DNA of 64,000 nt from Catenovulum agarivorans DS-2 (lineage in GTDB: Bacteria > Pseudomonadota > Gammaproteobacteria > Enterobacterales > Alteromonadaceae): assembly GCF_000568405.1 (NCBI RefSeq), contig NZ_ARZY01000027.1:1-64000 (forward strand). Direction: 5' to 3'. Made by a program: the position numbers and the translations under genes. The notes beneath the pieces are model-generated. The model was not told the DNA's origin, did not search any database, and was given only the letters and a program-made list of their open reading frames with translations. This document shows positions 1 to 64,000 of the stretch, piece after piece (positions within the stretch are counted from its first letter, which is position 1; each line of letters opens with the position of its first letter).

Positions 1-1393
1 CTTGCTGTTGCTGGCCATCTTGCTGTTGTTGTTGATTTTTCAGTTGCTCAGCAAGTGCTTTATTGTCTTGTGCTTTGCTAAAGTCTGGCTGACGTTTTAT
101 TGCTTGATCATAAGCTTTTATCGCCTCATCTAATTTACCTAACTGGGCGAGCGCATTACCCTTGTTATAAAAGGCATCCGCGCTATCGAGTTGGTTAAAT
201 TGCTCAATCGCTGCTTCTAAATTACCTTGTTTAAACAAAGCTGCGCCCTTGATTGCTGGATCATCGGCTAGTGCTGCTGCGTCTTGGTATTTTTGTTGTT
301 GTAGCGCGGTCATCGCTTGTTGGTCATCATTTTTAAATAGCCTATCTATAACATTGGCGTAACTATCATTGGTATAACTGGCTGAGAAAATTAATAAACC
401 AACTGCAAACAAACTTTGTTGGCGGGCAAACCACAAAAACAATGGCAGTGCGAGTACAGATAAAACGGCACCAAAGTCAAACCATTGATCACCGGTTATT
501 TCGGTTTCTTCTTGCTTGGCATTTTTGTTTTGCCGTTGAATACTCTCGGTCACGTAGTTGATGTCACGATCGCTTGTGGTCAGTCTGTGATAATGACCAG
601 AGACGCTTTTTGCCAGAGTGGTTAACTTAGATTCGTTGAGTTTAGGAATAACAATACTGCCTGAGCTATCTTTCAATAATTCGCCTGATTGCAGTTTGAT
701 TGGCGCGCCAGTTGGTGTACCAACACCAAAAATCACCAGCGTATATTCGGTATTGTTCAAATAACGGCTGACATCTTCAAACTCTAATTGACTGACATGA
801 TCTGTAAACCAGTATATTTCACCTTTAAGATGACCGGCATTTTTTAACAGCTCTATTGCCTCTATAACACCTAAACCTGCATCACTGCCCATGACTGGCA
901 TAATTTCGGGTTGCAAACTTGGTAGCAAAGCAGCAACATTTTTGCTGTCTGGTGTGAGTGGACTAATGGTAAACGCATCTCCAGCATAAGCGACTAACCC
1001 TAGCTCGCCTTCGGTTATCTGGCGTGATAAGTCAATTGCTTTAAATCTTGCTTGGGTTAGGCGATCGGGTTTTAAATCTTCAGAGCGCATAGACATTGAT
1101 AAATCAAACAATATTACTCGGCCAATGTCGGCACTAAAGACTGGTTGGGGACGTTTCTCCCAAGCTGGCCCAGCTAATGCTAACACAATTACTGACCACA
1201 ACAGTATCAGGCTATACAAAGGAAATTGTTTCACTTGATTACTGTTAGATATCAATTTCGTTGCTAGATGAGCAGGAATAAATTTATGCCAACTCGATTG
1301 TACCAACTGGTGTTGTTTTAGATACCAAGCCAATGCTATACAAGGCAAAAGTGCAATTAACCACTCAGGGCGTAAAAAATGAAAGTCGTCCAT
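1..1393 (-). CDS. batB: VWA/TPR protein, BatB-type (partial, runs off left edge)
   Basis: This frame was read directly by translating the reverse strand; it is open from an ATG at 1393 to the window edge, so about 464 residues are seen and the C-terminus is missing. It starts with a membrane segment, then a second hydrophobic stretch near residues 55-75, then a von Willebrand factor A domain with the MIDAS motif DLSMS at residues 97-101. Another membrane segment follows near residues 325-350. The C-terminal part holds TPR-like helices (residues about 395-450) and ends in a Gln-rich stretch. The start overlaps the stop of the upstream batA gene by one base (TAATG), which indicates translational coupling. 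BatB-type proteins are inner-membrane partners of MoxR AAA+ ATPases; the precise role is unknown. Confident about the family, less about which paralogue. Confidence 0.85.
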   Translation of the reverse strand, partial: MDDFHFLRPEWLIALLPCIALAWYLKQHQLVQSSWHKFIPAHLATKLISNSNQVKQFPLYSLILLWSVIVLALAGPAWEKRPQPVFSADIGRVILFDLSMSMRSEDLKPDRLTQARFKAIDLSRQITEGELGLVAYAGDAFTISPLTPDSKNVAALLPSLQPEIMPVMGSDAGLGVIEAIELLKNAGHLKGEIYWFTDHVSQLEFEDVSRYLNNTEYTLVIFGVGTPTGAPIKLQSGELLKDSSGSIVIPKLNESKLTTLAKSVSGHYHRLTTSDRDINYVTESIQRQNKNAKQEETEITGDQWFDFGAVLSVLALPLFLWFARQQSLFAVGLLIFSASYTNDSYANVIDRLFKNDDQQAMTALQQQKYQDAAALADDPAIKGAALFKQGNLEAAIEQFNQLDSADAFYNKGNALAQLGKLDEAIKAYDQAIKRQPDFSKAQDNKALAEQLKNQQQQQDGQQQQ

Positions 1394-2439
1394 TATTTAA
1401 CTCCTTGAGATTTTGTTAAAAATTTACCGCCCAGCTGCGAGGTAAACTGCAATAGCATGGGGGTTATAGATAACAATACAGTTAAGATAAAAGCTATGGT
1501 TAATGGCCAATAGAATAAACTGGTTTGTGGTCTTAACTGAATTGCCTCTTCACTAACTGGTTCGAGTTTATCAAGTTCAGCATAAATCTTACTCAGCTCT
1601 TGAGCATCACGCGCTCGAAAATATAGCCCGCCTGTTTCTTGAGCAATTTGATTGAGGGTACTTTCGTCTAAATCAGCCGAGGGGTTGCGTTTTTGGTAGC
1701 CAAAGAACCCTTTAACTAGCATTTCGTCGGCCCCAACACCTATAGTATATATTTTGATTCCTTCACTTTTAGCCAATTGCAATGCTTCTGATGGCTGCAA
1801 ATTCCCTGAAGTATTTTGTCCGTCGGTTAACAAAATTAAAATTTTATTGCTGTTTTCTTTTTGCGAAAAACGTTTCGCTGCTAACCCTATTGCATCACCA
1901 ATGGCGGTCTTATCGCCCACTAAACCTATGATACTTTCGTCTAACATTTGCGCGACTGTGTTCAAATCGCGCGTTAGCGGGGTTTGCAAATAAGCGGTGT
2001 CGGCAAACAGAATTAAACCAAGTCGATCACCTAATCTACGCTGAATAAAGTCTTTTAATACATATTTTGTCATATCTAGGCGATTCACTCTTTGCTGATT
2101 AATCACCATGTCGTCCATTTCCATCGAACCTGATAGGTCGACGGCTAACATAATATCACGCCCTTCAGCTGGCAAAGTGATGGGGTCACCTACCCAAACG
2201 GGTTGGCTTGCGGATGCCAACAAACATAACCAAATTAACCACGCTGTGATGCTTTTATAAATCGATTTTTTGCCATCGGCTATTGGCTGTTGGCTTAGGC
2301 TATGTTTTGATAAAAAGGGTGCCTTTAACCTAGCGCCCTCTAATTTACTGTTTTTGCTGAAAAATTTTCCAACTAACCAAGGTAATGGCAAGAGTAAAAA
2401 TATCCATGGCCACTGAACTTCAAACATCTCGGGCTCCAT
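1393..2439 (-). CDS. batA: VWA domain membrane protein, BatA-type
   Basis: 348 residues with the usual BatA layout: an N-terminal membrane segment (about 11-25), a second near 63-80, a periplasmic von Willebrand A domain with an intact MIDAS motif DLSGS at 101-105, and a C-terminal membrane segment near 310-332. It belongs to the moxR-DUF58-DUF4381-batA-batB cluster, which in other bacteria is linked to envelope stress, aerotolerance or metal-cofactor chaperoning; the client here is not known. The start overlaps the end of the DUF4381 gene by about 20 bases and its stop overlaps the batB start, so the five genes are probably one transcript. An alternative ATG four codons in (2427) is possible. 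Confidence 0.88.
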   Translation of the reverse strand: MEPEMFEVQWPWIFLLLPLPWLVGKFFSKNSKLEGARLKAPFLSKHSLSQQPIADGKKSIYKSITAWLIWLCLLASASQPVWVGDPITLPAEGRDIMLAVDLSGSMEMDDMVINQQRVNRLDMTKYVLKDFIQRRLGDRLGLILFADTAYLQTPLTRDLNTVAQMLDESIIGLVGDKTAIGDAIGLAAKRFSQKENSNKILILLTDGQNTSGNLQPSEALQLAKSEGIKIYTIGVGADEMLVKGFFGYQKRNPSADLDESTLNQIAQETGGLYFRARDAQELSKIYAELDKLEPVSEEAIQLRPQTSLFYWPLTIAFILTVLLSITPMLLQFTSQLGGKFLTKSQGVK

Positions 2440-2914
2440 TTTTACGACTGATTTGTTTCGCTAATTTAATTGCAGCAGCTTGTTGCTCAGCGGTCACTTC
2501 GGCTTGTGCATTGCCAGAATATTGTTGCGCGTATAAATCATTGAGGCTACAAAGCTCTTGTTTTTGCCACAGTTTGGCAGACTTATCACTATGATTAATC
2601 ACTTGTGCTAACCAAAATTGATGCATTTTTTCTGCAGACAAACTCGCGACCTGCGTTCGGCCATAATAGTGAATCGCCAACTGTTTTAATAACACTGCTA
2701 GTTGTTGTGTTGATGAAGTGATTTTAAGTTGATGAATTACGCGTTTTTTATAAGCATTAAATTTAATTTGTTGGAAGACATACTTGCCAACCACCAATAC
2801 TACAACTAATAGCAATAGAATGACCAGCCACCAGCCCCACGCAAGTGGCCACCAGCTAGCTTGTTCAGGCGTTTGTACATCTTTAAATGCTTCCATTAAA
2901 TCATTTGGATTCAT
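2420..2914 (-). CDS. DUF4381 family membrane protein
   Basis: 164 residues if started at the ATG at 2914, which overlaps the DUF58 stop in an ATGA junction; a longer frame upstream merely overlaps the DUF58 gene. It has a single strong membrane segment at about residues 24-47 preceded by a Trp-rich stretch, followed by a basic, helical cytoplasmic domain. The position between DUF58 and batA is the standard place for DUF4381 proteins in proteobacterial bat operons. Function is unknown; it is generally assumed to be a membrane scaffold for the VWA proteins. The family call rests on topology and gene order rather than on a catalytic motif. Confidence 0.8.
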   Translation of the reverse strand: MNPNDLMEAFKDVQTPEQASWWPLAWGWWLVILLLLVVVLVVGKYVFQQIKFNAYKKRVIHQLKITSSTQQLAVLLKQLAIHYYGRTQVASLSAEKMHQFWLAQVINHSDKSAKLWQKQELCSLNDLYAQQYSGNAQAEVTAEQQAAAIKLAKQISRKNGARDV

Positions 2915-3858
2915 CTGAGTTGCACCTCTAACGGAACACCCGCACTCACATTGGTTGCAATGCATCGGCAACGTCTTAACCAAGCATCTTGTTGGGCTAT
3001 CATATGTTGATATTCCGATTGATAACTTTGGGCGATTTTGTGGTCACCCAAGGTCACCACACCTTGCTCGCCATTATATTCAACTGGCAAAGTCATTCTG
3101 CCGGAAAATTTTGGCAGAGCTTGCTCCATTGGATCAAATATTCGATATGCCATTATTTCACAGTGCTGCGACAACAAAGTTAAATGTTTTGTTGCGGTTT
3201 CATTTAGATTGTGGAAATCGCTAATGATGATTATCAAACTGCCTGGACGTGCCAAACGGCGCAGACGCATACAAGTTTGAATAAAGTGTTGGTTGGTATC
3301 GTCGGACGAATTGTCGGTATTGTTGTTAACCTGAGTGTTCATTTGCTCAAGGTGATGCAAATAATGCAATACAGATGGTGTGCGTGCTTTTGGTTTTTGC
3401 TCTGCGTGTTGTTGTTCATTAAAAACAATTCCACCCAAGCGGTCGCCCATGCGGTTAACCGCCCAAGCCATTAATGATGCTAAATGACTAGCTTGTACCG
3501 ACTTGAACAACAGCTGGCTACCAAACTGCATCGACTCAGATAAATCAGTAACAATAAATACTGGGCGCTCACGTTCTTCGCGGAATAGTTTGGTATGAGT
3601 TGTATTGGTTCTGGCCGTTACCCGCCAGTCAATCATACGTATGTCATCACCCGGCTGGTAATGACGTACTTCATCAAATTCCATACCGCGACCTTTATGA
3701 GCCGAAACATATTGGCCTGACAAGCGCGCTTGTAAGCCGTATTTAGGAGATAGATCGAGCAAACCAGTTTTACTACGATAATGCAGCAACTCAGGCATAG
3801 ATACACTAACCCCGTCGGCCGAAATGGATTTTAGCCAATCTAAATGTATCGCTGACAT
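2911..3858 (-). CDS. DUF58 domain protein
   Basis: 315 residues from the ATG at 3858, which lies four bases after the moxR stop; an upstream TTG would add four residues. The family hallmark block with GDDIRMIDWR is at residues 70-79, followed by a basic segment and a VWA-like fold with DLSES at 105-109. No signal peptide or membrane segment is seen, so it probably acts in the cytoplasm with MoxR. DUF58 genes almost always follow moxR, as here. The stop overlaps the DUF4381 start. It is probably an adaptor that presents MoxR to the membrane VWA proteins, but that is an inference from the operon type. Confidence 0.88.
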   Translation of the reverse strand: MSAIHLDWLKSISADGVSVSMPELLHYRSKTGLLDLSPKYGLQARLSGQYVSAHKGRGMEFDEVRHYQPGDDIRMIDWRVTARTNTTHTKLFREERERPVFIVTDLSESMQFGSQLLFKSVQASHLASLMAWAVNRMGDRLGGIVFNEQQHAEQKPKARTPSVLHYLHHLEQMNTQVNNNTDNSSDDTNQHFIQTCMRLRRLARPGSLIIIISDFHNLNETATKHLTLLSQHCEIMAYRIFDPMEQALPKFSGRMTLPVEYNGEQGVVTLGDHKIAQSYQSEYQHMIAQQDAWLRRCRCIATNVSAGVPLEVQLR

Positions 3859-3862
3859 AACT

Positions 3863-4819
3863 TTAAGCAACAGCCACTAGTTGTAATATTTTATCTAAAA
3901 CGTCATTTGCTTTGACGCCATCCGCTTCTGCTTCATAGGTTAATACTAAGCGGTGACGCAGCACATTATGAAATACGGCCTGAACATCTTCTGGCGTAAC
4001 AAAATCTCGGCCAGCCAACCAAGCTTTGGCGCGTGCACATCGGTCTAACGAAATAGTTGCACGAGGCGATGCACCAAATCCAAGCCAGCTGGCTAGTTGT
4101 GCATCATATTTTGCGGGTTGGCGAGTCGCGACAATCAAATCAACAATGTATTGTTCAATTGCATCAGCCATATGAATGCTGAGTACAGCTTCACGTGCTG
4201 CAAAAATATCTTGTTGCGATAGCTTTTCTGTTAAATTAGTTGATTTGCTCAGTGCTTCACCACGGGTTAAGCGTAAAATTTGTTGCTCAACTTCTGCCCC
4301 TGGGTAATCAATTTCTAAATGCATTAAAAAGCGGTCTAGTTGTGCTTCTGGTAAAGGGTAGGTACCTTCTTGTTCCAGAGGATTTTGTGTCGCCATAACC
4401 AAGAATAAATCTGGTAGCGCATAAGTTTTTTTACCAACGGTAATTTGTTGTTCTGCCATTGCCTCTAATAGGGCTGATTGAACTTTAGCGGGTGCACGGT
4501 TTATTTCGTCTGCCAATACCAAGTTATGGAATAATGGCCCTGGCTGAAATACAAAAGAACCATCTTCTGGGCGGTATATATCTGTACCCGTTAAATCAGC
4601 TGGAAGCAGGTCAGGGGTAAATTGTACACGATGGAAATTACCATCAACACCTTTGGCCAATGCGTTAATTGCACGGGTTTTAGCAAGCCCAGGCGGGCCT
4701 TCAACCAATATGTGACCGTTTGCAAGCAATGCAATTAACATACTTTCAGTCAATTCTGGTTGACCGATTACTTGAGTGTCTAAATAGCTTTTTAGCTGGT
4801 TAAATTGTTCTGCCGGCAT
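3863..4819 (-). CDS. moxR: MoxR family AAA+ ATPase
   Basis: 318 residues, the usual MoxR length. Walker A is GPPGLAKT at residues 41-48 and Walker B LVLADE at 100-105, followed by the conserved INRAP segment; the sensor region MATQNP and the LPEAQLDRF motif are also present. MoxR ATPases act as chaperones that assemble or activate protein complexes, often metal-dependent ones, together with VWA proteins. It is the first gene of the five-gene minus-strand cluster. The 218-base gap upstream, towards the divergent glycosylase gene, should hold the promoter, although no clear consensus was recognised. Confidence 0.93.
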   Translation of the reverse strand: MPAEQFNQLKSYLDTQVIGQPELTESMLIALLANGHILVEGPPGLAKTRAINALAKGVDGNFHRVQFTPDLLPADLTGTDIYRPEDGSFVFQPGPLFHNLVLADEINRAPAKVQSALLEAMAEQQITVGKKTYALPDLFLVMATQNPLEQEGTYPLPEAQLDRFLMHLEIDYPGAEVEQQILRLTRGEALSKSTNLTEKLSQQDIFAAREAVLSIHMADAIEQYIVDLIVATRQPAKYDAQLASWLGFGASPRATISLDRCARAKAWLAGRDFVTPEDVQAVFHNVLRHRLVLTYEAEADGVKANDVLDKILQLVAVA

Positions 4820-5037
4820 AATTTGTTCTTATTTGTTTATAATCTGAGGCGAAGCTCAGGTTAGTTAATTCATTCTCCGAGCACGTGTGACTCGAACCTG
4901 TCAAAAAAGTTCATCATTAGTATTTAAACTAGTTGTAAATAGCCTCTAGAATGCAAGTTGTTATCCAGAGCTCAGGTTAAATATGTAGGGGTAAAAATGT
5001 ATAATTCAATGCTTTTAAAGCACAAAGGGGTAATAAA

Positions 5038-5544
5038 TTGTTAACAGGTCTGACGGCGCAAATATCAGAAAACTGTAGAGGAATTGTTTTGGGGTCAATG
5101 CCAGGGCAAGTTTCGCTGAGTCAAGTTCAATATTATGCTCACCCCAGAAATAGCTTTTGGCCTATCATGCAAAATTATTTTTCGTTTAATCCATCCAATA
5201 GCTACCAACAGAATGTTGTTCAGTTGAATACATCCGGCCTTGGATTATGGGATGTTATTGCGCATTGCCAACGGCAGGGTAGTTTAGATTCAAGCATAGT
5301 AGCTGCAAGTATTCAAACAAACGCTTTTACTCAGCTGTTTAGCCAATATTCGCAAATCCAGCATGTTTTTCTAAATGGTCAGAAGGCTGCTCAGTTGTTT
5401 GAAAAGAAAGTTCTGAAGCAACTTCAACCTGAAATAAACTTGAGTATATACAAGTTACCGTCTACTAGTCCTGCAAACGCTACGATGACATTTGCAGAAA
5501 AACAGCAAGCTTGGCATCAAGCATTGTCTGATGCCAATTTTTGA
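5038..5544 (+). CDS. DNA-deoxyinosine glycosylase (UDG family 6-like)
   Basis: 168 residues starting at a TTG at 5038, preceded by an AAAGGGG-type ribosome binding site. The segment at residues 19-44 carries the signature GSMPG followed by YYAHPRNSFWPIM, typical of the hypoxanthine-DNA glycosylase branch of the uracil-DNA glycosylase superfamily. Later LWDV and the LPSTSPAN motif (residues about 140-148) match the second conserved block. The enzyme would remove deaminated adenine (hypoxanthine), and possibly mismatched uracil, from DNA in the cytoplasm. It stands alone, with the convergent HTH gene 19 bases downstream. Confidence 0.85.
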   Translation: MLTGLTAQISENCRGIVLGSMPGQVSLSQVQYYAHPRNSFWPIMQNYFSFNPSNSYQQNVVQLNTSGLGLWDVIAHCQRQGSLDSSIVAASIQTNAFTQLFSQYSQIQHVFLNGQKAAQLFEKKVLKQLQPEINLSIYKLPSTSPANATMTFAEKQQAWHQALSDANF

Positions 5545-5563
5545 CAATGTAGTGAAGTCTGCT

Positions 5564-5830
5564 TTAGTCTGCTAAAGCGTCTGCTTTGCCAACGGTTATT
5601 AAATCTTTAATTAAACGCTGGAATTCGTCATTTGCTTTGTTTTCGGGTGAACGATGCCAGCAAACTTGCATCATTGCCAAGAATTGGCTGACATTTGGTT
5701 CGCTTTTGCCAACTACCCAATTGTGGTAAGTTGCCCGTGATACTTTAGCTGCTTGGTATAAATCTCGTTGTGCCAAGCCTACCGCTTTGCGGGTTGTTTC
5801 TATTTGTTTTCCACTAAAAAATTTGTCCAT
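5564..5830 (-). CDS. small helix-turn-helix (XRE-like) regulator
   Basis: 88 residues from the ATG at 5830 (three residues shorter than the longest frame). Residues about 10-55 form an XRE-type helix-turn-helix: the segment around RKAVGLAQRDLYQAAKVSRA is followed by a recognition-helix-like stretch with YHNWVVGKSEPN. The C-terminal 30 residues are short and charged, without an effector domain. No toxin partner or target gene is adjacent, so its role is unknown. It is convergent with the glycosylase gene. Confidence 0.72.
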   Translation of the reverse strand: MDKFFSGKQIETTRKAVGLAQRDLYQAAKVSRATYHNWVVGKSEPNVSQFLAMMQVCWHRSPENKANDEFQRLIKDLITVGKADALAD

Positions 5831-6015
5831 AATATCCAACTACTACTCTTATTTAAACTTGGACCTATACCCAACTAACATACTGACCAGATGTTTTTTG
5901 GGCATGACTTCAAAATACCATCTATAAAAAGCTTGTTTATATTTGGTTTTTAAATTCCTATCGGTATCTTTATATCACGTAAAATAAGGGGATAAAAGCC
6001 GTTATCAGAATTTTT

Positions 6016-6036
6016 GCAACTGATAAGATCAGTTGC
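6016..6036 (-). terminator. possible intrinsic hairpin after yfcH
   Basis: A perfect nine-base stem (GCAACTGAT, loop AAG, ATCAGTTGC) begins 11 bases past the yfcH stop. The minus strand lacks a U-tract after it, so it may be a transcript-stabilising hairpin rather than a terminator. The left arm could also pair with TTATCAG at 6002-6008, giving two mutually exclusive structures. Confidence 0.4.
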
Positions 6037-6046
6037 TGTGTGTGTT

Positions 6047-6961
6047 TCAAGTGCATTCGGACAAAGCTTGTTTCAATTCTGCGTATTGAAATGAAAACCC
6101 TTGGTCAGTTAAATGCTTAGGTATAACAGCTTGGCCTGTCAATAAAAGATCTGACATTTCGCCAAAAATGCCAACCAGTAGCCATTTCGGTGTGCGGAAT
6201 ACACATGGCCTAGATAAAACACTAGCCAGCGTTTGGCTGAACACTTGATTACTGACTGGATTAGGCGAGGTTAAGTTGATTGGACCTTGACACTGGTTAT
6301 TGTGGATTAAAAATTTTATTGCATCGACGTGGTCATCGATATGTATCCATGACATCATTTGCTCACCGCTACCCATAGGGCCGCCTAATCCAAACTTAAA
6401 AGCTGGCAGCATTTTAGCTAAGGCTCCGCCGTGAGCACTTAAAACGATCCCTGTTCGAATGACACACACTCTAGTGAACTTCTGGCAACTTAGCGCTATC
6501 TGTTCCCATTTTGAACACACCTGATGGGTAAATTCATTGTTAATCTGCTGGTGGCTTTCATCTACTTGAACTCCTTGCGGTTGCCGGCCATAAAAGCCTA
6601 TTGCTGAACCAGAAATAAACACTTGCGGTTTTTCGTTAGCTTGCTCAATTAAGTTGACCAGTTGCTGAGTAATTTTCCAACGGCTTTGGCAAATTTTGTC
6701 TTTTTGCGATTGAGACCAACGCTTGTCTGCAATTGGCTCACCCGCGAGATTAATCACAACGGTAAATTTAAACTCGCTGGCTTGAGGTAAATGACTGATT
6801 ACCCGTACACTCGCACCAAACATTTGTTTAGCTTTTGTAGGCGCTCGGGTTAAAACTGTTATGTTGTAGTCGGTGTTTTGTGCAGCATGTGATTCACTGA
6901 GTAAACTTGCAATAAGTGCTCGACCAATTAATCCTGTACCGCCGGTTATCAACATATTCAT
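6047..6961 (-). CDS. yfcH: TIGR01777-type epimerase/SDR family protein (YfcH)
   Basis: 304 residues. The N-terminal nucleotide-binding loop is GGTGLIG at residues 7-13, followed by an extended SDR Rossmann fold with INLAGEPI and the SGSAIGFYG segment near the active site. The C-terminal region (about 250-300) matches the small domain seen in YfcH-like proteins, including the RPCVFRTPKWLL block. A good AGGAG ribosome binding site precedes the ATG at 6961. The gene lies directly downstream of folX on the same strand, the same order as in enterobacteria, which supports the name. The substrate is not known; a nucleotide-sugar epimerase activity is assumed from the family only. Confidence 0.9.
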   Translation of the reverse strand: MNMLITGGTGLIGRALIASLLSESHAAQNTDYNITVLTRAPTKAKQMFGASVRVISHLPQASEFKFTVVINLAGEPIADKRWSQSQKDKICQSRWKITQQLVNLIEQANEKPQVFISGSAIGFYGRQPQGVQVDESHQQINNEFTHQVCSKWEQIALSCQKFTRVCVIRTGIVLSAHGGALAKMLPAFKFGLGGPMGSGEQMMSWIHIDDHVDAIKFLIHNNQCQGPINLTSPNPVSNQVFSQTLASVLSRPCVFRTPKWLLVGIFGEMSDLLLTGQAVIPKHLTDQGFSFQYAELKQALSECT

Positions 6962-7012
6962 AACTCACTCCTGAATAAGCGCCTAACAATTAACCTAGCC
7001 GTTAAGTATAGG

Positions 7013-7381
7013 TTACTTTTCGCAGCTGAGTGTCAACGATACTGAATCAGCAAACCTAAGGGCATAGGGTTTATCAATTTCAACTTCTGCATATTTAACC
7101 CATGCATGTTCACTGGCAATTTCTAATACATCAGCAGTTAATTTCTCCAGCAAATAAAAGCGGTTGTTTTCAACATGCTGAATAACTTTTTTAGTAATAC
7201 TGCGGTAATTTAGCGCGTCATCCATGTTATCACTCTGCGCAGCTTGGACGGCACAATATTGAATTTTTGCGTTGACCACGACATCTTGTTTATTTTGTAT
7301 TTCTTCATCTTTGATACCAATAAAGGTGCGTAGCCTTAAATTTTTTATTTTTATCGTGGCAAGATGTGGTTGGTTACTCAT
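7013..7381 (-). CDS. folX: dihydroneopterin triphosphate 2'-epimerase FolX
   Basis: 122 residues, matching the usual FolX length. The N-terminal [16 protein letters not shown] block, the [20 protein letters not shown] segment and the [23 protein letters not shown]-terminus follow the E. coli FolX sequence, as I recall it, nearly position by position. The enzyme converts 7,8-dihydroneopterin triphosphate to its 2' epimer; it is a tunnelling-fold relative of FolB. It shares a transcript with yfcH, about 50 bases downstream, and is divergent from the AI-2E permease gene. Confidence 0.93.
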
Positions 7382-7461
7382 TTGTTTTCCTTGATTTATT
7401 CGTTATTTGTTTTCAATATACACACAATATAACGAATTCTAGTGAAGAATGGATCATCTAT

Positions 7462-8541
7462 ATGTCTGTTACCCATCATCCGGTATTTCGAGTTTTTATT
7501 GTACTCGCGTCTCTCGTGGTTATTTTGGCTGGCATCAAAGCATCGCAACAACTGCTGGTTCCTTTTATTTTATCTATTTTTATTGCGATTGTGTGTCAGC
7601 CGTTAATTACGCTACTTGAAGGTATTAAAGTGCCAAAGTGGGCCGGGGTTTCATTGGTGGTCGCGCTTATTATCACCTTAGGTTTTTCGTTAGCCAGTTT
7701 GGTGGGGCAATCGATTAATGACTTTAGTAAAGATTTACCCATGTATAAAACCAAACTACAAGGTGAACTATTTTGGTTAACCGAGCAACTGGCTTCGGTC
7801 AATATTCATCTTAACAAAGAACAAATCGCCAAACATTTTGACCCCGGTGCGGCGATGTCGTTGGCAACCAATATGTTGTCTGGTTTAGGTAACACACTAG
7901 CCAATGTGTTTTTAATTCTGTTAACGACCGTTTTTATGCTGTTTGAAGCAGACACAGCTCATAAAAAACTCTATCTGATGTGGGATGAGCCTGCTAAGCA
8001 CATTGATAAAATTGATGAGTTCCTACACTCAGTTAATAACTATTTGGCCATTAAAACAATCGTCAGTATTGGCACTGGTCTGTTGGCTGGCAGTTTGTGC
8101 TGGTTAATAGGGGTGGACTATTTTGTACTGTGGGGTGTGTTAGCTTTTTTATTCAACTATATCCCAAATATAGGTTCGATAATTGCGGCAATTCCAGCGG
8201 TTTTGTTGGCTTTAGTGCAAATCAGCCCAAGTGCAGCGCTAGGGTTAGCGATAGGTTACATTGTTATAAATACGGTTATGGGCAATGTGATTGAACCTAA
8301 GTTCATGGGCAAAGGCTTAGGGCTTTCCACTCTGGTTGTGTTTTTAAGTTTAATTTTTTGGGGATGGTTATTAGGTACTGTGGGGATGTTGTTGTCTGTA
8401 CTATTGACCATGGTCGTTAAAATAGCCGCCGACTCATCTGAATCCGCGCACTGGTTGGCTGTGCTGCTTTCAAACCAAACCGAAGTGGAGGAGGAAGCTG
8501 AATCGCAGCAGATATTTGATGCGGAAGATGTTGAAAAGTAA
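7462..8541 (+). CDS. AI-2E family transporter (TqsA/PerM-like permease)
   Basis: 359 residues from the ATG at 7462; the longer frame would start inside folX. It has about seven to eight membrane segments: two close together at the N-terminus (about 10-75), one near 155, a block at about 205-285, and a final one near 300-335, with the soluble segment at 80-150 typical of the family. The conserved FNYIPNIGSIIAAIP motif lies near residues 240-255 and PKFMGKGLGLS near 280. Family members export autoinducer-2 or act as Na+/H+ antiporters; this sequence alone cannot separate these. The C-terminus ends in an acidic tail. Confidence 0.85.
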   Translation: MSVTHHPVFRVFIVLASLVVILAGIKASQQLLVPFILSIFIAIVCQPLITLLEGIKVPKWAGVSLVVALIITLGFSLASLVGQSINDFSKDLPMYKTKLQGELFWLTEQLASVNIHLNKEQIAKHFDPGAAMSLATNMLSGLGNTLANVFLILLTTVFMLFEADTAHKKLYLMWDEPAKHIDKIDEFLHSVNNYLAIKTIVSIGTGLLAGSLCWLIGVDYFVLWGVLAFLFNYIPNIGSIIAAIPAVLLALVQISPSAALGLAIGYIVINTVMGNVIEPKFMGKGLGLSTLVVFLSLIFWGWLLGTVGMLLSVLLTMVVKIAADSSESAHWLAVLLSNQTEVEEEAESQQIFDAEDVEK

Positions 8542-8545
8542 CTTA

Positions 8546-9433
8546 TTAATTTTCAACTAAGCCGCCATCGATAAATTGCCATCGCAATTTCTCAATTAAT
8601 TTCTGTTTGGCGATGGCACCCGCTTGGGTATATTGGCTTTTACCAGCATCAAATTTAACCCGTTTGCGTAGCTTCTTTTGTTTAGACCAGCTAATTAACA
8701 ATGCATCGTAATTTTCGGGTGATAAAGCCACACCAGATAAAAACGCGTTAAGGCCTTTGGCCGAGTCGAGTTGCCAGTCACCTAAGTTTTGATCAAATGC
8801 ACTTGCACCGTTAAACATATTTGAAAGATTTTTTACTTGGCTAACATTCCAATGACTAATATCTCCATTGAATGAAATTGCATCACGGAACATGCCATTG
8901 GTTTTGCTTACCTTCGAAAGTATAGGGGCGTCGCTTGCTGATACATTCAAATGTTTGCATCCCCAGAATGCCGCGCCCATAGAACGCCATTGAATGTCTC
9001 CCCATTGCTCAATGTCGATAATTTTATCTTTATCTACTCCCGGTGCGTCACCATTTCGAATGCCATTGTCAAAGTGAATTTGTGGAAACTTTCCCCAAAT
9101 TTTTATCCGATAAATACCAGGTTGTGTATACAGATGCGTGGCTAGGTGTTTGGCGTTTTTATCGCCCGCTTTGATTGGTGCATCTTGCCAGTGTTCAACT
9201 GTACCATCTCCCCAATCTACTTTATAATCATAACCATCTCCCCAAGTGGGTAGGGTGATTGTGGTATTTGCTTGTTCTATTTTCCATTTACTTATAAAAG
9301 GGCGGAAGTTTGATTGCTCGCTATCAGCTACATTGGCTGGGTGCGCTATTGCGATATTGTTTAGCCAGCAAAGCAGGGTGAATAGGCATATAAATGCATA
9401 ATTTAATAATGTGTTTTTCGTTGAGTGGGGCAT
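8546..9433 (-). CDS. DUF285 (BspA-like) secreted repeat protein
   Basis: 295 residues from the ATG at 9433; a TTG four codons upstream is the alternative. An N-terminal signal peptide with a hydrophobic core ends near residue 31 (AIA-HP). Residues about 45-120 contain the WGDGTVEHW and LYTQPGIYRIKIWG segments seen in PKD-like/BspA N-terminal regions, and residues 140-235 carry degenerate DUF285 repeats with MFRDAISFNGDISHWNVS and MFNGASAFDQNLGDW. Such proteins are surface-located with unknown ligands. It lies downstream of the large lipoprotein gene but is separated from it by a strong hairpin, and is convergent with the permease gene. Confidence 0.8.
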   Translation of the reverse strand: MPHSTKNTLLNYAFICLFTLLCWLNNIAIAHPANVADSEQSNFRPFISKWKIEQANTTITLPTWGDGYDYKVDWGDGTVEHWQDAPIKAGDKNAKHLATHLYTQPGIYRIKIWGKFPQIHFDNGIRNGDAPGVDKDKIIDIEQWGDIQWRSMGAAFWGCKHLNVSASDAPILSKVSKTNGMFRDAISFNGDISHWNVSQVKNLSNMFNGASAFDQNLGDWQLDSAKGLNAFLSGVALSPENYDALLISWSKQKKLRKRVKFDAGKSQYTQAGAIAKQKLIEKLRWQFIDGGLVEN

Positions 9434-9450
9434 AAATTTGGCCAATTGCT

Positions 9451-9483
9451 AAAAAAGCCTTAACCAAATTATGGTTAAGGCTT
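9451..9483 (-). terminator. intrinsic terminator after the Big2 lipoprotein gene
   Basis: A 12-base stem (AAGCCTTAACCA / TGGTTAAGGCTT) with a five-base loop is followed on the minus strand by a run of T residues. It lies about 25 bases past the stop of the 9507-12137 gene and upstream of the DUF285 gene. Confidence 0.85.
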
Positions 9484-9506
9484 AAAATTTAAAGCTTAAT
9501 TTTTTG

Positions 9507-12137
9507 TTAGTCTTCTACACGCTCAATCACGACATTGTCGATTTCAAGTACACGTAAGTCATTACCTACGTATAAATCCCAACGACCATCAAAGTTATCT
9601 AAATCGTCAACATTTGCATAATCGGCACCCGTTGCTAAATCATTTAGTGCTTGCAGCGTCATGCCCGTGTAGGTATGTTCATACTTAACCCACTCACCGC
9701 TAACATCAAGTTGGTGGTCGAATTGTTGGTAAGCCTGAACTCGACAGCATGAACCATTCGGGCGTAGATCCGTTTTCATGTCTATACGCATGCTAACGTC
9801 AACTGGCTCAGGTTTTCCATCGGTTACACGGACCCAGTACGAAACTTTCCAAGTTTGGTTTGGATCTTTTAACGACTCCATGATGCCAAATCCACCAGGT
9901 CTTAATGGTGAATAAACTTGGTTATTACCCAAAATTGCTTTTGTACCCGTTTCTAACTTAAGCGAGTGACCTAAACCTGGGCCATTGCCCTCACTTGCAA
10001 CCGCTGAAATTTTGGTGTCAAATTTAGGGTTCCAAACAGACCAATTTTTCAACTCTCCAGCACTGTTTAAAATAATTGCACCATTATTCCCTGTATTGTC
10101 ACCATTTTCAGTGGTTACTTCACCACTACACATTAAGTTTTCTGTGACATTAACCGTAACAAACTGGTCTTGTTCACCTGCATAGTTTTTAAGGTCAAAT
10201 GCAACGGTAAATTGTGAACCGACTTGAGCGTTTTCATTCACAACAATGCGATGTGGTCGGTCGTTTCCATCAGCGCTATCCAATAAGTGTAAATCAGCAG
10301 CAGTGCTGTCACTAGCCGAAGTAAACGCAATACTTGTACCAAACTCTTTACCCGGCTCAACTACCGCAACAGGTGTAATATCAACAAAGTTACAGCGTGC
10401 TACACTAATTTGATATTGCCCAGCTTGCTCGGTTAATAAATTGCCAGCACTATCTTTTACTTCAATACGTGCTAGGTTTTCTACCACGGGCGGTAAGGTA
10501 ATATTGAGTTCAACAGAGTCTGTCACCGTTGGGTAGTTTTTAGAGGTTGCTGTAACCGTCACAGTACCAACAGTTAAACCGGTTAGAATACCGTTTTCGT
10601 CAACAGTTGCGCTGCCAGTTCCATTGGTTACTGACCAATCGAACGCGCTATATGCAATGGCTTGTGGTATGACAACAGTTGGGGTAGGTGTTAAAGCTAA
10701 TTGCACAGTACCTGACGTGCCCTCGGGTGCAACATACAGCTCATCTGTTGGTTGAAGGGCAATCGCAGACAGAGGCTCTGCAATAATAATTTCAACGTCG
10801 TCTGTGGTTAAGCCATTGTATGTGGTTGAAAGAGTCGCGGTACCCGCAACATCACCTTGAATCACTGTTGGCTGACCTTCTGTTTCAACGACTGTCGCTG
10901 AGCCAGTTTTATTGGTAATCGTCCAATTGAAATCACTGGTTGATATCTGAGTTAAAATATCAGCTTCTGGTTCCAAGGTGAATTCAGGTGTCGCGGTTGA
11001 GTTTAGTTCAACGTACAAGGGTGAAGCAATGCTAAAACCAGTGACAGGATTTTCTACTTCAACATTCGCTTCAACAACAGCTAATTCAGGGTATCTGTTA
11101 CTGGTAATTTGAATAACAGCACTGCCTTCTTTAACACCTTCAACTCGGTTATTAGTCAGTATCGCGACTTCGGTTGGTTGACCCGAACCATCTACAACTT
11201 CAATAGAAAAGTCATCTAATCTGAGTGGCGCAGCTGTATCAGGTTGCTGAATTAACTGTATGCCTTTAGATTTCTCCATTGCAACGTTAATTTGGTTGAG
11301 GCTAAAGCTTTCTAGTGGGCTATATACAGTTACATCTAAGCTTTGCGGTTCATAGTTCGCATGGCTAGCGGTAACGGTTGCTTGACCTAAACCAGTACCG
11401 GTAATTACACCATTGTCTACGGTAAAGACAGTTTCATCACTTGATTCCCATGTAAATTCGCTAGCAGCTAGCGCGACATAGTCATCGCCAGCAAAAGACA
11501 TTAAAACGTTAGACTCTTCACCGATTACCGCTTCATGACCAACGTCATTGGCAGTTCCAGGTGTTTGTAGCAAAGCAAAACTTTCGGGCTCATCTGCTTG
11601 GCTGACAACATCAAGCTGAATTGTGCGTAAATTAGGGTTGGCTGCTATTTCTTCATCAGTGCAACGAACAGGGTGGCCTTTCATTTCTGCACAATCAAAT
11701 TTAAAACCATTATCAACCCAATAGCTAAAGGTTAAACGAGTTACAACATTAGCGCCATCAATTAGGTTGTCTAACCCATGGCGGTCAATACTTAAGGTTT
11801 GGCCGTTTAAGCGGATGCTTCGATCGCTATTTGGAATGGTTACAATTTCGCCTGTTTCAGGATCCGTCGCAACAACTTGCATGTTTTTAATAGAGATGTT
11901 TTCTCTATCTACGCCACCAAAATCGTTTATATCCGCTAATAGGTCGATTTGATAATAGCGCTCTGGAGAATCATCTGTTTTAACATCGGTAATTTGCCCT
12001 AGCTCATAGGTACCTTGGGCGGCTAAATTTAATGCTGAGCCGTCGCGTTGTGGGTCATACCCATCCTCAACACATCCGGCTAATGAGGCGGTAATTATAC
12101 CGCATACAATACTTGTTTTTAGTAAGTGTTTGTTCAT
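9507..12137 (-). CDS. Big2-repeat surface lipoprotein, putative glycan-binding partner of the TonB receptor
   Basis: 876 residues. A lipoprotein signal peptide ends in LAGC with Cys at residue 22. The body consists of several bacterial Ig-like (Big2) domains, recognisable by repeated strands such as VITGTGLGQATVTASH, VKEGSAVIQITS and LTGLTVGTVTVTATS between residues about 190 and 555. The C-terminal 200 residues look like a carbohydrate-binding beta-sandwich ending in LRVLEIDNVVIERVED. It starts 22 bases after the stop of the TonB receptor at 12160-15834, so the two are almost certainly co-transcribed. By position it corresponds to the surface glycan-binding protein of a SusC/SusD-like pair, although it is not SusD-related. 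Ligand specificity is inferred from context only. Confidence 0.82.
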   Translation of the reverse strand: MNKHLLKTSIVCGIITASLAGCVEDGYDPQRDGSALNLAAQGTYELGQITDVKTDDSPERYYQIDLLADINDFGGVDRENISIKNMQVVATDPETGEIVTIPNSDRSIRLNGQTLSIDRHGLDNLIDGANVVTRLTFSYWVDNGFKFDCAEMKGHPVRCTDEEIAANPNLRTIQLDVVSQADEPESFALLQTPGTANDVGHEAVIGEESNVLMSFAGDDYVALAASEFTWESSDETVFTVDNGVITGTGLGQATVTASHANYEPQSLDVTVYSPLESFSLNQINVAMEKSKGIQLIQQPDTAAPLRLDDFSIEVVDGSGQPTEVAILTNNRVEGVKEGSAVIQITSNRYPELAVVEANVEVENPVTGFSIASPLYVELNSTATPEFTLEPEADILTQISTSDFNWTITNKTGSATVVETEGQPTVIQGDVAGTATLSTTYNGLTTDDVEIIIAEPLSAIALQPTDELYVAPEGTSGTVQLALTPTPTVVIPQAIAYSAFDWSVTNGTGSATVDENGILTGLTVGTVTVTATSKNYPTVTDSVELNITLPPVVENLARIEVKDSAGNLLTEQAGQYQISVARCNFVDITPVAVVEPGKEFGTSIAFTSASDSTAADLHLLDSADGNDRPHRIVVNENAQVGSQFTVAFDLKNYAGEQDQFVTVNVTENLMCSGEVTTENGDNTGNNGAIILNSAGELKNWSVWNPKFDTKISAVASEGNGPGLGHSLKLETGTKAILGNNQVYSPLRPGGFGIMESLKDPNQTWKVSYWVRVTDGKPEPVDVSMRIDMKTDLRPNGSCCRVQAYQQFDHQLDVSGEWVKYEHTYTGMTLQALNDLATGADYANVDDLDNFDGRWDLYVGNDLRVLEIDNVVIERVED

Positions 12138-12159
12138 CTTACTGCTCCAATTTTTTAAC

Positions 12160-15100
12160 TTAGAATGACGCTCGGATGCCTAAACGGAAAGTTCGGCCTG
12201 ATTTGCTTTTACTAACAACTTTGTTTTTGGAAACTGGATTGTCGAAGAAGTTACCTTCGTTCCATAAATTGCCATTGATGTCAGTGTAGCGACGGCTGGT
12301 CATGAATACTGTTCTGTCGTCATCCGTTATGTTGGTTGCTTGGAAAGTTACGGTTAGATTGCGATTTATTCGATAAGACGAGCTAAAATCTAGTCGGTTG
12401 GTGGCATCTAACCATGTAGATGCAAAACCGTTAAACGCAAGTTCATCAACTAACTGTTCTGAATTGTATCTGTCGGCCAGTCGCAGCATTAGGCCATCTT
12501 GTTCCCAGAAAACGGTTAAGTTGGCAGAATGTCTTGGTGTGAAAGGTTGAGGGTACGGATCAAATACCTCACCATCTTCGTCGACAATCGCTTCATTCTC
12601 TGAATGTGAGTAGGTGTAGTTAAAGTTAACGCCCAAACCTGACAGTAAACCCGGTAAAAAGTCATAGTTTTGTGTATAAGCAAACTCAAGTCCCTTAGTT
12701 ACGGAGCCTGTACCATTTACCACAGTGTTGACTAGGTATTTTGCACAACTGACGTCAACAGGGTTTGCGTCCATATTGTTGACTGCATTGCGAACTGGCA
12801 TACAGTTGTGTTCGTCACCTGGCACAGCTCCAGTATCCGGATCAATTAAGATTGATTCAATGCTGGCAACACCTGGGATCCTTGTTGAATCTAAATTAAT
12901 TTCACCATTTTCATCCGTTTCGTATTCAAGGCGGTCATTGCGAATATCACGAATGTAATAGTTTTTGTTGATATTTTGTACAAATCCTGTCATGTCTTTA
13001 TAAAACAGCGCACCTGACAACAATCCCGTATCGCTGAAGTACCATTCAAGTGATAAATCTAGGTTTTTCGACTCGAGTGGTTTGAGATATGGGTTTAGCA
13101 CGTCACCAGTTGAGACACTGGCAAAAATATCTTCTCGTAAAACCCCGCTAGGGCGCATGTCGTCAAAGCGAGGGCGAGCCATGGTTTTAGACAAACCTAA
13201 ACGACCAATTAAATCGCGCGATATTGCATAGTTGAGGCTTAAGCTTGGCAATAAAACGGTTGATTCATTTTGCGCTGATGCTCTAAAGAAACGGCTTTGA
13301 GCTTGTGGATCACGCATACCATTTGCTTGAATAGTTTGCGAGTTGGTTGATCTATCTGACCAAATTCTAAAGTTTACGCCGCTGCCATCAGCTACAGCTC
13401 GCGAGGTAATAGGATCGTTGCGTAAAATGTCGTAACCATCCACACCATATGCAACTTGTAGTTTATATCTTTCGTTATCACTAACTAATAAAGCTGGGTC
13501 TACATAGCGCTGACCATTTTGAGCAATGGTGATGTCTTGAATGGTTAAATCTGCAATTTCTTCGCCGTTTGCATCGACACCATTGTCCATTTCATAAAAT
13601 AAGTAGGGGTCAGAACAAGTGCCCGGAGCAGGTAAATCACCATATTGTTCAACGCCGTCGGGTGAAACTGCATCACTATGCAGTCTGTCATTATATAAAT
13701 AATCACATATAGGTAGGCTGCCATCTGCTAGTCTTTGTTCACCAATTATTTGGTGCAAATCGATGGCATTGGTTCCGCCATTGTAGTTTATGCTTTGAAA
13801 TGCTCGTGATGTATCTTTAGTTTTGACATAACGTAAACCAATATTACCGGTTAACCTACCTTGATCTAATTCAAAATTAAGTTTGGTATACAAGGCTGTG
13901 TTGGTTTGAGTGATGTCACGCGAAGCACCAGGATTTTTTCTAAATCTTAACTCAGATAAAGGCACTACTTCACCTGATTGCATTAATTCAAATACTAGCA
14001 TTGGGTCTACCACACCCCAGCCGTCTTTAAAGTAGTTGTATGTTGTTGGGTCGGTGACAATACCTTTCATAAAATCGTTAACTGGAAAGGCTTGATTGGT
14101 TAATAAGTCTTCATAGTTAACATTAAATTCGGCATCTATTTCTAACTCTTCGTCAAATTCATCGTTTAAGCTAGAGCCAAGCGAAATGACTCTGTTTTCA
14201 GAAGTTAAGAATTTTTCTCGTTCAGACCATTTTCCACCAAACTCAAGACTACGAATGTAGTCACCGTCTAGTGTCCAATCAAAATCTAAAAATACGGATT
14301 TGTTGGTATCAGAACTCTCACCGCTCATTAAGCGAGTGGTCGCAAGATTAAATAATTCAGGATCTCTGATGTTTGCATGGCCAGCTGAACTACCAAGGAT
14401 ATCGCGTTCAGAGGTAATAAAGTGGTCATAGTAACCGTCACTCATCACAAAGTTACAAATTGGCCCTTGCGTACAATCGAAACCTGTTGGTTGCAAACTG
14501 ACTGTGTTGTCTGCGGCGTTGTCAGGAAGATCTTCTGCTAGTGGCGTGTCTTTGTATGTGCCGGCACGAGTGTCTAACAATACAAAAGCTGAAGGTAGAG
14601 TTTCTGCTTCAGTATTTGAATAACCTAACATTATGTCAGCTTTAAAGTTGTCGGTCACGAAGTGACTTATGTTAAGTGACGCGACTTTATTTTCGGTGTC
14701 ACGACCACCTAATTGACGAGTGATTTTTGTGCGACCATGACGTTCTAAATTTCTTGTTAGCACATTGCCGTCTATTGTGTGCCATTGTGCCTGAGGGTCC
14801 GTTATAAGGTTGTTGTTGTCGTTTGCTCTTTGTTGAACCTGAATATTATTATTGTCGATATTCACAACTTGGTTTGAGTAGTTCAGGTCTAACATAACCT
14901 CAGTATCGTCGGTTGGCAAAAACTGTAAACCTAAGGTTGCAGTTTTACGCTCGCGCTTATTCATATTTAAGCGGTAATAACCAAAGTTATGGGTGAGTGG
15001 ACTTAATTCAGTATCCGCTTCAATATCATCACTGTCGGAAATATCACTATAAACTAGACCTGTTTTTGCGTCTGTTACATTGCTAGCTAGTATTCGAGTT

Positions 15101-15834
15101 CTGTCTTGGCGAGTACTCCAGTTAACATCGTATTGGTCTTGACGTGTACTCATGGTTTCGGTCGTCGCGGTAAAAATAACCCCAAACCTATCATCTAAAA
15201 ATTTGTCTGAGTAGCTACCTGATATACGTTCGTCAGTCTCGCCATTATATTGATTGTGGCGAGCTTCAACATTTAATGTCCGACGGCCATTTCGCAAACG
15301 TAGTGGTCTAACTGTTCTAAGCACAACGTTTGCGCCCAATGAGCCTTCATCTTGGTCTGCTGATGCTGTTTTTTGCACATCAATAGAGGATAAAATATCC
15401 GATGAAAACGTGCTTAAATCGACACTTTGTTCCGATGATGCATTTCCAATGTCACCGCTGGCACCACTGGTTAATGCAACACCATTCATAGATATTTGAT
15501 TCAAGTTGGCATTGGTACCACGTACCGCTATACGTGAGCCTTCGCCATCTTCTTCTTGTACTGAGATGCCTGTTACACGTGAAAGTGCATCTGCGATATT
15601 TTGGTCGGTTGATTTACCAACATCTTCAGCGTGGATTGAATCTAATACACCTGAACTATTTCGTTTGGCGTTGATTGATTTGATTAAACTACCGCGAAAG
15701 CCAGTTACTTCAATGACTTCTGTTTCACTTTCTTCGGCTTTTTTCGACGTTTCTTCAGCAGAAATAGCTGGCAAACTGATACAGGCAGCCAGTATTCCAG
15801 CTGAAACTGCCGTTAACTTAAAGTTGTGTTTCAT
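12160..15834 (-). CDS. TonB-dependent receptor (large, carbohydrate-type), copy 1
   Basis: 1224 residues, in the size range of the carbohydrate-specific receptors of marine Alteromonadales. A signal peptide ends near residue 26 (ISA-EE). A TonB-box-like segment EVIEVTGFRGSL follows at about 40-51, then the plug domain with ADALSRVTGISV and SRIAVRG, and a 22-strand-type barrel ending in the outer-membrane signature with terminal Phe (RLGIRASF). It would import oligosaccharides across the outer membrane using the TonB system. It is followed by the Big2 lipoprotein gene. A palindrome ATACAT-ATG-ATGTAT lies about 50 bases upstream of the start. The receptor at 32506-36201 has a closely similar plug domain. 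Confidence 0.93.
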   Translation of the reverse strand: MKHNFKLTAVSAGILAACISLPAISAEETSKKAEESETEVIEVTGFRGSLIKSINAKRNSSGVLDSIHAEDVGKSTDQNIADALSRVTGISVQEEDGEGSRIAVRGTNANLNQISMNGVALTSGASGDIGNASSEQSVDLSTFSSDILSSIDVQKTASADQDEGSLGANVVLRTVRPLRLRNGRRTLNVEARHNQYNGETDERISGSYSDKFLDDRFGVIFTATTETMSTRQDQYDVNWSTRQDRTRILASNVTDAKTGLVYSDISDSDDIEADTELSPLTHNFGYYRLNMNKRERKTATLGLQFLPTDDTEVMLDLNYSNQVVNIDNNNIQVQQRANDNNNLITDPQAQWHTIDGNVLTRNLERHGRTKITRQLGGRDTENKVASLNISHFVTDNFKADIMLGYSNTEAETLPSAFVLLDTRAGTYKDTPLAEDLPDNAADNTVSLQPTGFDCTQGPICNFVMSDGYYDHFITSERDILGSSAGHANIRDPELFNLATTRLMSGESSDTNKSVFLDFDWTLDGDYIRSLEFGGKWSEREKFLTSENRVISLGSSLNDEFDEELEIDAEFNVNYEDLLTNQAFPVNDFMKGIVTDPTTYNYFKDGWGVVDPMLVFELMQSGEVVPLSELRFRKNPGASRDITQTNTALYTKLNFELDQGRLTGNIGLRYVKTKDTSRAFQSINYNGGTNAIDLHQIIGEQRLADGSLPICDYLYNDRLHSDAVSPDGVEQYGDLPAPGTCSDPYLFYEMDNGVDANGEEIADLTIQDITIAQNGQRYVDPALLVSDNERYKLQVAYGVDGYDILRNDPITSRAVADGSGVNFRIWSDRSTNSQTIQANGMRDPQAQSRFFRASAQNESTVLLPSLSLNYAISRDLIGRLGLSKTMARPRFDDMRPSGVLREDIFASVSTGDVLNPYLKPLESKNLDLSLEWYFSDTGLLSGALFYKDMTGFVQNINKNYYIRDIRNDRLEYETDENGEINLDSTRIPGVASIESILIDPDTGAVPGDEHNCMPVRNAVNNMDANPVDVSCAKYLVNTVVNGTGSVTKGLEFAYTQNYDFLPGLLSGLGVNFNYTYSHSENEAIVDEDGEVFDPYPQPFTPRHSANLTVFWEQDGLMLRLADRYNSEQLVDELAFNGFASTWLDATNRLDFSSSYRINRNLTVTFQATNITDDDRTVFMTSRRYTDINGNLWNEGNFFDNPVSKNKVVSKSKSGRTFRLGIRASF

Positions 15835-15884
15835 CTGGTTTCTCCAGGTTTTTTGTGTTTCATTTTTAAAAGTGGCACGTTACC

Positions 15885-15899
15885 ATACATATGATGTAT
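15885..15899. promoter_or_regulatory. candidate operator, palindrome ATACAT-N3-ATGTAT
   Basis: A perfect six-base inverted repeat with a three-base spacer in the divergent region between the TonB receptor (start 15834) and the PhoD-like gene (start 16064). It matches the form of AAACAT-N3-ATGTTT sites at 24581, 37813 and 38004. Confidence 0.5.
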
Positions 15900-16063
15900 T
15901 CGTTTTTCAAGGTCGGTTTTTGCAAGTATGTTAATAATGTTGTTGATATATTGATTTTAATTGCTAATAAAGAGATATATTAGGGCGGTTTTAGCTTGAG
16001 CTCGAACAGGCTAATGGTCGTATTTTGAAGGTTTTGTTAGCTGAAAAAGTAAGTGAGTCGAAA

Positions 16064-18424
16064 ATGGTTAAACAATTTACAAGGCGAGATGCATTAAAAC
16101 TAACTGTTGCAGGCGCCGTCATTAGCAGTGTCGGCTGTGCAGGCCGTATTAGCGACCAACAACAAGTAGTCGCCAATAAGTTGCATGCACCAATGCTAGA
16201 TAAATGGGCAAATACGCCAAACCGCCCTTGGATTGGCGGAGAATATTGGGCTAACCCAATGGAAGACTGGCATATTGTCGATGGTGGAGCTGAATGTAAA
16301 AATTCTGGTGGCAATCGCAGTATTCATTCCCTCACTCATAGGCTAACTGACGCTAGCCAAGCATTTAGTGTTAGTGTGGTTATTCAGCAAATCTACAAAG
16401 GTAAAAAAGATGCGGGTGCAGGTATCCGGTTAGGAGTGAACAACGAGATCAACGAATACCGCAGTAGTTGTTTTGTTCAGCGAGGGTTGGATATTGGCGT
16501 TTTAGACAATCAGCTGTCAGTTGCAGGTAAAAAAACGCCTTTGGACATCAATGTAGACAAACAACCAGTCAAATTGGATGTGACAGCAACACCTCAATAT
16601 GGTGCGGTTCTTTTATCGGTTAGCGCGAGTGTTGTGAAAGAGCAAACTGCGACAGAACAAGTTATCGGCCAGTACACACATTTAGCACCCGCCAGCGAAG
16701 TATTGGGCAATGTTGCCATAGTCAGTAATTTTGGTATGAGTTCAAAGCCTGGTCAGCAGGCAGGCAAATATAGGTTTAGCAATTGGCAATTATCGGGTGA
16801 TGCGTTTGAGGTTAACCCTCAGCGCAAATTTGGCCCTTTGTTGTGGGCAATGTATTCACTAAGCGATTCTCGTAGCAGTGAAGGTTTCGTGATGAAAATG
16901 AGTGCTTTTACGGGGCCAATGGGTAACACTGGCAATGACGAAGTTGAGCTACAAATTAAACGAAATGGTCAGTGGCGAAAGGCTGCAACGGCTAAACTAG
17001 ATAGCGATGCGTGGGTTGCTAATTTTCGCATAGCTAAATGGCAAGAAAAATTATCACATGAATATCGAGTGCTCTATCAAGAAAAACATAAAGACGGCAC
17101 GACAACTGAAGATGTTTATTCAGGTATTATTCGGGCCAATCCGGTTGGCAGGCCGCTGCGTATGGCTGCACTTACCTGCCAAAATGATTATAGTTTTCCG
17201 TACGCGCCTGTTGCTGAAAATGTTAAAAAGCTTAATCCTGATTTAGTGTTTTTTTCGGGCGATCAAATTTATGAAAGCCATGGGGGCTTTGGTATTGTTC
17301 GAACTCCTTTTGAGCCAGCGATACAAAATTATTTACGCAAATTTTATCAGTTTGGTTGGGCGTTTAGAGAAGTTATGCGCGATGCGCCAACTATTTGCTT
17401 GCCAGACGATCACGATGTTTTTCAAGGCAATTTATGGGGGGAGGGTGGCTTAGCCAAAAAGAACCCAGAACAAGATATGTCTGCGTCTTTCACCGGTGGA
17501 TATATAGAGCCTGTTCGATTTGTAAATGCGGTACATCGAACTACTGTCAGCCACCATCCTGATGCATTTGATCCAACACCTAATCCAAGTGGGATCTCAT
17601 GTTACTACGGTGACATGGTATATGGCGACGTTGGTTTTGCAATCTTGGCGGATAGGCAATGGAAATCTGGCCCTGAGCAAGCGGGAGTAGTGGTTGGCGA
17701 AACTGGTGTAGATGAAGATCCTAACTTTATTAATCCCGCGATCAACCCAAAAAAACCGGTGCTATTAGGCAAACGTCAAGAGGACTTTTTAGCACAATGG
17801 GGACAAGATTGGCGCGGGCATAAATTAAAAGCCGTTTTAAGCCAAACCGTTTTTGCTGGTATATCAACTCATCAACCATCACCACAACGCTATTTAAAAT
17901 ATGATTTCGACAGCAGTGGCTGGCCAAGCCCAGCGCGTAATCGAGCGGTTGCAATAATGCGCGAATCCAAAGCATTACATATTTGTGGTGACACCCATTT
18001 AACCTCTTTAGCGCTATATGGTGTTAACCAGCAACGAGACAGCAATTGGTCGTTCTGTACACCTGCTATTTCTGCTGGTTGGCCACGCTGGTGGTTGCCT
18101 GATCAAATGGGCATACCGCATAACAATCGCCCAAAACATGGTTTGGAGCAAACCGGCGAGTTTATAGATGCTTTTGGCAACAAAATGTATGTGTATGCGG
18201 TGGGGGTGCCAGAAGAAGGACAGTCAAAAAACCGTTATGTTAGAGCACATGAAAAAGGCAGTGGTTTTGGTTTTATCATTTTTGACACCGAGCAATTCAC
18301 CTACACGTTGTCGGCATTTAAATATCTAATTGATGTAACTGATGGTAACAGTAACAATCAATTTTCTGGCTGGCCGGTGACCATTCATCAAGAAGAAAAT
18401 ATCGGCAAAAATAGATTGAGCTAG
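16064..18424 (+). CDS. PhoD-like metallophosphoesterase, Tat-exported lipoprotein
   Basis: 786 residues from the ATG at 16064, preceded by AAGTGAG. The N-terminus carries a twin-arginine motif (TRRDALK, residues 6-12) followed by a hydrophobic stretch and a lipobox-like VGC with Cys at 25, so export by Tat with lipid anchoring is likely. Residues about 30-250 resemble a concanavalin-like beta-sandwich; residues about 350-720 are a PhoD/alkaline-phosphatase-D fold with FFSGDQIYES, CLPDDHDVF, LADRQW and CGDTHL metal-binding segments. PhoD enzymes hydrolyse phosphate mono- or diesters with Fe/Ca or similar metals. The true substrate is unknown; placement opposite a TonB receptor suggests a glycan-linked ester. 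It is divergent from the receptor and not clearly part of the following operon. Confidence 0.82.
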   Translation: MVKQFTRRDALKLTVAGAVISSVGCAGRISDQQQVVANKLHAPMLDKWANTPNRPWIGGEYWANPMEDWHIVDGGAECKNSGGNRSIHSLTHRLTDASQAFSVSVVIQQIYKGKKDAGAGIRLGVNNEINEYRSSCFVQRGLDIGVLDNQLSVAGKKTPLDINVDKQPVKLDVTATPQYGAVLLSVSASVVKEQTATEQVIGQYTHLAPASEVLGNVAIVSNFGMSSKPGQQAGKYRFSNWQLSGDAFEVNPQRKFGPLLWAMYSLSDSRSSEGFVMKMSAFTGPMGNTGNDEVELQIKRNGQWRKAATAKLDSDAWVANFRIAKWQEKLSHEYRVLYQEKHKDGTTTEDVYSGIIRANPVGRPLRMAALTCQNDYSFPYAPVAENVKKLNPDLVFFSGDQIYESHGGFGIVRTPFEPAIQNYLRKFYQFGWAFREVMRDAPTICLPDDHDVFQGNLWGEGGLAKKNPEQDMSASFTGGYIEPVRFVNAVHRTTVSHHPDAFDPTPNPSGISCYYGDMVYGDVGFAILADRQWKSGPEQAGVVVGETGVDEDPNFINPAINPKKPVLLGKRQEDFLAQWGQDWRGHKLKAVLSQTVFAGISTHQPSPQRYLKYDFDSSGWPSPARNRAVAIMRESKALHICGDTHLTSLALYGVNQQRDSNWSFCTPAISAGWPRWWLPDQMGIPHNNRPKHGLEQTGEFIDAFGNKMYVYAVGVPEEGQSKNRYVRAHEKGSGFGFIIFDTEQFTYTLSAFKYLIDVTDGNSNNQFSGWPVTIHQEENIGKNRLS

Positions 18425-18501
18425 AGTAATTTTTTCTGCTGTTTTAATTTGTATATGATATGCTACATATTATAGTGTTATATATGTGGTTTGGGTGTGT
18501 T

Positions 18502-18708
18502 ATGGGTATTGTAAAAATTTCTGATGAGCTGCATGAAGAAGTCAGAAAAAACAGCGCAGTAATGGAAAGATCAATTAATTCGCAAGCAGAGTTTTGGATG
18601 AAAATTGGCCGAATGGCTGAACAAAATCCTACGTTGACTTATGAGCAAATTATCGAAAGAGAGAAGAAAAAACAAAACATAACAACGATGAAGCTCATAA
18701 ATGAATAG
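18502..18708 (+). CDS. ParD-like antitoxin family protein
   Basis: 68 residues from the ATG at 18502; the longer upstream frame has no ribosome binding site. The N-terminal segment MGIVKISDELHEEVRKNS looks like a ribbon-helix-helix beta strand and first helix, followed by SINSQAEFWMKIGRMAE as the second helix; this is the pattern of the ParD-like (former DUF3423) family. The last eight bases overlap the start of the methionine aminopeptidase gene, which is therefore probably translated by coupling. No ParE toxin is present, so the peptidase takes the toxin's genomic place. RHH proteins usually repress their own promoter; the AT-rich 77-base upstream gap with repeated ATATG elements could be the operator. 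Confidence 0.78.
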   Translation: MGIVKISDELHEEVRKNSAVMERSINSQAEFWMKIGRMAEQNPTLTYEQIIEREKKKQNITTMKLINE

Positions 18709-19483
18709 TATCCATATTAAAACAGCAGAAGAAGCAAAGCTGATGCGCACTTCAGGCCAACTGTTGGCAACAGTGTTTGATGCGTTAGATGGCTTTATTC
18801 AGGTGGGTAAATCGACATTAGAAATCAATGATTTTGTTGAAGACGTTATTGTAAATAAATTACAAGCAAGGCCAGCTAGTAAAGGGCAGTATGACTACAA
18901 ATATGTACTCAATTGCTCGATAAACGAAGTCGTGTGCCATGGCGTACCAACACCCGCAAGAAAATTGAAGAGCGGAGATATCGTGAATATCGATATTACC
19001 CTTGAAAAGAATGGCTTCATCGCTGATAGCAGTAAAATGTATTGTATCGGCAAGGTTACCCCTGTTGCTAAAAAGCTAGTAGATATAACATATCACGCGA
19101 TGTGGAAGGGGATTCAAGTGGTTAAGCCAAACGCGACTACTGGTGATATCGGCCACGCAATACAGAGTTATGTTGAAAAGTATGGCTATAGTGTTGTTCG
19201 GGAATATTGCGGGCATGGTATTGGTCGCGAAATGCACGAAGCGCCACAAATTCTCCATTATGGCTCACCAGCAACTGGTGTTGTGTTAAAAGAGGGCATG
19301 GTATTTACCATCGAGCCTATGATTAACCAAGGAACGCATAAAACCAAAACTAAAAAAGACGGTTGGACTGTTGTGACGCGCGATAAAAAATTGTCAGCGC
19401 AATGGGAGCACACCATTTTAGTGACCTCGAACGGTTTTGAAGTGCTAACGCTGCGGGAAGGTGAGCTTAATCCAACAATTTGA
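18701..19483 (+). CDS. map: type I methionine aminopeptidase (paralogue in a ParD-like operon)
   Basis: 260 residues. All five metal ligands of type I enzymes are in place: Asp98, Asp109, His172, Glu205 and Glu236, together with the His80 (CHGVP) that contacts substrate and the CGHGIGREMHEAP segment. The enzyme removes the N-terminal Met from nascent proteins in the cytoplasm. It is not next to rpsB or other translation genes, where the housekeeping copy is usually found, but overlaps a ParD-like antitoxin gene by eight bases. It is therefore probably a second copy with a specialised role. No N-terminal zinc-binding extension is present. Confidence 0.9.
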   Translation: MNSIHIKTAEEAKLMRTSGQLLATVFDALDGFIQVGKSTLEINDFVEDVIVNKLQARPASKGQYDYKYVLNCSINEVVCHGVPTPARKLKSGDIVNIDITLEKNGFIADSSKMYCIGKVTPVAKKLVDITYHAMWKGIQVVKPNATTGDIGHAIQSYVEKYGYSVVREYCGHGIGREMHEAPQILHYGSPATGVVLKEGMVFTIEPMINQGTHKTKTKKDGWTVVTRDKKLSAQWEHTILVTSNGFEVLTLREGELNPTI

Positions 19484-19505
19484 AGCGAGACTTCAAATTG
19501 TTGGA
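19471..19505. terminator. perfect 15-base hairpin overlapping the map stop codon
   Basis: The arms TCCAACAATTTGAAG (19471-19485) and their exact complement (19491-19505) flank a CGAGA loop. The peptidase stop codon (19481-19483) lies inside the left arm. No T-run follows on either strand, but it sits between convergent genes and could act bidirectionally. Confidence 0.55.
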
Positions 19506-19538
19506 TTCGTTAAGGCTCGTTTCGACCTACTATATAAA

Positions 19539-21452
19539 CTAGTTACCAGTTGAAACGCTACTTCCAATGGAAACTTTGTTTAGCGTAACGCTTTCACCAT
19601 TTGGCCAAACTACCTTGATGTTATCCACTTTTTCGCAACCACCTAAACCAAAGTGTAAGCGGGTATTAAGCATTTGATGAAAGCCATCACCACTTGAACC
19701 AACAACCTGAGCCCAAGTGGTGTTACAAGCTGAAACCTCAACTCGTGCACCATTGGGTTGGGCGTGGTGTTTGGGTGAAGTGGTAACATTTACCGCAACA
19801 TAATTACCCAATTGAGTTTTTGGCAGTTGATTTTGTGCTAAATACCAGCGGCCACGTTCATTGCCATAAACAAGATCTAAGCGGCCATCTTGGTCGTAGT
19901 CTATTATGCTGACACCTACGCCTGTCGCACCAATTTCTTCCGAGGTTAAACCTGCGTTTGAATGTTTCGTAAAACTTTGACCTTGGTTGTTTATCAATAC
20001 AAAGTGTTCTACTGGTTTAGCCATGTTGCCATATGGGGTAACGGCTAAATCAACAAAACCATCATTGTTAAAATCACCAGCGGCAGCACTGGTGGTTTGC
20101 TCTGGAATATCAATACCCATTTTGGCTGTTACATCGACAAATCGACCGCCTTGGTTTTCCAACAATACAGCTGGCATCAATTTACGTTTAATTTCGCTTG
20201 GGTGTGATACGACATTTTTAACAACAGCCGCTAAGCGAGATTTTACATAACCACCAATGCGCCATTTGCCGTCGCCTAAATAGCCGATATGCATGCCTTT
20301 CATATCTTTTAGATCTATATTTTGTGGCCAACCTTTTGCGTCTTCTGGCTTCACAGTTAGGTTAGTGCCTGGGTGGTGTCCGCCTTTATCACCTACTACT
20401 GTGCGTTTTTCACCGAGCTGAATGTCGTATGTGGCATAGGTTTCTTGGATGTTTTCAAGTACCAAATTTTCCCCTTCAACTTCAATTTCGTCAAACATAA
20501 AAGTATTGCGGAAGACAAAAAAGGCGAAATTGTTGTTTTCGGCATCATAGTAGGCTTCTTTTTCAAATTGGTAAGCACTGCGGTTTAAAAATAAGTCAAA
20601 GTCGCCATCATTGTCGTAGTCAATTTCTGTGATGTTGTTTACAAATTTGATTTTGGCTAATTCGCCTAAGATATCCGTGGTTGCGTCTACAAAGGTACCG
20701 TCTCCTTGACCAACAGAAAGGGTCATGTCTCGGCCACCAAAAGTTAATATGTCAGTATTACCGTCGTTATTAATGTCGGTTGAAATGGTTTTGACCGACA
20801 GTGGATCATTTGCAATGGTTAGGGTTATTGGTGCTACAAACTGGCTTTTTTCATTTTTGTATAACTGGTTGGTGGTTAAGTTTTTTGCTTTTCTTGGGGC
20901 AAAACCTGTTACAAATAAATCGAGCTGACCATCTTTGTTAGAGTCGATAAATTTAATTGATCGACCACGGCTAAAATTGAAATGGTTGAACACGCCCAAA
21001 TCTTCAATGCTTCTGTCTTTTCCAATGGAAAAATATGCGGGCTGGCGTGGGTTACCACCATCACCACCACCTTGGGCCACAACAATGTTCATATTGCCAT
21101 CGCCATCGTAATCAGCAACGCCCAAACCATGAGTGTCGCCTTTAACAAGGGTTGATGGTTGGGTAAATTTGCCTTGCTCATTCCAATAAATAAGTGCGTT
21201 TGCACCGTGTTGAGTGGTCACAACATCTTGCCAACCATCTTGGTCTAAATCGGCAATCACAGCTGAGCCCCATTTGCGATTTAGCACATCTCCAAAAGGG
21301 ATTACACCATGGGTTTTTTTGAACAGCGTGGTATTGTCTGGCTTGGATATATTGAGTGAGTCGGTATCTGATTGAGCACAACTGGCCAAACCCAATGTAA
21401 GGCTACTGCTGAGTGCCAAAAGTACAGTGTTAATTTTAAATGTTTTAACCAT
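19539..21452 (-). CDS. FG-GAP/VCBS repeat lipoprotein with C-terminal ASPIC/UnbV domain
   Basis: 637 residues. The signal peptide ends in a lipobox LASC (Cys about residue 25). Repeated Ca-binding-like segments of the form DxDxDGxxD (for example ADLDQDGWQD, ADYDGDGNMN, DSNKDGQLD, DINNDGNTD, DYDNDGDFD, DFNNDGFVD) show a seven-bladed beta-propeller of FG-GAP/VCBS repeats. The last 80 residues, with NGARVEV, GDGFHQML and WPNGESVTL, match the ASPIC/UnbV domain. Such proteins are surface or periplasmic and often occur in glycan utilization loci, but no enzymatic role is established. It is divergent from the GH82-like gene and shares its promoter region. Confidence 0.85.
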   Translation of the reverse strand: MVKTFKINTVLLALSSSLTLGLASCAQSDTDSLNISKPDNTTLFKKTHGVIPFGDVLNRKWGSAVIADLDQDGWQDVVTTQHGANALIYWNEQGKFTQPSTLVKGDTHGLGVADYDGDGNMNIVVAQGGGDGGNPRQPAYFSIGKDRSIEDLGVFNHFNFSRGRSIKFIDSNKDGQLDLFVTGFAPRKAKNLTTNQLYKNEKSQFVAPITLTIANDPLSVKTISTDINNDGNTDILTFGGRDMTLSVGQGDGTFVDATTDILGELAKIKFVNNITEIDYDNDGDFDLFLNRSAYQFEKEAYYDAENNNFAFFVFRNTFMFDEIEVEGENLVLENIQETYATYDIQLGEKRTVVGDKGGHHPGTNLTVKPEDAKGWPQNIDLKDMKGMHIGYLGDGKWRIGGYVKSRLAAVVKNVVSHPSEIKRKLMPAVLLENQGGRFVDVTAKMGIDIPEQTTSAAAGDFNNDGFVDLAVTPYGNMAKPVEHFVLINNQGQSFTKHSNAGLTSEEIGATGVGVSIIDYDQDGRLDLVYGNERGRWYLAQNQLPKTQLGNYVAVNVTTSPKHHAQPNGARVEVSACNTTWAQVVGSSGDGFHQMLNTRLHFGLGGCEKVDNIKVVWPNGESVTLNKVSIGSSVSTGN

Positions 21453-21495
21453 TGTGCTGTTCCTCTGTTAGTGCAATTATTGGTAATAAAAAGTT

Positions 21496-21510
21496 AAACG
21501 TAGTATGTTT
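21496..21510. promoter_or_regulatory. candidate operator, AAACGT-AGT-ATGTTT
   Basis: A near-perfect copy (one mismatch between arms) of the AAACAT-N3-ATGTTT palindrome, 44 bases upstream of the FG-GAP lipoprotein start and about 140 bases upstream of the divergent GH82-like gene. Confidence 0.4.
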
Positions 21511-21567
21511 GTAATGTTAAAGCTTAATGGATGCATACTGCAACCAGATAAAAGGTAAATTTTATGT

Positions 21568-21588
21568 AAATATCTATAATAGATATTT
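21568..21588. promoter_or_regulatory. 21-base palindrome upstream of the GH82-like gene
   Basis: Arms AAATATCTAT (21568-21577) and ATAGATATTT (21579-21588) around a single A make a perfect inverted repeat, 65 bases upstream of the GH82-like start. The core AATATCTATAATAG also occurs at 62900 in front of the FAD-oxidoreductase/IclR genes. Confidence 0.5.
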
Positions 21589-21652
21589 TAGCAGTGTAAG
21601 CTTTATTCACCACAAAAAAGAAACATAACTTAAGTTGCACGACGAGGACTTT

Positions 21653-23602
21653 ATGAACAAACCTATGAAAACAGGCCCCGCAAAATGGGTATGTGCTGCA
21701 TTGACGATAGGCGCTGCTGTTATCACTGCATCTTGCTCGAATACAGCAAATGAAAATAATACCGCTCAAGCAGCCGTGAACCACGCCAACAAAACGGCAC
21801 AGTCAATAGCGCTAACGCCAGTGCCAGCTGAAACACAGCTAAAGTGGATAGATGAAGCGCTAAAGACCGGAACGGATCTAACCAGTTATGGCCAGCTTGA
21901 AACTTTATTTGTTAAAGACAGAGAGTTTGGCAATATTGGATTTTTTGAGCATAAACTGGGTGAAGCGCCGGTTAGAGAGCGCACGCTCTACGCGGATGAA
22001 GTGTTTAATGCAGACACCGACAATACCAAAGATGTGCAAACAGCAGTTAGATGGGCAGGGCGTCCAGACAAAAAAACTGGCAAAGCATATGGTTTGGTAA
22101 CGCTTTTGCCGGCCAAAAATGGCCAAAATAGATTTAGCCTTTCGGCCATCGAAATGTCATCCAACATCAAGTTTCAAGTACATCCAGATGTTATTATTGA
22201 GATGCGTGGCGTTAAAGAAGACAACAAATATAGGGCCTCTACATTGTTTGCTATTGGCCGCAGTCGTGGACCAAACAATTTATTGCAAGCACGAACAGAA
22301 AACGTAGAAATTACCTCAACTGACCCCAACCGTAATTTCACAATAGATGCTAGAACCAATATGCCACACAATTACGGTTCAATGAGCAATGCTTATGGTG
22401 GTATTGTCAATTTAACTCGTGCTGTACCGGTCGGTATTTATTATGCGAAAAACTTTAAAGTGTCGAATATGACAATTTTGGATAATCACACTGAATCTGT
22501 AACCATACAAATTGCGTCTGACCGAGACTATAAAGACGGTGCTTACGCTTATAGATTTGGTCGTAAACCTGTGTTTCTGAAAGATAGATATCAAAAGAAC
22601 AAAGATGGTAAAAATAAGCCTATGGGTAAGGCGAATATCCCATTGCCGATGGACGATGATGGTAATTTTGTTGATGAAACAGGGCAAATTATTCCGGATA
22701 TGTTCGCGATTCAACGCAATCCAACATACGGCCGTACACCGATAAAAGGCACAGTTAAAAATATTAAATCCATCAACGCTCATACTGGTTATGGCACGGT
22801 GCAGGTATACGGTGGTGATTGGATTGAGATCGACAATATTGAATCATTTAATGGTATTGGTGTTCGTGTTGAGGCTGGCAATGGTACCAATAGAGACAAC
22901 TCAAACCGAGCAGGACCATACCTTACGTCAGCAAACAAGATAAAAATTTCGAATGTTAAAGTCGTCAATGGCTTTACCGGTGTCTGGTTAAAAACGCACG
23001 CTAAAGTGATGAAAGATATTCATGTTCACAACGTTGAAGCGATTGACAGTGGTACAGCTCTACTAATTGGTAAAGGCTCTTTTGCCTGTAAAAATAAATG
23101 TCGGGATTTAACGCGTGGGCGCATAAATGATTTAAAAATTACTGGCGACATTGTTCTACGTCAAACCAAATTTGACAAGCCTGTTGCTGAAGTAGGTAAT
23201 TTGGCCACTTATATGATTAACGACTTTAACCGTGCGTATTTAGCCAAGCAAAACGGCAAGTCGATTGATAATTTAGGTAGGGGTGATTTGCAAACTAAAA
23301 GAATTGCCAATTTGAGAAAGTTAACTGATGCACAAAAGGCTGCGATCACCCCAGATGATTTTGACAACCCTTCTGGTAGCCGCTGGTATACGATTTTCCC
23401 AACAGCGCCTGTGTTATTGTTTAATCAATATTCAGCGACTGAAGTGGGTGACCAATCGCCATTTGTCGGTTATTTCCCTGTAGATTTAAGCCAAGCGAAT
23501 ATTGTGTCGGATGGTTTACCTAATGCAGATGTTAAGGTGTTATACCGTAGTGATATGCGTTTACCGAATGGCGAACCAGCAACTGATTTTATCAATAAAT
23601 AA
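21653..23602 (+). CDS. divergent GH82-like beta-helix lipoprotein
   Basis: 649 residues from the ATG at 21653, with GAGG eight bases upstream. The signal peptide ends in TASC (Cys28). The segment 150-480 reads as a right-handed parallel beta-helix and can be aligned by eye with the GH82 enzyme at 24695-26587: FAIG, VENVEIT, FTIDAR, the NFKVSNMTI turn and YGTVQVYGGDWIEIDNI. Gln384 and Glu407 keep the 23-residue spacing of the GH82 pair Gln362/Glu385, and His449 matches His421 after an extra six-residue insertion. The position of the second catalytic acid (Asp387 in the other protein) is Gly409, and that of Glu450 is Ala478. It may therefore cleave a different galactan linkage, use another acid, or only bind. 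An insertion at about 288-350 is also unique to it. The GH82 relationship is by eye, not by search. Confidence 0.68.
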   Translation: MNKPMKTGPAKWVCAALTIGAAVITASCSNTANENNTAQAAVNHANKTAQSIALTPVPAETQLKWIDEALKTGTDLTSYGQLETLFVKDREFGNIGFFEHKLGEAPVRERTLYADEVFNADTDNTKDVQTAVRWAGRPDKKTGKAYGLVTLLPAKNGQNRFSLSAIEMSSNIKFQVHPDVIIEMRGVKEDNKYRASTLFAIGRSRGPNNLLQARTENVEITSTDPNRNFTIDARTNMPHNYGSMSNAYGGIVNLTRAVPVGIYYAKNFKVSNMTILDNHTESVTIQIASDRDYKDGAYAYRFGRKPVFLKDRYQKNKDGKNKPMGKANIPLPMDDDGNFVDETGQIIPDMFAIQRNPTYGRTPIKGTVKNIKSINAHTGYGTVQVYGGDWIEIDNIESFNGIGVRVEAGNGTNRDNSNRAGPYLTSANKIKISNVKVVNGFTGVWLKTHAKVMKDIHVHNVEAIDSGTALLIGKGSFACKNKCRDLTRGRINDLKITGDIVLRQTKFDKPVAEVGNLATYMINDFNRAYLAKQNGKSIDNLGRGDLQTKRIANLRKLTDAQKAAITPDDFDNPSGSRWYTIFPTAPVLLFNQYSATEVGDQSPFVGYFPVDLSQANIVSDGLPNADVKVLYRSDMRLPNGEPATDFINK

Positions 23603-23652
23603 TTATTGTGGTGCAGCTGCGGTACTACTGCAGCTGCAACTGTTTACGGCCA

Positions 23653-24516
23653 TTAATTGTTTTTGAACGGATTATAAATATATTGTTCGTAACTGCGGTC
23701 GATATTTCTAATATATTTATTATTAAACTTAAACAACTTGCGCTGTTCCATATTCACACTTGCGATAGCTTGCAGGAAATGTTGCTGCCACAACTTTTGT
23801 AGGCTGCCATCTTCATACGCTAGTTTTAAGCCATACTCTACGCGTGCCATTTTTCCAATATTTTTATTACCCATAAAATAGAATCTAGGGAGTGGGTAAT
23901 ACAGGAGAATTTTGTCGTCTATGCTCAGGCCTTCAACATGTTTAAAATTTTGTATTGCGGTGGTGATTTGTGAAGCGCCAATTGGAAAAAAATTACCTCG
24001 TTCTGCAGCAACCATGTGAAATAGCCCTTCAATGTACTTGCCAGTATGCACTTTAAATCCATTGTCTTTTAGTATGTCTGTATCCAACCAGCCTTTGCCC
24101 TGAATCATTGAATAAGTCATTAATTCTTCTCGGCTCGAAATAGTGTAGCCGCGAGATTTTAGATCGCTTGATACGAGTGGTATTCGATAACCAATTATGC
24201 CCAATAGCACTGGGAAATTGGCATGCGAAAGTTGCTCAACATATTCTTTATTAACCGAGTCAACAAAAATAAAGTTCTCTTTTGACTGAGCGTTCGCTTC
24301 AATTATAAAACGGCTAGGGGGCACTGGTTCGTCGGTGACCTTGAGCTTATATGGTCCGTAGTCCGCAGTTGTTTTGTCTAACGCAAGTTTAAGCGCTTGA
24401 TACTCATAACTGTCTTGGGTTTTGTGTTCGTAGGAAGCTTGCAGAGTATAGGTGGTATTTGCAGACGCTGTGAAAGTAGACAACATAGCAACAAGGGTTA
24501 ACACAGATTTAAGCAT
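23653..24516 (-). CDS. periplasmic solute-binding protein (family 3-like)
   Basis: 287 residues from the ATG at 24516, preceded by AAAGG. A cleavable signal peptide ends near residue 20 (ASA-NT). The fold pattern, including the SSREELMTYSMIQGKGW segment, an internal FHMVAAERGNFFPIGAS block and the C-terminal GLKLAYEDGSLQKLWQQHF, is that of family 3 solute-binding proteins of the stand-alone kind common in Alteromonadales. No permease or ATPase gene is nearby, so it is either an orphan or a sensor-type protein. It has its own promoter region: a terminator ends the upstream GH82 gene, and a palindrome AAACAT-CAT-ATGTTT lies 65 bases before the start. Ligand unknown. Confidence 0.65.
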   Translation of the reverse strand: MLKSVLTLVAMLSTFTASANTTYTLQASYEHKTQDSYEYQALKLALDKTTADYGPYKLKVTDEPVPPSRFIIEANAQSKENFIFVDSVNKEYVEQLSHANFPVLLGIIGYRIPLVSSDLKSRGYTISSREELMTYSMIQGKGWLDTDILKDNGFKVHTGKYIEGLFHMVAAERGNFFPIGASQITTAIQNFKHVEGLSIDDKILLYYPLPRFYFMGNKNIGKMARVEYGLKLAYEDGSLQKLWQQHFLQAIASVNMEQRKLFKFNNKYIRNIDRSYEQYIYNPFKNN

Positions 24517-24580
24517 AGAATAACCTTTACATTTGGGTGTTTTCAGTTGAGTAATTATCAACCTGTTTGTAAATTTACCT

Positions 24581-24595
24581 AAACATCATATGTTT
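24581..24595. promoter_or_regulatory. candidate operator, AAACAT-CAT-ATGTTT
   Basis: Perfect six-base inverted repeat with a CAT spacer, 65 bases upstream of the solute-binding protein gene. The same sequence occurs at 37813-37827. Confidence 0.55.
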
Positions 24596-24644
24596 TGCAA
24601 TGTTTTATTTTGTGTTAATGAGATGTGTTGTTCTAGACGAAGAG

Positions 24645-24667
24645 AATAAAGCCCCAATACGGGGCTT
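24645..24667 (-). terminator. intrinsic terminator after the GH82 gene
   Basis: Seven-base GC-rich stem (AAGCCCC / GGGGCTT) with a five-base loop, 28 bases past the GH82 stop, followed on the minus strand by a short T-rich tail. Confidence 0.7.
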
Positions 24668-24694
24668 ATAGTTGGATTAAACACTAGGACCTGT

Positions 24695-26587
24695 TTAGTT
24701 CCATCGGCTATTTGGGCAAGTTGACATGCCATAATAGTTACAAACACGGCTTGAGGATGTCGTGCTATCAATTGTTTGATGGTGCGGGCTAGGAAAGCCT
24801 GAAGTATTTAAGTTGTGAATAATTACCTCAAAGTTGTATTCTTCACCCTGAACATTTTTATCTATTACTCCGCCTAGAGATGGGCCTAAATATATTTGCC
24901 CTTGTTTAGGCCATTGCGCATTTGTAGGTAAACACACGCGGTTACAGGCTGGGTTCATTAACTCAAAATAATCTAGTTGATCTTGTTTTAAGTGTGCATT
25001 GGTTCCGTAGTTAGCGGTAACGTTGTAAATATCCGATTTTTCAAACGAACCCGGTTTTAAGCCATGAATGCGGTATACCTCATTTAAACAACGTGGGATG
25101 TCGGTAATACGTGAAGCCCAGCGGGTACCGCCGTTTCCGCGCGCATATGGTGTTTGTGCACAGCCATTGCCAATTTCAGCTTCTACAGCCGCTTTCCAAC
25201 TGTTACGAGTATGGCTTTCATTTGCTGGGCTAAATAACTCAACAAAACCTTTGTCGACACGTACTGCAAAACCACAACCATTAGACTCGACGCCATTTAC
25301 TTCTACGGCGCCATTTTCCATAAAGTGTGGACCAAACATTACTGCAGCTAAACCATCGGTGCAGCTTATGTTTTGCGCATAGATGTCTCGAATACCACCT
25401 TGTTTGAGGTTTTTCATGACCAGGTTGTCTGTTTCCATGCGAAGTGTGATACCACCTTCACCATCTAGATCTCTAAACAGAATATTATCAGCGCCATAGG
25501 TTTGTACTACTCCATAACCAAAGAGCGCATTTCTTTGAGTTACTTTTTCAATTATGCCGTTATGAGGCCAATACAGATTATTACCTCGTCTAGTTACGCC
25601 AACTAAAAATGATGCAAATATGGTTTTGTTGTCTTCAATTTTAAAGTTAGATATTTTGAAGTTATCGATATCGCCTAGGTTGAATACCGCTAAATTAGGA
25701 TCGTTAGACTGGCGAAAATCTACGGTGAAACCGTTATTGCGCCCAACAACACTGAAGTTTTCAACTTTAGGCTCCCCAAAGGTACCGACTTCAAATATTC
25801 TGTGGTTGCGGCCATCGTTGTTTGGCGTTGGATAAATTGTTGCACCATTGGCGATCTCGATATGGACATTAGAGCGCACATGAACATTTAAAAAGTAATA
25901 ATCGCCAGCGGGAATAAATAATTTCCCCCCTTTCGGTTTAGCGCTGATCTCATCAATAGCTTGTTGTAGTTTGGCGCTATCGTCATTGTTATCTGAGTTA
26001 TTAACACCAAAGTGATTGACTAGATTATATGAAACGCTGTATTGGGTTGGTGCTGTGTAGAAGTCACTGTCAGATATATTTGCAGGGCCAGAATTGCCGC
26101 CCGAACCAGCAGGTTGACCTGTTATTTTCAACTCATTTAAACCAACTTCTTGCCCACTAGCAGCCTGAAATAATACACGCATTCTGCTGGTTGTATAATT
26201 GTTGGGGATCGGAAATGCTGGATCAAAATCAGTTGAATTGTGTGCCCGCCAGTTGCCTATATCTTGCCACTGGCCATTTTCCCAACCTTGAACTTTCCAG
26301 CGAGAAACCGAATACGGGTAACTGTTATCTTCCAAAAAAGACACATCGAAATCACTGTGTTGACTGCCAAAATCAAACTCCAACCATACGTTTGAGTTTG
26401 TGCCACGGGCATTGGCGCTGGCTTCGTTGTTTAAATTATCATCAAAAGCTTTAGCGTAATTAACCTTCCAGCTGTCGCTTTTTGCCGAAAAGGTTGTTGG
26501 GTTTGCAAGACCCGCTGCATTAACTTGTGTGCTCAATGCAAATGCACAGACTAGGGTACCTACTACCAAGGGTTGTCGGTTCTTCAT
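24695..26587 (-). CDS. cgiA: GH82 iota-carrageenase with N-terminal F5/8C (CBM32-like) domain
   Basis: 630 residues from the ATG at 26587. A signal peptide ends at about residue 24 (VNA-AG). Residues 28-158 form a discoidin-like carbohydrate-binding domain (NNEASANARGTNSNVWLEFDFG ... VGLNELKITGQ), a Gly/Ser/Asn linker follows to 170, and residues 185-560 form the parallel beta-helix. Gln362, Glu385, Asp387, His421 and Glu450 have exactly the spacing (0, 23, 25, 59, 88) of the residues I recall as Gln222, Glu245, Asp247, His281 and Glu310 in the Alteromonas fortis enzyme. It should cleave beta-1,4 bonds in iota-carrageenan with inversion, outside the cell or in the periplasm. Six Cys in the C-terminal 200 residues suggest disulfides. 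The gene is monocistronic: terminators stand on both sides. The iota specificity is inferred from the family. Confidence 0.88.
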   Translation of the reverse strand: MKNRQPLVVGTLVCAFALSTQVNAAGLANPTTFSAKSDSWKVNYAKAFDDNLNNEASANARGTNSNVWLEFDFGSQHSDFDVSFLEDNSYPYSVSRWKVQGWENGQWQDIGNWRAHNSTDFDPAFPIPNNYTTSRMRVLFQAASGQEVGLNELKITGQPAGSGGNSGPANISDSDFYTAPTQYSVSYNLVNHFGVNNSDNNDDSAKLQQAIDEISAKPKGGKLFIPAGDYYFLNVHVRSNVHIEIANGATIYPTPNNDGRNHRIFEVGTFGEPKVENFSVVGRNNGFTVDFRQSNDPNLAVFNLGDIDNFKISNFKIEDNKTIFASFLVGVTRRGNNLYWPHNGIIEKVTQRNALFGYGVVQTYGADNILFRDLDGEGGITLRMETDNLVMKNLKQGGIRDIYAQNISCTDGLAAVMFGPHFMENGAVEVNGVESNGCGFAVRVDKGFVELFSPANESHTRNSWKAAVEAEIGNGCAQTPYARGNGGTRWASRITDIPRCLNEVYRIHGLKPGSFEKSDIYNVTANYGTNAHLKQDQLDYFELMNPACNRVCLPTNAQWPKQGQIYLGPSLGGVIDKNVQGEEYNFEVIIHNLNTSGFPSPHHQTIDSTTSSSRVCNYYGMSTCPNSRWN

Positions 26588-26742
26588 ATAAATCCTCAAA
26601 TTGTGTTGTGTAAAGTGCTTTGTGGTGACTGGCAGAATATTCCATTACAGCCAGTTAACAAAAATGCTACATCAGTTTATTTACTAGGTCAATAAAGATG
26701 TTATGTATTTAAATGTAGTATGTAATGGTTGGGTGGAATGGG

Positions 26743-26790
26743 AAAAAAACCAACCAGTATGTGTAGTTGTAGCTACACATAAAGGTTGGT
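26743..26790 (-). terminator. intrinsic terminator after the molybdenum hydroxylase operon
   Basis: Two nested stems: outer ACCAACC/GGTTGGT and inner ATGTGTAG/CTACACAT. On the minus strand a run of seven T residues follows the outer stem. It ends the 30485-26808 operon. Confidence 0.85.
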
Positions 26791-26807
26791 GAACACATAG
26801 GGAATTG

Positions 26808-29003
26808 TTACACAGTGTAGAATTGGTTTAGTGGAAGGCTTCTATGCCGTTTGCCAGTGGCGGCATATACTGCATTGACTATACTCGGTGGTACAGGTGG
26901 GACCCCAGGTTCGCCGACACCGCCCGGTTTGTCAGTGCTTTTAACCACATCAACTTGTATTTCTGGCGACTGATTGATTCTGAGTACTTGAAAGTCATGG
27001 AAATTCGATTGCTCCACCGCTCCATTTTTAAAACTAATTTCATTTAACAAGGCGATTGATAAACCGAAAATTATCGCACTTTCCATTTGTGCTTTAACTC
27101 TATCTATATTAACTATAGTGCCAGCATCAATGCTCAAATAAACCTTTTTAACTGTAAGTTTGTTACCTGTCACTTTTACATGACTAACCACAGCTATATC
27201 ACTAGCAAAGCTATGGTGTGCCGCTAAACCTAGTGCTTCATCTTCGGGTAGTGAATCGCGTTGCTGCCAATTTGCCATTTCACACACACGATTGGTTACG
27301 TTTTTAAGCTTGCTGTTTTCTGGTTGGTTCCCAAGCAAGTGGTTCCAGTGAGCAAGTGGGTTTTGTTTTAGCGCGTGTGCAACTTCATCCATAAAACAGC
27401 CAATCGAGAACGCATTTTGAATGTTTGCCACAGAGCGCAACCAGCCTATACGAGTATGAGCTGGTGAGCTGACTGCGTGCGTTTGCATTTTATCAATGTT
27501 GAAGTTATGGCGAATAATATCGCGTAATTCAAAATTCTTGTTTGGGATGTCTTTGTTGATGTTCCATAAAGATTGAATTGGCGTGAATGCGACATGGGTA
27601 TCCCAACGATATAAGCCTGCTGTTCGGCTGATTTGTGCTTTGTGGTGTATAACACTGTTTGTATGGTAGTAATCGTGCTGAATATCATCTTCACGTGACC
27701 AAACTACTTTTACAGGTTGGCCCATACGTTTTGCGATAAGTGCTGCTTCGACAACGAAATCGGGTTGTGCTTTACGTCCAAACGCACCACCTAATAGAGT
27801 AACATTAACTTTAACTTGCTCGGGTTTTAAGCCTACTCTTTGAGCAACATTACGTTGCACTGCTTGCGGGGATTGAACACACGACCAAATCTCACAGCTG
27901 CCATCTTTATGAAACATGGCTGTCGCGGCTGGCGGTTCCATTGGTGCATGCGCTAGATAGGGCAGCGTATAGGTTGCCGTTAATTCGGTTAAATCTTTAG
28001 GTTTGGGTCCTTGTTTATTGGCTTGTGCTTGGCGTTTACTTTTGCCATTTTCTGCCATTTGTTGTTTGGTCTGAACGTCGGCTTGACTATCGTATTGGCT
28101 ATATTCGCTGTCACGCCATTGAATGTTTAGAGCATCCAGTGCTTTTTTTGCTGCCCAAGTATTTGTTGCAACAACAGCAACGCTTGATACAGCATTAAAT
28201 GTAACCGGAAAGCTATGTTCACCCATAGTGAAAGCATCAACAACGCCTGCTTGTTTTTTTGTATTGTCTAAGTCAACTTTAGCTATGGTGCTGCCCATCA
28301 CAGGGGCACGCTTTAAACAAGCATATAGCATATTCGGAATTTGCACATCTTGCCCATATTCTGCTGTGCCATTAATCATGCTGTCTAAATCGAGCGACTT
28401 TAAACCTTTACCAATGTAGTTAAATTGTTCTGGTTTTTTTAAGGTTAACTGGTTTGCGTCTGGCACTGTGATTGCGCTGGCAAGTTCGGCTAAATCACCA
28501 TAACTAAGTTTGCGACCGTTGTTGTTATTTGTAACATAATGATTTTTTGCTTCGCATTGGCTTATATCAACCTGCCAAAAATTCGCGGCAGCTTGTTTTA
28601 ACATATATTGTGCTGACGCGCCGAACTGGCGTAATTCGGTTAAGAAGCGTCTGATCGATTGAGAGCCATCGGTATTTTGATCGCCATAGGCTTTGTCACC
28701 AATTGCTTGGATTACATTTACATATTGCCAGTCTGCTTCTAATTCATCCGCAATAACTTGAGCGACACTGGTGCGTATGCCTTGACCCATTTCGGAACGA
28801 TGACAAGTCAGTGTGACAGTATTGTCTTTGGCAATATTCACAAACAAGTTGAGTGCGCTGCCGCTTTGGGCCTGAGCTTGTTCTGCGACAGTTAATGCTG
28901 ATAGAGGAATGGTGCATTGCAAACTGAATACTGCAGTACTCGCACTTGCACCCCTAATAAATTGGCGACGGCTAACATTTTGTATGTTTAAGGCGTTATC
29001 CAT
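26808..29003 (-). CDS. molybdopterin-binding subunit of a Tat-exported xanthine dehydrogenase-family enzyme (IorB-like)
   Basis: 731 residues from the ATG at 29003, one base after the FeS subunit stop. The N-terminus carries a twin-arginine signal (SRRQFIRG, residues 11-18) followed by a hydrophobic stretch, so the enzyme is expected in the periplasm. Family motifs include CHRSEMGQGIRTS, GGAFGRKAQPDF for cofactor binding, and the active-site GVGEPGVP near the C-terminus with the catalytic Glu of molybdenum hydroxylases. There is no FAD subunit, so it is of the two-subunit isoquinoline-oxidoreductase type that passes electrons to a cytochrome. The substrate is unknown: aldehydes or N-heterocycles are typical. 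Its location between carrageenan genes suggests an aldehyde sugar, which is inference. Confidence 0.88.
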   Translation of the reverse strand: MDNALNIQNVSRRQFIRGASASTAVFSLQCTIPLSALTVAEQAQAQSGSALNLFVNIAKDNTVTLTCHRSEMGQGIRTSVAQVIADELEADWQYVNVIQAIGDKAYGDQNTDGSQSIRRFLTELRQFGASAQYMLKQAAANFWQVDISQCEAKNHYVTNNNNGRKLSYGDLAELASAITVPDANQLTLKKPEQFNYIGKGLKSLDLDSMINGTAEYGQDVQIPNMLYACLKRAPVMGSTIAKVDLDNTKKQAGVVDAFTMGEHSFPVTFNAVSSVAVVATNTWAAKKALDALNIQWRDSEYSQYDSQADVQTKQQMAENGKSKRQAQANKQGPKPKDLTELTATYTLPYLAHAPMEPPAATAMFHKDGSCEIWSCVQSPQAVQRNVAQRVGLKPEQVKVNVTLLGGAFGRKAQPDFVVEAALIAKRMGQPVKVVWSREDDIQHDYYHTNSVIHHKAQISRTAGLYRWDTHVAFTPIQSLWNINKDIPNKNFELRDIIRHNFNIDKMQTHAVSSPAHTRIGWLRSVANIQNAFSIGCFMDEVAHALKQNPLAHWNHLLGNQPENSKLKNVTNRVCEMANWQQRDSLPEDEALGLAAHHSFASDIAVVSHVKVTGNKLTVKKVYLSIDAGTIVNIDRVKAQMESAIIFGLSIALLNEISFKNGAVEQSNFHDFQVLRINQSPEIQVDVVKSTDKPGGVGEPGVPPVPPSIVNAVYAATGKRHRSLPLNQFYTV

Positions 29004-29004
29004 G

Positions 29005-29496
29005 TTATTTGCTCTCCATTTCTTTACAATTAACCCCAGCGACAGAACAAATGGCTTTTTCAATTCGTGCATAGGTACCGCAACGGCAAATATTACCCGA
29101 CATACCATTTTTGATTGCCTGTTTGTCTAGTCGCGAGTTGTTGGAAACCAAAGCGATTGCTGACATAATTTGCCCTGGTTGACAGTAGCCGCACTGAGGA
29201 ACATTGTTGTCTTGCCAAGCTTGTTTTATTGCTATGGCATTTTTTTTGTATTCAGCGATGCGATCTACTTCTTCTATGGTTGCGAGTTTGCCATCGCCTA
29301 CTGCCGAAATAGGTAAACTACAGGAGCGCAATGCTTGACCATTTAGCAATACTGTACAAGCACCACACAGGCCTTTACCGCAACCGAACTTGGTGCCTGT
29401 AAAGTTAAGCAGATCACGAAGTACCCATAAAACAGGCATATCAGGTTCGGCTTCAACCTGGTGTACTCTGTTATTTATCGACAATGTATATTTCAT
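29005..29496 (-). CDS. [2Fe-2S] subunit of the molybdenum hydroxylase (IorA/CoxS-like)
   Basis: 163 residues. The plant-type [2Fe-2S] cluster motif (FGCGKGLCGACTV, residues about 38-50) and the second cluster motif (CGYCQPGQ ... NICRCGTY, about 98-142) are complete. It lacks its own signal peptide and would be carried out of the cytoplasm bound to the Tat-bearing large subunit. It overlaps the XdhC-like gene by four bases and is followed after one base by the large subunit, so the three genes are one tightly coupled unit. Confidence 0.93.
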   Translation of the reverse strand: MKYTLSINNRVHQVEAEPDMPVLWVLRDLLNFTGTKFGCGKGLCGACTVLLNGQALRSCSLPISAVGDGKLATIEEVDRIAEYKKNAIAIKQAWQDNNVPQCGYCQPGQIMSAIALVSNNSRLDKQAIKNGMSGNICRCGTYARIEKAICSVAGVNCKEMESK

Positions 29497-30485
29497 ATTG
29501 TTAGCGCCTTTTCCTTAATGTAACTGGGTAATAATGGTTGTTTGAGGTGTAATTCTTGTTTATTGGCAAGCACGGCCTTTACTTCAGCTAGCGTGCTCAA
29601 AGCTATTTCTTCCGGCAATTCTCCACCTATATCAAGGCCAAGGGGGCCATAAAGTGGCTTAGTGAGTTGTTGACCCAACTCTGGTAGTTTATCTATTACT
29701 TTTTCTTGCCTGTGTTTGGGGCCTAACATGCCAATATATTTGGCGTTGCTACTTTGTACATAGCTTAGTGCTTGGGCGTCAAACTCTAGGTTGTGACCCA
29801 TGACAATGGCGGCATCAAAATGTATGTGTGGCAGTTGTGAAAATAGCTGTTTGTAATAGCTAAATGGTTGTGGGAATTGTTTGATGCCCACATGCGTGGA
29901 ACGATAGTCAAATAAGGATACCTGCCAACCTAAAACTTGTGCCATTTTAACCATAGGAATGGCGTCTAAGCCCGCGCCAAATATGGCTAGATGCACTTGT
30001 GCTTGATAGTAAAAAGGCTTTTGTGTTGTTGCTTGGTTTATATGGCTAAAAGCTTGGTTGCAAACTAAATTTTGTTGAGTGTTAATGTGATAATAGGCTT
30101 GTTTGTTCGTGGTTAGTGTGTTGTACAACTCAGGCAAATATTGAAAATGATTGGTCTCATTTAAAGGTTGAATTAACACGGTAATACTGCCGCCACATCC
30201 TAAAAAGTGGATAGGCGATGCACCGTCGTCTTTAGTGTCATAAACAAGGGTTTTATGCTTTTGTAAAAATATTGCTTTTTGTGCTTGTAAAATGATATCC
30301 GCTTCTAAACAACCGCCACTTAACATGCCCATGCTGCGGCCTTGGTTGTTTATTAGCATAATTGCGCCGGGTTTACGGTACGACGAACCTGAAATTTCAA
30401 TAACGCTGGCTAGTGCCCACTGGTATTGATCTTTTACATCTAGCCAATTTTGCAATATAGATTGAACATGATTGTGTGAATTCAT
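29493..30485 (-). CDS. XdhC/CoxI family molybdenum-cofactor chaperone
   Basis: 330 residues. The N-terminal XdhC/CoxI domain has MLSGGCLEADI at about 54-64 and the HFLGCGGSITVLIQPL block at about 93-108. The C-terminal half is a Rossmann-like domain with LAIFGAGLDAIPMV and AAIVMGHNLEFDAQAL, ending in the GLDIGGELPEEIALSTLAEV signature. XdhC proteins bind, sulfurate and insert the molybdenum cofactor into hydroxylases before export. It is the first gene of the operon, about 25 bases after the terminator hairpin of the lipoprotein gene, so it either has its own short promoter or depends on read-through. Confidence 0.92.
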   Translation of the reverse strand: MNSHNHVQSILQNWLDVKDQYQWALASVIEISGSSYRKPGAIMLINNQGRSMGMLSGGCLEADIILQAQKAIFLQKHKTLVYDTKDDGASPIHFLGCGGSITVLIQPLNETNHFQYLPELYNTLTTNKQAYYHINTQQNLVCNQAFSHINQATTQKPFYYQAQVHLAIFGAGLDAIPMVKMAQVLGWQVSLFDYRSTHVGIKQFPQPFSYYKQLFSQLPHIHFDAAIVMGHNLEFDAQALSYVQSSNAKYIGMLGPKHRQEKVIDKLPELGQQLTKPLYGPLGLDIGGELPEEIALSTLAEVKAVLANKQELHLKQPLLPSYIKEKALTI

Positions 30486-30510
30486 CTCAATTTTATTAAA
30501 CCTTGGTTAT

Positions 30511-30538
30511 AAAAAAGGGCAGCACACAGGCTGCCCTT
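30511..30538 (-). terminator. intrinsic terminator after the second Big2 lipoprotein gene
   Basis: Nine-base stem (AAGGGCAGC / GCTGCCCTT) with a six-base loop and, on the minus strand, a following T-run. It separates the lipoprotein gene from the XdhC gene, perhaps with partial read-through. Confidence 0.88.
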
Positions 30539-30553
30539 CAGCTTGTTTAGCGA

Positions 30554-32419
30554 TTAGTTAACTTCAACAACTGATAGGTCATCAATTATCATTTCATCGC
30601 CATTGGCAAATGCACCTTCAAATTCAAAACCGAATTTGATGACTTGCGGTAACGCATCCCATTCTGCTGGAATGGTGAACTCACCAAATTCAACTTGTTG
30701 CCAATCAGTTGTATTGGCTAAAGGTTGGGTTAATTGCATGTTAAATGGTGCATGACGACGTGCCCAGCTGTTGTATTCATCTGCTGAATGATAAGTAGTA
30801 TCGTCAGCGGTTTTCCAAGTAAACATAAAGTTGGTCATGCTTCTTTGTTCACCTTCAGCTACTTTATTCGGTAATTTAACCCAAACTGAAAATTTGAATG
30901 TTTTACCAATAAACGCAGGGCGACCAAAATTGCTAGCTGTCCAGCTTGCAGTACTTGAATTCCAGCGTTGTAGTAGTGTTCCAAAGCCATCCTTTTTGAT
31001 TGGATCGTTAAAATCAGCATCTTTAACTATTACTTTTATTGCATTAGAGCCAGCAATACCTTCACCAATAGCTGTTGAAACACTAGCTGCTGTACCTAAA
31101 GGTACCCAACGAGTAGAGTTATTAGCAGTACTTACTTTTACATGCGTATCGCTGTTTAACATAGTGTCGTGCTCAAACGCGTAATCGAAATCGTAAGTCG
31201 TACCATCTGCAGGGTTGGTGGTATGACAAGCAACATTATCAACAACTGTTAATTCGACAGCTTGGTCAGCAATTGCTGATGCAGGTACACCATGTGTTTC
31301 ACCCGTAGAGTACGAGGCTGTTACATTGGTTTTTGTACCAATTGCACCTGGGGTGAACATAGCGGTTTGGCCGAACCCGTAGTTTAGCGCTGATTCAAAT
31401 GTGAAATCGGTGGTATTTGAAGACTCAAAATCAAACGTATATTCACCGGTTAACTCTTTTCCTGGAATTTCTAATTGAGGTTCAACCACTACAGCTGATT
31501 TGCTACATGCAGGCACAGACTTTTTACCTGTGTATGCACCGAGGTCATCTTTTTCGCCATTAGTAATTGCTAAAGTGAAACCAGCTGTAACCGTTACTTC
31601 TGCGGTAGCAGTATGGCCACCATCAACACTAGTTGCAGTAATTGTGGTTGTACCACGTTTAACGCCTGTGACCACACCTGTGTTGGCATCTACAGTTGCT
31701 ATTGACGTATCTGCAATAGAGTAGGTGATACCACTTTCACATGCGTAAGTAGGTGCAGTTGCGGCTGATGCCTGCGAGCTACCGCCAACTGGTACGCTTA
31801 CATCAGCAATGCTTACGCTGGTTACAGGGTCAGTTGCTGCGTTCATTGTGAGCTGTAGAGTTCTGCGTGGTATTTGAGTTATATCAGAATAGGTATAACC
31901 ATTGTTTACTTCATAACTAATTGTGTAAGTTACACTTTTAGGAAAATCAGGGAAGCCGTCGGCAATAGGGTTGCCATCAGAATCTTTACCACCGCCACGC
32001 TTATCTGTGTTGTCGCAAAATCGTAAGCTTTCAGCAAACTTATCCGTATCAACTTCTAAGCTGCGACCATCTTGTGAAATTACAAAAGGGGAAATGGTTA
32101 AATTATTTAACGAATTACTTTCAGACTGTGGGGTTAAAAAGTTTTTATCCACTGCCATTTCAATTTGGCGGATTGCCAAGTTACCAGTGAACTCAGCTGC
32201 TGGTTTGTCGCCAACCATAGCGCCAGCTAACAGGTCAATTGTTTTTAAGCCTGAGTTTTCAGTATAACTTTCGGTTAAGATTTGCTCAGAGTCGAATGTT
32301 ACTGGCTCGTCACTAATAAAGTTTGCGTTATAGCCTTCTTCTACGTCTGATTTACATGCGCTTAGCGCAGAAACTACTGCAATAGCTGTAGCCGTTTTAA
32401 ATAGTAAGTTGTGTTTCAT
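30554..32419 (-). CDS. Big2-domain surface lipoprotein, putative glycan-binding partner, copy 2
   Basis: 621 residues. Lipoprotein signal peptide ending in LSAC (Cys22). One clear Big2 domain lies at about 195-285 (VTSVSIADVSVPVGG ... GVVTGVKRGTTTITATS). The C-terminal 180 residues look like a carbohydrate-binding jelly-roll (SFWVKLP-like KFSVWVKLPNKV ... EMIIDDLSVVEVN). The gene follows the TonB receptor at 32506 by 86 bases. The same layout (lipobox, first 80 residues with a TLLAG-like motif, Big2, terminal beta-sandwich) as in the 9507-12137 protein suggests homologous partners of two parallel import systems. Glycan binding is inferred. Confidence 0.8.
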   Translation of the reverse strand: MKHNLLFKTATAIAVVSALSACKSDVEEGYNANFISDEPVTFDSEQILTESYTENSGLKTIDLLAGAMVGDKPAAEFTGNLAIRQIEMAVDKNFLTPQSESNSLNNLTISPFVISQDGRSLEVDTDKFAESLRFCDNTDKRGGGKDSDGNPIADGFPDFPKSVTYTISYEVNNGYTYSDITQIPRRTLQLTMNAATDPVTSVSIADVSVPVGGSSQASAATAPTYACESGITYSIADTSIATVDANTGVVTGVKRGTTTITATSVDGGHTATAEVTVTAGFTLAITNGEKDDLGAYTGKKSVPACSKSAVVVEPQLEIPGKELTGEYTFDFESSNTTDFTFESALNYGFGQTAMFTPGAIGTKTNVTASYSTGETHGVPASAIADQAVELTVVDNVACHTTNPADGTTYDFDYAFEHDTMLNSDTHVKVSTANNSTRWVPLGTAASVSTAIGEGIAGSNAIKVIVKDADFNDPIKKDGFGTLLQRWNSSTASWTASNFGRPAFIGKTFKFSVWVKLPNKVAEGEQRSMTNFMFTWKTADDTTYHSADEYNSWARRHAPFNMQLTQPLANTTDWQQVEFGEFTIPAEWDALPQVIKFGFEFEGAFANGDEMIIDDLSVVEVN

Positions 32420-32445
32420 CTTACTTCTCCAAATTCTTTTAGTAC

Positions 32446-32469
32446 GAGCAGTTGTTTATGCAACTGCTC
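32446..32469 (-). other. intercistronic hairpin between TonB receptor and lipoprotein genes
   Basis: Perfect nine-base stem (GAGCAGTTG / CAACTGCTC) with a TTTATG loop and no T-run. Such structures between receptor and lipoprotein genes can protect or attenuate the transcript. Confidence 0.5.
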
Positions 32470-32505
32470 AATTCAATGATTCATTTAACTTTGTTTAATT
32501 TCAGC

Positions 32506-35500
32506 CTAGAAATTTAAACGAAGACCAACACGGAACTGCTGACCTGTTTTAAAGGCCGCAAAGGTTCTGGTTTTTACACCGCCGTTAAAGTAGTTACCTT
32601 CGTCTAGTCGGATATCAACACTATCTGTGTTAGTCGCATCAGTCGCATTTCCTATGGTGTAGAATGTGCGACGATCGTCATCTAACAAGTTAAGTGCGTT
32701 AAATGTCACAGTGAAATTTTTATTAATTTGGTAGTTGGCACTAAAGTCTAAACGGCTGGTTTCTTCTTGCCACACCGCACCACCTAAAATACCACCATTA
32801 ACTAGCTGTACGCCCGTATATCTGTGGGCTAAACGTAAACTTGCGCCGTCTTGTTCCCAAAATATAGTGGTATTAGCAGAATGTTCAGGTGTTAACTCTA
32901 CAGGCATGCTTTCAATAAATACGCCTGTTGTACCAATTTCTAAATCATCTTGTTCAGAGCTTTGGTAGGTATAGTTAATGCTTGCGCCTAAGCCAGATAG
33001 TATGCCTGGTAAGAAGTCATAAGTTTGTGTATAACCAAGCTCTAAACCAGTAATTTTCGAACCACCTGCGTTTCTAACCTGATCAATAACTGCAACATCA
33101 CAAGTAATTTCCCATTGGTCGATCCAGCCTGCTGGAAACCTATGTGAATGACAGTTATCTGCATCACCAGGTGTGCGATTTTCATCAAATGGCATCAAGA
33201 TATTAAAGTCAGTCATGTTGTAGTCTGTCTTTTTATCTTTGTAATGATATGGTGTTTGTACTCTTACTTCTTGTCCTTGCATGTCTTTATTAAACAATGC
33301 AACAGAAACCATACCTTCTTCATTGAAGTACCACTCAAATGAAAGGTCTAAGTTGGTTGATTTTAAGAAATCAAGTTTAGTATTACCTGCTTGACCGTCG
33401 GTTGTGCCCCACTGATTTTCTCTAATTTGGGTACGTGGATTTCTAGAGTCAATATTTGGACGCGTCATGGTTTTACTGGTGGCAAAACGCACAATCATTT
33501 CATCATTAACAGCAAAGTTTAAATTTAAGCTAGGTAATAAAGCTTCAGTAGTTGATGAATCGGTGGCAATACCAACACGATAGTAGGTTTTTTCATCATG
33601 TTCACTAATAGGTCCATTTGGACCATCTGAAAATCTACTAGTCTCACGAGAAATAAATGGCCAGATTGGTGCTTGTGCTGGTGCACCAAAACGTACCCAA
33701 TTACCAGCATTTGAAGACTTAGTCACGCCTGCTTGGTCTGTGTAAATAGTCAATTCTGAATTGACAGGAATTGAGTTTTGAATGGTACCATCACTATTCA
33801 TCCACAATACGCGGTTAACGTCTTGCTGCGCTGTACCATCAGGGCCAGCCAGCAAAAATTCGCCTGTCGCTGTATCATACGGGTAGGTAGAAGCGTCTGT
33901 TCGGTTGTAAGCATGGGTTACTTGCCAAGCCCAACAGTTTCTAAGTTCACTGTCATTTGGGACAACACCACGCCAATCACTTTTTCCACCAAATTCGCCA
34001 ACTTGAGCTTCAGGGCAGGCAGGCTGTGACATATCCCCTAAGTTACGCACGACTAACAAATCATATGGGTCAACTAGTTGAGGGACGTTGATATATCTTA
34101 ATTCACCAAAGCCAATTGCTGCATTTTCGTCTCTAACTTTACGTACACCAATATTACCTGTTAGGCGGCCATCAAACCCTTCAAAATTGAGTTTAAGGTA
34201 AGCTGCAGCTGTTTCTGTTTCAATAAATCGGCTATTACCAAAATTGACACGTTCCTCTAAATCGTCACCATTAGTGATAATACCTAGCGCTTTTTGCGTA
34301 TCCAACATTGGCCAGCCGTTAAATAAAGCATTTGAACGATCAGCTTGAATGTCTTGTGCGAAGTTATCGTATGGGAAAGATTCTTGCGATAAGATATCGC
34401 CCACATTGATATTGCCTAAACCTCTCGGCGGTTCGCTAGTTTCTTCCCCCTCAGCTGGAATATCACCAGCATTGGTGATGGAAACGTTACTAACCAATAC
34501 TTGGCGCTCACGTTTAGCGTATTTCACACCAAACTCAATTTTAGTTAGATAATCGGTATCTAATAGATAATCTAAATCCAAGAACAATGATTTGTTTTTG
34601 TCTTCTAGAGCATTGTTACGGAAAGTAAAACCACCTACATGGTTATGCTGTAAGTCAAATGGATTAAAACGGCTGCGAACGTCTATTGGTGTGCCATCAA
34701 AGGCATCAAATACACCTAGTGTTGTGCCTGTCACTATATTACAGTCGGTAATGCTACCTTGAGTACAATCATAACCAACATTTTCAAAATTAGGCATTGC
34801 AAGAACAGCATCTCTGCCTGCTGTGCCCCAAGTATTGGTGCTCATTGATATATATTGGCCTGGTGTGTTTGGCAAAGGCGTTTCATCAACGGTTTTAGAG
34901 TAACCCGCCAATAATTTAACGTTTAAATTATCGGTAATATGGTAATCAACAGATAATGATGCAACATTGGTTTCTAAATCGCGTTCACCTGATGTACGGT
35001 TAAAACCACCGGTAAAACTACGACCATACATTTTTTCTATTGTATGGGTTGATAAGTCAATTACATTAATATCGTCAGATGTTTGTAATTGATTAGCTGG
35101 CGCCATATTAAGAGTTAAAGCATGCTCATCATCTATGGTTTTTTGTTGTGTATGGGTTAAATCTAGTTGAATGTCTAAACTATCAGTTGGACGTAATTGA
35201 ATGCCAGACGAAATAGAGGTTCTTTTACGCTCGTCTCGGTTTAAGCCAATACGATAAAACTCTTTCGCGGTTGCCCAAGCTTCATCTTCAGATATAGCTA
35301 CTTGGGTTGCTTCGTCATAGTTTGTTAGGCTTGAAACATCGTTTAATGTACGCACACCTTCATCGTCTGTTGTATAACCTAATACACGAATTTGTTTGCC
35401 GTTTAAATCAGTTGCTTTACGGCCGCTGTCTGCCTCCCAATCGGCAATCGGTAAAACACCATTAACATAATCTGATTGAATTCGGTCTTGGCGGGTTTTT

Positions 35501-36201
35501 TGATTATCATGCGATACAGTAACGATTACACCCAAAACATCATTAAAGAACTTTTTAGAAAAACTGCCGTTTACCCGAATATCGTTTTCGTCTGCGTATT
35601 TATTGTAACGACCTTCAATGGTAGCGGTTAATCTGTCATCTTGTAGTGCAAGTGGTTTAACTGTGCGTAAGCTAACGCTACCACCCAATGAACCTTCGTC
35701 TTGGTCAGCTGCGGCTGTTTTTACAACATCAATTGACGATAATATATCTGATGAGAAAGAACTTAAATCCACACTATTGTCTTGAATGCCATCGCTACCT
35801 GGATCAGATAAGCCACCTGTTAATGCCACACCATTCATGCTGATTTGGTTCATAGAAGGGCCTGCCCCACGAATTGAGATACGTGCGCCTTCGCCATTTT
35901 CTTCAGTTACGGTGACACCCGTCACGCGTGACAATGCATCTGCAATATTTTGGTCGGTTGATTTACCCACATCTTCTGCGTGAATCGAGTCTGAAACACT
36001 TTGAGAAAAACGCTTAGCGTTCATGGCTTTTCTTAAGCTACCACGAAAGCCTTTGATTTCAATGGTTTCAATATCTTCAGCTGTTTTGTTTTGATCAACT
36101 GAATCAACTTCAGTGTCTTCTTCAGCTGCGTAAGCAGTGGTTGCAAAACACGTTGCTAATACTGCTGCAGTTACTGCTTTGAGTTTAAAGTTGTATTTCA
36201 T
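32506..36201 (-). CDS. TonB-dependent receptor (large, carbohydrate-type), copy 2
   Basis: 1231 residues from the ATG at 36201, preceded by GGAGAGG; an upstream frame adds 20 residues without signal-peptide character. The signal peptide ends near residue 26 (AYA-AE). A TonB-box-like segment ETIEIKGFRGSL lies near 45-56 and the plug domain has ADALSRVTGVTVTEE and ARISIRG. The barrel ends with terminal Phe (FRVGLRLNF). It is closely related to the 12160-15834 receptor in the plug. It lies 96 bases after the sulfatase stop and is followed by the Big2 lipoprotein, so sulfatase, receptor and binding protein probably form one operon for uptake of sulfated or desulfated galactan oligosaccharides. 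Confidence 0.93.
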   Translation of the reverse strand: MKYNFKLKAVTAAVLATCFATTAYAAEEDTEVDSVDQNKTAEDIETIEIKGFRGSLRKAMNAKRFSQSVSDSIHAEDVGKSTDQNIADALSRVTGVTVTEENGEGARISIRGAGPSMNQISMNGVALTGGLSDPGSDGIQDNSVDLSSFSSDILSSIDVVKTAAADQDEGSLGGSVSLRTVKPLALQDDRLTATIEGRYNKYADENDIRVNGSFSKKFFNDVLGVIVTVSHDNQKTRQDRIQSDYVNGVLPIADWEADSGRKATDLNGKQIRVLGYTTDDEGVRTLNDVSSLTNYDEATQVAISEDEAWATAKEFYRIGLNRDERKRTSISSGIQLRPTDSLDIQLDLTHTQQKTIDDEHALTLNMAPANQLQTSDDINVIDLSTHTIEKMYGRSFTGGFNRTSGERDLETNVASLSVDYHITDNLNVKLLAGYSKTVDETPLPNTPGQYISMSTNTWGTAGRDAVLAMPNFENVGYDCTQGSITDCNIVTGTTLGVFDAFDGTPIDVRSRFNPFDLQHNHVGGFTFRNNALEDKNKSLFLDLDYLLDTDYLTKIEFGVKYAKRERQVLVSNVSITNAGDIPAEGEETSEPPRGLGNINVGDILSQESFPYDNFAQDIQADRSNALFNGWPMLDTQKALGIITNGDDLEERVNFGNSRFIETETAAAYLKLNFEGFDGRLTGNIGVRKVRDENAAIGFGELRYINVPQLVDPYDLLVVRNLGDMSQPACPEAQVGEFGGKSDWRGVVPNDSELRNCWAWQVTHAYNRTDASTYPYDTATGEFLLAGPDGTAQQDVNRVLWMNSDGTIQNSIPVNSELTIYTDQAGVTKSSNAGNWVRFGAPAQAPIWPFISRETSRFSDGPNGPISEHDEKTYYRVGIATDSSTTEALLPSLNLNFAVNDEMIVRFATSKTMTRPNIDSRNPRTQIRENQWGTTDGQAGNTKLDFLKSTNLDLSFEWYFNEEGMVSVALFNKDMQGQEVRVQTPYHYKDKKTDYNMTDFNILMPFDENRTPGDADNCHSHRFPAGWIDQWEITCDVAVIDQVRNAGGSKITGLELGYTQTYDFLPGILSGLGASINYTYQSSEQDDLEIGTTGVFIESMPVELTPEHSANTTIFWEQDGASLRLAHRYTGVQLVNGGILGGAVWQEETSRLDFSANYQINKNFTVTFNALNLLDDDRRTFYTIGNATDATNTDSVDIRLDEGNYFNGGVKTRTFAAFKTGQQFRVGLRLNF

Positions 36202-36297
36202 GTGGCCTCTCCACTTATTTTTAAGTTTAGTGCTTCCTCCTAGTAGTCGTTGTTCCTTCAATAACTACTAAGAATAGTTGTATTTTCGGTGATTGCG

Positions 36298-37746
36298 TTA
36301 CTTCACTATCACATCACCCGATTTAGCTGATTTAGCATCGAGCTTTTCCCATCTATATTTGTCCATTCGGTCAATGTCGTAATTTTCGAATTTACGTTTC
36401 AACAACCAACGCGGACGTTCTAAAGTTGATTCCCATTCAAATAAGGTTTTGAACATTTGACGGACACGCTCTGGCTGTTCTGCTGCCATATCGCGAATTT
36501 CTTTTACATCGTTAGGTACGTAATAAAGTTCAGCAGGACGGTCTGGGTAGCGAATCAGTTTCCAGTCGCCTTGGCGGATGGTGGCGCGTACATCTTTTTT
36601 CCAATATAGAATGTCGTGTGGACGAGCTTGGTTTTCACCGGTTACATGAGGGATTAGGTTTTTACCGTCTATGCCTTTTAAGTCTGCAACGTTACCGCCG
36701 CCTGCTGCATAGAAGGTTGGTAATAAATCAAAGGTCATTACAGGGTAGTTATATTTGCTACCAGCCTTGAATTTTCCAGGCCATTTGATTAGATAAGGTA
36801 CGCGTAAACCACCTTCTAAATGGTTAGATTTAGTACCACTGAAAGGTGCGTTGTCAGATGCATTTTTGTCAGTTGGGCCACCATTGTCATTGGTAAATAC
36901 CACTATGGTGTTATCGTCTATACCCAGCTCTTCAAGTTTGTCTAAAATTTTGCCTGTTGCTCTGTCCATTGCTAAAGTCATTGCTGCAACAATTTTGCGA
37001 TTGCCCGTTAATTCTGGAAACTGGGCTAAATCTTCTTCAGTTGCTTCCATTGGGGTGTGAACAGCGTTATATGAAACAAAAGCGAAAAATGGTTTTTGTT
37101 CTTTATGCTTACGTTCGATAAAGTCGATAGCTTCATCAGCCAATACGTCAGTTAAATAACCTTCATGTTCTTCATAAAAGCCAAAGCCGCGTTCCATGTA
37201 ATCTAATTTGCTTGGTGGCTTATTGGTGGCTGTGTATGGCCAGAAGCTACGAGCGCCGCCACGGAAGCCATAAAATTCGTCGAAACCACGTTTTGTTGGG
37301 TGGAATTTATCTGCACCACCTACATGCCACTTGCCATAAAATGCGGTGGCGTAACCAAGTCGTTTTAAATAGTCGCCCATAGTTACTTCGTTGGTAGGGA
37401 TACCCATTTCGTCACCATCTACACCAGTGTTTTTACTCATGTAACCAGGCACGTTATTTTCTTCGTAACCAAATCTTTGTTGATACTTACCTGTGATTAA
37501 GCCTGCACGTGAAGGGCCGCAGGTTGGATCGGTTACATAACCTTGGGTAAAAAGCACACCTTGTTGGGCGATTTTGTCTAGGTTAGGCGTTTTCATTATT
37601 TTGCTGCCGTGAAATCCAAAGTCGGCATATCCGGCATCATCTGAAAATAACAGAACTATATTAGGCTGTTGTGATTTTGTCGCAGCGACAGCAGTTATGC
37701 TGATTAGGCATGTTGCTAATAACATAAACTGGCGAACTAGATTCAT
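36298..37746 (-). CDS. family S1 sulfatase (formylglycine type), copy 1
   Basis: 482 residues with a signal peptide ending near residue 22. The type I maturation motif [11 protein letters not shown] starts at Cys76; that Cys would be oxidised to formylglycine by a maturase not present in this window. The metal-binding DD is at residues 36-37 ([11 protein letters not shown]), and later motifs GKWHVGG and [10 protein letters not shown] complete the active site. It hydrolyses sulfate esters of a polysaccharide in the periplasm or outside. It starts a minus-strand group ahead of the TonB receptor. A perfect palindrome ATAAACAT-CAT-ATGTTTAT lies 65 bases upstream. The position attacked on the galactan cannot be read from sequence. 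Confidence 0.92.
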
Positions 37747-37810
37747 AAACTTTGTTACCTATATTACTAAAATAAAAAACTACCGTATTTCAATATATTT
37801 TGTGACCTAA

Positions 37811-37829
37811 ATAAACATCATATGTTTAT
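37811..37829. promoter_or_regulatory. candidate operator, ATAAACAT-CAT-ATGTTTAT
   Basis: Perfect eight-base inverted repeat with a three-base spacer, 65 bases upstream of the sulfatase gene start (37746). The 294-base divergent region 37747-38040 also holds the site at 38004-38018 and is otherwise AT-rich with no gene. Confidence 0.6.
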
Positions 37830-38003
37830 CTAAATGCAATTAAAGCATATGTTTTTTATTTAATCAATATGTTACTTGAATTTATAATTATGTTAGTTTT
37901 AAGGTTTTTACGACCACCGAAAAGTGAGCTGAATGTAGGTATACAGCCGCATTAAGCTAACACTCTATTTTTATTTACAAATTTTAAACATTGTGAGAGT
38001 ATT

Positions 38004-38018
38004 AAACATGGTATGTTT
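38004..38018. promoter_or_regulatory. candidate operator, AAACAT-GGT-ATGTTT
   Basis: Perfect six-base inverted repeat, 22 bases upstream of the ATG at 38041, so a bound protein would lie over or next to the promoter of the two-domain secreted protein gene. Confidence 0.55.
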
Positions 38019-38040
38019 GGTATGATTTTATGAGGTGGTT

Positions 38041-38757
38041 ATGAAGAAAATTTTTTTAGTCTTTGCTCTGTTGTCACAAAGTTTTTTTAGTGTAAACGCT
38101 GACGAGATTGTACATTTTGAAGTACAACCAAAATTGGCTGTAGACGACGTGCCAGTTGTTAGGGTTCAGGTGAAATTAGACAAAACGCGTGATTTACACG
38201 TTGCTGTACAAGACATTGACAATAATTGGAAACAAGTAACTTCTACTATGAAGCGCATTAAAAAATCGGGTAACTACCATTTTGAAATGCCGCTTGATGA
38301 TTTAAAAGTGGGTAACTACAAATGGAATGCGTATATAACCCCGCGTGGTAAAAACTGGAACGATAAAATTGGCGAACAGCTTAGCCAAAATATGCAAGTT
38401 GTAAAAGCCATTCCTAAACAGCCAGCGAAAGCAAAAATGAGTCAGCGAGACGTTATACAAAAAATTGCATGGCCTGAGGTTGTTTCAGATAACGCTGAAC
38501 ATGTTCTAGAAGTTAAATATGCAGTAACCCAAGCTAGAGATTTGCACTTTATTCTTTACGATAAAAAAGGTTGGAAGAACATGGGCAATGTAAAAATTAC
38601 AGTTGCAGAGCCTGGTGTTTTTTCTCTACCCATTTCTAATATATTAGCTGAGTACCCAGAAGGCGAATATGCATGGACGGTCTGGTTGGCTGAAGTTGAT
38701 AGCGAAAAACAAGTCACTAAGCCTATAGGCAAACATTTTAAGGTTGTTAAACCATAA
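38041..38757 (+). CDS. secreted protein with two tandem beta-domains, unknown function
   Basis: 238 residues from the ATG at 38041, with AGGTGG just upstream. Signal peptide cleaved near residue 21 (VNA-DE). The rest is an internal duplication: residues about 38-125 and 155-238 align by eye (VRVQVKLDKTRDLHVAVQD with LEVKYAVTQARDLHFILYD; VGNYKWNAYIT with EGEYAWTVWLA; both ending in a VVK-type strand). Each unit looks like an all-beta Ig-like domain. I do not recognise the family. It stands between the sulfatase and a clan GH-A hydrolase, with a candidate operator at its promoter, so a glycan-binding or periplasmic accessory role is plausible but unproven. Confidence 0.7.
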   Translation: MKKIFLVFALLSQSFFSVNADEIVHFEVQPKLAVDDVPVVRVQVKLDKTRDLHVAVQDIDNNWKQVTSTMKRIKKSGNYHFEMPLDDLKVGNYKWNAYITPRGKNWNDKIGEQLSQNMQVVKAIPKQPAKAKMSQRDVIQKIAWPEVVSDNAEHVLEVKYAVTQARDLHFILYDKKGWKNMGNVKITVAEPGVFSLPISNILAEYPEGEYAWTVWLAEVDSEKQVTKPIGKHFKVVKP

Positions 38758-38770
38758 TCCGAAATCTCCT

Positions 38771-38796
38771 AAGCCAGCAATTTGCTGGCTTTTTTA
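38771..38796 (+). terminator. intrinsic terminator
   Basis: Ten-base stem (AAGCCAGCAA / TTGCTGGCTT) with a short loop and a T6 tail, 13 bases past the stop of the 38041-38757 gene. It separates that gene from the hydrolase at 38839. Confidence 0.92.
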
Positions 38797-38838
38797 GCCG
38801 TATAAATATTTTTGGCCAGTTGGCTGTATGAGGTAACA

Positions 38839-41241
38839 ATGAGCAACATTAATTTTTGTAAACATTTATTAGCTGCAATGATTGCCGCGGCTTGTGTATC
38901 TTGCGGTTCACAAACACAAGTGCCTAATGCTCAGGCGCCAAGCACACAATCACCCGAAACAGAAGCTAGTTTAACGTTAAAAGAAACGGCACTACAAAAA
39001 ATACATACCTTAGAAGCCTTGATGTTAAATGCTAGCGACCAAGGCATTGACGTAACACGCGAAGAAACTGCCGTATGGTTTGCCAAGGAGTTTTTAAAAT
39101 ATGCTGATTGGGATGAAGCCAACCCAGCACAAATTGAAAAGTTTTTTGAAAGCTATAGTCCGTTTAAAGAGCAAAAAAGTGAGTACGCCAGCTATTTACC
39201 TCAGTTTGAGCGTGAACAGGTGATTGTTATTTTGGATAAAGGCATAGATGCGCTGACTAAAGTTTTGGCGGGTGAAATCACTAGGCGGCCTGTGGCTAAA
39301 GTTGATTGGCAGAATATAGACGTTAAACAAGATATGTTTGTTAGTAAGGGGAAACCCATTTTTTTATACGACTATTTTTCAAAGTCTATGGGTAATCCAA
39401 CTTCAGATGAACGATTATATAATGACTATTTAGGCAGTGTTGATCATATTCCTAGCATTAATCCATATTGGCTAAAGCAAGATGGCACAGTGCAAGATTG
39501 GCGCATGGGCCAGCTAAAAAATTATCCAAATAAAGATGTTGGTTATGCATTATTGTGGAATAGCGGCATACCTGATTGGATGTTAGAACAAGAGCCAGAA
39601 ATACAAAAAGGCCGCTCATTATTTACCGGTTTTGATATAGATAACCCGCTTATTCGACAAAGCTGGAGCACAATTATTAAAGAAACTGGCAAAGCGTCGG
39701 CAAGCCACAACGCCACTAAAATGGGCTTTATTTTATCAAACGAACCACATTGGTATTCAGAAAAAGGCCACTGGACACAAAATTTCGGAGAAATGACTTC
39801 AATCTCTACTTACACTTTAGCCAAGTTTCAAACTTGGCTATCCAATAAATACACTAATATTCATGAGTTGAATAATAATTGGCAGACAAATTTTGGCGAT
39901 TTTCAAAGTGTTGCTATCGATATTCCCGTCGACCCAAGTATTCGTGGTAGCGCCAAATGGTATGACTGGTGCCGCTTTAATATGGACAGAAGCATTGACT
40001 GGTTTACCTTTTTACAAAATGAATTGCACTCAGTTAATCCAAATGCCGACACTAGTATAAAAATTATGCCCGATGTCTTTACCGAGAATAATCGTTCTCA
40101 TGGTATCGATTTAGAAGCATTAACCGAATTAACCACTATGATTGGCGATGATGCGAAAACACGCGGTCGCGATTTACGTAGTCAAACGCCAGAAGAGTGG
40201 GAAGCACATTACGCCTACTTTTGGGAAGAATTAGCGGTTTCGTATGACTTTATGGAGTCGGTTGCGCCTAATAAAATTCACTTCAATTCGGAAACGCACT
40301 TTTTATCTAGCTCGTGGTGGCGCGAACTTGACACTTCACCTGAATATGTTCGAAATACTTTTTGGCTAGCGACACTAATGGGGATGGATGCAGGTTTAAG
40401 CTGGTTTTGGGCGCGCGATCCAGACGGCTCTCCAGAAGAGCGTTTAGAAGGTAAGCTTGAATTTTTTGACCCTGCAATGGCGGGTTCTTATGCCGCTTCA
40501 ACAGGCATGCAACCCCAGGTGGCCAACGAACTAACCCAAGTTATGATGGATTTAAACAGTTATTCAGAAGAAATCATGGCACTGCGTAAACAAAGACGCC
40601 CAGTGCGTTTGTTTTATTCGGAAACATCTGCAATTAACAAACCAAACCATATGACCGAGTTGTTTAAAATGTATGAGCCGTTGTTTTTTGAAGGCTTTCC
40701 TATGGGCTACGCAACACAAAACATTATTCAAAAACAAGATAATAGCAGTTGGGATGTGGTCGTTGTTTATAAAACCGAATATGTAACAGATGCTGAATTT
40801 AATGCGCTGCAAAGCTATTTAAATAATGGTGGTACCGTTATTTTAGATTCAGCTACGAGTTTAGCAAAAAATGAATATGGTCAACCTCGGCAAGCTGTGC
40901 TTGCTGCAGGCCAAGGCAGGTTAATTACTATGCCAACCGATGCAGACGAAAGCGATATTAAGCACAAAGCACTTGAGTTTGTATCTGCAAATAATCCTTT
41001 AGTAAATCTAACCGAAGTAAACTCTACTGGCCATAAAGCCTGTACATGGCGAGTGGTTAAAAAGCCAGACGGAAAAGGGTATTGGATGACTATAGTTAAC
41101 TTAGGTAGCAGTAGTGCCAACTTAGTGATAACAGCGAAAGATGCCGGTGATTTAACCGCTACAGATATGCTGACAGGAAAAAACTTAGGCAATCAATTTG
41201 ATTTAGCGTCTAATGGGGTGTTGTTGTTGGAGTTGAACTAG
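38839..41241 (+). CDS. clan GH-A glycoside hydrolase lipoprotein (GH42/GH167-like), copy 1
   Basis: 800 residues from the ATG at 38839 (GAGG upstream). Lipoprotein signal with Cys22 (CVSC). After a 150-residue helical N-terminal region, a TIM barrel begins near PIFLYDYFSKSMG (173-185). The expected catalytic acids are Glu302 in SNEPHW and Glu485 in FNSETHF, the usual end-of-strand-4 and strand-7 pair of retaining clan GH-A enzymes; WFWARDPDGSPEERLEG is also conserved with the paralogue. Residues about 600-720 resemble the glutamine-amidotransferase-like domain of GH42 enzymes. I recall GH167 (formerly GH42-like) as a carrageenan-linked family, so an exo-acting enzyme on neocarra-oligosaccharides is the best guess, but GH50-like agarases are not excluded. 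Convergent with its paralogue at 41288-43732. Confidence 0.75.
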   Translation: MSNINFCKHLLAAMIAAACVSCGSQTQVPNAQAPSTQSPETEASLTLKETALQKIHTLEALMLNASDQGIDVTREETAVWFAKEFLKYADWDEANPAQIEKFFESYSPFKEQKSEYASYLPQFEREQVIVILDKGIDALTKVLAGEITRRPVAKVDWQNIDVKQDMFVSKGKPIFLYDYFSKSMGNPTSDERLYNDYLGSVDHIPSINPYWLKQDGTVQDWRMGQLKNYPNKDVGYALLWNSGIPDWMLEQEPEIQKGRSLFTGFDIDNPLIRQSWSTIIKETGKASASHNATKMGFILSNEPHWYSEKGHWTQNFGEMTSISTYTLAKFQTWLSNKYTNIHELNNNWQTNFGDFQSVAIDIPVDPSIRGSAKWYDWCRFNMDRSIDWFTFLQNELHSVNPNADTSIKIMPDVFTENNRSHGIDLEALTELTTMIGDDAKTRGRDLRSQTPEEWEAHYAYFWEELAVSYDFMESVAPNKIHFNSETHFLSSSWWRELDTSPEYVRNTFWLATLMGMDAGLSWFWARDPDGSPEERLEGKLEFFDPAMAGSYAASTGMQPQVANELTQVMMDLNSYSEEIMALRKQRRPVRLFYSETSAINKPNHMTELFKMYEPLFFEGFPMGYATQNIIQKQDNSSWDVVVVYKTEYVTDAEFNALQSYLNNGGTVILDSATSLAKNEYGQPRQAVLAAGQGRLITMPTDADESDIKHKALEFVSANNPLVNLTEVNSTGHKACTWRVVKKPDGKGYWMTIVNLGSSSANLVITAKDAGDLTATDMLTGKNLGNQFDLASNGVLLLELN

Positions 41242-41280
41242 CCGTAAATAACTAAGAGCTCTATTTACGGCTTTTGTTTT
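41241..41280 (+). terminator. intrinsic terminator between convergent hydrolase genes
   Basis: Ten-base stem (GCCGTAAATA / TATTTACGGC) with an 11-base loop and a T-rich tail on the plus strand. It begins at the last base of the stop codon region of the 38839-41241 gene and lies within the 46-base gap to the convergent paralogue. Confidence 0.85.
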
Positions 41281-41287
41281 TTTAAAA

Positions 41288-43732
41288 CTAATTGTTACTG
41301 GGGCAGGTTGCACTGTTATTCACGTTAACCTGCAACAATAATACACCTTCTGATTGCAAGTTTAGTTGCGAATCAACTTTATTTGCCGTCATTAAATCGA
41401 CCATGCTGATTGGCTCATTAGCATCAGTATAAATTTGCAAGTGTGCTTGCTGGTGGCCAAAGTTGAGTAAGTTTAGTAGATAACAGCCATTGTTTTGTTC
41501 GACAACTCTCCAAGCGGTTGTTTTATATGGTTGACCGTTGTCTTCTTTAACTTTTAACTTTGGTTGATTAGTTTTCTGAACATGAGTTAATGCAACATGT
41601 TTGATTTCGTCCAAGCTGGTCTGGTTAGGTAAAACAATCAACTTGCCGTTATTAGCCTGTAGCTGCTGCGGGCGCTTTTCACCATATTCGTTGTAAGCCA
41701 AATTTTCAGCGGAGGTTAAAACAATTACTCCGCCGTTAGACAAGTAATTTTGTAGTGCATTAAACTCATCATCGGTCACAAAATGATTGTTGTCTACAAT
41801 TATTAAATCCCACTTACTATTATCTTGTTTTTCAATAATATTTTTGGTCGCGTACCCTAAAGGAAGACCTTCAAAAAAGAGCTTTTCGTATAACTTTTTT
41901 GCTTTGGTCATGTAATCTTTGCTATTTATTGCTGACGTTTCAGAATAAAAAATACGTATGGGTCTAACTTGTTCTCGTAAGGAGATAATTTCTTCTGAAA
42001 ACGAATTTAGATCGTACATAACTTGGGTAACTTCGTTGCTCACATGCGGTTGCATGTTGTTTGAGCCTGCAAATGCACCTGCAAGGCCAGGGTCAAAAAA
42101 GCTCAACTCACCTTCTAAGCGATCTTCAGGTGAACCGTCTGGATCTCTTGCCCAAAACCAACCCATGTTTGCATCCATTCCGTGCAGTGTTGCTAACCAA
42201 TAGACACTACGAACATAGCTAGTGCGTGGGTCCATATCTCGCCATGCACCGGATGAAAGAAAATGTGATTCTGAGTTTATATTAATTTTGTTGGGGGCAA
42301 CCGACTCAAGGAAGTCATGAAACATAGTCACGGCAGACCAATAATATGCATATTTTTCGTTCCATTTAGCCGATAAGTGCGGCCGGATTGGTGGGCTACC
42401 AAACGATTTAGCATCATGGCCTATCATGGTTGTCAGTTCAGTTAACGCTTCAGTGTCTATGCCACCCGAGCGGTTATTATCCAAAAACATTCTAGGCATT
42501 ATTTTAATGTGAGTGTCTGCTTGAGGGTTAACGGCATGCAACTCATTTTGCATAAAGGTAAACCATTCCGTTCCACGATCCATATTATAGCGGCTCCAGT
42601 CATACCATTTGGGTTGGCCAATTAAAATCGGGTCAATTGGTATTTCAATAGTTATGTTGTCAAAATCATCAAAGTTACTTTGCCAATTTTTATTGAGTTT
42701 TGTTATGTTGCCTTGGTATTTGTCGCGGAGCCAATTTCTAAATTTAGTTAAAGTATAAGAAGATATTTCGTTCATCTCCTTATACTTTTGCATTGGGTAA
42801 CCTTTTTCAGCAAACCAATGCGGTTCGTTGGCCAGTATGTAGCCTAGCTCGGTTACTTTTTTACCTTTGGTTAGTTCAGCGGTCTTTCGAATTATTTTGG
42901 CCCAAAGCTCTCTTGCAAGTGGGTTATCAACGTCAAAACCGGTAAATAACGAGCGCCCTTTGCGCACTTCTGGCTCTTGTTGTTCAACCCATTCAGGGAT
43001 ACCCATCAACCAATATAATAAAAAGCCAATGTTGGTATCAGGAATACTGGTGAGCTCTTTAAGTAGCTCTTGGTCAAAAGTACCGTCTTGTTTAACTAGG
43101 AATGAATTGATGGCTCTGTCGTGATCAACTGGATATAAATTTTCGCCACCGTGGTAAATTGCACCTAAATGATCATTATATATATCTGTATTGGTTAAGG
43201 GCTGACCTACTGTTTTTGAAAAATAATCATATGGAAAAATCGGCTTACCTTGGCTTAAAAACATATTATCGGCGGCTTTGGTATTTTGCCAATCTACTTT
43301 GCGGACAGGGCGTCGTTTAATTTTTCCTTCTAGCTCTAAGTCGAGCGTTTGAATACCTTTATCGAGTATTTCGATAACTTTTCTTCTTTCATAATCCGGT
43401 AAAGCCAATGCAAGTCCTTTTTTACGCGGTTTGTAGTAGCGCTCGTAACCAAATGCAGCTTCAATCGCATCTAAGTTTGCTTCATCCCAATTGGCAAATT
43501 TTAAAAATTGTTCTGAAAACCACACAATCGTTTCTTCGCGGGTAACATCAATATTTTTATCCTTGGCCACAGCCATTTTGTTTTTAAGCGTTGCTAGTTT
43601 AGCTAAAGCTTGTTGTTCATACTTGTTGTCACTGACGGCTTGTGATGATTCAGTATTGGTATACTGATGCGTACATGCAGTTGTCAGTAATGTAATAGAG
43701 GGTAGAAGAATACCCATTAATATCTTCTTCAT
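41288..43732 (-). CDS. clan GH-A glycoside hydrolase lipoprotein (GH42/GH167-like), copy 2
   Basis: 814 residues. Lipoprotein signal with Cys20 (TTAC). The barrel begins near PIFPYDYFSKTVG; catalytic acids are Glu303 (ANEPHW) and Glu488 (INSESHF), at the same alignment positions as in the 38839-41241 protein, with which it looks about half identical. It differs by an insertion near 190-210 and by a PPIRPH segment near 447-452 in place of RDLRSQTP. The two may therefore act on different sulfation states or linkages. It follows the sulfatase at 43760 by 27 bases on the same strand, so desulfation and cleavage are probably coupled. Family caveats are as for copy 1. Confidence 0.75.
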   Translation of the reverse strand: MKKILMGILLPSITLLTTACTHQYTNTESSQAVSDNKYEQQALAKLATLKNKMAVAKDKNIDVTREETIVWFSEQFLKFANWDEANLDAIEAAFGYERYYKPRKKGLALALPDYERRKVIEILDKGIQTLDLELEGKIKRRPVRKVDWQNTKAADNMFLSQGKPIFPYDYFSKTVGQPLTNTDIYNDHLGAIYHGGENLYPVDHDRAINSFLVKQDGTFDQELLKELTSIPDTNIGFLLYWLMGIPEWVEQQEPEVRKGRSLFTGFDVDNPLARELWAKIIRKTAELTKGKKVTELGYILANEPHWFAEKGYPMQKYKEMNEISSYTLTKFRNWLRDKYQGNITKLNKNWQSNFDDFDNITIEIPIDPILIGQPKWYDWSRYNMDRGTEWFTFMQNELHAVNPQADTHIKIMPRMFLDNNRSGGIDTEALTELTTMIGHDAKSFGSPPIRPHLSAKWNEKYAYYWSAVTMFHDFLESVAPNKININSESHFLSSGAWRDMDPRTSYVRSVYWLATLHGMDANMGWFWARDPDGSPEDRLEGELSFFDPGLAGAFAGSNNMQPHVSNEVTQVMYDLNSFSEEIISLREQVRPIRIFYSETSAINSKDYMTKAKKLYEKLFFEGLPLGYATKNIIEKQDNSKWDLIIVDNNHFVTDDEFNALQNYLSNGGVIVLTSAENLAYNEYGEKRPQQLQANNGKLIVLPNQTSLDEIKHVALTHVQKTNQPKLKVKEDNGQPYKTTAWRVVEQNNGCYLLNLLNFGHQQAHLQIYTDANEPISMVDLMTANKVDSQLNLQSEGVLLLQVNVNNSATCPSNN

Positions 43733-43759
43733 TTTAAATCTCTTGTTTAATCTTTTGAG

Positions 43760-45553
43760 TTAGTCAATTCTTGCTACGTCAACGAATAATGGGCCGACAG
43801 GCAATCGATCCGCTTTGATATAAGCGTGGAAATTACCTTTGGCATTCGGCAATTGAACATTGCTAAAACTAACGCTAGTTTGGCCTTTTTTAACTGCTTT
43901 AGTGACATGTAACGCGCCATACTTGAGATGAGCAATGCCGTCTTGGGTTAATTCGGGTAAGTCGAAGGTGATATTGTATCGGCCTTTAAAAGTTTCAACT
44001 TGCCAATACCCGAGTTGATTGTCTTCTACAACTCTTGGGCCACCATAATCAAAGCGAGAAATAACCCGTGGACCACCCCAATCAAATCTGGATAAATTCA
44101 CTTTTGGTTGCGCTGGGTGACCCAATGAAATGCGTTCAATACCAGAAGCATCTCTTTCTTCGGTAACTTCATCAAACCAGTTTTCATATTGTTCGAGTAA
44201 ATCTTCAACGATTTCAGGGTGTTCAGCTGCAATGTTGATTCTTTCACTTGGGTCATTTTGTAGATCGTATAATTCTAAATTTTTTAATACGTGAAATAAT
44301 TCATGGTCGGTTGGTTGATGAACAATGCCATGTGGAAAGTCGTGAGGACTGACTAATTTGTATTTGTTGTTGCGCACAGCAAAGTGCATGTATTTAAAAG
44401 GAGTTGGTCCGTAGTGCATTTGTACAAAGAAATTTCTATCGGCTAGCTGCTGGTTATGCGACCAAATAGGTAGTAGGGATGTACCATCCATATTGTTTAC
44501 CGCTGGGGTTTGTATATTAGAGGCATCCAATAAACTCGGCAGTAAGTCGATAATTGTGCCCATTTGTGCGGTCTTAGTGTTGGGTTTTATTTTTCCAGGC
44601 CATTTAATAAAGAAGGGTACTCGAATGCCTGAGTCGTAAACGCTTGTTTTTGTTCCTCTCAGGTTTGCGGTCCAGCGGCCAGGGATACTGTCGTTTTTGG
44701 TTCTTCTGTGTCGTGGACCATTGTCAGATAAAAATATCACAATGGTGTCTTGTTCTAAGTTAAGTTGCTGCAACGCATCGAGTACCCGGCCAACGTTGTA
44801 GTCGATGCTGGATATCATGCCATAAACAAGAGCATTGTCTTCATGTAAGCCCATTTTGCGATAAGGCTCTGCTAGTTTATCCGGTACTTGCAATGGTAAA
44901 TGCGGTAGGTTCGTTGCTAAATATAATAAGAAGGGTTGATCTGTTTGGCTGCTGTCTGCCATAAAGTCTATAGCGGCGTCGGTAAATATGTCATCACAAT
45001 AGCCAGAATATTTTTTTGATACATTGTTATGCTCAAGTATTGGGTCAAAGTAAGTATTACCTTTTGGTCCCGCAGCTTGGCCAATGCCACCACCTTTATG
45101 AACTAACGCTTCAGCAAATCCTTGATCTGTTGGGCGCATCGGATGGTTATCCCCTAAATGCCATTTACCAAAAATGCCTGTTTTGTAGCCATTTTCAGCA
45201 AAAATTTCTGCCAGGGTTAATTCTTCTCCACGCATAAAATGATCAACCTGAGTGACCGCTGTGACGCCTGTACGGTATGGGTAACGACCTGTCAACAAAC
45301 CTGCACGAGTTGCTGAACAATTTGGGTAGGTAACAAAGTGTGTCATTTCCATACCGTCATGGGCAATGCGCTCAATATTTGGGGTTTTCAGATGTGGGTT
45401 GTTATGCATACCAATGTCACCAAACCCTTGGTCATCGGTCATCATAATTACAATATTTGGTTGTTTTGCCTGTACCGAAACGTTGAGTAAACACGTAAAC
45501 AGTAAAGCGATTAGTGCTACTGAGTAGCGATTGTTTAGAGTTTTTAAGTTCAT
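43760..45553 (-). CDS. family S1 sulfatase (formylglycine type), copy 2
   Basis: 597 residues; signal peptide cleaved near residue 29 (VQA-KQ). The maturation motif is CSATRAGLLTG with Cys79, i.e. the C-x-A-x-R variant rather than C-x-P-x-R; it should still be converted to formylglycine. The metal-binding DD is at 40-41, and GKWHLGDNHPM and IVIFLSDNGPRHRR follow. The C-terminal 150 residues form an extra beta-domain (GYWQVETFKGRYNITFDLPEL ... PLFVDVARID) beyond the usual sulfatase subdomain. It is first in a two-gene operon with a clan GH-A hydrolase. The divergent region to the enolase-superfamily gene contains a large inverted repeat at 45597-45632. Substrate position unknown. Confidence 0.92.
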   Translation of the reverse strand: MNLKTLNNRYSVALIALLFTCLLNVSVQAKQPNIVIMMTDDQGFGDIGMHNNPHLKTPNIERIAHDGMEMTHFVTYPNCSATRAGLLTGRYPYRTGVTAVTQVDHFMRGEELTLAEIFAENGYKTGIFGKWHLGDNHPMRPTDQGFAEALVHKGGGIGQAAGPKGNTYFDPILEHNNVSKKYSGYCDDIFTDAAIDFMADSSQTDQPFLLYLATNLPHLPLQVPDKLAEPYRKMGLHEDNALVYGMISSIDYNVGRVLDALQQLNLEQDTIVIFLSDNGPRHRRTKNDSIPGRWTANLRGTKTSVYDSGIRVPFFIKWPGKIKPNTKTAQMGTIIDLLPSLLDASNIQTPAVNNMDGTSLLPIWSHNQQLADRNFFVQMHYGPTPFKYMHFAVRNNKYKLVSPHDFPHGIVHQPTDHELFHVLKNLELYDLQNDPSERINIAAEHPEIVEDLLEQYENWFDEVTEERDASGIERISLGHPAQPKVNLSRFDWGGPRVISRFDYGGPRVVEDNQLGYWQVETFKGRYNITFDLPELTQDGIAHLKYGALHVTKAVKKGQTSVSFSNVQLPNAKGNFHAYIKADRLPVGPLFVDVARID

Positions 45554-45596
45554 TTATTAAACCACCATTTTCGAAAATTATATAAATAATAGGTTA

Positions 45597-45632
45597 AATT
45601 GTATGTAATTGGTATTAGGATTACATATAATT
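45597..45632. promoter_or_regulatory. candidate operator: 13-base inverted repeat with 10-base spacer
   Basis: AATTGTATGTAAT (45597-45609) and ATTACATATAATT (45620-45632) match in 12 of 13 positions as an inverted repeat. It lies between the divergent sulfatase and enolase-superfamily genes. A closely related sequence lies at 49646-49680. The FadR-type GntR regulator at 48135 is the most likely binder. Confidence 0.6.
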
Positions 45633-45662
45633 TTGTAAAGTTAAAGTAAATGAAGAGCAAAA

Positions 45663-46817
45663 ATGAAAATATCTGATGTTAAATGTTACTGCTTTTGGGC
45701 CGGCTTTCGAAATGTTTGTTTAGTTAAAATTGAAACTGAGTCGGGCATCTATGGTTGGGGAGAGTCTGGTTTATCTGGGCGTGAATTAGCGGTTGCTGGA
45801 GTTGTTGAGCATTTTAAACACTTCCTAGTGGGTAAAGATTCGCGACAGATTGGCGCGCTCTGGCAAGAAATGTATCGTAGCCAATACTTTGAAGGAGGTA
45901 GAGTGTTAGCTGCTGCGATAGCTGCGATTGATATTGCTTTGCATGATGCTGTTGCTAAATCTTTTGATGTACCAGTTCATCAATTACTTGGCGGCAAACA
46001 GCGAGATGAAATCCCTTTATTTGCAACCAGCATCAAGCCGATGGGCAATGAGCTTATCGAAGCGTTACTGAATTTAAAAGCACAAGGTTGGCAAGCGTTA
46101 CGGGTGACAACTGGCGAGCATGGGTGTGCAAGCAATAGTAGCTTGTTTGATACTAGAAAATCGATTGCAAGTGTTGCTGAATGTTTGGTAGAAGCCCGCA
46201 GCGCTTTGGGAAATGAAGTGGTATTAGGGATAGATTATCACCATAGATTAACCGTGCCTGAAGTTGCTTCGTTTATGCAAAAAATGCCAACAGGTACAAT
46301 AGATTTCTTAGAGGAGCCCATTCGAGATGAGTCTACTGTTGCGTATCAATCGTTACGTTCATTGGTTGATGTTCCATTTGCAATTGGGGAAGAATTTACC
46401 AGCAAATGGGATTTTGCACCATTTGTTGAAAGTGGCTTAACTCAGTATGGCCGAGTCGACATTTGTAATGCGGGTGGATTAACCGAAGCAAAAAAAATTG
46501 CTGCGATGTGTGAGTTGCACTACATCGATATGATGCCACATAACCCACTTAGCCCAATTTGTAGTGCGGCATCTATCCACTATTGTGCGTCTATTAATAA
46601 CCTAGCTTGGTTAGAGCTACCTCCATATGACGGTGATATGTCCGATTATGACAATTATTTTATCAACCGACCGCAACTGTCAGGTACTGTTTTTAAAGTA
46701 GACGATACACCAGGGTTAGGCATTGATGTGCGTGAGTCCTTGATAGCAGATTTGCCTTTTAAATTTTGGGAACCACCCAGGTTGCACAAAACAGATGGCT
46801 CATACACTAATTGGTAA
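45663..46817 (+). CDS. mandelate racemase/muconate lactonizing (enolase superfamily) enzyme, galactonate dehydratase-like
   Basis: 384 residues. The N-terminal capping domain (1-115) precedes the barrel. Metal ligands are Asp191 (GIDYHHR), Glu217 (DFLEEPI) and Glu243 (AIGEEF). His193 and His293 (MPHNPLSP) occupy the places of the two catalytic His in D-galactonate dehydratase, and LRVTTGEHG replaces the usual KxK strand. The enzyme should act on a sugar acid in the cytoplasm. In carrageenan or agar catabolism the ring of 3,6-anhydrogalactonate is opened by enolase-superfamily cycloisomerases, so that role is a reasonable inference; plain galactonate dehydration is the alternative. It is first in an operon with the MFS transporter (13 bases downstream) and the GntR regulator. 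Confidence 0.82.
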   Translation: MKISDVKCYCFWAGFRNVCLVKIETESGIYGWGESGLSGRELAVAGVVEHFKHFLVGKDSRQIGALWQEMYRSQYFEGGRVLAAAIAAIDIALHDAVAKSFDVPVHQLLGGKQRDEIPLFATSIKPMGNELIEALLNLKAQGWQALRVTTGEHGCASNSSLFDTRKSIASVAECLVEARSALGNEVVLGIDYHHRLTVPEVASFMQKMPTGTIDFLEEPIRDESTVAYQSLRSLVDVPFAIGEEFTSKWDFAPFVESGLTQYGRVDICNAGGLTEAKKIAAMCELHYIDMMPHNPLSPICSAASIHYCASINNLAWLELPPYDGDMSDYDNYFINRPQLSGTVFKVDDTPGLGIDVRESLIADLPFKFWEPPRLHKTDGSYTNW

Positions 46818-46830
46818 CAGGAGAAAGAAA

Positions 46831-48114
46831 ATGAATAAACAAAAAGCAACTAACAAAAGATATGGTGTATTGCTACTGATATTTATAAGTGTTGTTGTCA
46901 ACTACATGGACAGAACCAATATTTCGGTTGCAGCCGCCGCAATATCTGAAGATTTGTCGTTAAATTCGGTGCAAATGGGGCTGATTTTTTCGGCGTTCGG
47001 TTGGACTTACTCTATACTGCAAATTCCGGGTGGCATGGCGGTGGATGTGGTTAAAACCCGGGTACTCTATCCGTTTATATTAACTGCTTGGTCACTGGCT
47101 ACTTTGGTGCAAGGTTTTGTGTCGTCTCTAGCTGCGTTGATTGGTTGCAGAATGGCAATTGGTGTGTTTGAAGCGCCGTCGTACCCTTGTAATAACAAAA
47201 TTGTTACTTCATGGTTTCCGGAAAACGAACGTGCTTCGGCAATTGCGGTTTATACCTCAGGGCAGTTTATTGGCCTTGCGTTTTTGATGCCTGTTTTGGT
47301 GGGGATTCAGGAAATGTTTGGTTGGCGTGGCTTGTTTATTATCTCTGGTATTATTGGGATTGTTTGGGCGATTATTTGGTACATCTTTTATCGTGATCCT
47401 CAGGACCATCCTTCGATAAATAAGGCTGAGCTTGACCATATCAGCGGAGAAGAACATAAAAACCAACCAACTGCAGACAAAGATAAAAAAATTCAACTTA
47501 GCCTAAGTAACTTAAAAATTGCATTTGGCCATAAAAAGTTATGGGGAATCTACATTGGTCAATTTTGCCTTGGCGGCACACTGATTTTTTTCTTAACTTG
47601 GTTTCCCTCTTATTTAGTTGAATATCGTGGGCTCGATTTTATAAAGTCTGGCTTTTTAGCTTCAATTCCGTTTTTAGCTGCTTTTTTTGGTGTATTGGTA
47701 TCTGGGTTTACCTCAGATTTTTTAGTGAGAAAGGGTATTGCTAAAGACATAGCACGCAAAGCCCCAGTAATTAGTGGTATGCTGTTAAGTATGGCTATTG
47801 TGGGGGCTAATTTTACCGACGACACCTTTTGGGTTATTGTCTTTTTGTCAGTCGCGTTTTTTGGCAATGGTTTGGCCTCTATCGCTTGGGTTTTTGTGTC
47901 GTTAATTGCACCTAAACAACATGTGGGTTTAATTGGTGGATGCTTTAACTTTATTGGCGGTTTGTCTGCAGTGATTGTACCAATCGTGATTGGCTTATTA
48001 GTAGGTGGCGGTGACTTCAAGCCTGCTTTATACTTCATCGCCGCATTAGCCCTTATTGGGTGTAGTTCGTACTTATTTTTGGTTGGTAAAGTCCAACAGA
48101 TTAATGTTGATTAA
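46831..48114 (+). CDS. MFS transporter, anion:cation symporter family (sugar-acid type)
   Basis: 427 residues from the ATG at 46831, with AGGAG upstream. Twelve membrane segments can be traced. Family marks include MDRTNISVAAAAI after helix 1, GRMAI-like CRMAIGVFEAPSYP, and SWFPENERASAIAVYTSGQFIG, which are typical of the hexuronate/galactonate (ACS) group. It should bring a sugar acid into the cytoplasm with protons or sodium. Placement next to a sugar-acid lyase-type enzyme and a GntR regulator supports an acidic substrate; this implies that an aldehyde sugar would first have to be oxidised outside the cytoplasm. Confidence 0.88.
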   Translation: MNKQKATNKRYGVLLLIFISVVVNYMDRTNISVAAAAISEDLSLNSVQMGLIFSAFGWTYSILQIPGGMAVDVVKTRVLYPFILTAWSLATLVQGFVSSLAALIGCRMAIGVFEAPSYPCNNKIVTSWFPENERASAIAVYTSGQFIGLAFLMPVLVGIQEMFGWRGLFIISGIIGIVWAIIWYIFYRDPQDHPSINKAELDHISGEEHKNQPTADKDKKIQLSLSNLKIAFGHKKLWGIYIGQFCLGGTLIFFLTWFPSYLVEYRGLDFIKSGFLASIPFLAAFFGVLVSGFTSDFLVRKGIAKDIARKAPVISGMLLSMAIVGANFTDDTFWVIVFLSVAFFGNGLASIAWVFVSLIAPKQHVGLIGGCFNFIGGLSAVIVPIVIGLLVGGGDFKPALYFIAALALIGCSSYLFLVGKVQQINVD

Positions 48115-48134
48115 ATTAAAGGTAAAACTGAAGC

Positions 48135-48803
48135 ATGACTTTTTCGGAGCACGGTGTAAATATGTCGCCACTGATAAATGATGATAACTCCATTTATTCT
48201 CGTATATTAAATGATATTGCGAATTCTATATTTATTAGTGGTGACCGCTTGGTTACAACCGCGCTGGCGAAAAAATACAACACCAGTATCACCCCAGTAC
48301 GAGAAGCTTTAAAGCAATTGCAAGGTGAAGGTTTTGTAACTGTAGCACCCAATAGCGGTGCTAGAGTTGCAAAGTTTGAATATACAACCATGCGCGATGT
48401 GTTAGAAATTCTGCAATTACTAGAACCGTATTTAATGGAGTGGTTTGTTAACGAGCATACAGCGGAGGACTATCAGCAACTTACTGAGCTGGTTGAACAG
48501 ATGGAAACGGCGGACGATCTGACATTTAGGCAACTCGATACCTTATTTCACTGGAATATGTATAAAGTGCATTACAACCAGAATGCTGTAAATCTTTGGC
48601 GCAAAAACAGGCTGACCCTAATGGCTATTCACTCGAATGTGAGTTTGAACTCAAGTCGAATCGAGCAAAGTATTCAGGAGCATAAAGAAATTATGCAAGC
48701 TTTAAAAGAGCGAAGCATGAAGAAAACTTTGGTTGCTATGAATAAGCATTTGGGAAGCAGCGCACAATATTGGTCTCGTTATATTGGCAAAGTAATTAGC
48801 TAA
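48135..48803 (+). CDS. GntR family regulator, FadR/FCD subfamily
   Basis: 222 residues. The N-terminal winged helix-turn-helix has LVTTALAKKYNTSITPVREALKQLQGEGFVTVAPNSGARVAKF (shown here only by its key parts TPVREAL and GARV), residues about 38-82. The C-terminal half is an all-helical FCD-type effector domain with the MYKVHYNQNA and SIQEHKEIMQAL segments. Such regulators of sugar-acid operons usually repress until a pathway acid binds. It ends the enolase/MFS operon, which suggests autoregulation through the inverted repeat at 45597. Its stop overlaps the stop of the convergent FecR-like gene. Confidence 0.88.
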   Translation: MTFSEHGVNMSPLINDDNSIYSRILNDIANSIFISGDRLVTTALAKKYNTSITPVREALKQLQGEGFVTVAPNSGARVAKFEYTTMRDVLEILQLLEPYLMEWFVNEHTAEDYQQLTELVEQMETADDLTFRQLDTLFHWNMYKVHYNQNAVNLWRKNRLTLMAIHSNVSLNSSRIEQSIQEHKEIMQALKERSMKKTLVAMNKHLGSSAQYWSRYIGKVIS

Positions 48804-49012
48804 CGCGTGTTTATTTTTGTTTGAACCGGTGCCAATGCCGCCCATATCTCAGACATTTGTAGCAAGGTTTGTTGGTGTTGTTGATTGGCTTGATACCAAA
48901 CAGAAAAAGCTTGTTTATCGCTGTCACTCAGCTGCTCAGTTTGGTCTAGCTTAACTAACCAATCTGCGGCTTGTTGCTCGATGGTTTGTAGGTTTGGGGC
49001 GTTTTCGCTCAT
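48800..49012 (-). CDS. truncated FecR-like protein (DUF4880 domain only)
   Basis: 70 residues. The sequence AADWLVKLDQTEQLSDSDKQAF followed by a WYQANQQHQQTLLQMSEIW segment matches the cytoplasmic N-terminal DUF4880 domain of FecR anti-sigma factors. The transmembrane segment and the periplasmic FecR domain are absent: the frame stops after residue 70 and the next gene on the opposite strand overlaps the stop. It follows the ECF sigma gene by 15 bases. It could be a free cytoplasmic anti-sigma or pro-sigma domain, or the remains of a longer gene. The family call is good; function is inferred. Confidence 0.75.
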   Translation of the reverse strand: MSENAPNLQTIEQQAADWLVKLDQTEQLSDSDKQAFSVWYQANQQHQQTLLQMSEIWAALAPVQTKINTR

Positions 49013-49027
49013 TTCAAATGTTTTGTG

Positions 49028-49633
49028 TTACTTTAATTTGCTTGAGCTAAAACTTTTACCATAAGTTGCTTTCGGGTTAAATGCTTCGATTGAAATATTT
49101 ATGCTTGAAATGTCTTCATAATCTGCCGCTGCAACACCATTTGCTTTTAAACCGGAGTACAGCAGCACTAAAGCTTTGGCGACTCGCTTTTCCACAGTGC
49201 TTACAGACGTGCCAAGTTTACTCGCTATCGCTTTGTAGCTATAACCTTCAATTCTACGCAGGATGAGGCTTTCTCTAATTGTTTCAGGCATTTCGTCGAT
49301 CAATTTTTGTAGCAACGCACACTGTTGATGAATATGTATTTTTTCGTCCTGCATAGCTGATGTCAATTGGTCGAGTGGCAGTTGGTCTATATCATCAAAT
49401 TGCATTTCATTTGTGTTCGATTTTCTTCTTGATTGTGTTATCGCAAGATTTTTAGCAATTTTTTTCAAAAAGCGATCGGGTTGAGAAATGGTTGAGTTTT
49501 GCGCGTGAGCCAAACCAAGTGCAAATGTTTCTTGTACTAACTCATCTACGTCATTCGGGTTTGCGCGGTATTTTGACACTATTTGCCGTAATCTTTGTTG
49601 TTGCCCAAGAAATGCATTTAATAGGTTAGACAT
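49028..49633 (-). CDS. ECF (FecI-like) RNA polymerase sigma factor
   Basis: 201 residues. Region 2 covers about residues 10-75 (VDELVQETFALGLAHA, PDRFLKKIAKNLAI) and region 4 about 105-170 (ALLQKLIDEMPETIRESLILRRIEGYSYKAIASKLG, VSTVEKRVAKAL). The C-terminal 35 residues are an unusual low-complexity tail. It lies downstream of the TonB receptor at 49890 and ahead of the FecR-like stub. In iron or glycan uptake, FecI-type factors are released by a signal from the receptor, but the receptor here shows no clear N-terminal signalling domain. A repeat like the 45597 operator lies 13-47 bases before the start. Confidence 0.88.
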   Translation of the reverse strand: MSNLLNAFLGQQQRLRQIVSKYRANPNDVDELVQETFALGLAHAQNSTISQPDRFLKKIAKNLAITQSRRKSNTNEMQFDDIDQLPLDQLTSAMQDEKIHIHQQCALLQKLIDEMPETIRESLILRRIEGYSYKAIASKLGTSVSTVEKRVAKALVLLYSGLKANGVAAADYEDISSINISIEAFNPKATYGKSFSSSKLK

Positions 49634-49645
49634 AAGTAATCCTTA

Positions 49646-49680
49646 TACTGTATGTAAATGATTTAAAATTACATATAATT
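49646..49680. promoter_or_regulatory. candidate operator related to the 45597 site
   Basis: Right arm ATTACATATAATT (49668-49680) is identical to that of the site at 45620-45632, and the left part TGTATGTAA is also shared. It sits directly in front of the ECF sigma gene. Confidence 0.55.
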
Positions 49681-49842
49681 TGTGTTTTATTATATACAAT
49701 AATGCCGATAAGTGTATAACTTTTGTTAAAAATATCGAAATAAATGTAATTAACCTGAACCCTGGATAGAAGTTTGCAAACTGAAGGGGGTTTATGGGCT
49801 TGTTCGCGAAATGGCTAAGATGAGTTGAGGTGGCTTTGAGAT

Positions 49843-49870
49843 AAAAAAATGCCGAGGTTGTCCTCGGCAT
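49843..49870 (-). terminator. intrinsic terminator after the third TonB receptor gene
   Basis: Nine-base stem (ATGCCGAGG / CCTCGGCAT) with a four-base loop and a T7 tail on the minus strand, 20 bases past the receptor stop. It separates the receptor from the ECF sigma gene, which therefore needs its own promoter. Confidence 0.93.
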
Positions 49871-49889
49871 TGGAGCTTGTTGTTAGGAT

Positions 49890-52610
49890 TTAGAAAGAAG
49901 CTTTTACACCGAACATTAAGCGTCGACCATTGTCTTCATATATTGCAGGGTATCCATTGCCATCAACTGAAGTACTTGCTTCATCTAGCAGGTTGATGGC
50001 TTCGAGTACAACCGATACGTTTTCTGATACATCGTAGGAGATATTACCGTCTAGGATACCTGATGCGTTGATATAACGGCCGAACCTTTCTTGTGCGCCG
50101 GCTGAAAGTAAGAATTTATCACGCCAAGTGTAAGATAAGCGAATCGACAAAGCGTCTCCTTCATAATATCCACTTAAATTAAAGTTATTGCGAGATGAAC
50201 CCGTTACTTTATCTGGCTCAGAATTATCAATGTAAGTGTAGTTAACCAATGTACCCATATTACTTAAAAAACCAGGTAAATCGGCAAAGTTATGTTGGAA
50301 TGTTAGCTCGACCCCTTTTAAGTCAACTCCATCACCATTTTTAAGTGTGTTGACGATAAACTCTTCAGTGATTGGCCGTTGCGAACCATCTGAGCTGAGT
50401 TCAATAATATCTAAATCTTCATTGTTTGATTCAGATTCGATTAAGGAGACAAGCTCTTTTTGGAAAATAGTCGCAGACACAATTGAACCTGCATCAAAAT
50501 ACCACTCTAACGTTGCATCCACATTATTTGACCGAAATGGGTCTAAGTTTGGATTGTTTTTATTAATTGTCGGTGGAACATTACTTGCTGTTGTAGATGG
50601 GGAGATTTGTGCAAGTGATGGCCTAGCAATTGTGCGTGACGCAGAAAAGCGAGCTATCAGATCGTAGTCTAGTTCGTAAGACATATTAAGAGATGGCAAT
50701 ATATCTGTATAGCTTCGGGTTACACTCGTAGGCCCACCTGCTGGAATAGTGATTAATGCCCCAGCATCTGGTTGATAGGTGATGGCGGTTAAGTCTGGCG
50801 CAATACCGTGAGTTGTTTGTTTTGTGTCTACAACCCGTACACCAAAGTTACCCGTTAGGCGCTCATCAAGCATTGAATAATCTATTTGTCCGTAGATAGC
50901 TGAAACCGATTCCTTGGCATCAATTTTACCTGTTTCGTTTTCGCTAATACTGCCCATAGATGCAAGCTCTTGGCGACTAAATGATTCTACTAAATCACGT
51001 GCTTTAGCGCGCAAAAACTGAGTCGGTACATTTGCAGGGCCGCTATAAGCTCCCAAAAAGTCACCACTGCCAGCGCCGGTTAACTCAATAAAAGATGCAC
51101 CGCTGTAATTACCATTAGCTTGCTGTGCAATGTTTAATTTGTCGGTGAGAATTGTTCTATCTACTTCTAAACGGCGAGATACACCAAACTGCTCTTGCGT
51201 TGAAAGTGAACCACCAAATTTAAATGAATTGATAATACCGTTGCTAAAATGTCTGGTTAGGTCTAGTCGCACGTTTTGTATATCATCTTCTATGGTGCTC
51301 CCAAATTCGCCATAAAAGCTTAAAAACTCATAATTATTTGGGTCGACCACTTCTGCTTGTGATTGGTTGGTTAGTACTAATGAAGTCATTTCACTATCTA
51401 GAGTTGTGTCGTAACCAGCTTGGCTAATAAATCCTCGAGTTAACAAATCCAACCCGTCTGCTGTTTGTTCTGAGCTAGACATATTGATTTCACTTTTAAC
51501 CGTCCAATCATCTAGTTCGTATTTTGCACCAACTGCGTAAGCCGTTGTTTTACCTTTTCTGGCCTGATAACGACCACCAGGACGCACTTCAACATGAGTT
51601 AATTCTGATTTCGTTGTTAATAAATTGCCGTTTACCTCTTGCTGCATCGTGCCAGATGGAACAATTTGCTCAGGGCTATCATCTGTGATCCTGCTAACTG
51701 TATTACCGAAGTTGTAAGCAGTTTGACCACGAATAGACAAGTTGTCTAATTCAGTTTGAAAAGCATCAGCATAAATACGTAAATTGCTATTTGGTTGATA
51801 TTCAACTCGAGCAATTAAACTCAGCCTTTCTTTTTCTTCTTCAAATTTTTCAAGTAATAATAAGTTTTGAGTGTAGTTTCTCGACTTTCTGAAACCTCGG
51901 CTTAACGAAGAGTGAGATTCTGCATTACGCTCTGTATATGCGGCACCTATGCTTACACCGAGCGCCCCTTCTGCGAACACGTCTGAGTAAAGTCCGGAAA
52001 CTCTAGGTGCGACTTCACCTGAGTTTGATTCGTGTGCCGCTTGTGCAGACAAAGCAACTCTTTTCTTACCGTATTCTAGCGGACTATGAGTACGCACAAT
52101 AACTGCACCGGATAAGCCACCTTCTTGCAACGACGCCATTGGTGTTTTGTAAACCTCTAATGAACTAACAAATTCAGATGGAAGTGCAGAATATTCAAAG
52201 CTACGAGAAGCTGTTTCTAAATGGTTGAGGGCAAATGCTGAAGCTATAGTTCTTTCGTTCATGGTTGTTAGGGTAAATGCAGGGGGTAAACCGCGAATAC
52301 TGACTTTAGAGCCTTCACCTCTAACTCTTTCTATTTGTACACCGGTAACGCGTTGCAGTGATTCTGCGACGTTTTCATCTGGAAATCGCCCAAGGTTGGT
52401 TGAGCTGATAACATCTGCAATTACGGGTGCGGCTCTTTTTGTTTCAGTCGCTTGCACTAGGCTAGAGCGAATGCCTTTTACTGCAATGGTTTCAACTTTT
52501 GATTCAGAATTACCTTCTGATTCAGTTTTCTCTTGTGCAATTGATTGCCCCCCCATTAAAGCTAACGCCCCAACGCCAGTGATAATTGTACTTTTAAAAT
52601 GTTGTTTCAT
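49890..52610 (-). CDS. TonB-dependent receptor, copy 3
   Basis: 906 residues from the ATG at 52610, chosen because MKQHFKSTIITG begins a standard signal peptide like those of the other receptors; upstream starts add only six residues. Cleavage is near residue 26 (SIA-QE). A TonB-box-like VETIAVKGIRSSL is followed by the plug domain (NVAESLQRVTGVQIERVRGEGSKVSIRG) and a barrel with C-terminal Phe (LMFGVKASF). It is shorter than receptors 1 and 2 and diverged from them, with no lipoprotein partner next to it. Substrate unknown; its neighbours suggest a glycan fragment or a related nutrient. Confidence 0.92.
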   Translation of the reverse strand: MKQHFKSTIITGVGALALMGGQSIAQEKTESEGNSESKVETIAVKGIRSSLVQATETKRAAPVIADVISSTNLGRFPDENVAESLQRVTGVQIERVRGEGSKVSIRGLPPAFTLTTMNERTIASAFALNHLETASRSFEYSALPSEFVSSLEVYKTPMASLQEGGLSGAVIVRTHSPLEYGKKRVALSAQAAHESNSGEVAPRVSGLYSDVFAEGALGVSIGAAYTERNAESHSSLSRGFRKSRNYTQNLLLLEKFEEEKERLSLIARVEYQPNSNLRIYADAFQTELDNLSIRGQTAYNFGNTVSRITDDSPEQIVPSGTMQQEVNGNLLTTKSELTHVEVRPGGRYQARKGKTTAYAVGAKYELDDWTVKSEINMSSSEQTADGLDLLTRGFISQAGYDTTLDSEMTSLVLTNQSQAEVVDPNNYEFLSFYGEFGSTIEDDIQNVRLDLTRHFSNGIINSFKFGGSLSTQEQFGVSRRLEVDRTILTDKLNIAQQANGNYSGASFIELTGAGSGDFLGAYSGPANVPTQFLRAKARDLVESFSRQELASMGSISENETGKIDAKESVSAIYGQIDYSMLDERLTGNFGVRVVDTKQTTHGIAPDLTAITYQPDAGALITIPAGGPTSVTRSYTDILPSLNMSYELDYDLIARFSASRTIARPSLAQISPSTTASNVPPTINKNNPNLDPFRSNNVDATLEWYFDAGSIVSATIFQKELVSLIESESNNEDLDIIELSSDGSQRPITEEFIVNTLKNGDGVDLKGVELTFQHNFADLPGFLSNMGTLVNYTYIDNSEPDKVTGSSRNNFNLSGYYEGDALSIRLSYTWRDKFLLSAGAQERFGRYINASGILDGNISYDVSENVSVVLEAINLLDEASTSVDGNGYPAIYEDNGRRLMFGVKASF

Positions 52611-52628
52611 ATTGACTGATCTCATCAA

Positions 52629-52916
52629 ATTTCTTAATTGTTAATGCTTCGCAATTGGCGAAAATTCACTGTGATGAGCGGCTGATGTCTACTAATATAT
52701 TTAGACATTAAACCTCTCTTTAGGTAGGACGTATCAGGTTGGGAAATCCATAAAGAAATATTAAAAAAGTGTTGGATAATCTATCAAATCACTGATTTAT
52801 AGTGATTTTATTGTGAATTTTAATGAGGTTTCTTTTTTGCGGTAAATTTTATATTTGTGTGTTATTTAATAAGGTATTATGTTATTTTAGTGTGGTAGTT
52901 TTTTAATTTAATAAAT
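52629..52916. other. AT-rich intergenic region before the RHS island
   Basis: About 290 bases between the third TonB receptor and the RHS-associated gene. It is strongly AT-rich towards its right end. A weak inverted repeat (AAATCACT / AGTGATTT, 52786-52808) is present; no gene, RNA or insertion-sequence end was recognised. Confidence 0.5.
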
Positions 52917-52928
52917 ATGGATGATGGT

Positions 52929-53813
52929 ATGGATATCAAAAATGGATTCTTAGTTTTTTCAATTTTTACGTTTATGTGGTTTGGATATGTGCGCGACCTC
53001 AACGCAGATACCCTCAGTGGGCCAACTCAAGCTTACACAAATAAAACGATAACTTTAGTGTGGCAAGCTACTAACCTACACTCGGATGGTTACCTGTCGT
53101 CTCGTTATCCAACTGCAAATTGCCAAGAGTACGAAGTATTTGTTAATGGTGTGTCTTGGTCTGTTGCTTCACCAAGCTCTACAAGTCACAGTATTAGCGG
53201 CTTATCTATTGGAGCGTATAGCATTGTTGTGAAGCGCAATTGTTATTTGGATAGTTCTCCATATTTAGTAACTCTTGATGTTGGAACACATTCCTTGAAT
53301 GTAACCGAAGAACCAAAACCAACTCCAATACCTCATGGTGAAGGACCGTCGGTTGGCCAGCCAGATTCTCAGGTTTGGATTTCTATAAACTCAAACATTA
53401 GCGAAAGTCTAGTTCAATGGGATTTTTCTTACTTCAATCCAAATGTCGCTGACCCTTTGGTTAAAATTGAACTAACCCATGAAGGACCTGACATCTGGAA
53501 TATAGATAAAATAATCAAGGAAAGCTTCGATATTAAAGGCGAAGTGACATTTCAGTTATCTAATTCACTTTTTGATTGGCAATACGACTCTTACTATATA
53601 AAGGTAACTTTTTGCGCTAAAGACCGGGCTTGTCAGGTCAGAGATGCGTGGTTGTATTTACATGATTATGGTTTTACCAAGCCCGATAATGCATACACTA
53701 AAGCCAATTCGTCCCGAATTCCTTTGAAGCGCACTAAAACTGCCAATCTCACAGATATTCGTTTTGTTCATCAGGATCTTTTGGGTAGCCCAGTAGCCGA
53801 GACAGCTCACTAA
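52929..53813 (+). CDS. secreted RHS-associated protein ending in an RHS hallmark motif
   Basis: 294 residues if started at 52929 (an ATG at 52917 adds four). A signal-peptide-like hydrophobic stretch lies at residues 5-18. Residues about 25-120 resemble a fibronectin/Ig-like domain (WQATNLHSDGYLSSRYP, YEVFVNGVSW), followed by a Pro-rich linker near 130-145 and a second beta-domain to about 250. The final residues, IRFVHQDLLGSPVAETAH, match the motif that precedes the core end in RHS proteins. It is 13 bases upstream of the RHS gene and probably co-translated. It may be a piece of an RHS gene or a dedicated partner. Not otherwise recognised. Confidence 0.65.
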   Translation: MDIKNGFLVFSIFTFMWFGYVRDLNADTLSGPTQAYTNKTITLVWQATNLHSDGYLSSRYPTANCQEYEVFVNGVSWSVASPSSTSHSISGLSIGAYSIVVKRNCYLDSSPYLVTLDVGTHSLNVTEEPKPTPIPHGEGPSVGQPDSQVWISINSNISESLVQWDFSYFNPNVADPLVKIELTHEGPDIWNIDKIIKESFDIKGEVTFQLSNSLFDWQYDSYYIKVTFCAKDRACQVRDAWLYLHDYGFTKPDNAYTKANSSRIPLKRTKTANLTDIRFVHQDLLGSPVAETAH

Positions 53814-53826
53814 TCAGGAGGATGAT

Positions 53827-56800
53827 ATGAGTAAAAAATTTAATTTTGTGCAAATGGGAACATATTTACAAGTTCTATCAAGAAGTTTTAAATACGTAAT
53901 TGCTGCAGCACTAATGAGCATAGGCAATTTACAAGCTCACGCCAGCCAATTTGATGACACCTTTCATGAAGCCAAGGTGATGTCGAACATTGAGGATTCC
54001 TATCTTGAACTTGAAAAGCTTAGAAACTCTGATTTTGCGATGCTCGATTCTGGGTTGGTAGGCGATCGAATTGATATTAGCTCTGGGCAAGTTAGCTTTT
54101 ACCGCGAAGTTGTTTCAATTCCTGGTAATTCCAAAATTCCCGTGAGCTACGGTCATACGCTCATGGATCGGCTTGATTGGCAGGATGATGTTCCAGAAAT
54201 AACAACGCGTATTTATACTGGTCAAGGTTCAAATAGCGCGAGTCCTTGGAAGCAAAATAGATGCACCAAGGGAGCTACGTACGACCCTGTATATATAACG
54301 GCCTACGTATGGAAAGACTATTCTTTTTCGAATCCGAGATATGAGCCAAAAAAAGTAAACCTTCCCCCTAACAGGCACAAAAGCCAATTAATTTTGAAGA
54401 CGAATGGTGGCAAGAGTCAAACCCTATTTAATTTTGGTGGGAAGTTTTACGAGGCGACGAACTATTTTAACAAATATGGAGAGCCAACATTTGTTACTCA
54501 AGATAAATGGCTAGTATTTTGCGAGAGCGATACTATCAACCATACAACAGCAAAAGGAGAAGGGTTTGTCGCGGTTTCACCGAATGGCTTGACCTATACA
54601 TTCGATAGACTATTTTATACCGAGCTGGCATTGGATAGTGGGGAAAGAACCTATACAGACCCAATGCACAATCATATTTTTGGTGATGGTACCTTTAAAG
54701 CTAATGGACTTAATTTCGCCAAAGCTCAAATGAAAGCATCTAAGGTTGAAGATGAACATGGGAATTGGGTTAAGTACGAATACAACAGCAAGGGTTTAGT
54801 TACTCGAATTCATAGCAATGATGGTCGAGAAATCACTCGCCAAACGGAGCTAACAAATAGTGCAAATCAAAAATATGACCTTATTCAAGCTAATGGCCGA
54901 AGTTGGAAATACTACCATTACACTAATGAAAATAAGCTTGTGCTGCCTGACGACACTTTTTGGTATTCACGACGAAAGATTGGTCGCAGAGGCTCTAAAG
55001 GATTTTTGCATACAGATATTGGTAGTGATGAGTTCTGTGTTCCTAGATATCAAGGCTGGGACGCATCTATTTGGCATCCCAGTGGCGCAAAAGTTAAATT
55101 TGTGTTTAAGCCAGTAACAACTTTGTATGCTGGAAATTCAAACACGCCAAAAGGCAACAAACATGCTTGCAATGATATAGATATAGGTGTTGAACCTGAG
55201 TTAAATTATCATCTCGCTTCATACCAAGGTGTATCTGGCTACAATGTAACTTCAAAGCAATTGGAATTGCCTGATGGCACCAAATACCATTGGGGATACA
55301 AATACGAACCTTTACCTTCTGACACAACTCCTGTTCCAACTGAAAAATGGGTTGAAGTAAAGGAGCCTGATGGCACAGTGAATAAGCATTGGGTTAACCG
55401 AGATTATTATTCGCCATTATTCGGTAAAACGATAAAGACCGAAACCTATAAAAAAGGTGCAGATACTGCAGATCCATCGCAGGCAACTCAAATAACTGAA
55501 TATGAATACAATGCTGATTCAGATGAGCCATTGTTTGTTGCTACACAAGTTGTGCCAACAGACAATATGCAGAGTTACTACATTAATTATTTGAATAGCA
55601 TGAAGGTTCAATATAAAGACCCAAATGGAAACATTGATAATTACATAACAAACTATAAATATAACAAAGGACAGTTGGCCGATGGGTTTAGCTTTGATAA
55701 ACCCGTCAAAGTATCAGCATACCGAGAAGTGGCGAATCAGCAAGCTGACGAGCGTATTAGCGAAATAGAGTATCAAAACGACTTAGATAGCTATAAATTG
55801 CTGTTGCCAAAATCAACTAAATTAAATGGAACGCTCATTAATGAATGGGAATATTTTGACAACGGTAGTTTAAAAATACACAAGCAGTTTGGCTCCATCG
55901 TAAGTCAGTACACTTATCACCAAAATGATCAACTATGCCCCTCTAGCACATGTATTGGTAACTTGAAAACCGTCACTAAACCCGTTGATATTAACAATGG
56001 CGCTTATAGAACCACATATTTTAACGATTTTAAGAGAGGGACGCCACAATCAATTATCCGGCCGGATTCCGAAGAGTTGCAGTATTCGGTAGACGATAAC
56101 GGGTGGTTAATAAGCCAAAGAAATGCAAAGACTTATGTTACCTCGTATGCATACAATGACTTAGGGTGGCTAACCTCAATAGATTTGCCGTCTGATGCCA
56201 ATGATATAGATATTTCATATCAGCTAGATACCTCTAACTTCAGTATAATAAAAACAACAGTTCAAGGGGACAGTACAACGCAAATCTATTACGATGCATT
56301 ATATCGCCCTGTTCAATCTAGTACTGGTAAGAGCTGGACTTTTAAAAAATATAACCATAATAACCAGTTGGTTTATGAATCTTTTCCAACAGCAACAGAT
56401 TGGGAACATAAAGGATATGGGAGGATAACCGAATTTGATGAACTTGGTAGACTGTCAAGTATAAAAAGGAAAACTGTTTTAGGAACTGACCAATTAGAAA
56501 CATATAGGTATTTACACAATAACATTGTCCAAAAAATTGATGCTAAAGGCCATATCACAAACACTCAAAAAAGCGGATATAAGTCTCCAAATGATGGAAA
56601 TGTTATATTAATCGAATCGCCTGAAGTCAGTAACAATGGCCATGTTAAAACTAAGCTGACCTACAATAAATTAGGTCAAATCCAATCCATCACGCAATTT
56701 GGTGAGACTGTATACAGCGATGGGTATTTTAAAGTCAGTGAGAATCAATACAAGCATAGCTATTTTTATGATGCTAGGCAGCGTCTATGCCGTCACTCGG

Positions 56801-58752
56801 TACCTGAAACGGGTGATAAACTATTCCAATACAACGACGCAAATGAGTTAATAGCTTACTCTGAAGGACAAAATTTGGGTAGTGGTTGCGCCTTACCCTC
56901 ACAAGGTAAGGTTGAACTAACATATACAGATAGAGGGCTTCTAGACAAAACGATTTATTCGCCGACTAGCTTCATTGATAGGGATTATGACAAAAATGGC
57001 AACATAGAGACATTAACCAGGGTAGGTGAGCAAGGGACCAATAAATGGGAGTATTTTTACAATGACGTTAACTTGCTTGTTCAAGAAGCTATGTTAATTG
57101 ACGAGCATACATTTATCACTGATTACGAACGTCACGGGAACGGCTACCTAAACTCAATTACTTACCCTTCAGGCTATAAGGTTGATTTTCAACCTAATTC
57201 TTTAGGGCAGCCAACTATGGCTGCTTTAGTTAGCGAAGGTTCAGCAAGCAACTATTTAGCGAGCAGTATCAGATATCACGCAAATGGTTCGGTTAGCACA
57301 TTTAACTATGCAAATGGAGCTGCATATCAACAAACACTAAACGCTAAGCAATTGCCTGAAAACATTTCTGTAAGCTTCCCTTGGTCAGGTGTTGGCAAAC
57401 CACCTGCGATTGATTTAACCTATCGTTATGATTCTAATGACAATATTTATCGTATTGAAAACGCGTTAGATACAACTAAACATATATACAATACCTATGA
57501 TGAATTAAACCGATTAGTTAAATCAACCGGTGCATGGGGTAGTGCCCAATTTCAATATGATCCTGTCAGCAATTTACGCAAGCGAAAAATTAACAACCAC
57601 AACGCAATGACGTTGGCTGTAAATAGCAGAAACAGAGTATCGACCGTTTGGGATTCTAAAAATGGTAATCGGACATTTAGCCACGACACGCGTGGAAATG
57701 TTACAAACAACGGTAAACTGACGTTTGTATATAACGACGATAATCAAGTAGAAAGCACTAGTGGTTTGCAGAGTGCGTCGTTTGAATATGATGGTAACTT
57801 AAAGCGTGTAAAACAAACCATCAACGGTAAAACCAAATATTTTGTGTATACGACTGAAGCTGGTTTGGTTGCCCAATTCACGCCTAGTACTAATACGTTT
57901 GACGAGTACATTAGAGCAGGTAAGGTTTCAGTAGCACGCCTGACTAGCAGAATTGGCCATAGTGGTAACTTAATTCGCAGAACTAGAGGTGAAGTATTAT
58001 GGCAAAAAGAATATATGCCATTTGGATTCGTGCTAAATAATACTAACGTAACGCTATCTTCTGGAACATTGGGTTACACGGGGCATGTAGAGGATGATAG
58101 TGGTTTGGTGTATATGCAGGCACGATACTATGATCCGTTGATTGGGCGGTTTTATTCGAATGATCCGGTTGGTTTTACGGGCGACATAACAACTTTCAAT
58201 AGATATTCTTACGTTGGAAATAACCCCTACTCTTACATAGATCCAGATGGTACAACTAGGTATAAATTTGATTTTTCATTCAAAGTAGCTCTGGGTAAAG
58301 GATTAGGAGCAGGTGTTTCGTTTACTGTAGATACTGAATCATTAGAGATCTCTGCTGGGGCGGGGGGAACGTTGAGAACTGGTGCCGCAGCGGGCTTTGA
58401 GTTATCTCTGGGTTCAGAAGCGAGTTCAACTAGAGGTAATTCTGCCGTGCTAGAAGGTACAGCAGACTTAACCCTTGGGGGAGGTGAGGAATCAGTAAAA
58501 ATAGAAGGTAAGTTAGATTCGGAAAATGGCTTGACGGGTGATGTGAAACTGGAGTCGGCGCTAAAAATTGATGGAAATGGACTTAATTTGAATCCACAAT
58601 TGGGAATAAGTGCTGGAGTTGGAGGAAAGGGAGAAGTTAATTTGTCGATACCAGAAACATTAAAAAATACTAAACAAGCAATTAGCGACTTCAGTGAAGG
58701 GCTTTCAAATGCACTTAAGTCATGTGCTGAATCTCCGGGGACAGCTTGCTGA
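53827..58752 (+). CDS. RHS/YD-repeat protein with variable C-terminal domain
   Basis: 1641 residues, with AGGAGG directly upstream of the ATG. A long signal peptide ends near residue 40 (AHA-SQ). An N-terminal region of about 450 residues (GDRIDISSGQVSFYREV ... ) precedes many YD repeats of the form YxxxGxxxxx between about 600 and 1400. The conserved RHS core end is at about 1440-1480 (GYTGHVEDDSGLVYMQARYYDPLIGRFYSNDPVGF, then NRYSYVGNNPYSYIDPDG). The last 160 residues are glycine- and serine-rich, with TVDTESLEISAGAGG; no known toxin motif is seen. The usual DHLGSP-type motif before the core end is missing and replaced by GHSGNLIRRTRG. It is likely an exported, possibly polymorphic toxin or surface scaffold, unrelated to glycan use. 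Confidence 0.88.
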   Translation: MSKKFNFVQMGTYLQVLSRSFKYVIAAALMSIGNLQAHASQFDDTFHEAKVMSNIEDSYLELEKLRNSDFAMLDSGLVGDRIDISSGQVSFYREVVSIPGNSKIPVSYGHTLMDRLDWQDDVPEITTRIYTGQGSNSASPWKQNRCTKGATYDPVYITAYVWKDYSFSNPRYEPKKVNLPPNRHKSQLILKTNGGKSQTLFNFGGKFYEATNYFNKYGEPTFVTQDKWLVFCESDTINHTTAKGEGFVAVSPNGLTYTFDRLFYTELALDSGERTYTDPMHNHIFGDGTFKANGLNFAKAQMKASKVEDEHGNWVKYEYNSKGLVTRIHSNDGREITRQTELTNSANQKYDLIQANGRSWKYYHYTNENKLVLPDDTFWYSRRKIGRRGSKGFLHTDIGSDEFCVPRYQGWDASIWHPSGAKVKFVFKPVTTLYAGNSNTPKGNKHACNDIDIGVEPELNYHLASYQGVSGYNVTSKQLELPDGTKYHWGYKYEPLPSDTTPVPTEKWVEVKEPDGTVNKHWVNRDYYSPLFGKTIKTETYKKGADTADPSQATQITEYEYNADSDEPLFVATQVVPTDNMQSYYINYLNSMKVQYKDPNGNIDNYITNYKYNKGQLADGFSFDKPVKVSAYREVANQQADERISEIEYQNDLDSYKLLLPKSTKLNGTLINEWEYFDNGSLKIHKQFGSIVSQYTYHQNDQLCPSSTCIGNLKTVTKPVDINNGAYRTTYFNDFKRGTPQSIIRPDSEELQYSVDDNGWLISQRNAKTYVTSYAYNDLGWLTSIDLPSDANDIDISYQLDTSNFSIIKTTVQGDSTTQIYYDALYRPVQSSTGKSWTFKKYNHNNQLVYESFPTATDWEHKGYGRITEFDELGRLSSIKRKTVLGTDQLETYRYLHNNIVQKIDAKGHITNTQKSGYKSPNDGNVILIESPEVSNNGHVKTKLTYNKLGQIQSITQFGETVYSDGYFKVSENQYKHSYFYDARQRLCRHSVPETGDKLFQYNDANELIAYSEGQNLGSGCALPSQGKVELTYTDRGLLDKTIYSPTSFIDRDYDKNGNIETLTRVGEQGTNKWEYFYNDVNLLVQEAMLIDEHTFITDYERHGNGYLNSITYPSGYKVDFQPNSLGQPTMAALVSEGSASNYLASSIRYHANGSVSTFNYANGAAYQQTLNAKQLPENISVSFPWSGVGKPPAIDLTYRYDSNDNIYRIENALDTTKHIYNTYDELNRLVKSTGAWGSAQFQYDPVSNLRKRKINNHNAMTLAVNSRNRVSTVWDSKNGNRTFSHDTRGNVTNNGKLTFVYNDDNQVESTSGLQSASFEYDGNLKRVKQTINGKTKYFVYTTEAGLVAQFTPSTNTFDEYIRAGKVSVARLTSRIGHSGNLIRRTRGEVLWQKEYMPFGFVLNNTNVTLSSGTLGYTGHVEDDSGLVYMQARYYDPLIGRFYSNDPVGFTGDITTFNRYSYVGNNPYSYIDPDGTTRYKFDFSFKVALGKGLGAGVSFTVDTESLEISAGAGGTLRTGAAAGFELSLGSEASSTRGNSAVLEGTADLTLGGGEESVKIEGKLDSENGLTGDVKLESALKIDGNGLNLNPQLGISAGVGGKGEVNLSIPETLKNTKQAISDFSEGLSNALKSCAESPGTAC

Positions 58753-58753
58753 T

Positions 58754-59221
58754 ATGAATACCAAGAAGTTTTACATCGCAATGTTGTTAATCTCTACAGT
58801 TTTTGGAGCGTATCTTTCAGCTAAAGTTGTAGAAAATTTCAACTCTAAAAATTGGCCGACAGTATCTGGAATTGTTGAAACAAGTCACATAAAGCAATTA
58901 AAGAAAAGTACAAATTATTTAATTCAAATTGAATATAGCTACTTCGTAAATGGTGTTGAATATCTTAATGATAGATTCTCCGTAATGAATAATGGCGTGC
59001 CCCATGAAGAAGCAAAACGTTTATTGAGTAAGTATTCAAAAGGTCAGCAGGTTCAGATTCGTTACGAGCCTACAAATCCGCAAGCATCTGTACTTGAAGC
59101 AGAAATAAATTATTTATTAATATTTGTCTGGTTTGTTGTTGTGATTTTATTTATGTATTCAATCTATAAAATTTGGTCATCATGTTATTCAGAAAACAAA
59201 GACACTTGTGCTAAGTTTTGA
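58754..59221 (+). CDS. DUF3592-like membrane protein
   Basis: 155 residues from the ATG at 58754, one base after the RHS stop; a longer frame starts inside the RHS gene. It has an N-terminal membrane segment (residues 5-22), a soluble domain with WPTVSGIVETSHI and IRYEPTNPQASVLEAE, and a second membrane segment at about 118-140, which is the DUF3592 pattern. The tight spacing suggests co-expression with the RHS gene, and a small membrane protein in this place could be an immunity or accessory protein; that is inference only. Confidence 0.65.
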   Translation: MNTKKFYIAMLLISTVFGAYLSAKVVENFNSKNWPTVSGIVETSHIKQLKKSTNYLIQIEYSYFVNGVEYLNDRFSVMNNGVPHEEAKRLLSKYSKGQQVQIRYEPTNPQASVLEAEINYLLIFVWFVVVILFMYSIYKIWSSCYSENKDTCAKF

Positions 59222-59402
59222 ATCCAAAGCCTCAACTTTGAAGTTCTGGATGTGAATGCATCCCTGACGAGCGAAAGCGAACCCTAGCAATATTTGTTCT
59301 AGCTTGACGGGGTTTGGGGTGGATGCCTCGCCAGAGTTGCTAGAGCGGTTTCTTATTTCTGACTTTTATTAACTCGTTAGGTGGACTAGAAAGCATTAGA
59401 TT

Positions 59403-59822
59403 ATGACTAGACATATTGTTTTAAGCTCGATTGGTATTCTTGCATTAAGTATATTTTACCTGGCCAATTATGGGGAAGAATCAATTAAAGTGGGTAGTGT
59501 AAATGGAATTTCAATCGGTGATTCAAAGAGTCAAGCTTACGAAAATTTACACACCTTCCTCGCCAAGTACAGAAATAGGGGGGACAAAATTTTTATACGA
59601 ATAAGGGTATCAGGGCACACTGCAGAGGAATTAGCCACTGACCCAGGATTTGGTGTGCTAATCGAGCCTAGATTTCACAAAATTGGCAAAAATAAGTTTC
59701 AGGAGAAAGATCGGTGGGTGTTTTATCTAAACGCAGATTCGTTAGACGTGATTGAATTAAGGTTTGAAAACAATAAGCTGGTGGAGGTATATCGAAATAA
59801 GAGACTCTTCGAATTGCCATAA
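59403..59822 (+). CDS. small membrane-anchored protein, unknown
   Basis: 139 residues with an N-terminal hydrophobic anchor at about 5-21. The soluble part starts with VGSVNGISIGDSKSQAYENLHTFL, similar in shape to the IGMSxxEV turn of BamE/SmpA-like domains, and continues as alternating strands rich in charged residues. I do not recognise a family. It lies 181 bases after the DUF3592 gene, in the RHS island, where immunity genes often sit. The upstream gap 59222-59402 shows no other gene. Confidence 0.5.
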   Translation: MTRHIVLSSIGILALSIFYLANYGEESIKVGSVNGISIGDSKSQAYENLHTFLAKYRNRGDKIFIRIRVSGHTAEELATDPGFGVLIEPRFHKIGKNKFQEKDRWVFYLNADSLDVIELRFENNKLVEVYRNKRLFELP

Positions 59823-60057
59823 CTATGGGTAAGTATGGAATTTAACCAGATCCGCTAACTTTGGACACTTACCCTAAGTAATATTATTCAATTCAAATTC
59901 GCAGGGCTGAAATAGCCAATAGGCAAAGCAAGTATTGATGAAGCTGATTCAAAAAGAAAAGTTGACGCAAAAGCGAAATAAGTTGCTTCAGCCAGTCCTT
60001 GGCTGAAATAACTTGAGTTGCATTTACATGCTTGTGGCTGATGTTCTTAGGTTGTTT

Positions 60058-61005
60058 TTAATCAAATTGCTTTTCAAAAAATCTGACATAATCAACTTGA
60101 ATTTGCTCTGGCAGCATTGAGTCGTCGATGGCTTTGGTGTTGCCTAAAAAGGTGCCTAAGCCAGTTAACCAAATATTGATGTCGTTGTGCTTGTATTTGC
60201 TGGCTGGAAATTCAGTTTCGCTGACCATTTTGCCATCAAAGAAATAGCGCAGGTGAGTAGGGGTGAACTCTAATCCGTACACATGAAAGTCGGTAAAGAC
60301 AGTGTCATCGGTAAAACGAATTTGTTTGGTACCCACTTTATTCTGGGTACGGCCTGGGTCTTCTGTACCTGGCTCTGGCTTCCATTGATGCGCATCTGTT
60401 TGGTAGTGTTGCGGATCTATCGAGTCATTTTCAAAGGGGTCTAATTCAATATGGCTGGTTATGTCTTTACTGGCTAATGGATCAAACTCAAGGTCACTCG
60501 GGTCTTTATCTACCGTTAAATCTTTCATCATCCAAAACGAGGTATGCCAACCCGCACCTTTTGGTGTTTTTAATCTGGCCTCGTAATATCCGTAACGGAA
60601 TAACTTATTTGAGATAATGCCGCCACCTGTGTATTGCACCACACCTGCAGGCTCGTCACCTTCTTGTTGGCCTGGTTGTAACCAATGGTTTTGTGGGCAT
60701 TCCACGGTTTCTTTGCGTAAATGAATACGCAGCAAGCCGCCAGATACTGTATTGTTTTCTGCTTTTTGTTGACTCCAATGTTTGCAGTCTAAACGATAGT
60801 GCCATTTTATTTCGTCTACTGCGTTGCCACTAAATTCATCAGACCAAGTGAGTTTATAACCTGCAAGTGCATCGGTTTGATAGGGTTTAACCTTTAGATC
60901 GCTGGTCGGGTCTATTTCGGTTGATATGTTATTGCTGCCGCATGCCGTTAAACTTGCAGCAAAACAGGCTGAGGCTAAGCTTTTAAATAAGATTTTGTTC
61001 GACAT
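60058..61005 (-). CDS. GH16 family endo-galactanase/carrageenase lipoprotein
   Basis: 315 residues from the ATG at 61005 (AAGAG upstream); earlier starts overlap the upstream gene. Lipoprotein signal with Cys22 (LTAC). The jelly-roll starts near LTWSDEFSG (52-60). The GH16 catalytic motif is ELDPFE with Glu187 as nucleophile, Asp189 and Glu192 as acid/base; GWHTSFWMM before it and DFHVYGLEFTPTHLRYFFDG after it fit the family. GH16 members cut beta-linkages in agar, porphyran, kappa-carrageenan, furcellaran or laminarin; the Pro and Phe in the motif are not typical of the standard agarase or kappa-carrageenase forms I know, so subfamily is open. It follows the FAD oxidoreductase by 23 bases on the same strand. 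Confidence 0.85.
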   Translation of the reverse strand: MSNKILFKSLASACFAASLTACGSNNISTEIDPTSDLKVKPYQTDALAGYKLTWSDEFSGNAVDEIKWHYRLDCKHWSQQKAENNTVSGGLLRIHLRKETVECPQNHWLQPGQQEGDEPAGVVQYTGGGIISNKLFRYGYYEARLKTPKGAGWHTSFWMMKDLTVDKDPSDLEFDPLASKDITSHIELDPFENDSIDPQHYQTDAHQWKPEPGTEDPGRTQNKVGTKQIRFTDDTVFTDFHVYGLEFTPTHLRYFFDGKMVSETEFPASKYKHNDINIWLTGLGTFLGNTKAIDDSMLPEQIQVDYVRFFEKQFD

Positions 61006-61028
61006 AACTTTTACTCTTTTTGACTTGT

Positions 61029-62873
61029 TCATGCGTAACATCTAACTTCAAATAATTTAATATCAGGGCAGCCGTAGGTTTCTAGCAAATTTAACCTAAA
61101 ACCACTGACTTGAGTTTGCTCGAAGTTGAATTTAATCAAGCGACGCTGGTTATCTTCTATTTCAGCAAGTAGTTGCCATTGGCCGTTAATCAGCAGTTCA
61201 GCATTTAAAGATTTTAATAACTCAACTGGAATTTTGGTGGTGTAAGCTTCAGTCTCACGTGTGTTTTTTAACATCATAATATTCTTTTTGACATTAGTAT
61301 CACATTTAACTTCAATGGCTGAAATTGCGACTGGCTTATCCCACTCAAACGTGACAGATGCATTTAAGCCATCTGATTTCCAATGGTGCACTTCGCCACG
61401 CTCGTCACGCGACATGCCATCAACTAAATTTTTAACGTCACCACTGGCGGTTGATGACGCACTAATTCGGTCAGCTGTTGCTGCAAAGTTAGCTGAGTCT
61501 TGTGCGTATCTTTGTGGAATATAGGCATCGTCACGTAATAACTGTTCTTGCAACTCAAGCATATAGTCTTGAGTAATGGCGCGCGGAAGTACTTGGTGTT
61601 TAATACAAAGTGCTGCTGCTGTTCCAACAGCTTGGCCTTGGACTGCACATGTACCCATTACGCGAGAAGATGATAATGCAACATGGGTTTGGCTAATATT
61701 TCGACCAGCAAACAACAAGTTTTCTATGTTGCGTGAGTATAATGAACGGAATGGGATTTGATACACTTCATCAAAATGTTCATGCCAAAAGCTCGGTGGT
61801 TCAGCTAGGTTTTCGATACCGCCTGGGTTGTGTTCATCTAATGGCCAACCACCAAATGCAACTGCGTCATCAAACTGTTTTAGGTTGAGTTGGTCTGGTT
61901 CTGACAAAATATAGTCACCAATAAAACGACGTGATTCACGGCGACCAGGCAATGAACCTACCCAGTCTAACGCAAAGTTGTCGGCTTCTGGATATAAACC
62001 TGAATTTTTCACATGATCCCAAACACCGTAGGCATAACCCATTAAACGGTGCATATCGGTTTCGGCTGTGCCGATAATGTCGTCTTTACTGCCAACTTCG
62101 ACCCACCAAAAACCTTCTACAAATGGGATAATACGTCTGTCGGGATGGGTTGATTCTGCATCAAATGGAATCGCAAAAGGTGGTGCTTTGTAATCCATTT
62201 TTTTACCCATATCGCGTGATGACAACAATATTGTTGCACCCATTTGCCAGCCATCTGGCTCTTTTGGTGCATATTTTTCACCAAACTCGTCTTGACCTTC
62301 ACGGCCTGTACGATAAAGAGCCCCAGCCGTTGCGGCCATTAATCCATCACCTGAACAATCGATAAAAATATCCGCATTAACAGTAATTAACGACTCAGTG
62401 CTCATTTGCCACAACAAAATTGATTTAATTTTGTTGTCTTCCGTGAATGACCGAACAGCTTGAGTGTTTAGCATTAACGTTAGATTTTCTTCTCTGGTAA
62501 CGAAGTCGTATAAAACGTGATCCCAAACAGTGAATGAATGCTGCTCGTTGCAAAAACGGTTTAATAATAAAATTTCTTCTAAAATACCAGTTTCTCGTTC
62601 AGGCAAGCCACTTTTTAATTTGGTTACGCCGTGTACTATCACGCGGATTTCACTTGATGCATTGCCACCGAGTACTGAGCGGTCTTGCACTAATAATACT
62701 TTTGCGCCATTGCGTGCCGCAGCAACAGCGGCGCAAATACCTGCCATACCTCCACCTACGACAGTAACTTCATAGTTAACTGTTTTTGCGCGAATTGGCG
62801 TTTTCATCCCTTCACTACCCATTTGAATCCATTGGTCACATGAGCGATCAGCTAAATTAATTAAATTTGTCAT
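61029..62873 (-). CDS. FAD-dependent oxidoreductase with C-terminal beta-sandwich domain
   Basis: 614 residues from the ATG at 62873. The dinucleotide-binding motif VVGGGMAGICAA is at 38-49, with LGGNASSEIRV and later DIFIDCSGDGLMAATAGA and LLFAGRNISQTHVALSSSRVMGTCAVQGQAVGTAAA typical of the PF12831-type FAD oxidoreductases common in glycan loci. The last 150 residues (ISASSTASGDVKNLVDGM ... VSGFRLNLLETYG) look like an F5/8C-type beta-sandwich. No signal peptide is seen, so the enzyme is probably cytoplasmic. It is co-transcribed with the GH16 gene and divergent from the IclR regulator. The reaction is not known; sugar oxidation is a guess. Confidence 0.82.
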   Translation of the reverse strand: MTNLINLADRSCDQWIQMGSEGMKTPIRAKTVNYEVTVVGGGMAGICAAVAAARNGAKVLLVQDRSVLGGNASSEIRVIVHGVTKLKSGLPERETGILEEILLLNRFCNEQHSFTVWDHVLYDFVTREENLTLMLNTQAVRSFTEDNKIKSILLWQMSTESLITVNADIFIDCSGDGLMAATAGALYRTGREGQDEFGEKYAPKEPDGWQMGATILLSSRDMGKKMDYKAPPFAIPFDAESTHPDRRIIPFVEGFWWVEVGSKDDIIGTAETDMHRLMGYAYGVWDHVKNSGLYPEADNFALDWVGSLPGRRESRRFIGDYILSEPDQLNLKQFDDAVAFGGWPLDEHNPGGIENLAEPPSFWHEHFDEVYQIPFRSLYSRNIENLLFAGRNISQTHVALSSSRVMGTCAVQGQAVGTAAALCIKHQVLPRAITQDYMLELQEQLLRDDAYIPQRYAQDSANFAATADRISASSTASGDVKNLVDGMSRDERGEVHHWKSDGLNASVTFEWDKPVAISAIEVKCDTNVKKNIMMLKNTRETEAYTTKIPVELLKSLNAELLINGQWQLLAEIEDNQRRLIKFNFEQTQVSGFRLNLLETYGCPDIKLFEVRCYA

Positions 62874-62899
62874 TTGCACTTCTGTCTTAACGTTTGAGT

Positions 62900-62951
62900 A
62901 ATATCTATAATAGCAATTAAAATTAATTTATCAATATCTAATATAGCAATT
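62900..62951. promoter_or_regulatory. two direct repeats in the FAD-oxidoreductase/iclR divergent promoter
   Basis: AATATCTATAATAGCAATT (62900-62918) and AATATCTAATATAGCAATT (62933-62951) are 17/19 identical and start 33 bases apart, about three helical turns. They are good candidates for IclR binding sites. The first shares AATATCTATAATAG with the palindrome at 21568-21588. Confidence 0.6.
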
Positions 62952-63046
62952 GTTTTACAAGTTGATGTTTTTATGTGCGTTAATATCGAGAGATTAATTT
63001 GGATTATGTTACAATTTAAACGTTTTTAATTACGAATAGGTCAGGT

Positions 63047-63811
63047 ATGAAATCTAAGGGTGGTGCACAGGCTAATCAAAGTATTTTGGATGGCATCCGT
63101 GTTTTGCAGGCAATTGCAGGCTCTGAGAAACCAATTGGCGGTAAAGATTTATGTGAGTTGCTCGGGCTTGAAAGTACTCGTGCCAACAGACTGTTAAAAA
63201 CCCTTGCATCAATGGGGATGACAGAGCAAACCAAGGGGCGTAAATACATTGCTGGGCCGGGTATTCATGTTTTATCCGCACAAAGTTTGTATGGCTCGGG
63301 TTTATTGTGCAGTGCTATTCCAACTTTAGAGAAACTAGGACGTTTTAATTTAACAGTTGCTATGGGGGTGCTGTGGTACGACACTGTTTCGTTTATTTAT
63401 CACGCCAATCCAGGTATGTCGTCTGCTGAAGCAATTGGCCGAGTAGGGGTAATGCCTGCAACCTGCAGTGGTATCGGCCTTGCTTTATTAGCAAGAACGC
63501 CGATAGAAAGTTTGATTGATGTATATAAAGATAAAGAAATCCCTAATTTCCAAAACGGATTAGATCAACTTATTTCTGAACTAGAAAAAATTCGCCAGCA
63601 AGGTTATGTGCGTTTTCAAGGCATACAAAATGGTATCGAACCGACAGGTAACAGGTGCTCAATTGCGGTGGAAGTCGGCTCGCCCGCAAATTCCGCAATT
63701 GCCATGCAAGGTGAAATTGATGATGTGTTGGTGCAAGAATTAGTACCTATTTTAATCCAAGCAAAAGAAGGAATTGAACAGCAGTTGCATATTATTAAGC
63801 CACATGAATAA
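63047..63811 (+). CDS. IclR family transcriptional regulator
   Basis: 254 residues. The N-terminal winged HTH covers about residues 12-70 (SILDGIRVLQAIAGSEKPIGGKDLCELLGLESTRANRLLKTLASMGMTEQ in part: ILDGIRVLQAI and NRLLKTL). The effector-binding domain (about 80-245) has the VMPATCSGIGLALLA segment near the ligand pocket, and ends with the SIAVEVGSPANSAIAMQG region. IclR proteins usually control sugar or aromatic catabolism and often regulate a divergent gene; here that is the FAD oxidoreductase-GH16 operon, with paired direct repeats in between. Effector not known. Confidence 0.9.
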   Translation: MKSKGGAQANQSILDGIRVLQAIAGSEKPIGGKDLCELLGLESTRANRLLKTLASMGMTEQTKGRKYIAGPGIHVLSAQSLYGSGLLCSAIPTLEKLGRFNLTVAMGVLWYDTVSFIYHANPGMSSAEAIGRVGVMPATCSGIGLALLARTPIESLIDVYKDKEIPNFQNGLDQLISELEKIRQQGYVRFQGIQNGIEPTGNRCSIAVEVGSPANSAIAMQGEIDDVLVQELVPILIQAKEGIEQQLHIIKPHE

Positions 63812-63816
63812 GGCCC

Positions 63817-63840
63817 TGCGTGAGGTTTTAGCCTCACGCA
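63817..63840 (+). terminator. hairpin after the IclR gene
   Basis: Nine-base stem (TGCGTGAGG / CCTCACGCA) with a six-base loop six bases past the stop. There is no clear T-run, so termination efficiency is uncertain. Confidence 0.6.
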
Positions 63841-64000
63841 AATTGTGTAAAAATGTTTGAGGTTATTTATTGAGTTTGAAAAATTCGATAAATTGGCATG
63901 GGGAATATACCCAAGCTACTTGAAGATGCGAGATTTCAGCAAGAGATAAAAAGCATTTAGACAAGGCATTGATTGAAGATAATGGTAATCCCTTTTCAAA
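63841..64000. other. right-edge non-coding stretch
   Basis: No open frame of note. The segment from about 63899, beginning GGGGAATATACCCAAGCTAC, has the look of a dispersed repeat or insertion-sequence end, but the window stops before this can be judged. Confidence 0.3.

Follow-up and report, generated by a model that had tools for sequence, protein, structure and literature searches.

A probably periplasmic molybdenum hydroxylase in carrageenan loci of Catenovulum agarivorans and unrelated bacteria, possibly an accessory to 3,6-anhydro-D-galactose catabolism

The marine, seaweed-degrading bacterium Catenovulum agarivorans DS-2 carries a three-gene molybdenum operon within a carrageenan locus on contig NZ_ARZY01000027.1 (positions 1-64,000; this whole 64,000-nucleotide stretch is referred to as the window). 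Related operons occur in carrageenan-type loci at four or more places of a 105-row tree, in two phyla. We propose, with a probability of slightly more than one in three, that the operon encodes a two-subunit, Tat-exported Mo hydroxylase that acts as a carrageenan accessory, oxidising free 3,6-anhydro-D-galactose (D-AnG) in the periplasm, with the resulting acid joining the known catabolic route at DauB. The enzyme probably works alongside the Dau route, not instead of it.

The operon lies on the minus strand and is led by the gene for an XdhC-type maturation factor (29493..30485; PF13478 and PF02625; NF045664 at 121 bits, under its cut-off of 350). This is followed by a two-[2Fe-2S] small subunit with both cysteine motifs (29005..29496; PF01799 and PF00111) and a Mo-binding large subunit (26808..29003; PF02738 and PF20256). 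The mechanical open reading frame of the large subunit spans 26808-29108 (766 aa). Its probable start is the ATG at 29003, residue 36 of this frame and 1 bp past the stop of the FeS gene. From this ATG the protein begins MDNALNIQNVSRRQFIRG and carries the motif SRRQFI, which agrees, as a motif reading, with the twin-arginine signal named in the first-pass annotation. All 10 large subunits checked have a permissive RRx[FLIVM] motif, while the FeS subunit has no Tat motif of its own. The glutamate of GGVGEPG, the catalytic position, is kept in all 105 aligned rows. Judged by sequence, the enzyme is probably periplasmic, and its membership in carrageenan loci is likewise supported.

The best PDB match of the large subunit is 8gy3_C (E 3e-72), aligned nearly end to end over residues 44-761 of the 766-aa frame. 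Its Mo-binding pieces are permuted, with positions 25-172 of MoCoBD_2 at residues 52-212, ahead of MoCoBD_1 at 374-585; IorB also has a permuted domain order. The near full-length match, the permutation, the separate two-[2Fe-2S] subunit and the Tat motif liken the enzyme to IorAB and to 8gy3, a Gluconobacter structure with a cytochrome subunit. In contrast to these, the window operon has no cytochrome c gene, is led by an XdhC gene and stands within a carrageenan locus. No CxxCH motif occurs in the listed window ORFs of at least 110 aa; an octaheme cytochrome is found near the Mo operon in Colwellia sp. C2M11 and in another genome, G038. PaoABC, a Mo aldehyde oxidase that E. coli exports to the periplasm and that belongs to the xanthine oxidase family, has a FAD subunit, whereas a Pfam scan of 30 of the 38 window ORFs (>=150 aa) found no FAD subunit of the xanthine dehydrogenase type, as the first reading had it. 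The PaoC model scores 101 bits, far under its cut-off of 1180. In relatives a MocA-like gene lies between XdhC and FeS; the window has none, and a MocA homologue (34%) is encoded elsewhere in the DS-2 genome (C12).

Coordinates and domain matches confirm that the operon sits between a TonB receptor/lipoprotein pair and a GH82 gene. On its upstream side, all on the minus strand, are a lipoprotein with a Big_2 domain (30554..32419; PF02368; 37% to a protein encoded on a P. carrageenovora plasmid), a TonB-dependent receptor (32506..36261; 52% to a TonB receptor from the carrageenan plasmid of P. carrageenovora) and an S1 sulfatase, the first of the gene run (36298..37746; PF00884; 61% to the sulfatase at 28893-30314 of this plasmid). 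A GH82 iota-carrageenase with an F5/8-type domain follows 208 bp past the Mo gene (24695..26599, minus strand; 3lmw/1h80, E 7e-193). The locus further encodes a GH167 protein of the beta-carrageenase family (38812..41241, plus strand; 9whd/6ptm), a second GH167 (41288..43732, minus strand; 6ptm/9whd) and a second S1 sulfatase (43760..45553, minus strand; PF00884). Three plus-strand genes complete this side, namely an enolase-superfamily enzyme (45663..46817), a D-galactonate-type MFS transporter (46795..48114; TIGR00893 at 369 bits, under the cut-off of 395) and a GntR/FCD regulator (48135..48803; PF07729/PF00392), so that the acid-sugar transporter and enolase-superfamily enzyme reported earlier are indeed present. 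A CRTAC1-like FG-GAP/UnbV protein (19539..21452, minus strand; PF13517/PF07593) has homologues in other carrageenan loci.

Terminator-like hairpins on the strand of the operon stand before XdhC, in the gap to the lipoprotein gene (approximately 30512..30539; a 10-pair stem and then a T run, -17.3 kcal/mol, z -2.15), and after the Mo gene, in the gap to GH82 (approximately 26740..26795; read directly as ACCAACC...GGTTGGT with inner ATGTGTAG/CTACACAT and then a T run). The Mo operon would thus form its own transcription unit, which gives no support to a transcript shared with the import genes or GH82. At the first of these places a second species of the genus (G050) has another hairpin, also with a T run.

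G050 has the gene order sulfatase-TonB receptor-lipoprotein-XdhC-MocA-FeS-Mo, which is that of the window plus MocA, at 57% protein identity. In G085 (58%), XdhC-MocA-FeS-Mo is divergent from a TonB receptor amid sulfatases. Related operons lie in carrageenan-type loci of Microbulbifer elongatus, Colwellia sp. C2M11, G038, Psychrosphaera sp. B3R10 and Algibacter. In the last two, XdhC is immediately preceded by an S1 sulfatase gene, at a distance of 136 bp in Psychrosphaera and 22 bp in Algibacter. In a 105-row tree, the eight rows labelled as carrageenan-locus require four changes, every one forced by starred branches; no residue was found that marks off these independent lineages. The module is not core: with 15 of the 22 GH167-positive genomes covered, a Mo operon close to carrageenan genes or S1 sulfatases was seen in at least 7, and one genome lacks a Mo hit. 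The annotation of the P. carrageenovora plasmid shows none over its first 45 kb.

The Mo enzyme had been proposed in place of a cytoplasmic dehydrogenase. A genome search speaks against this, as DS-2 has homologues of all four Dau genes in carrageenan surroundings. Those of DauA and DauB (C22) are overlapping ORFs amid carrageenan sulfatases, GH82 and GH167, and those of DauC and DauD (C14) are accompanied by GH127. The DauB homologue scores 326 bits with 5olc versus 119 with the L-type 5xd7. The top structure for the DauA homologue is 6pnu, a carrageenan-PUL aldehyde dehydrogenase that is among the entries deposited with a paper describing a DauA structure. The start of a GH127-like protein near DauAB, inspected by eye, resembles a signal peptide. 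The Mo operon bears no relation to DauABCD of Z. galactanivorans and Pseudoalteromonas; its product appears to be exported, and it exists in addition to that pathway. DauA lies 10-22 kb from Mo in four of four carrageenan-linked, Mo-positive genomes tested; thus the Mo enzyme accompanies DauABCD, and a second AnG oxidase would be redundant. DauA is described as an NAD(P)-dependent aldehyde dehydrogenase whose deletion abolishes growth of Z. galactanivorans on D-AnG, which shows that a general bypass does not exist. No Mo hydroxylase is among the entries of Table 1 in the Z. galactanivorans paper. Free D-AnG is reported to induce stress proteins and aggregation in Zobellia.

The opening of the anhydro ring had been assigned to the enolase-superfamily enzyme at 45663-46817. 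We reject this protein as DauB, the 3,6-anhydro-D-galactonate cycloisomerase, as it is nearer to D-galactonate/mannonate dehydratases (3vcn 201 bits, 3rr1 196) than to DauB (5olc, 149). NF010624 is still its best-fitting family at 251 bits, below the cut-off of 311. It shares 50% identity with a P. carrageenovora plasmid gene, which by position matches the D-galactonate dehydratase of the literature, and 25% with the DauB of the same plasmid. What stands of the earlier pathway is a probably periplasmic Mo hydroxylase tied to carrageenan loci by gene order and recurrence; DauA replacement and ring opening are not supported.

In the mechanism we favour, an enzyme of the isoquinoline-1-oxidoreductase/8gy3 aldehyde dehydrogenase type would receive its cofactor in the cytoplasm, aided by XdhC, and the FeS subunit would be carried through Tat together with the Mo subunit. 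In the periplasm, aldehyde would be converted to acid and electrons passed to a c-type cytochrome encoded elsewhere. The most likely substrate would be free D-AnG, released there by signal-bearing GH127-type enzymes. Once imported, the anhydro acid would feed into the canonical pathway at DauB; clearance of the reactive aldehyde would be a further effect. Observed are the genes present, their order, their recurrence and their co-occurrence with DauA, while export, regulation, substrate, electron acceptor and uptake of the acid are inferred. The gene order in G050 and G085, recurrence, DauA proximity, XdhC-adjacent sulfatases, the apparently signal-bearing GH127-like protein and D-AnG stress argue for this reading. 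DauA redundancy, the dauA mutant phenotype, the non-core distribution, the proximity statistics given below, the missing lineage-marking residue and cytochrome partner, and the hairpin-bounded unit count against it. It is doubtful that the enzyme amounts to a respiratory, NAD-independent DauA bypass, recruited at least four times in two phyla, which would oxidise AnG in the periplasm, feed electrons to the respiratory chain and 3,6-anhydro-D-galactonate to DauB, and remove the stress-inducing free aldehyde.

Known relatives of the Mo enzyme act on aromatic or small aldehydes, which also weighs against D-AnG, and the top models and structures for the operon are aldehyde dehydrogenases/oxidases and aromatic hydroxylases. 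The operon might then detoxify red-algal aldehydes or heterocycles, such as bromophenol aldehydes, during feeding on red algae, and be placed in the locus since the signals coincide. A separate transcription unit permits separate regulation, and related operons outside PULs, 2 of 7 of them beside CoxE-like genes, suggest a general aldehyde role. We nevertheless regard detoxification as rather unlikely. The repeated placement in carrageenan loci, four times or more, and the adjacency to carrageenan-type sulfatases are more in keeping with a substrate derived from carrageenan. Among the window ORFs scanned, none was recognised as an enzyme of aromatic degradation, and the best model of an IclR regulator at 63047, though PcaR-type, reaches 47 bits against a cut-off of 285.

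Alternatively, the Mo enzyme could convert D-galactose, or another carrageenan aldose, to an aldonate in a periplasmic De Ley-Doudoroff branch, with import by the galactonate-type MFS and dehydration to KDGal. The window dehydratase and MFS would suit this, as would their counterparts beside FeS-Mo in Algibacter (54% and 64%) and, in the Colwellia locus, an SMP-30 lactonase that begins like a lipoprotein. However, the free aldehyde of galactose is almost nil, and in Microbulbifer, Colwellia and Psychrosphaera the stretches read around Mo yielded neither a galactonate-type dehydratase nor an MFS of that type. A paralogous dehydratase-MFS-GntR set in DS-2 (C21; 69%/69%/53%), together with a PfkB kinase and KDPG aldolase, shows no Mo gene over the 19.9 kb covered, so the set functions without the Mo enzyme. 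Although De Ley-Doudoroff enzymes have been reported from carrageenan PULs, we find this branch improbable. Equally little credence goes to a common Alteromonadaceae aldehyde-oxidase operon that arrived in carrageenan loci by chance and has no specific role there. Mo homologues are indeed common (165/295 family genomes at E<=1e-50), the proximity excess within GH167/GH82-positive genomes falls short of significance (p 0.11 and 0.086), and the operon is terminator-bounded. Against chance stand GH82 or GH167 within ~12 kb in 3 of the 80 nearest loci versus 0.06 expected by a rough estimate, a gene order kept at just 57% protein identity, and recurrence across phyla.

The same kind of gene appears in a 2017 figure legend, as "isoquinoline 1-oxidoreductase alpha subunit" among carrageenan-PUL genes, where OXR is its abbreviation in a heat map of carrageenan genes over 29 further genomes. 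In the main text 'OXR' occurs once, in that legend, and function, large subunit, export and origin are undiscussed. With the known Zobellia dauA mutant phenotype, a clear double-mutant experiment becomes possible. The current model of carrageenan catabolism comprises hydrolysis and desulfation, then NAD(P)-dependent oxidation in the cytoplasm. If true, a recurrent Mo oxidase in the periplasm would extend this model by an oxidation step coupled directly to respiration and make carrageenan turnover partly molybdenum-dependent; a gene type that received no more than a label in the 2017 comparison would thereby gain a function.

Seven minus-strand genes, among them the XdhC-FeS-Mo operon, follow one another in the window: an S1 sulfatase (36298-37746), a TonB receptor (32506-36261), a lipoprotein (30554-32419), XdhC (29493-30485), a 2Fe-2S subunit with both Cys motifs (29005-29496), the Mo subunit (26808-29003) and GH82 (24695-26599). 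Mechanical ORF calling starts the Mo subunit at 29108, within the FeS gene, and the ATG at 29003 is the better start. With this start, the protein carries SRRQFI, a twin-arginine motif, near its N-terminus; inspection of the FeS subunit sequence revealed no such motif. Neither a FAD subunit gene nor a cytochrome gene is present in the operon. Pfam, structure matches and motif reading confirm what the first-pass annotation had described, namely an XdhC-FeS-Mo operon within a carrageenan locus, with a Tat motif and no FAD subunit.

The Mo subunit keeps the catalytic-position Glu and, judging from its Pfam domain positions, has its Mo-binding pieces in permuted order, as does IorB. Its best solved relative is the aldehyde dehydrogenase large subunit 8gy3_C, matched over approximately the full length (E 3e-72), and the second-ranked structure reaches only 1e-19. 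All three operon proteins miss their NCBIfam cut-offs, so the name gives no substrate. In both closest relatives (G050 and G085), MocA lies between XdhC and FeS. The window operon lacks MocA, and elsewhere in the DS-2 genome contig C12 has a MocA homologue and C16 a gene of the MoaA type. In the genome's other Mo operon, on C37 (L091:5110-13652), a 1435-aa gene separates XdhC from the Mo subunit.

From the S1 sulfatase through to GH82, the intergenic gaps measure 36, 86, 68, -4, 1 and 208 bp. These short gaps suggested co-transcription of the Mo operon with the import genes, a reading not supported by a 10-pair hairpin followed by T's that we read directly between the lipoprotein and XdhC genes. 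G050 has a T-run hairpin of different make at the same spot, and 3' of the Mo gene, also read directly, lies another hairpin, a long one followed by a T run. The hairpin in the TonB receptor-lipoprotein gap has no T run. A consensus scan returned zero minus-strand terminators in the gaps and listed the hairpin before XdhC for the plus strand only. With T-run hairpins on both sides, XdhC-FeS-Mo probably forms a transcription unit of its own, short as the gaps are.

The first-pass annotation had proposed that the Mo enzyme oxidises 3,6-anhydro-D-galactose (AnG) in the periplasm, a step for which described routes use a cytoplasmic dehydrogenase, and had suggested a search for such a dehydrogenase in this genome. 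The search recovered a homologue of DauA, the NAD(P)-dependent aldehyde dehydrogenase (ALDH) of the canonical DauABCD route. This 475-aa protein, encoded on C22, shares 42% identity with P. carrageenovora DauA; its top solved structure is 6pnu, deposited with a Pseudoalteromonas carrageenan paper that includes a passage reporting a DauA structure. Its ORF overlaps by one base with that of a 383-aa enolase-superfamily protein, which is 38% identical to the cycloisomerase DauB of P. carrageenovora and best matches Zobellia DauB (5olc; 326 bits vs 119 for the L-type 5xd7). A passage on C. echini describes an overlap of the same two genes. Sulfatases, GH82 and a GH127-like protein that appears to carry a signal peptide surround the C22 pair, and two GH167 matches follow further along. 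On C14, genes resembling DauC and DauD occur together with a sugar porter, GntR genes and a GH127 that shows no obvious signal, and an ALDH/enolase-superfamily pair on C9 looks like an agar (L-AnG) set. In all four carrageenan-linked genomes tested, DauA lies on the same contig as Mo, at 10.1, 14.1, 21.0 and 22.4 kb, so that replacement of DauA by the Mo operon is not supported. The fifth genome of this search, M. agarilyticus, gave matches of at most 37%, and its Mo gene is outside any recognised carrageenan locus. DauA is on a different contig from Mo in DS-2 and G085, and 67 kb away in G050.

The window's enolase-superfamily enzyme, linked to ring opening in the first-pass annotation, is rejected as a DauB. 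It is only 25% identical to the DauB of the P. carrageenovora plasmid vs 50% to plasmid gene 30335-31498, which by its position we infer to be the gene reported as D-galactonate dehydratase, and D-galactonate/mannonate dehydratases rank above DauB among its structure matches. The enzyme scores 251 bits on a galactonate dehydratase model (cut-off 311), and the MFS protein of the window 369 bits on a D-galactonate transporter model (cut-off 395), both below threshold. Given these galactonate-type matches and a close paralogue of the dehydratase-MFS-GntR set on C21, where PfkB kinase and KDPG aldolase genes adjoin it, the set is most likely a general aldonate unit.

Mo homologues are common, with matches at E<=1e-50 in 165 of 295 genomes of the family sample. 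The two closest, at 58% and 57% identity, belong to the same genus and reside in sulfatase/TonB-receptor loci; in G050, a DauD-like aldolase and, judged by eye, the apparent start of a GH127 lie ~20 kb from Mo. In six of the seven next-nearest loci (L040-L046), XdhC-MocA-FeS-Mo lies apart from any recognised PUL, with CoxE-like genes next to it in two of the six; in the seventh, L042, MocA-FeS-Mo adjoins sugar-acid genes. In the genome collection's 80 nearest loci, GH82 or GH167 occurs in Microbulbifer elongatus (L105), Algibacter (L129) and Colwellia sp. C2M11 (L172), and in Psychrosphaera (L154) two carrageenan-type sulfatases are directly upstream of the Mo operon. Over wider stretches, M. 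elongatus has all of DauABCD together with GH167, GH82 and sulfatases. Algibacter has DauA/B, more than one GH127 and GH167 and, behind a sulfatase, a separate pair of XdhC and MocA, and both Colwellia and Psychrosphaera have DauA/B, a TonB receptor and a lipoprotein. It is in these four genomes that DauA lies 10-22 kb from Mo.

Several other neighbourhoods are of note. In L042:4977-12193 / L195 (G088), a MocA-FeS-Mo operon (47%) sits beside DgoK-type kinase, SMP-30 lactonase, SDR and GntR genes, which we read as another link of Mo operons to oxidative sugar catabolism. At L184:1388-5457 (G009), away from any obvious PUL, FeS and Mo share a gene run with a DauB-like enolase-superfamily gene that lies upstream of them and is 36% identical to DauB; this may be read as a Mo hydroxylase acting in tandem with a dehydratase or cycloisomerase of acid sugars. 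In Colwellia (L179:1-9836), the genes ahead of the Mo operon include an octaheme c-type cytochrome and an aldose 1-epimerase. Such a cytochrome is also found beside Mo in G038, and is a candidate electron acceptor of the Mo enzyme.

Could the Mo operon have come to lie in carrageenan loci by chance? A proximity test took 46 Mo genes from 22 GH167/GH82-positive genomes (DS-2 excluded): two lie within 15 kb of an anchor vs 0.57 expected (p 0.11) and three within 30 kb vs 1.03 (p 0.086), neither significant. In the 80-locus sample, three carrageenase-bearing loci compare with an expectation of 0.06 (p about 3e-5), a rough estimate for which 40 merged anchor loci, a single genome size and the prevalence in Alteromonadaceae were assumed for all loci. 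The proximity test thus speaks against a strong claim and the 80-locus estimate for it; the balance is tilted toward association by gene order and the tree. In at least 7 of 22 GH167-positive genomes, DS-2 included, GH82/GH167 or an S1 sulfatase of >=40% identity lies near a Mo operon (G000, G050, G085, G038, G134, G291, G084). This count draws on 14 genomes, each read around one or more of its Mo genes but not in every case around all of them. Seven genomes outside these 14 (G034, G117, G121, G180, G183, G196, G209) have no Mo gene within 30 kb of a GH167/GH82 match, and the GH167-positive G224 has no Mo match. With at least 7 of 22 genomes positive and the annotation of the P. carrageenovora plasmid showing no Mo operon over its first 45 kb, the module is accessory, not core, among carrageenan degraders.

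On a quick-method tree of 105 rows with SH-aLRT support, eight rows labelled by hand as carrageenan-linked require four changes, and the starred branches force four. The placements are the window's genus, Microbulbifer, Colwellia/Psychrosphaera/G038 and Algibacter; the C37 copy of DS-2 clusters with an unlabelled clade. The tree argues for repeated recruitment into carrageenan loci, a mixture of gains and losses being possible. The G085, G050 and G038 rows, for each of which one stretch was tested and gave no label out to 12 kb, were labelled from wider neighbourhoods, and the Psychrosphaera row on sulfatases alone within 12 kb. L034_825 and L187_9934 (one distant clade with sulfatase neighbours) and L042 (DgoK-like kinase) stayed unlabelled, and weaker sulfatase matches (L098, L125, L133, L153) were left out of the count. 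L182, a copy of L154, was dropped, and L162 yielded no Mo ORF. As L172/G291/G297 and L154/G134/G298 each appear to be one genome and L100 equals L045, counts are of loci, not species. Near S1 sulfatases, L034:825-3679 (G085) and L187:9422-12111 (G084) hold a second, distant Mo/FeS pair (33-35% identity) from two genera and one starred clade, possibly a fifth recruitment; L187 also has a GH82 match covering 12% of the protein. Among the aligned rows (10 distant rows left out), no convergent residue was found in the independent carrageenan-linked lineages. The sole filtered column common to all four groups, N at trimmed-row position 233, is also N in 26 of the 87 other rows. The GGAFGR loop is not lineage-specific, with Ala at that position in 30 of 105 rows.

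Other genes recur in these loci. A PF12831 FAD oxidoreductase (window 61029-62879, L105:15968-17893, L211:12755-14683, L037:5406-7691) shares 58% (Microbulbifer), 60% (Algibacter) and 40% (G050) identity with the window copy, begins with a Tat-like KRRxFF motif in Microbulbifer and Algibacter, and is possibly the 'FR/SR' of a 2017 heat map (PMC5698469). The window also encodes a CRTAC1-like FG-GAP protein (19539-21452), a family of possible interest because a passage on the Pseudoalteromonas CarPUL proposes beta-propeller lipoproteins as the missing anhydro-galactosidases. A 1641-aa ORF (53827-58752) appears RHS/YD-repeat-like by eye in its C-terminal part, and similar ORFs adjoin DauA in G050 (L094, L095).

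The association of a Mo hydroxylase with carrageenan genes was already visible in 2017, as a label only. The Fig. 9 legend of PMC5698469 lists an isoquinoline 1-oxidoreductase alpha subunit (OXR) among carrageenan-PUL genes; in the main text the abbreviation is confined to that legend, section 11 leaves the gene undiscussed, and the induced genes of Table 1 include no such Mo gene. Among the matches listed, this paper alone brings carrageenan and the enzyme together, and none later takes up the association. Eight main texts do not contain the string 'molybd': PMC5698469, PMC6952198, PMC6262041, PMC6923384, PMC5943477, PMC5613140, PMC13168452 and PMC10958521. In Flavobacterium IR1, moeA deletion alters PUL proteins and colony colour on kappa-carrageenan; the passages on this mutant name no carrageenan-linked Mo hydroxylase.

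A role of the Mo operon in carrageenan catabolism is likely. AnG exists largely as aldehyde or hydrate. The GH127-like enzyme looks exported, and passages on Zobellia (PMC5698469) locate AnG release in the periplasm and describe stress proteins and aggregation induced by free D-AnG; for these reasons free AnG would be a good candidate substrate of the predicted periplasmic Mo enzyme. Other aldehydes fit the same evidence. The hairpins that bound the operon weaken this assignment, to which we give a probability of roughly 0.37, and strengthen the view that the operon is a chance resident of carrageenan loci, which nevertheless remains improbable. If AnG is the substrate, its oxidation in the periplasm would remove a reactive sugar and deliver the acid to DauB.
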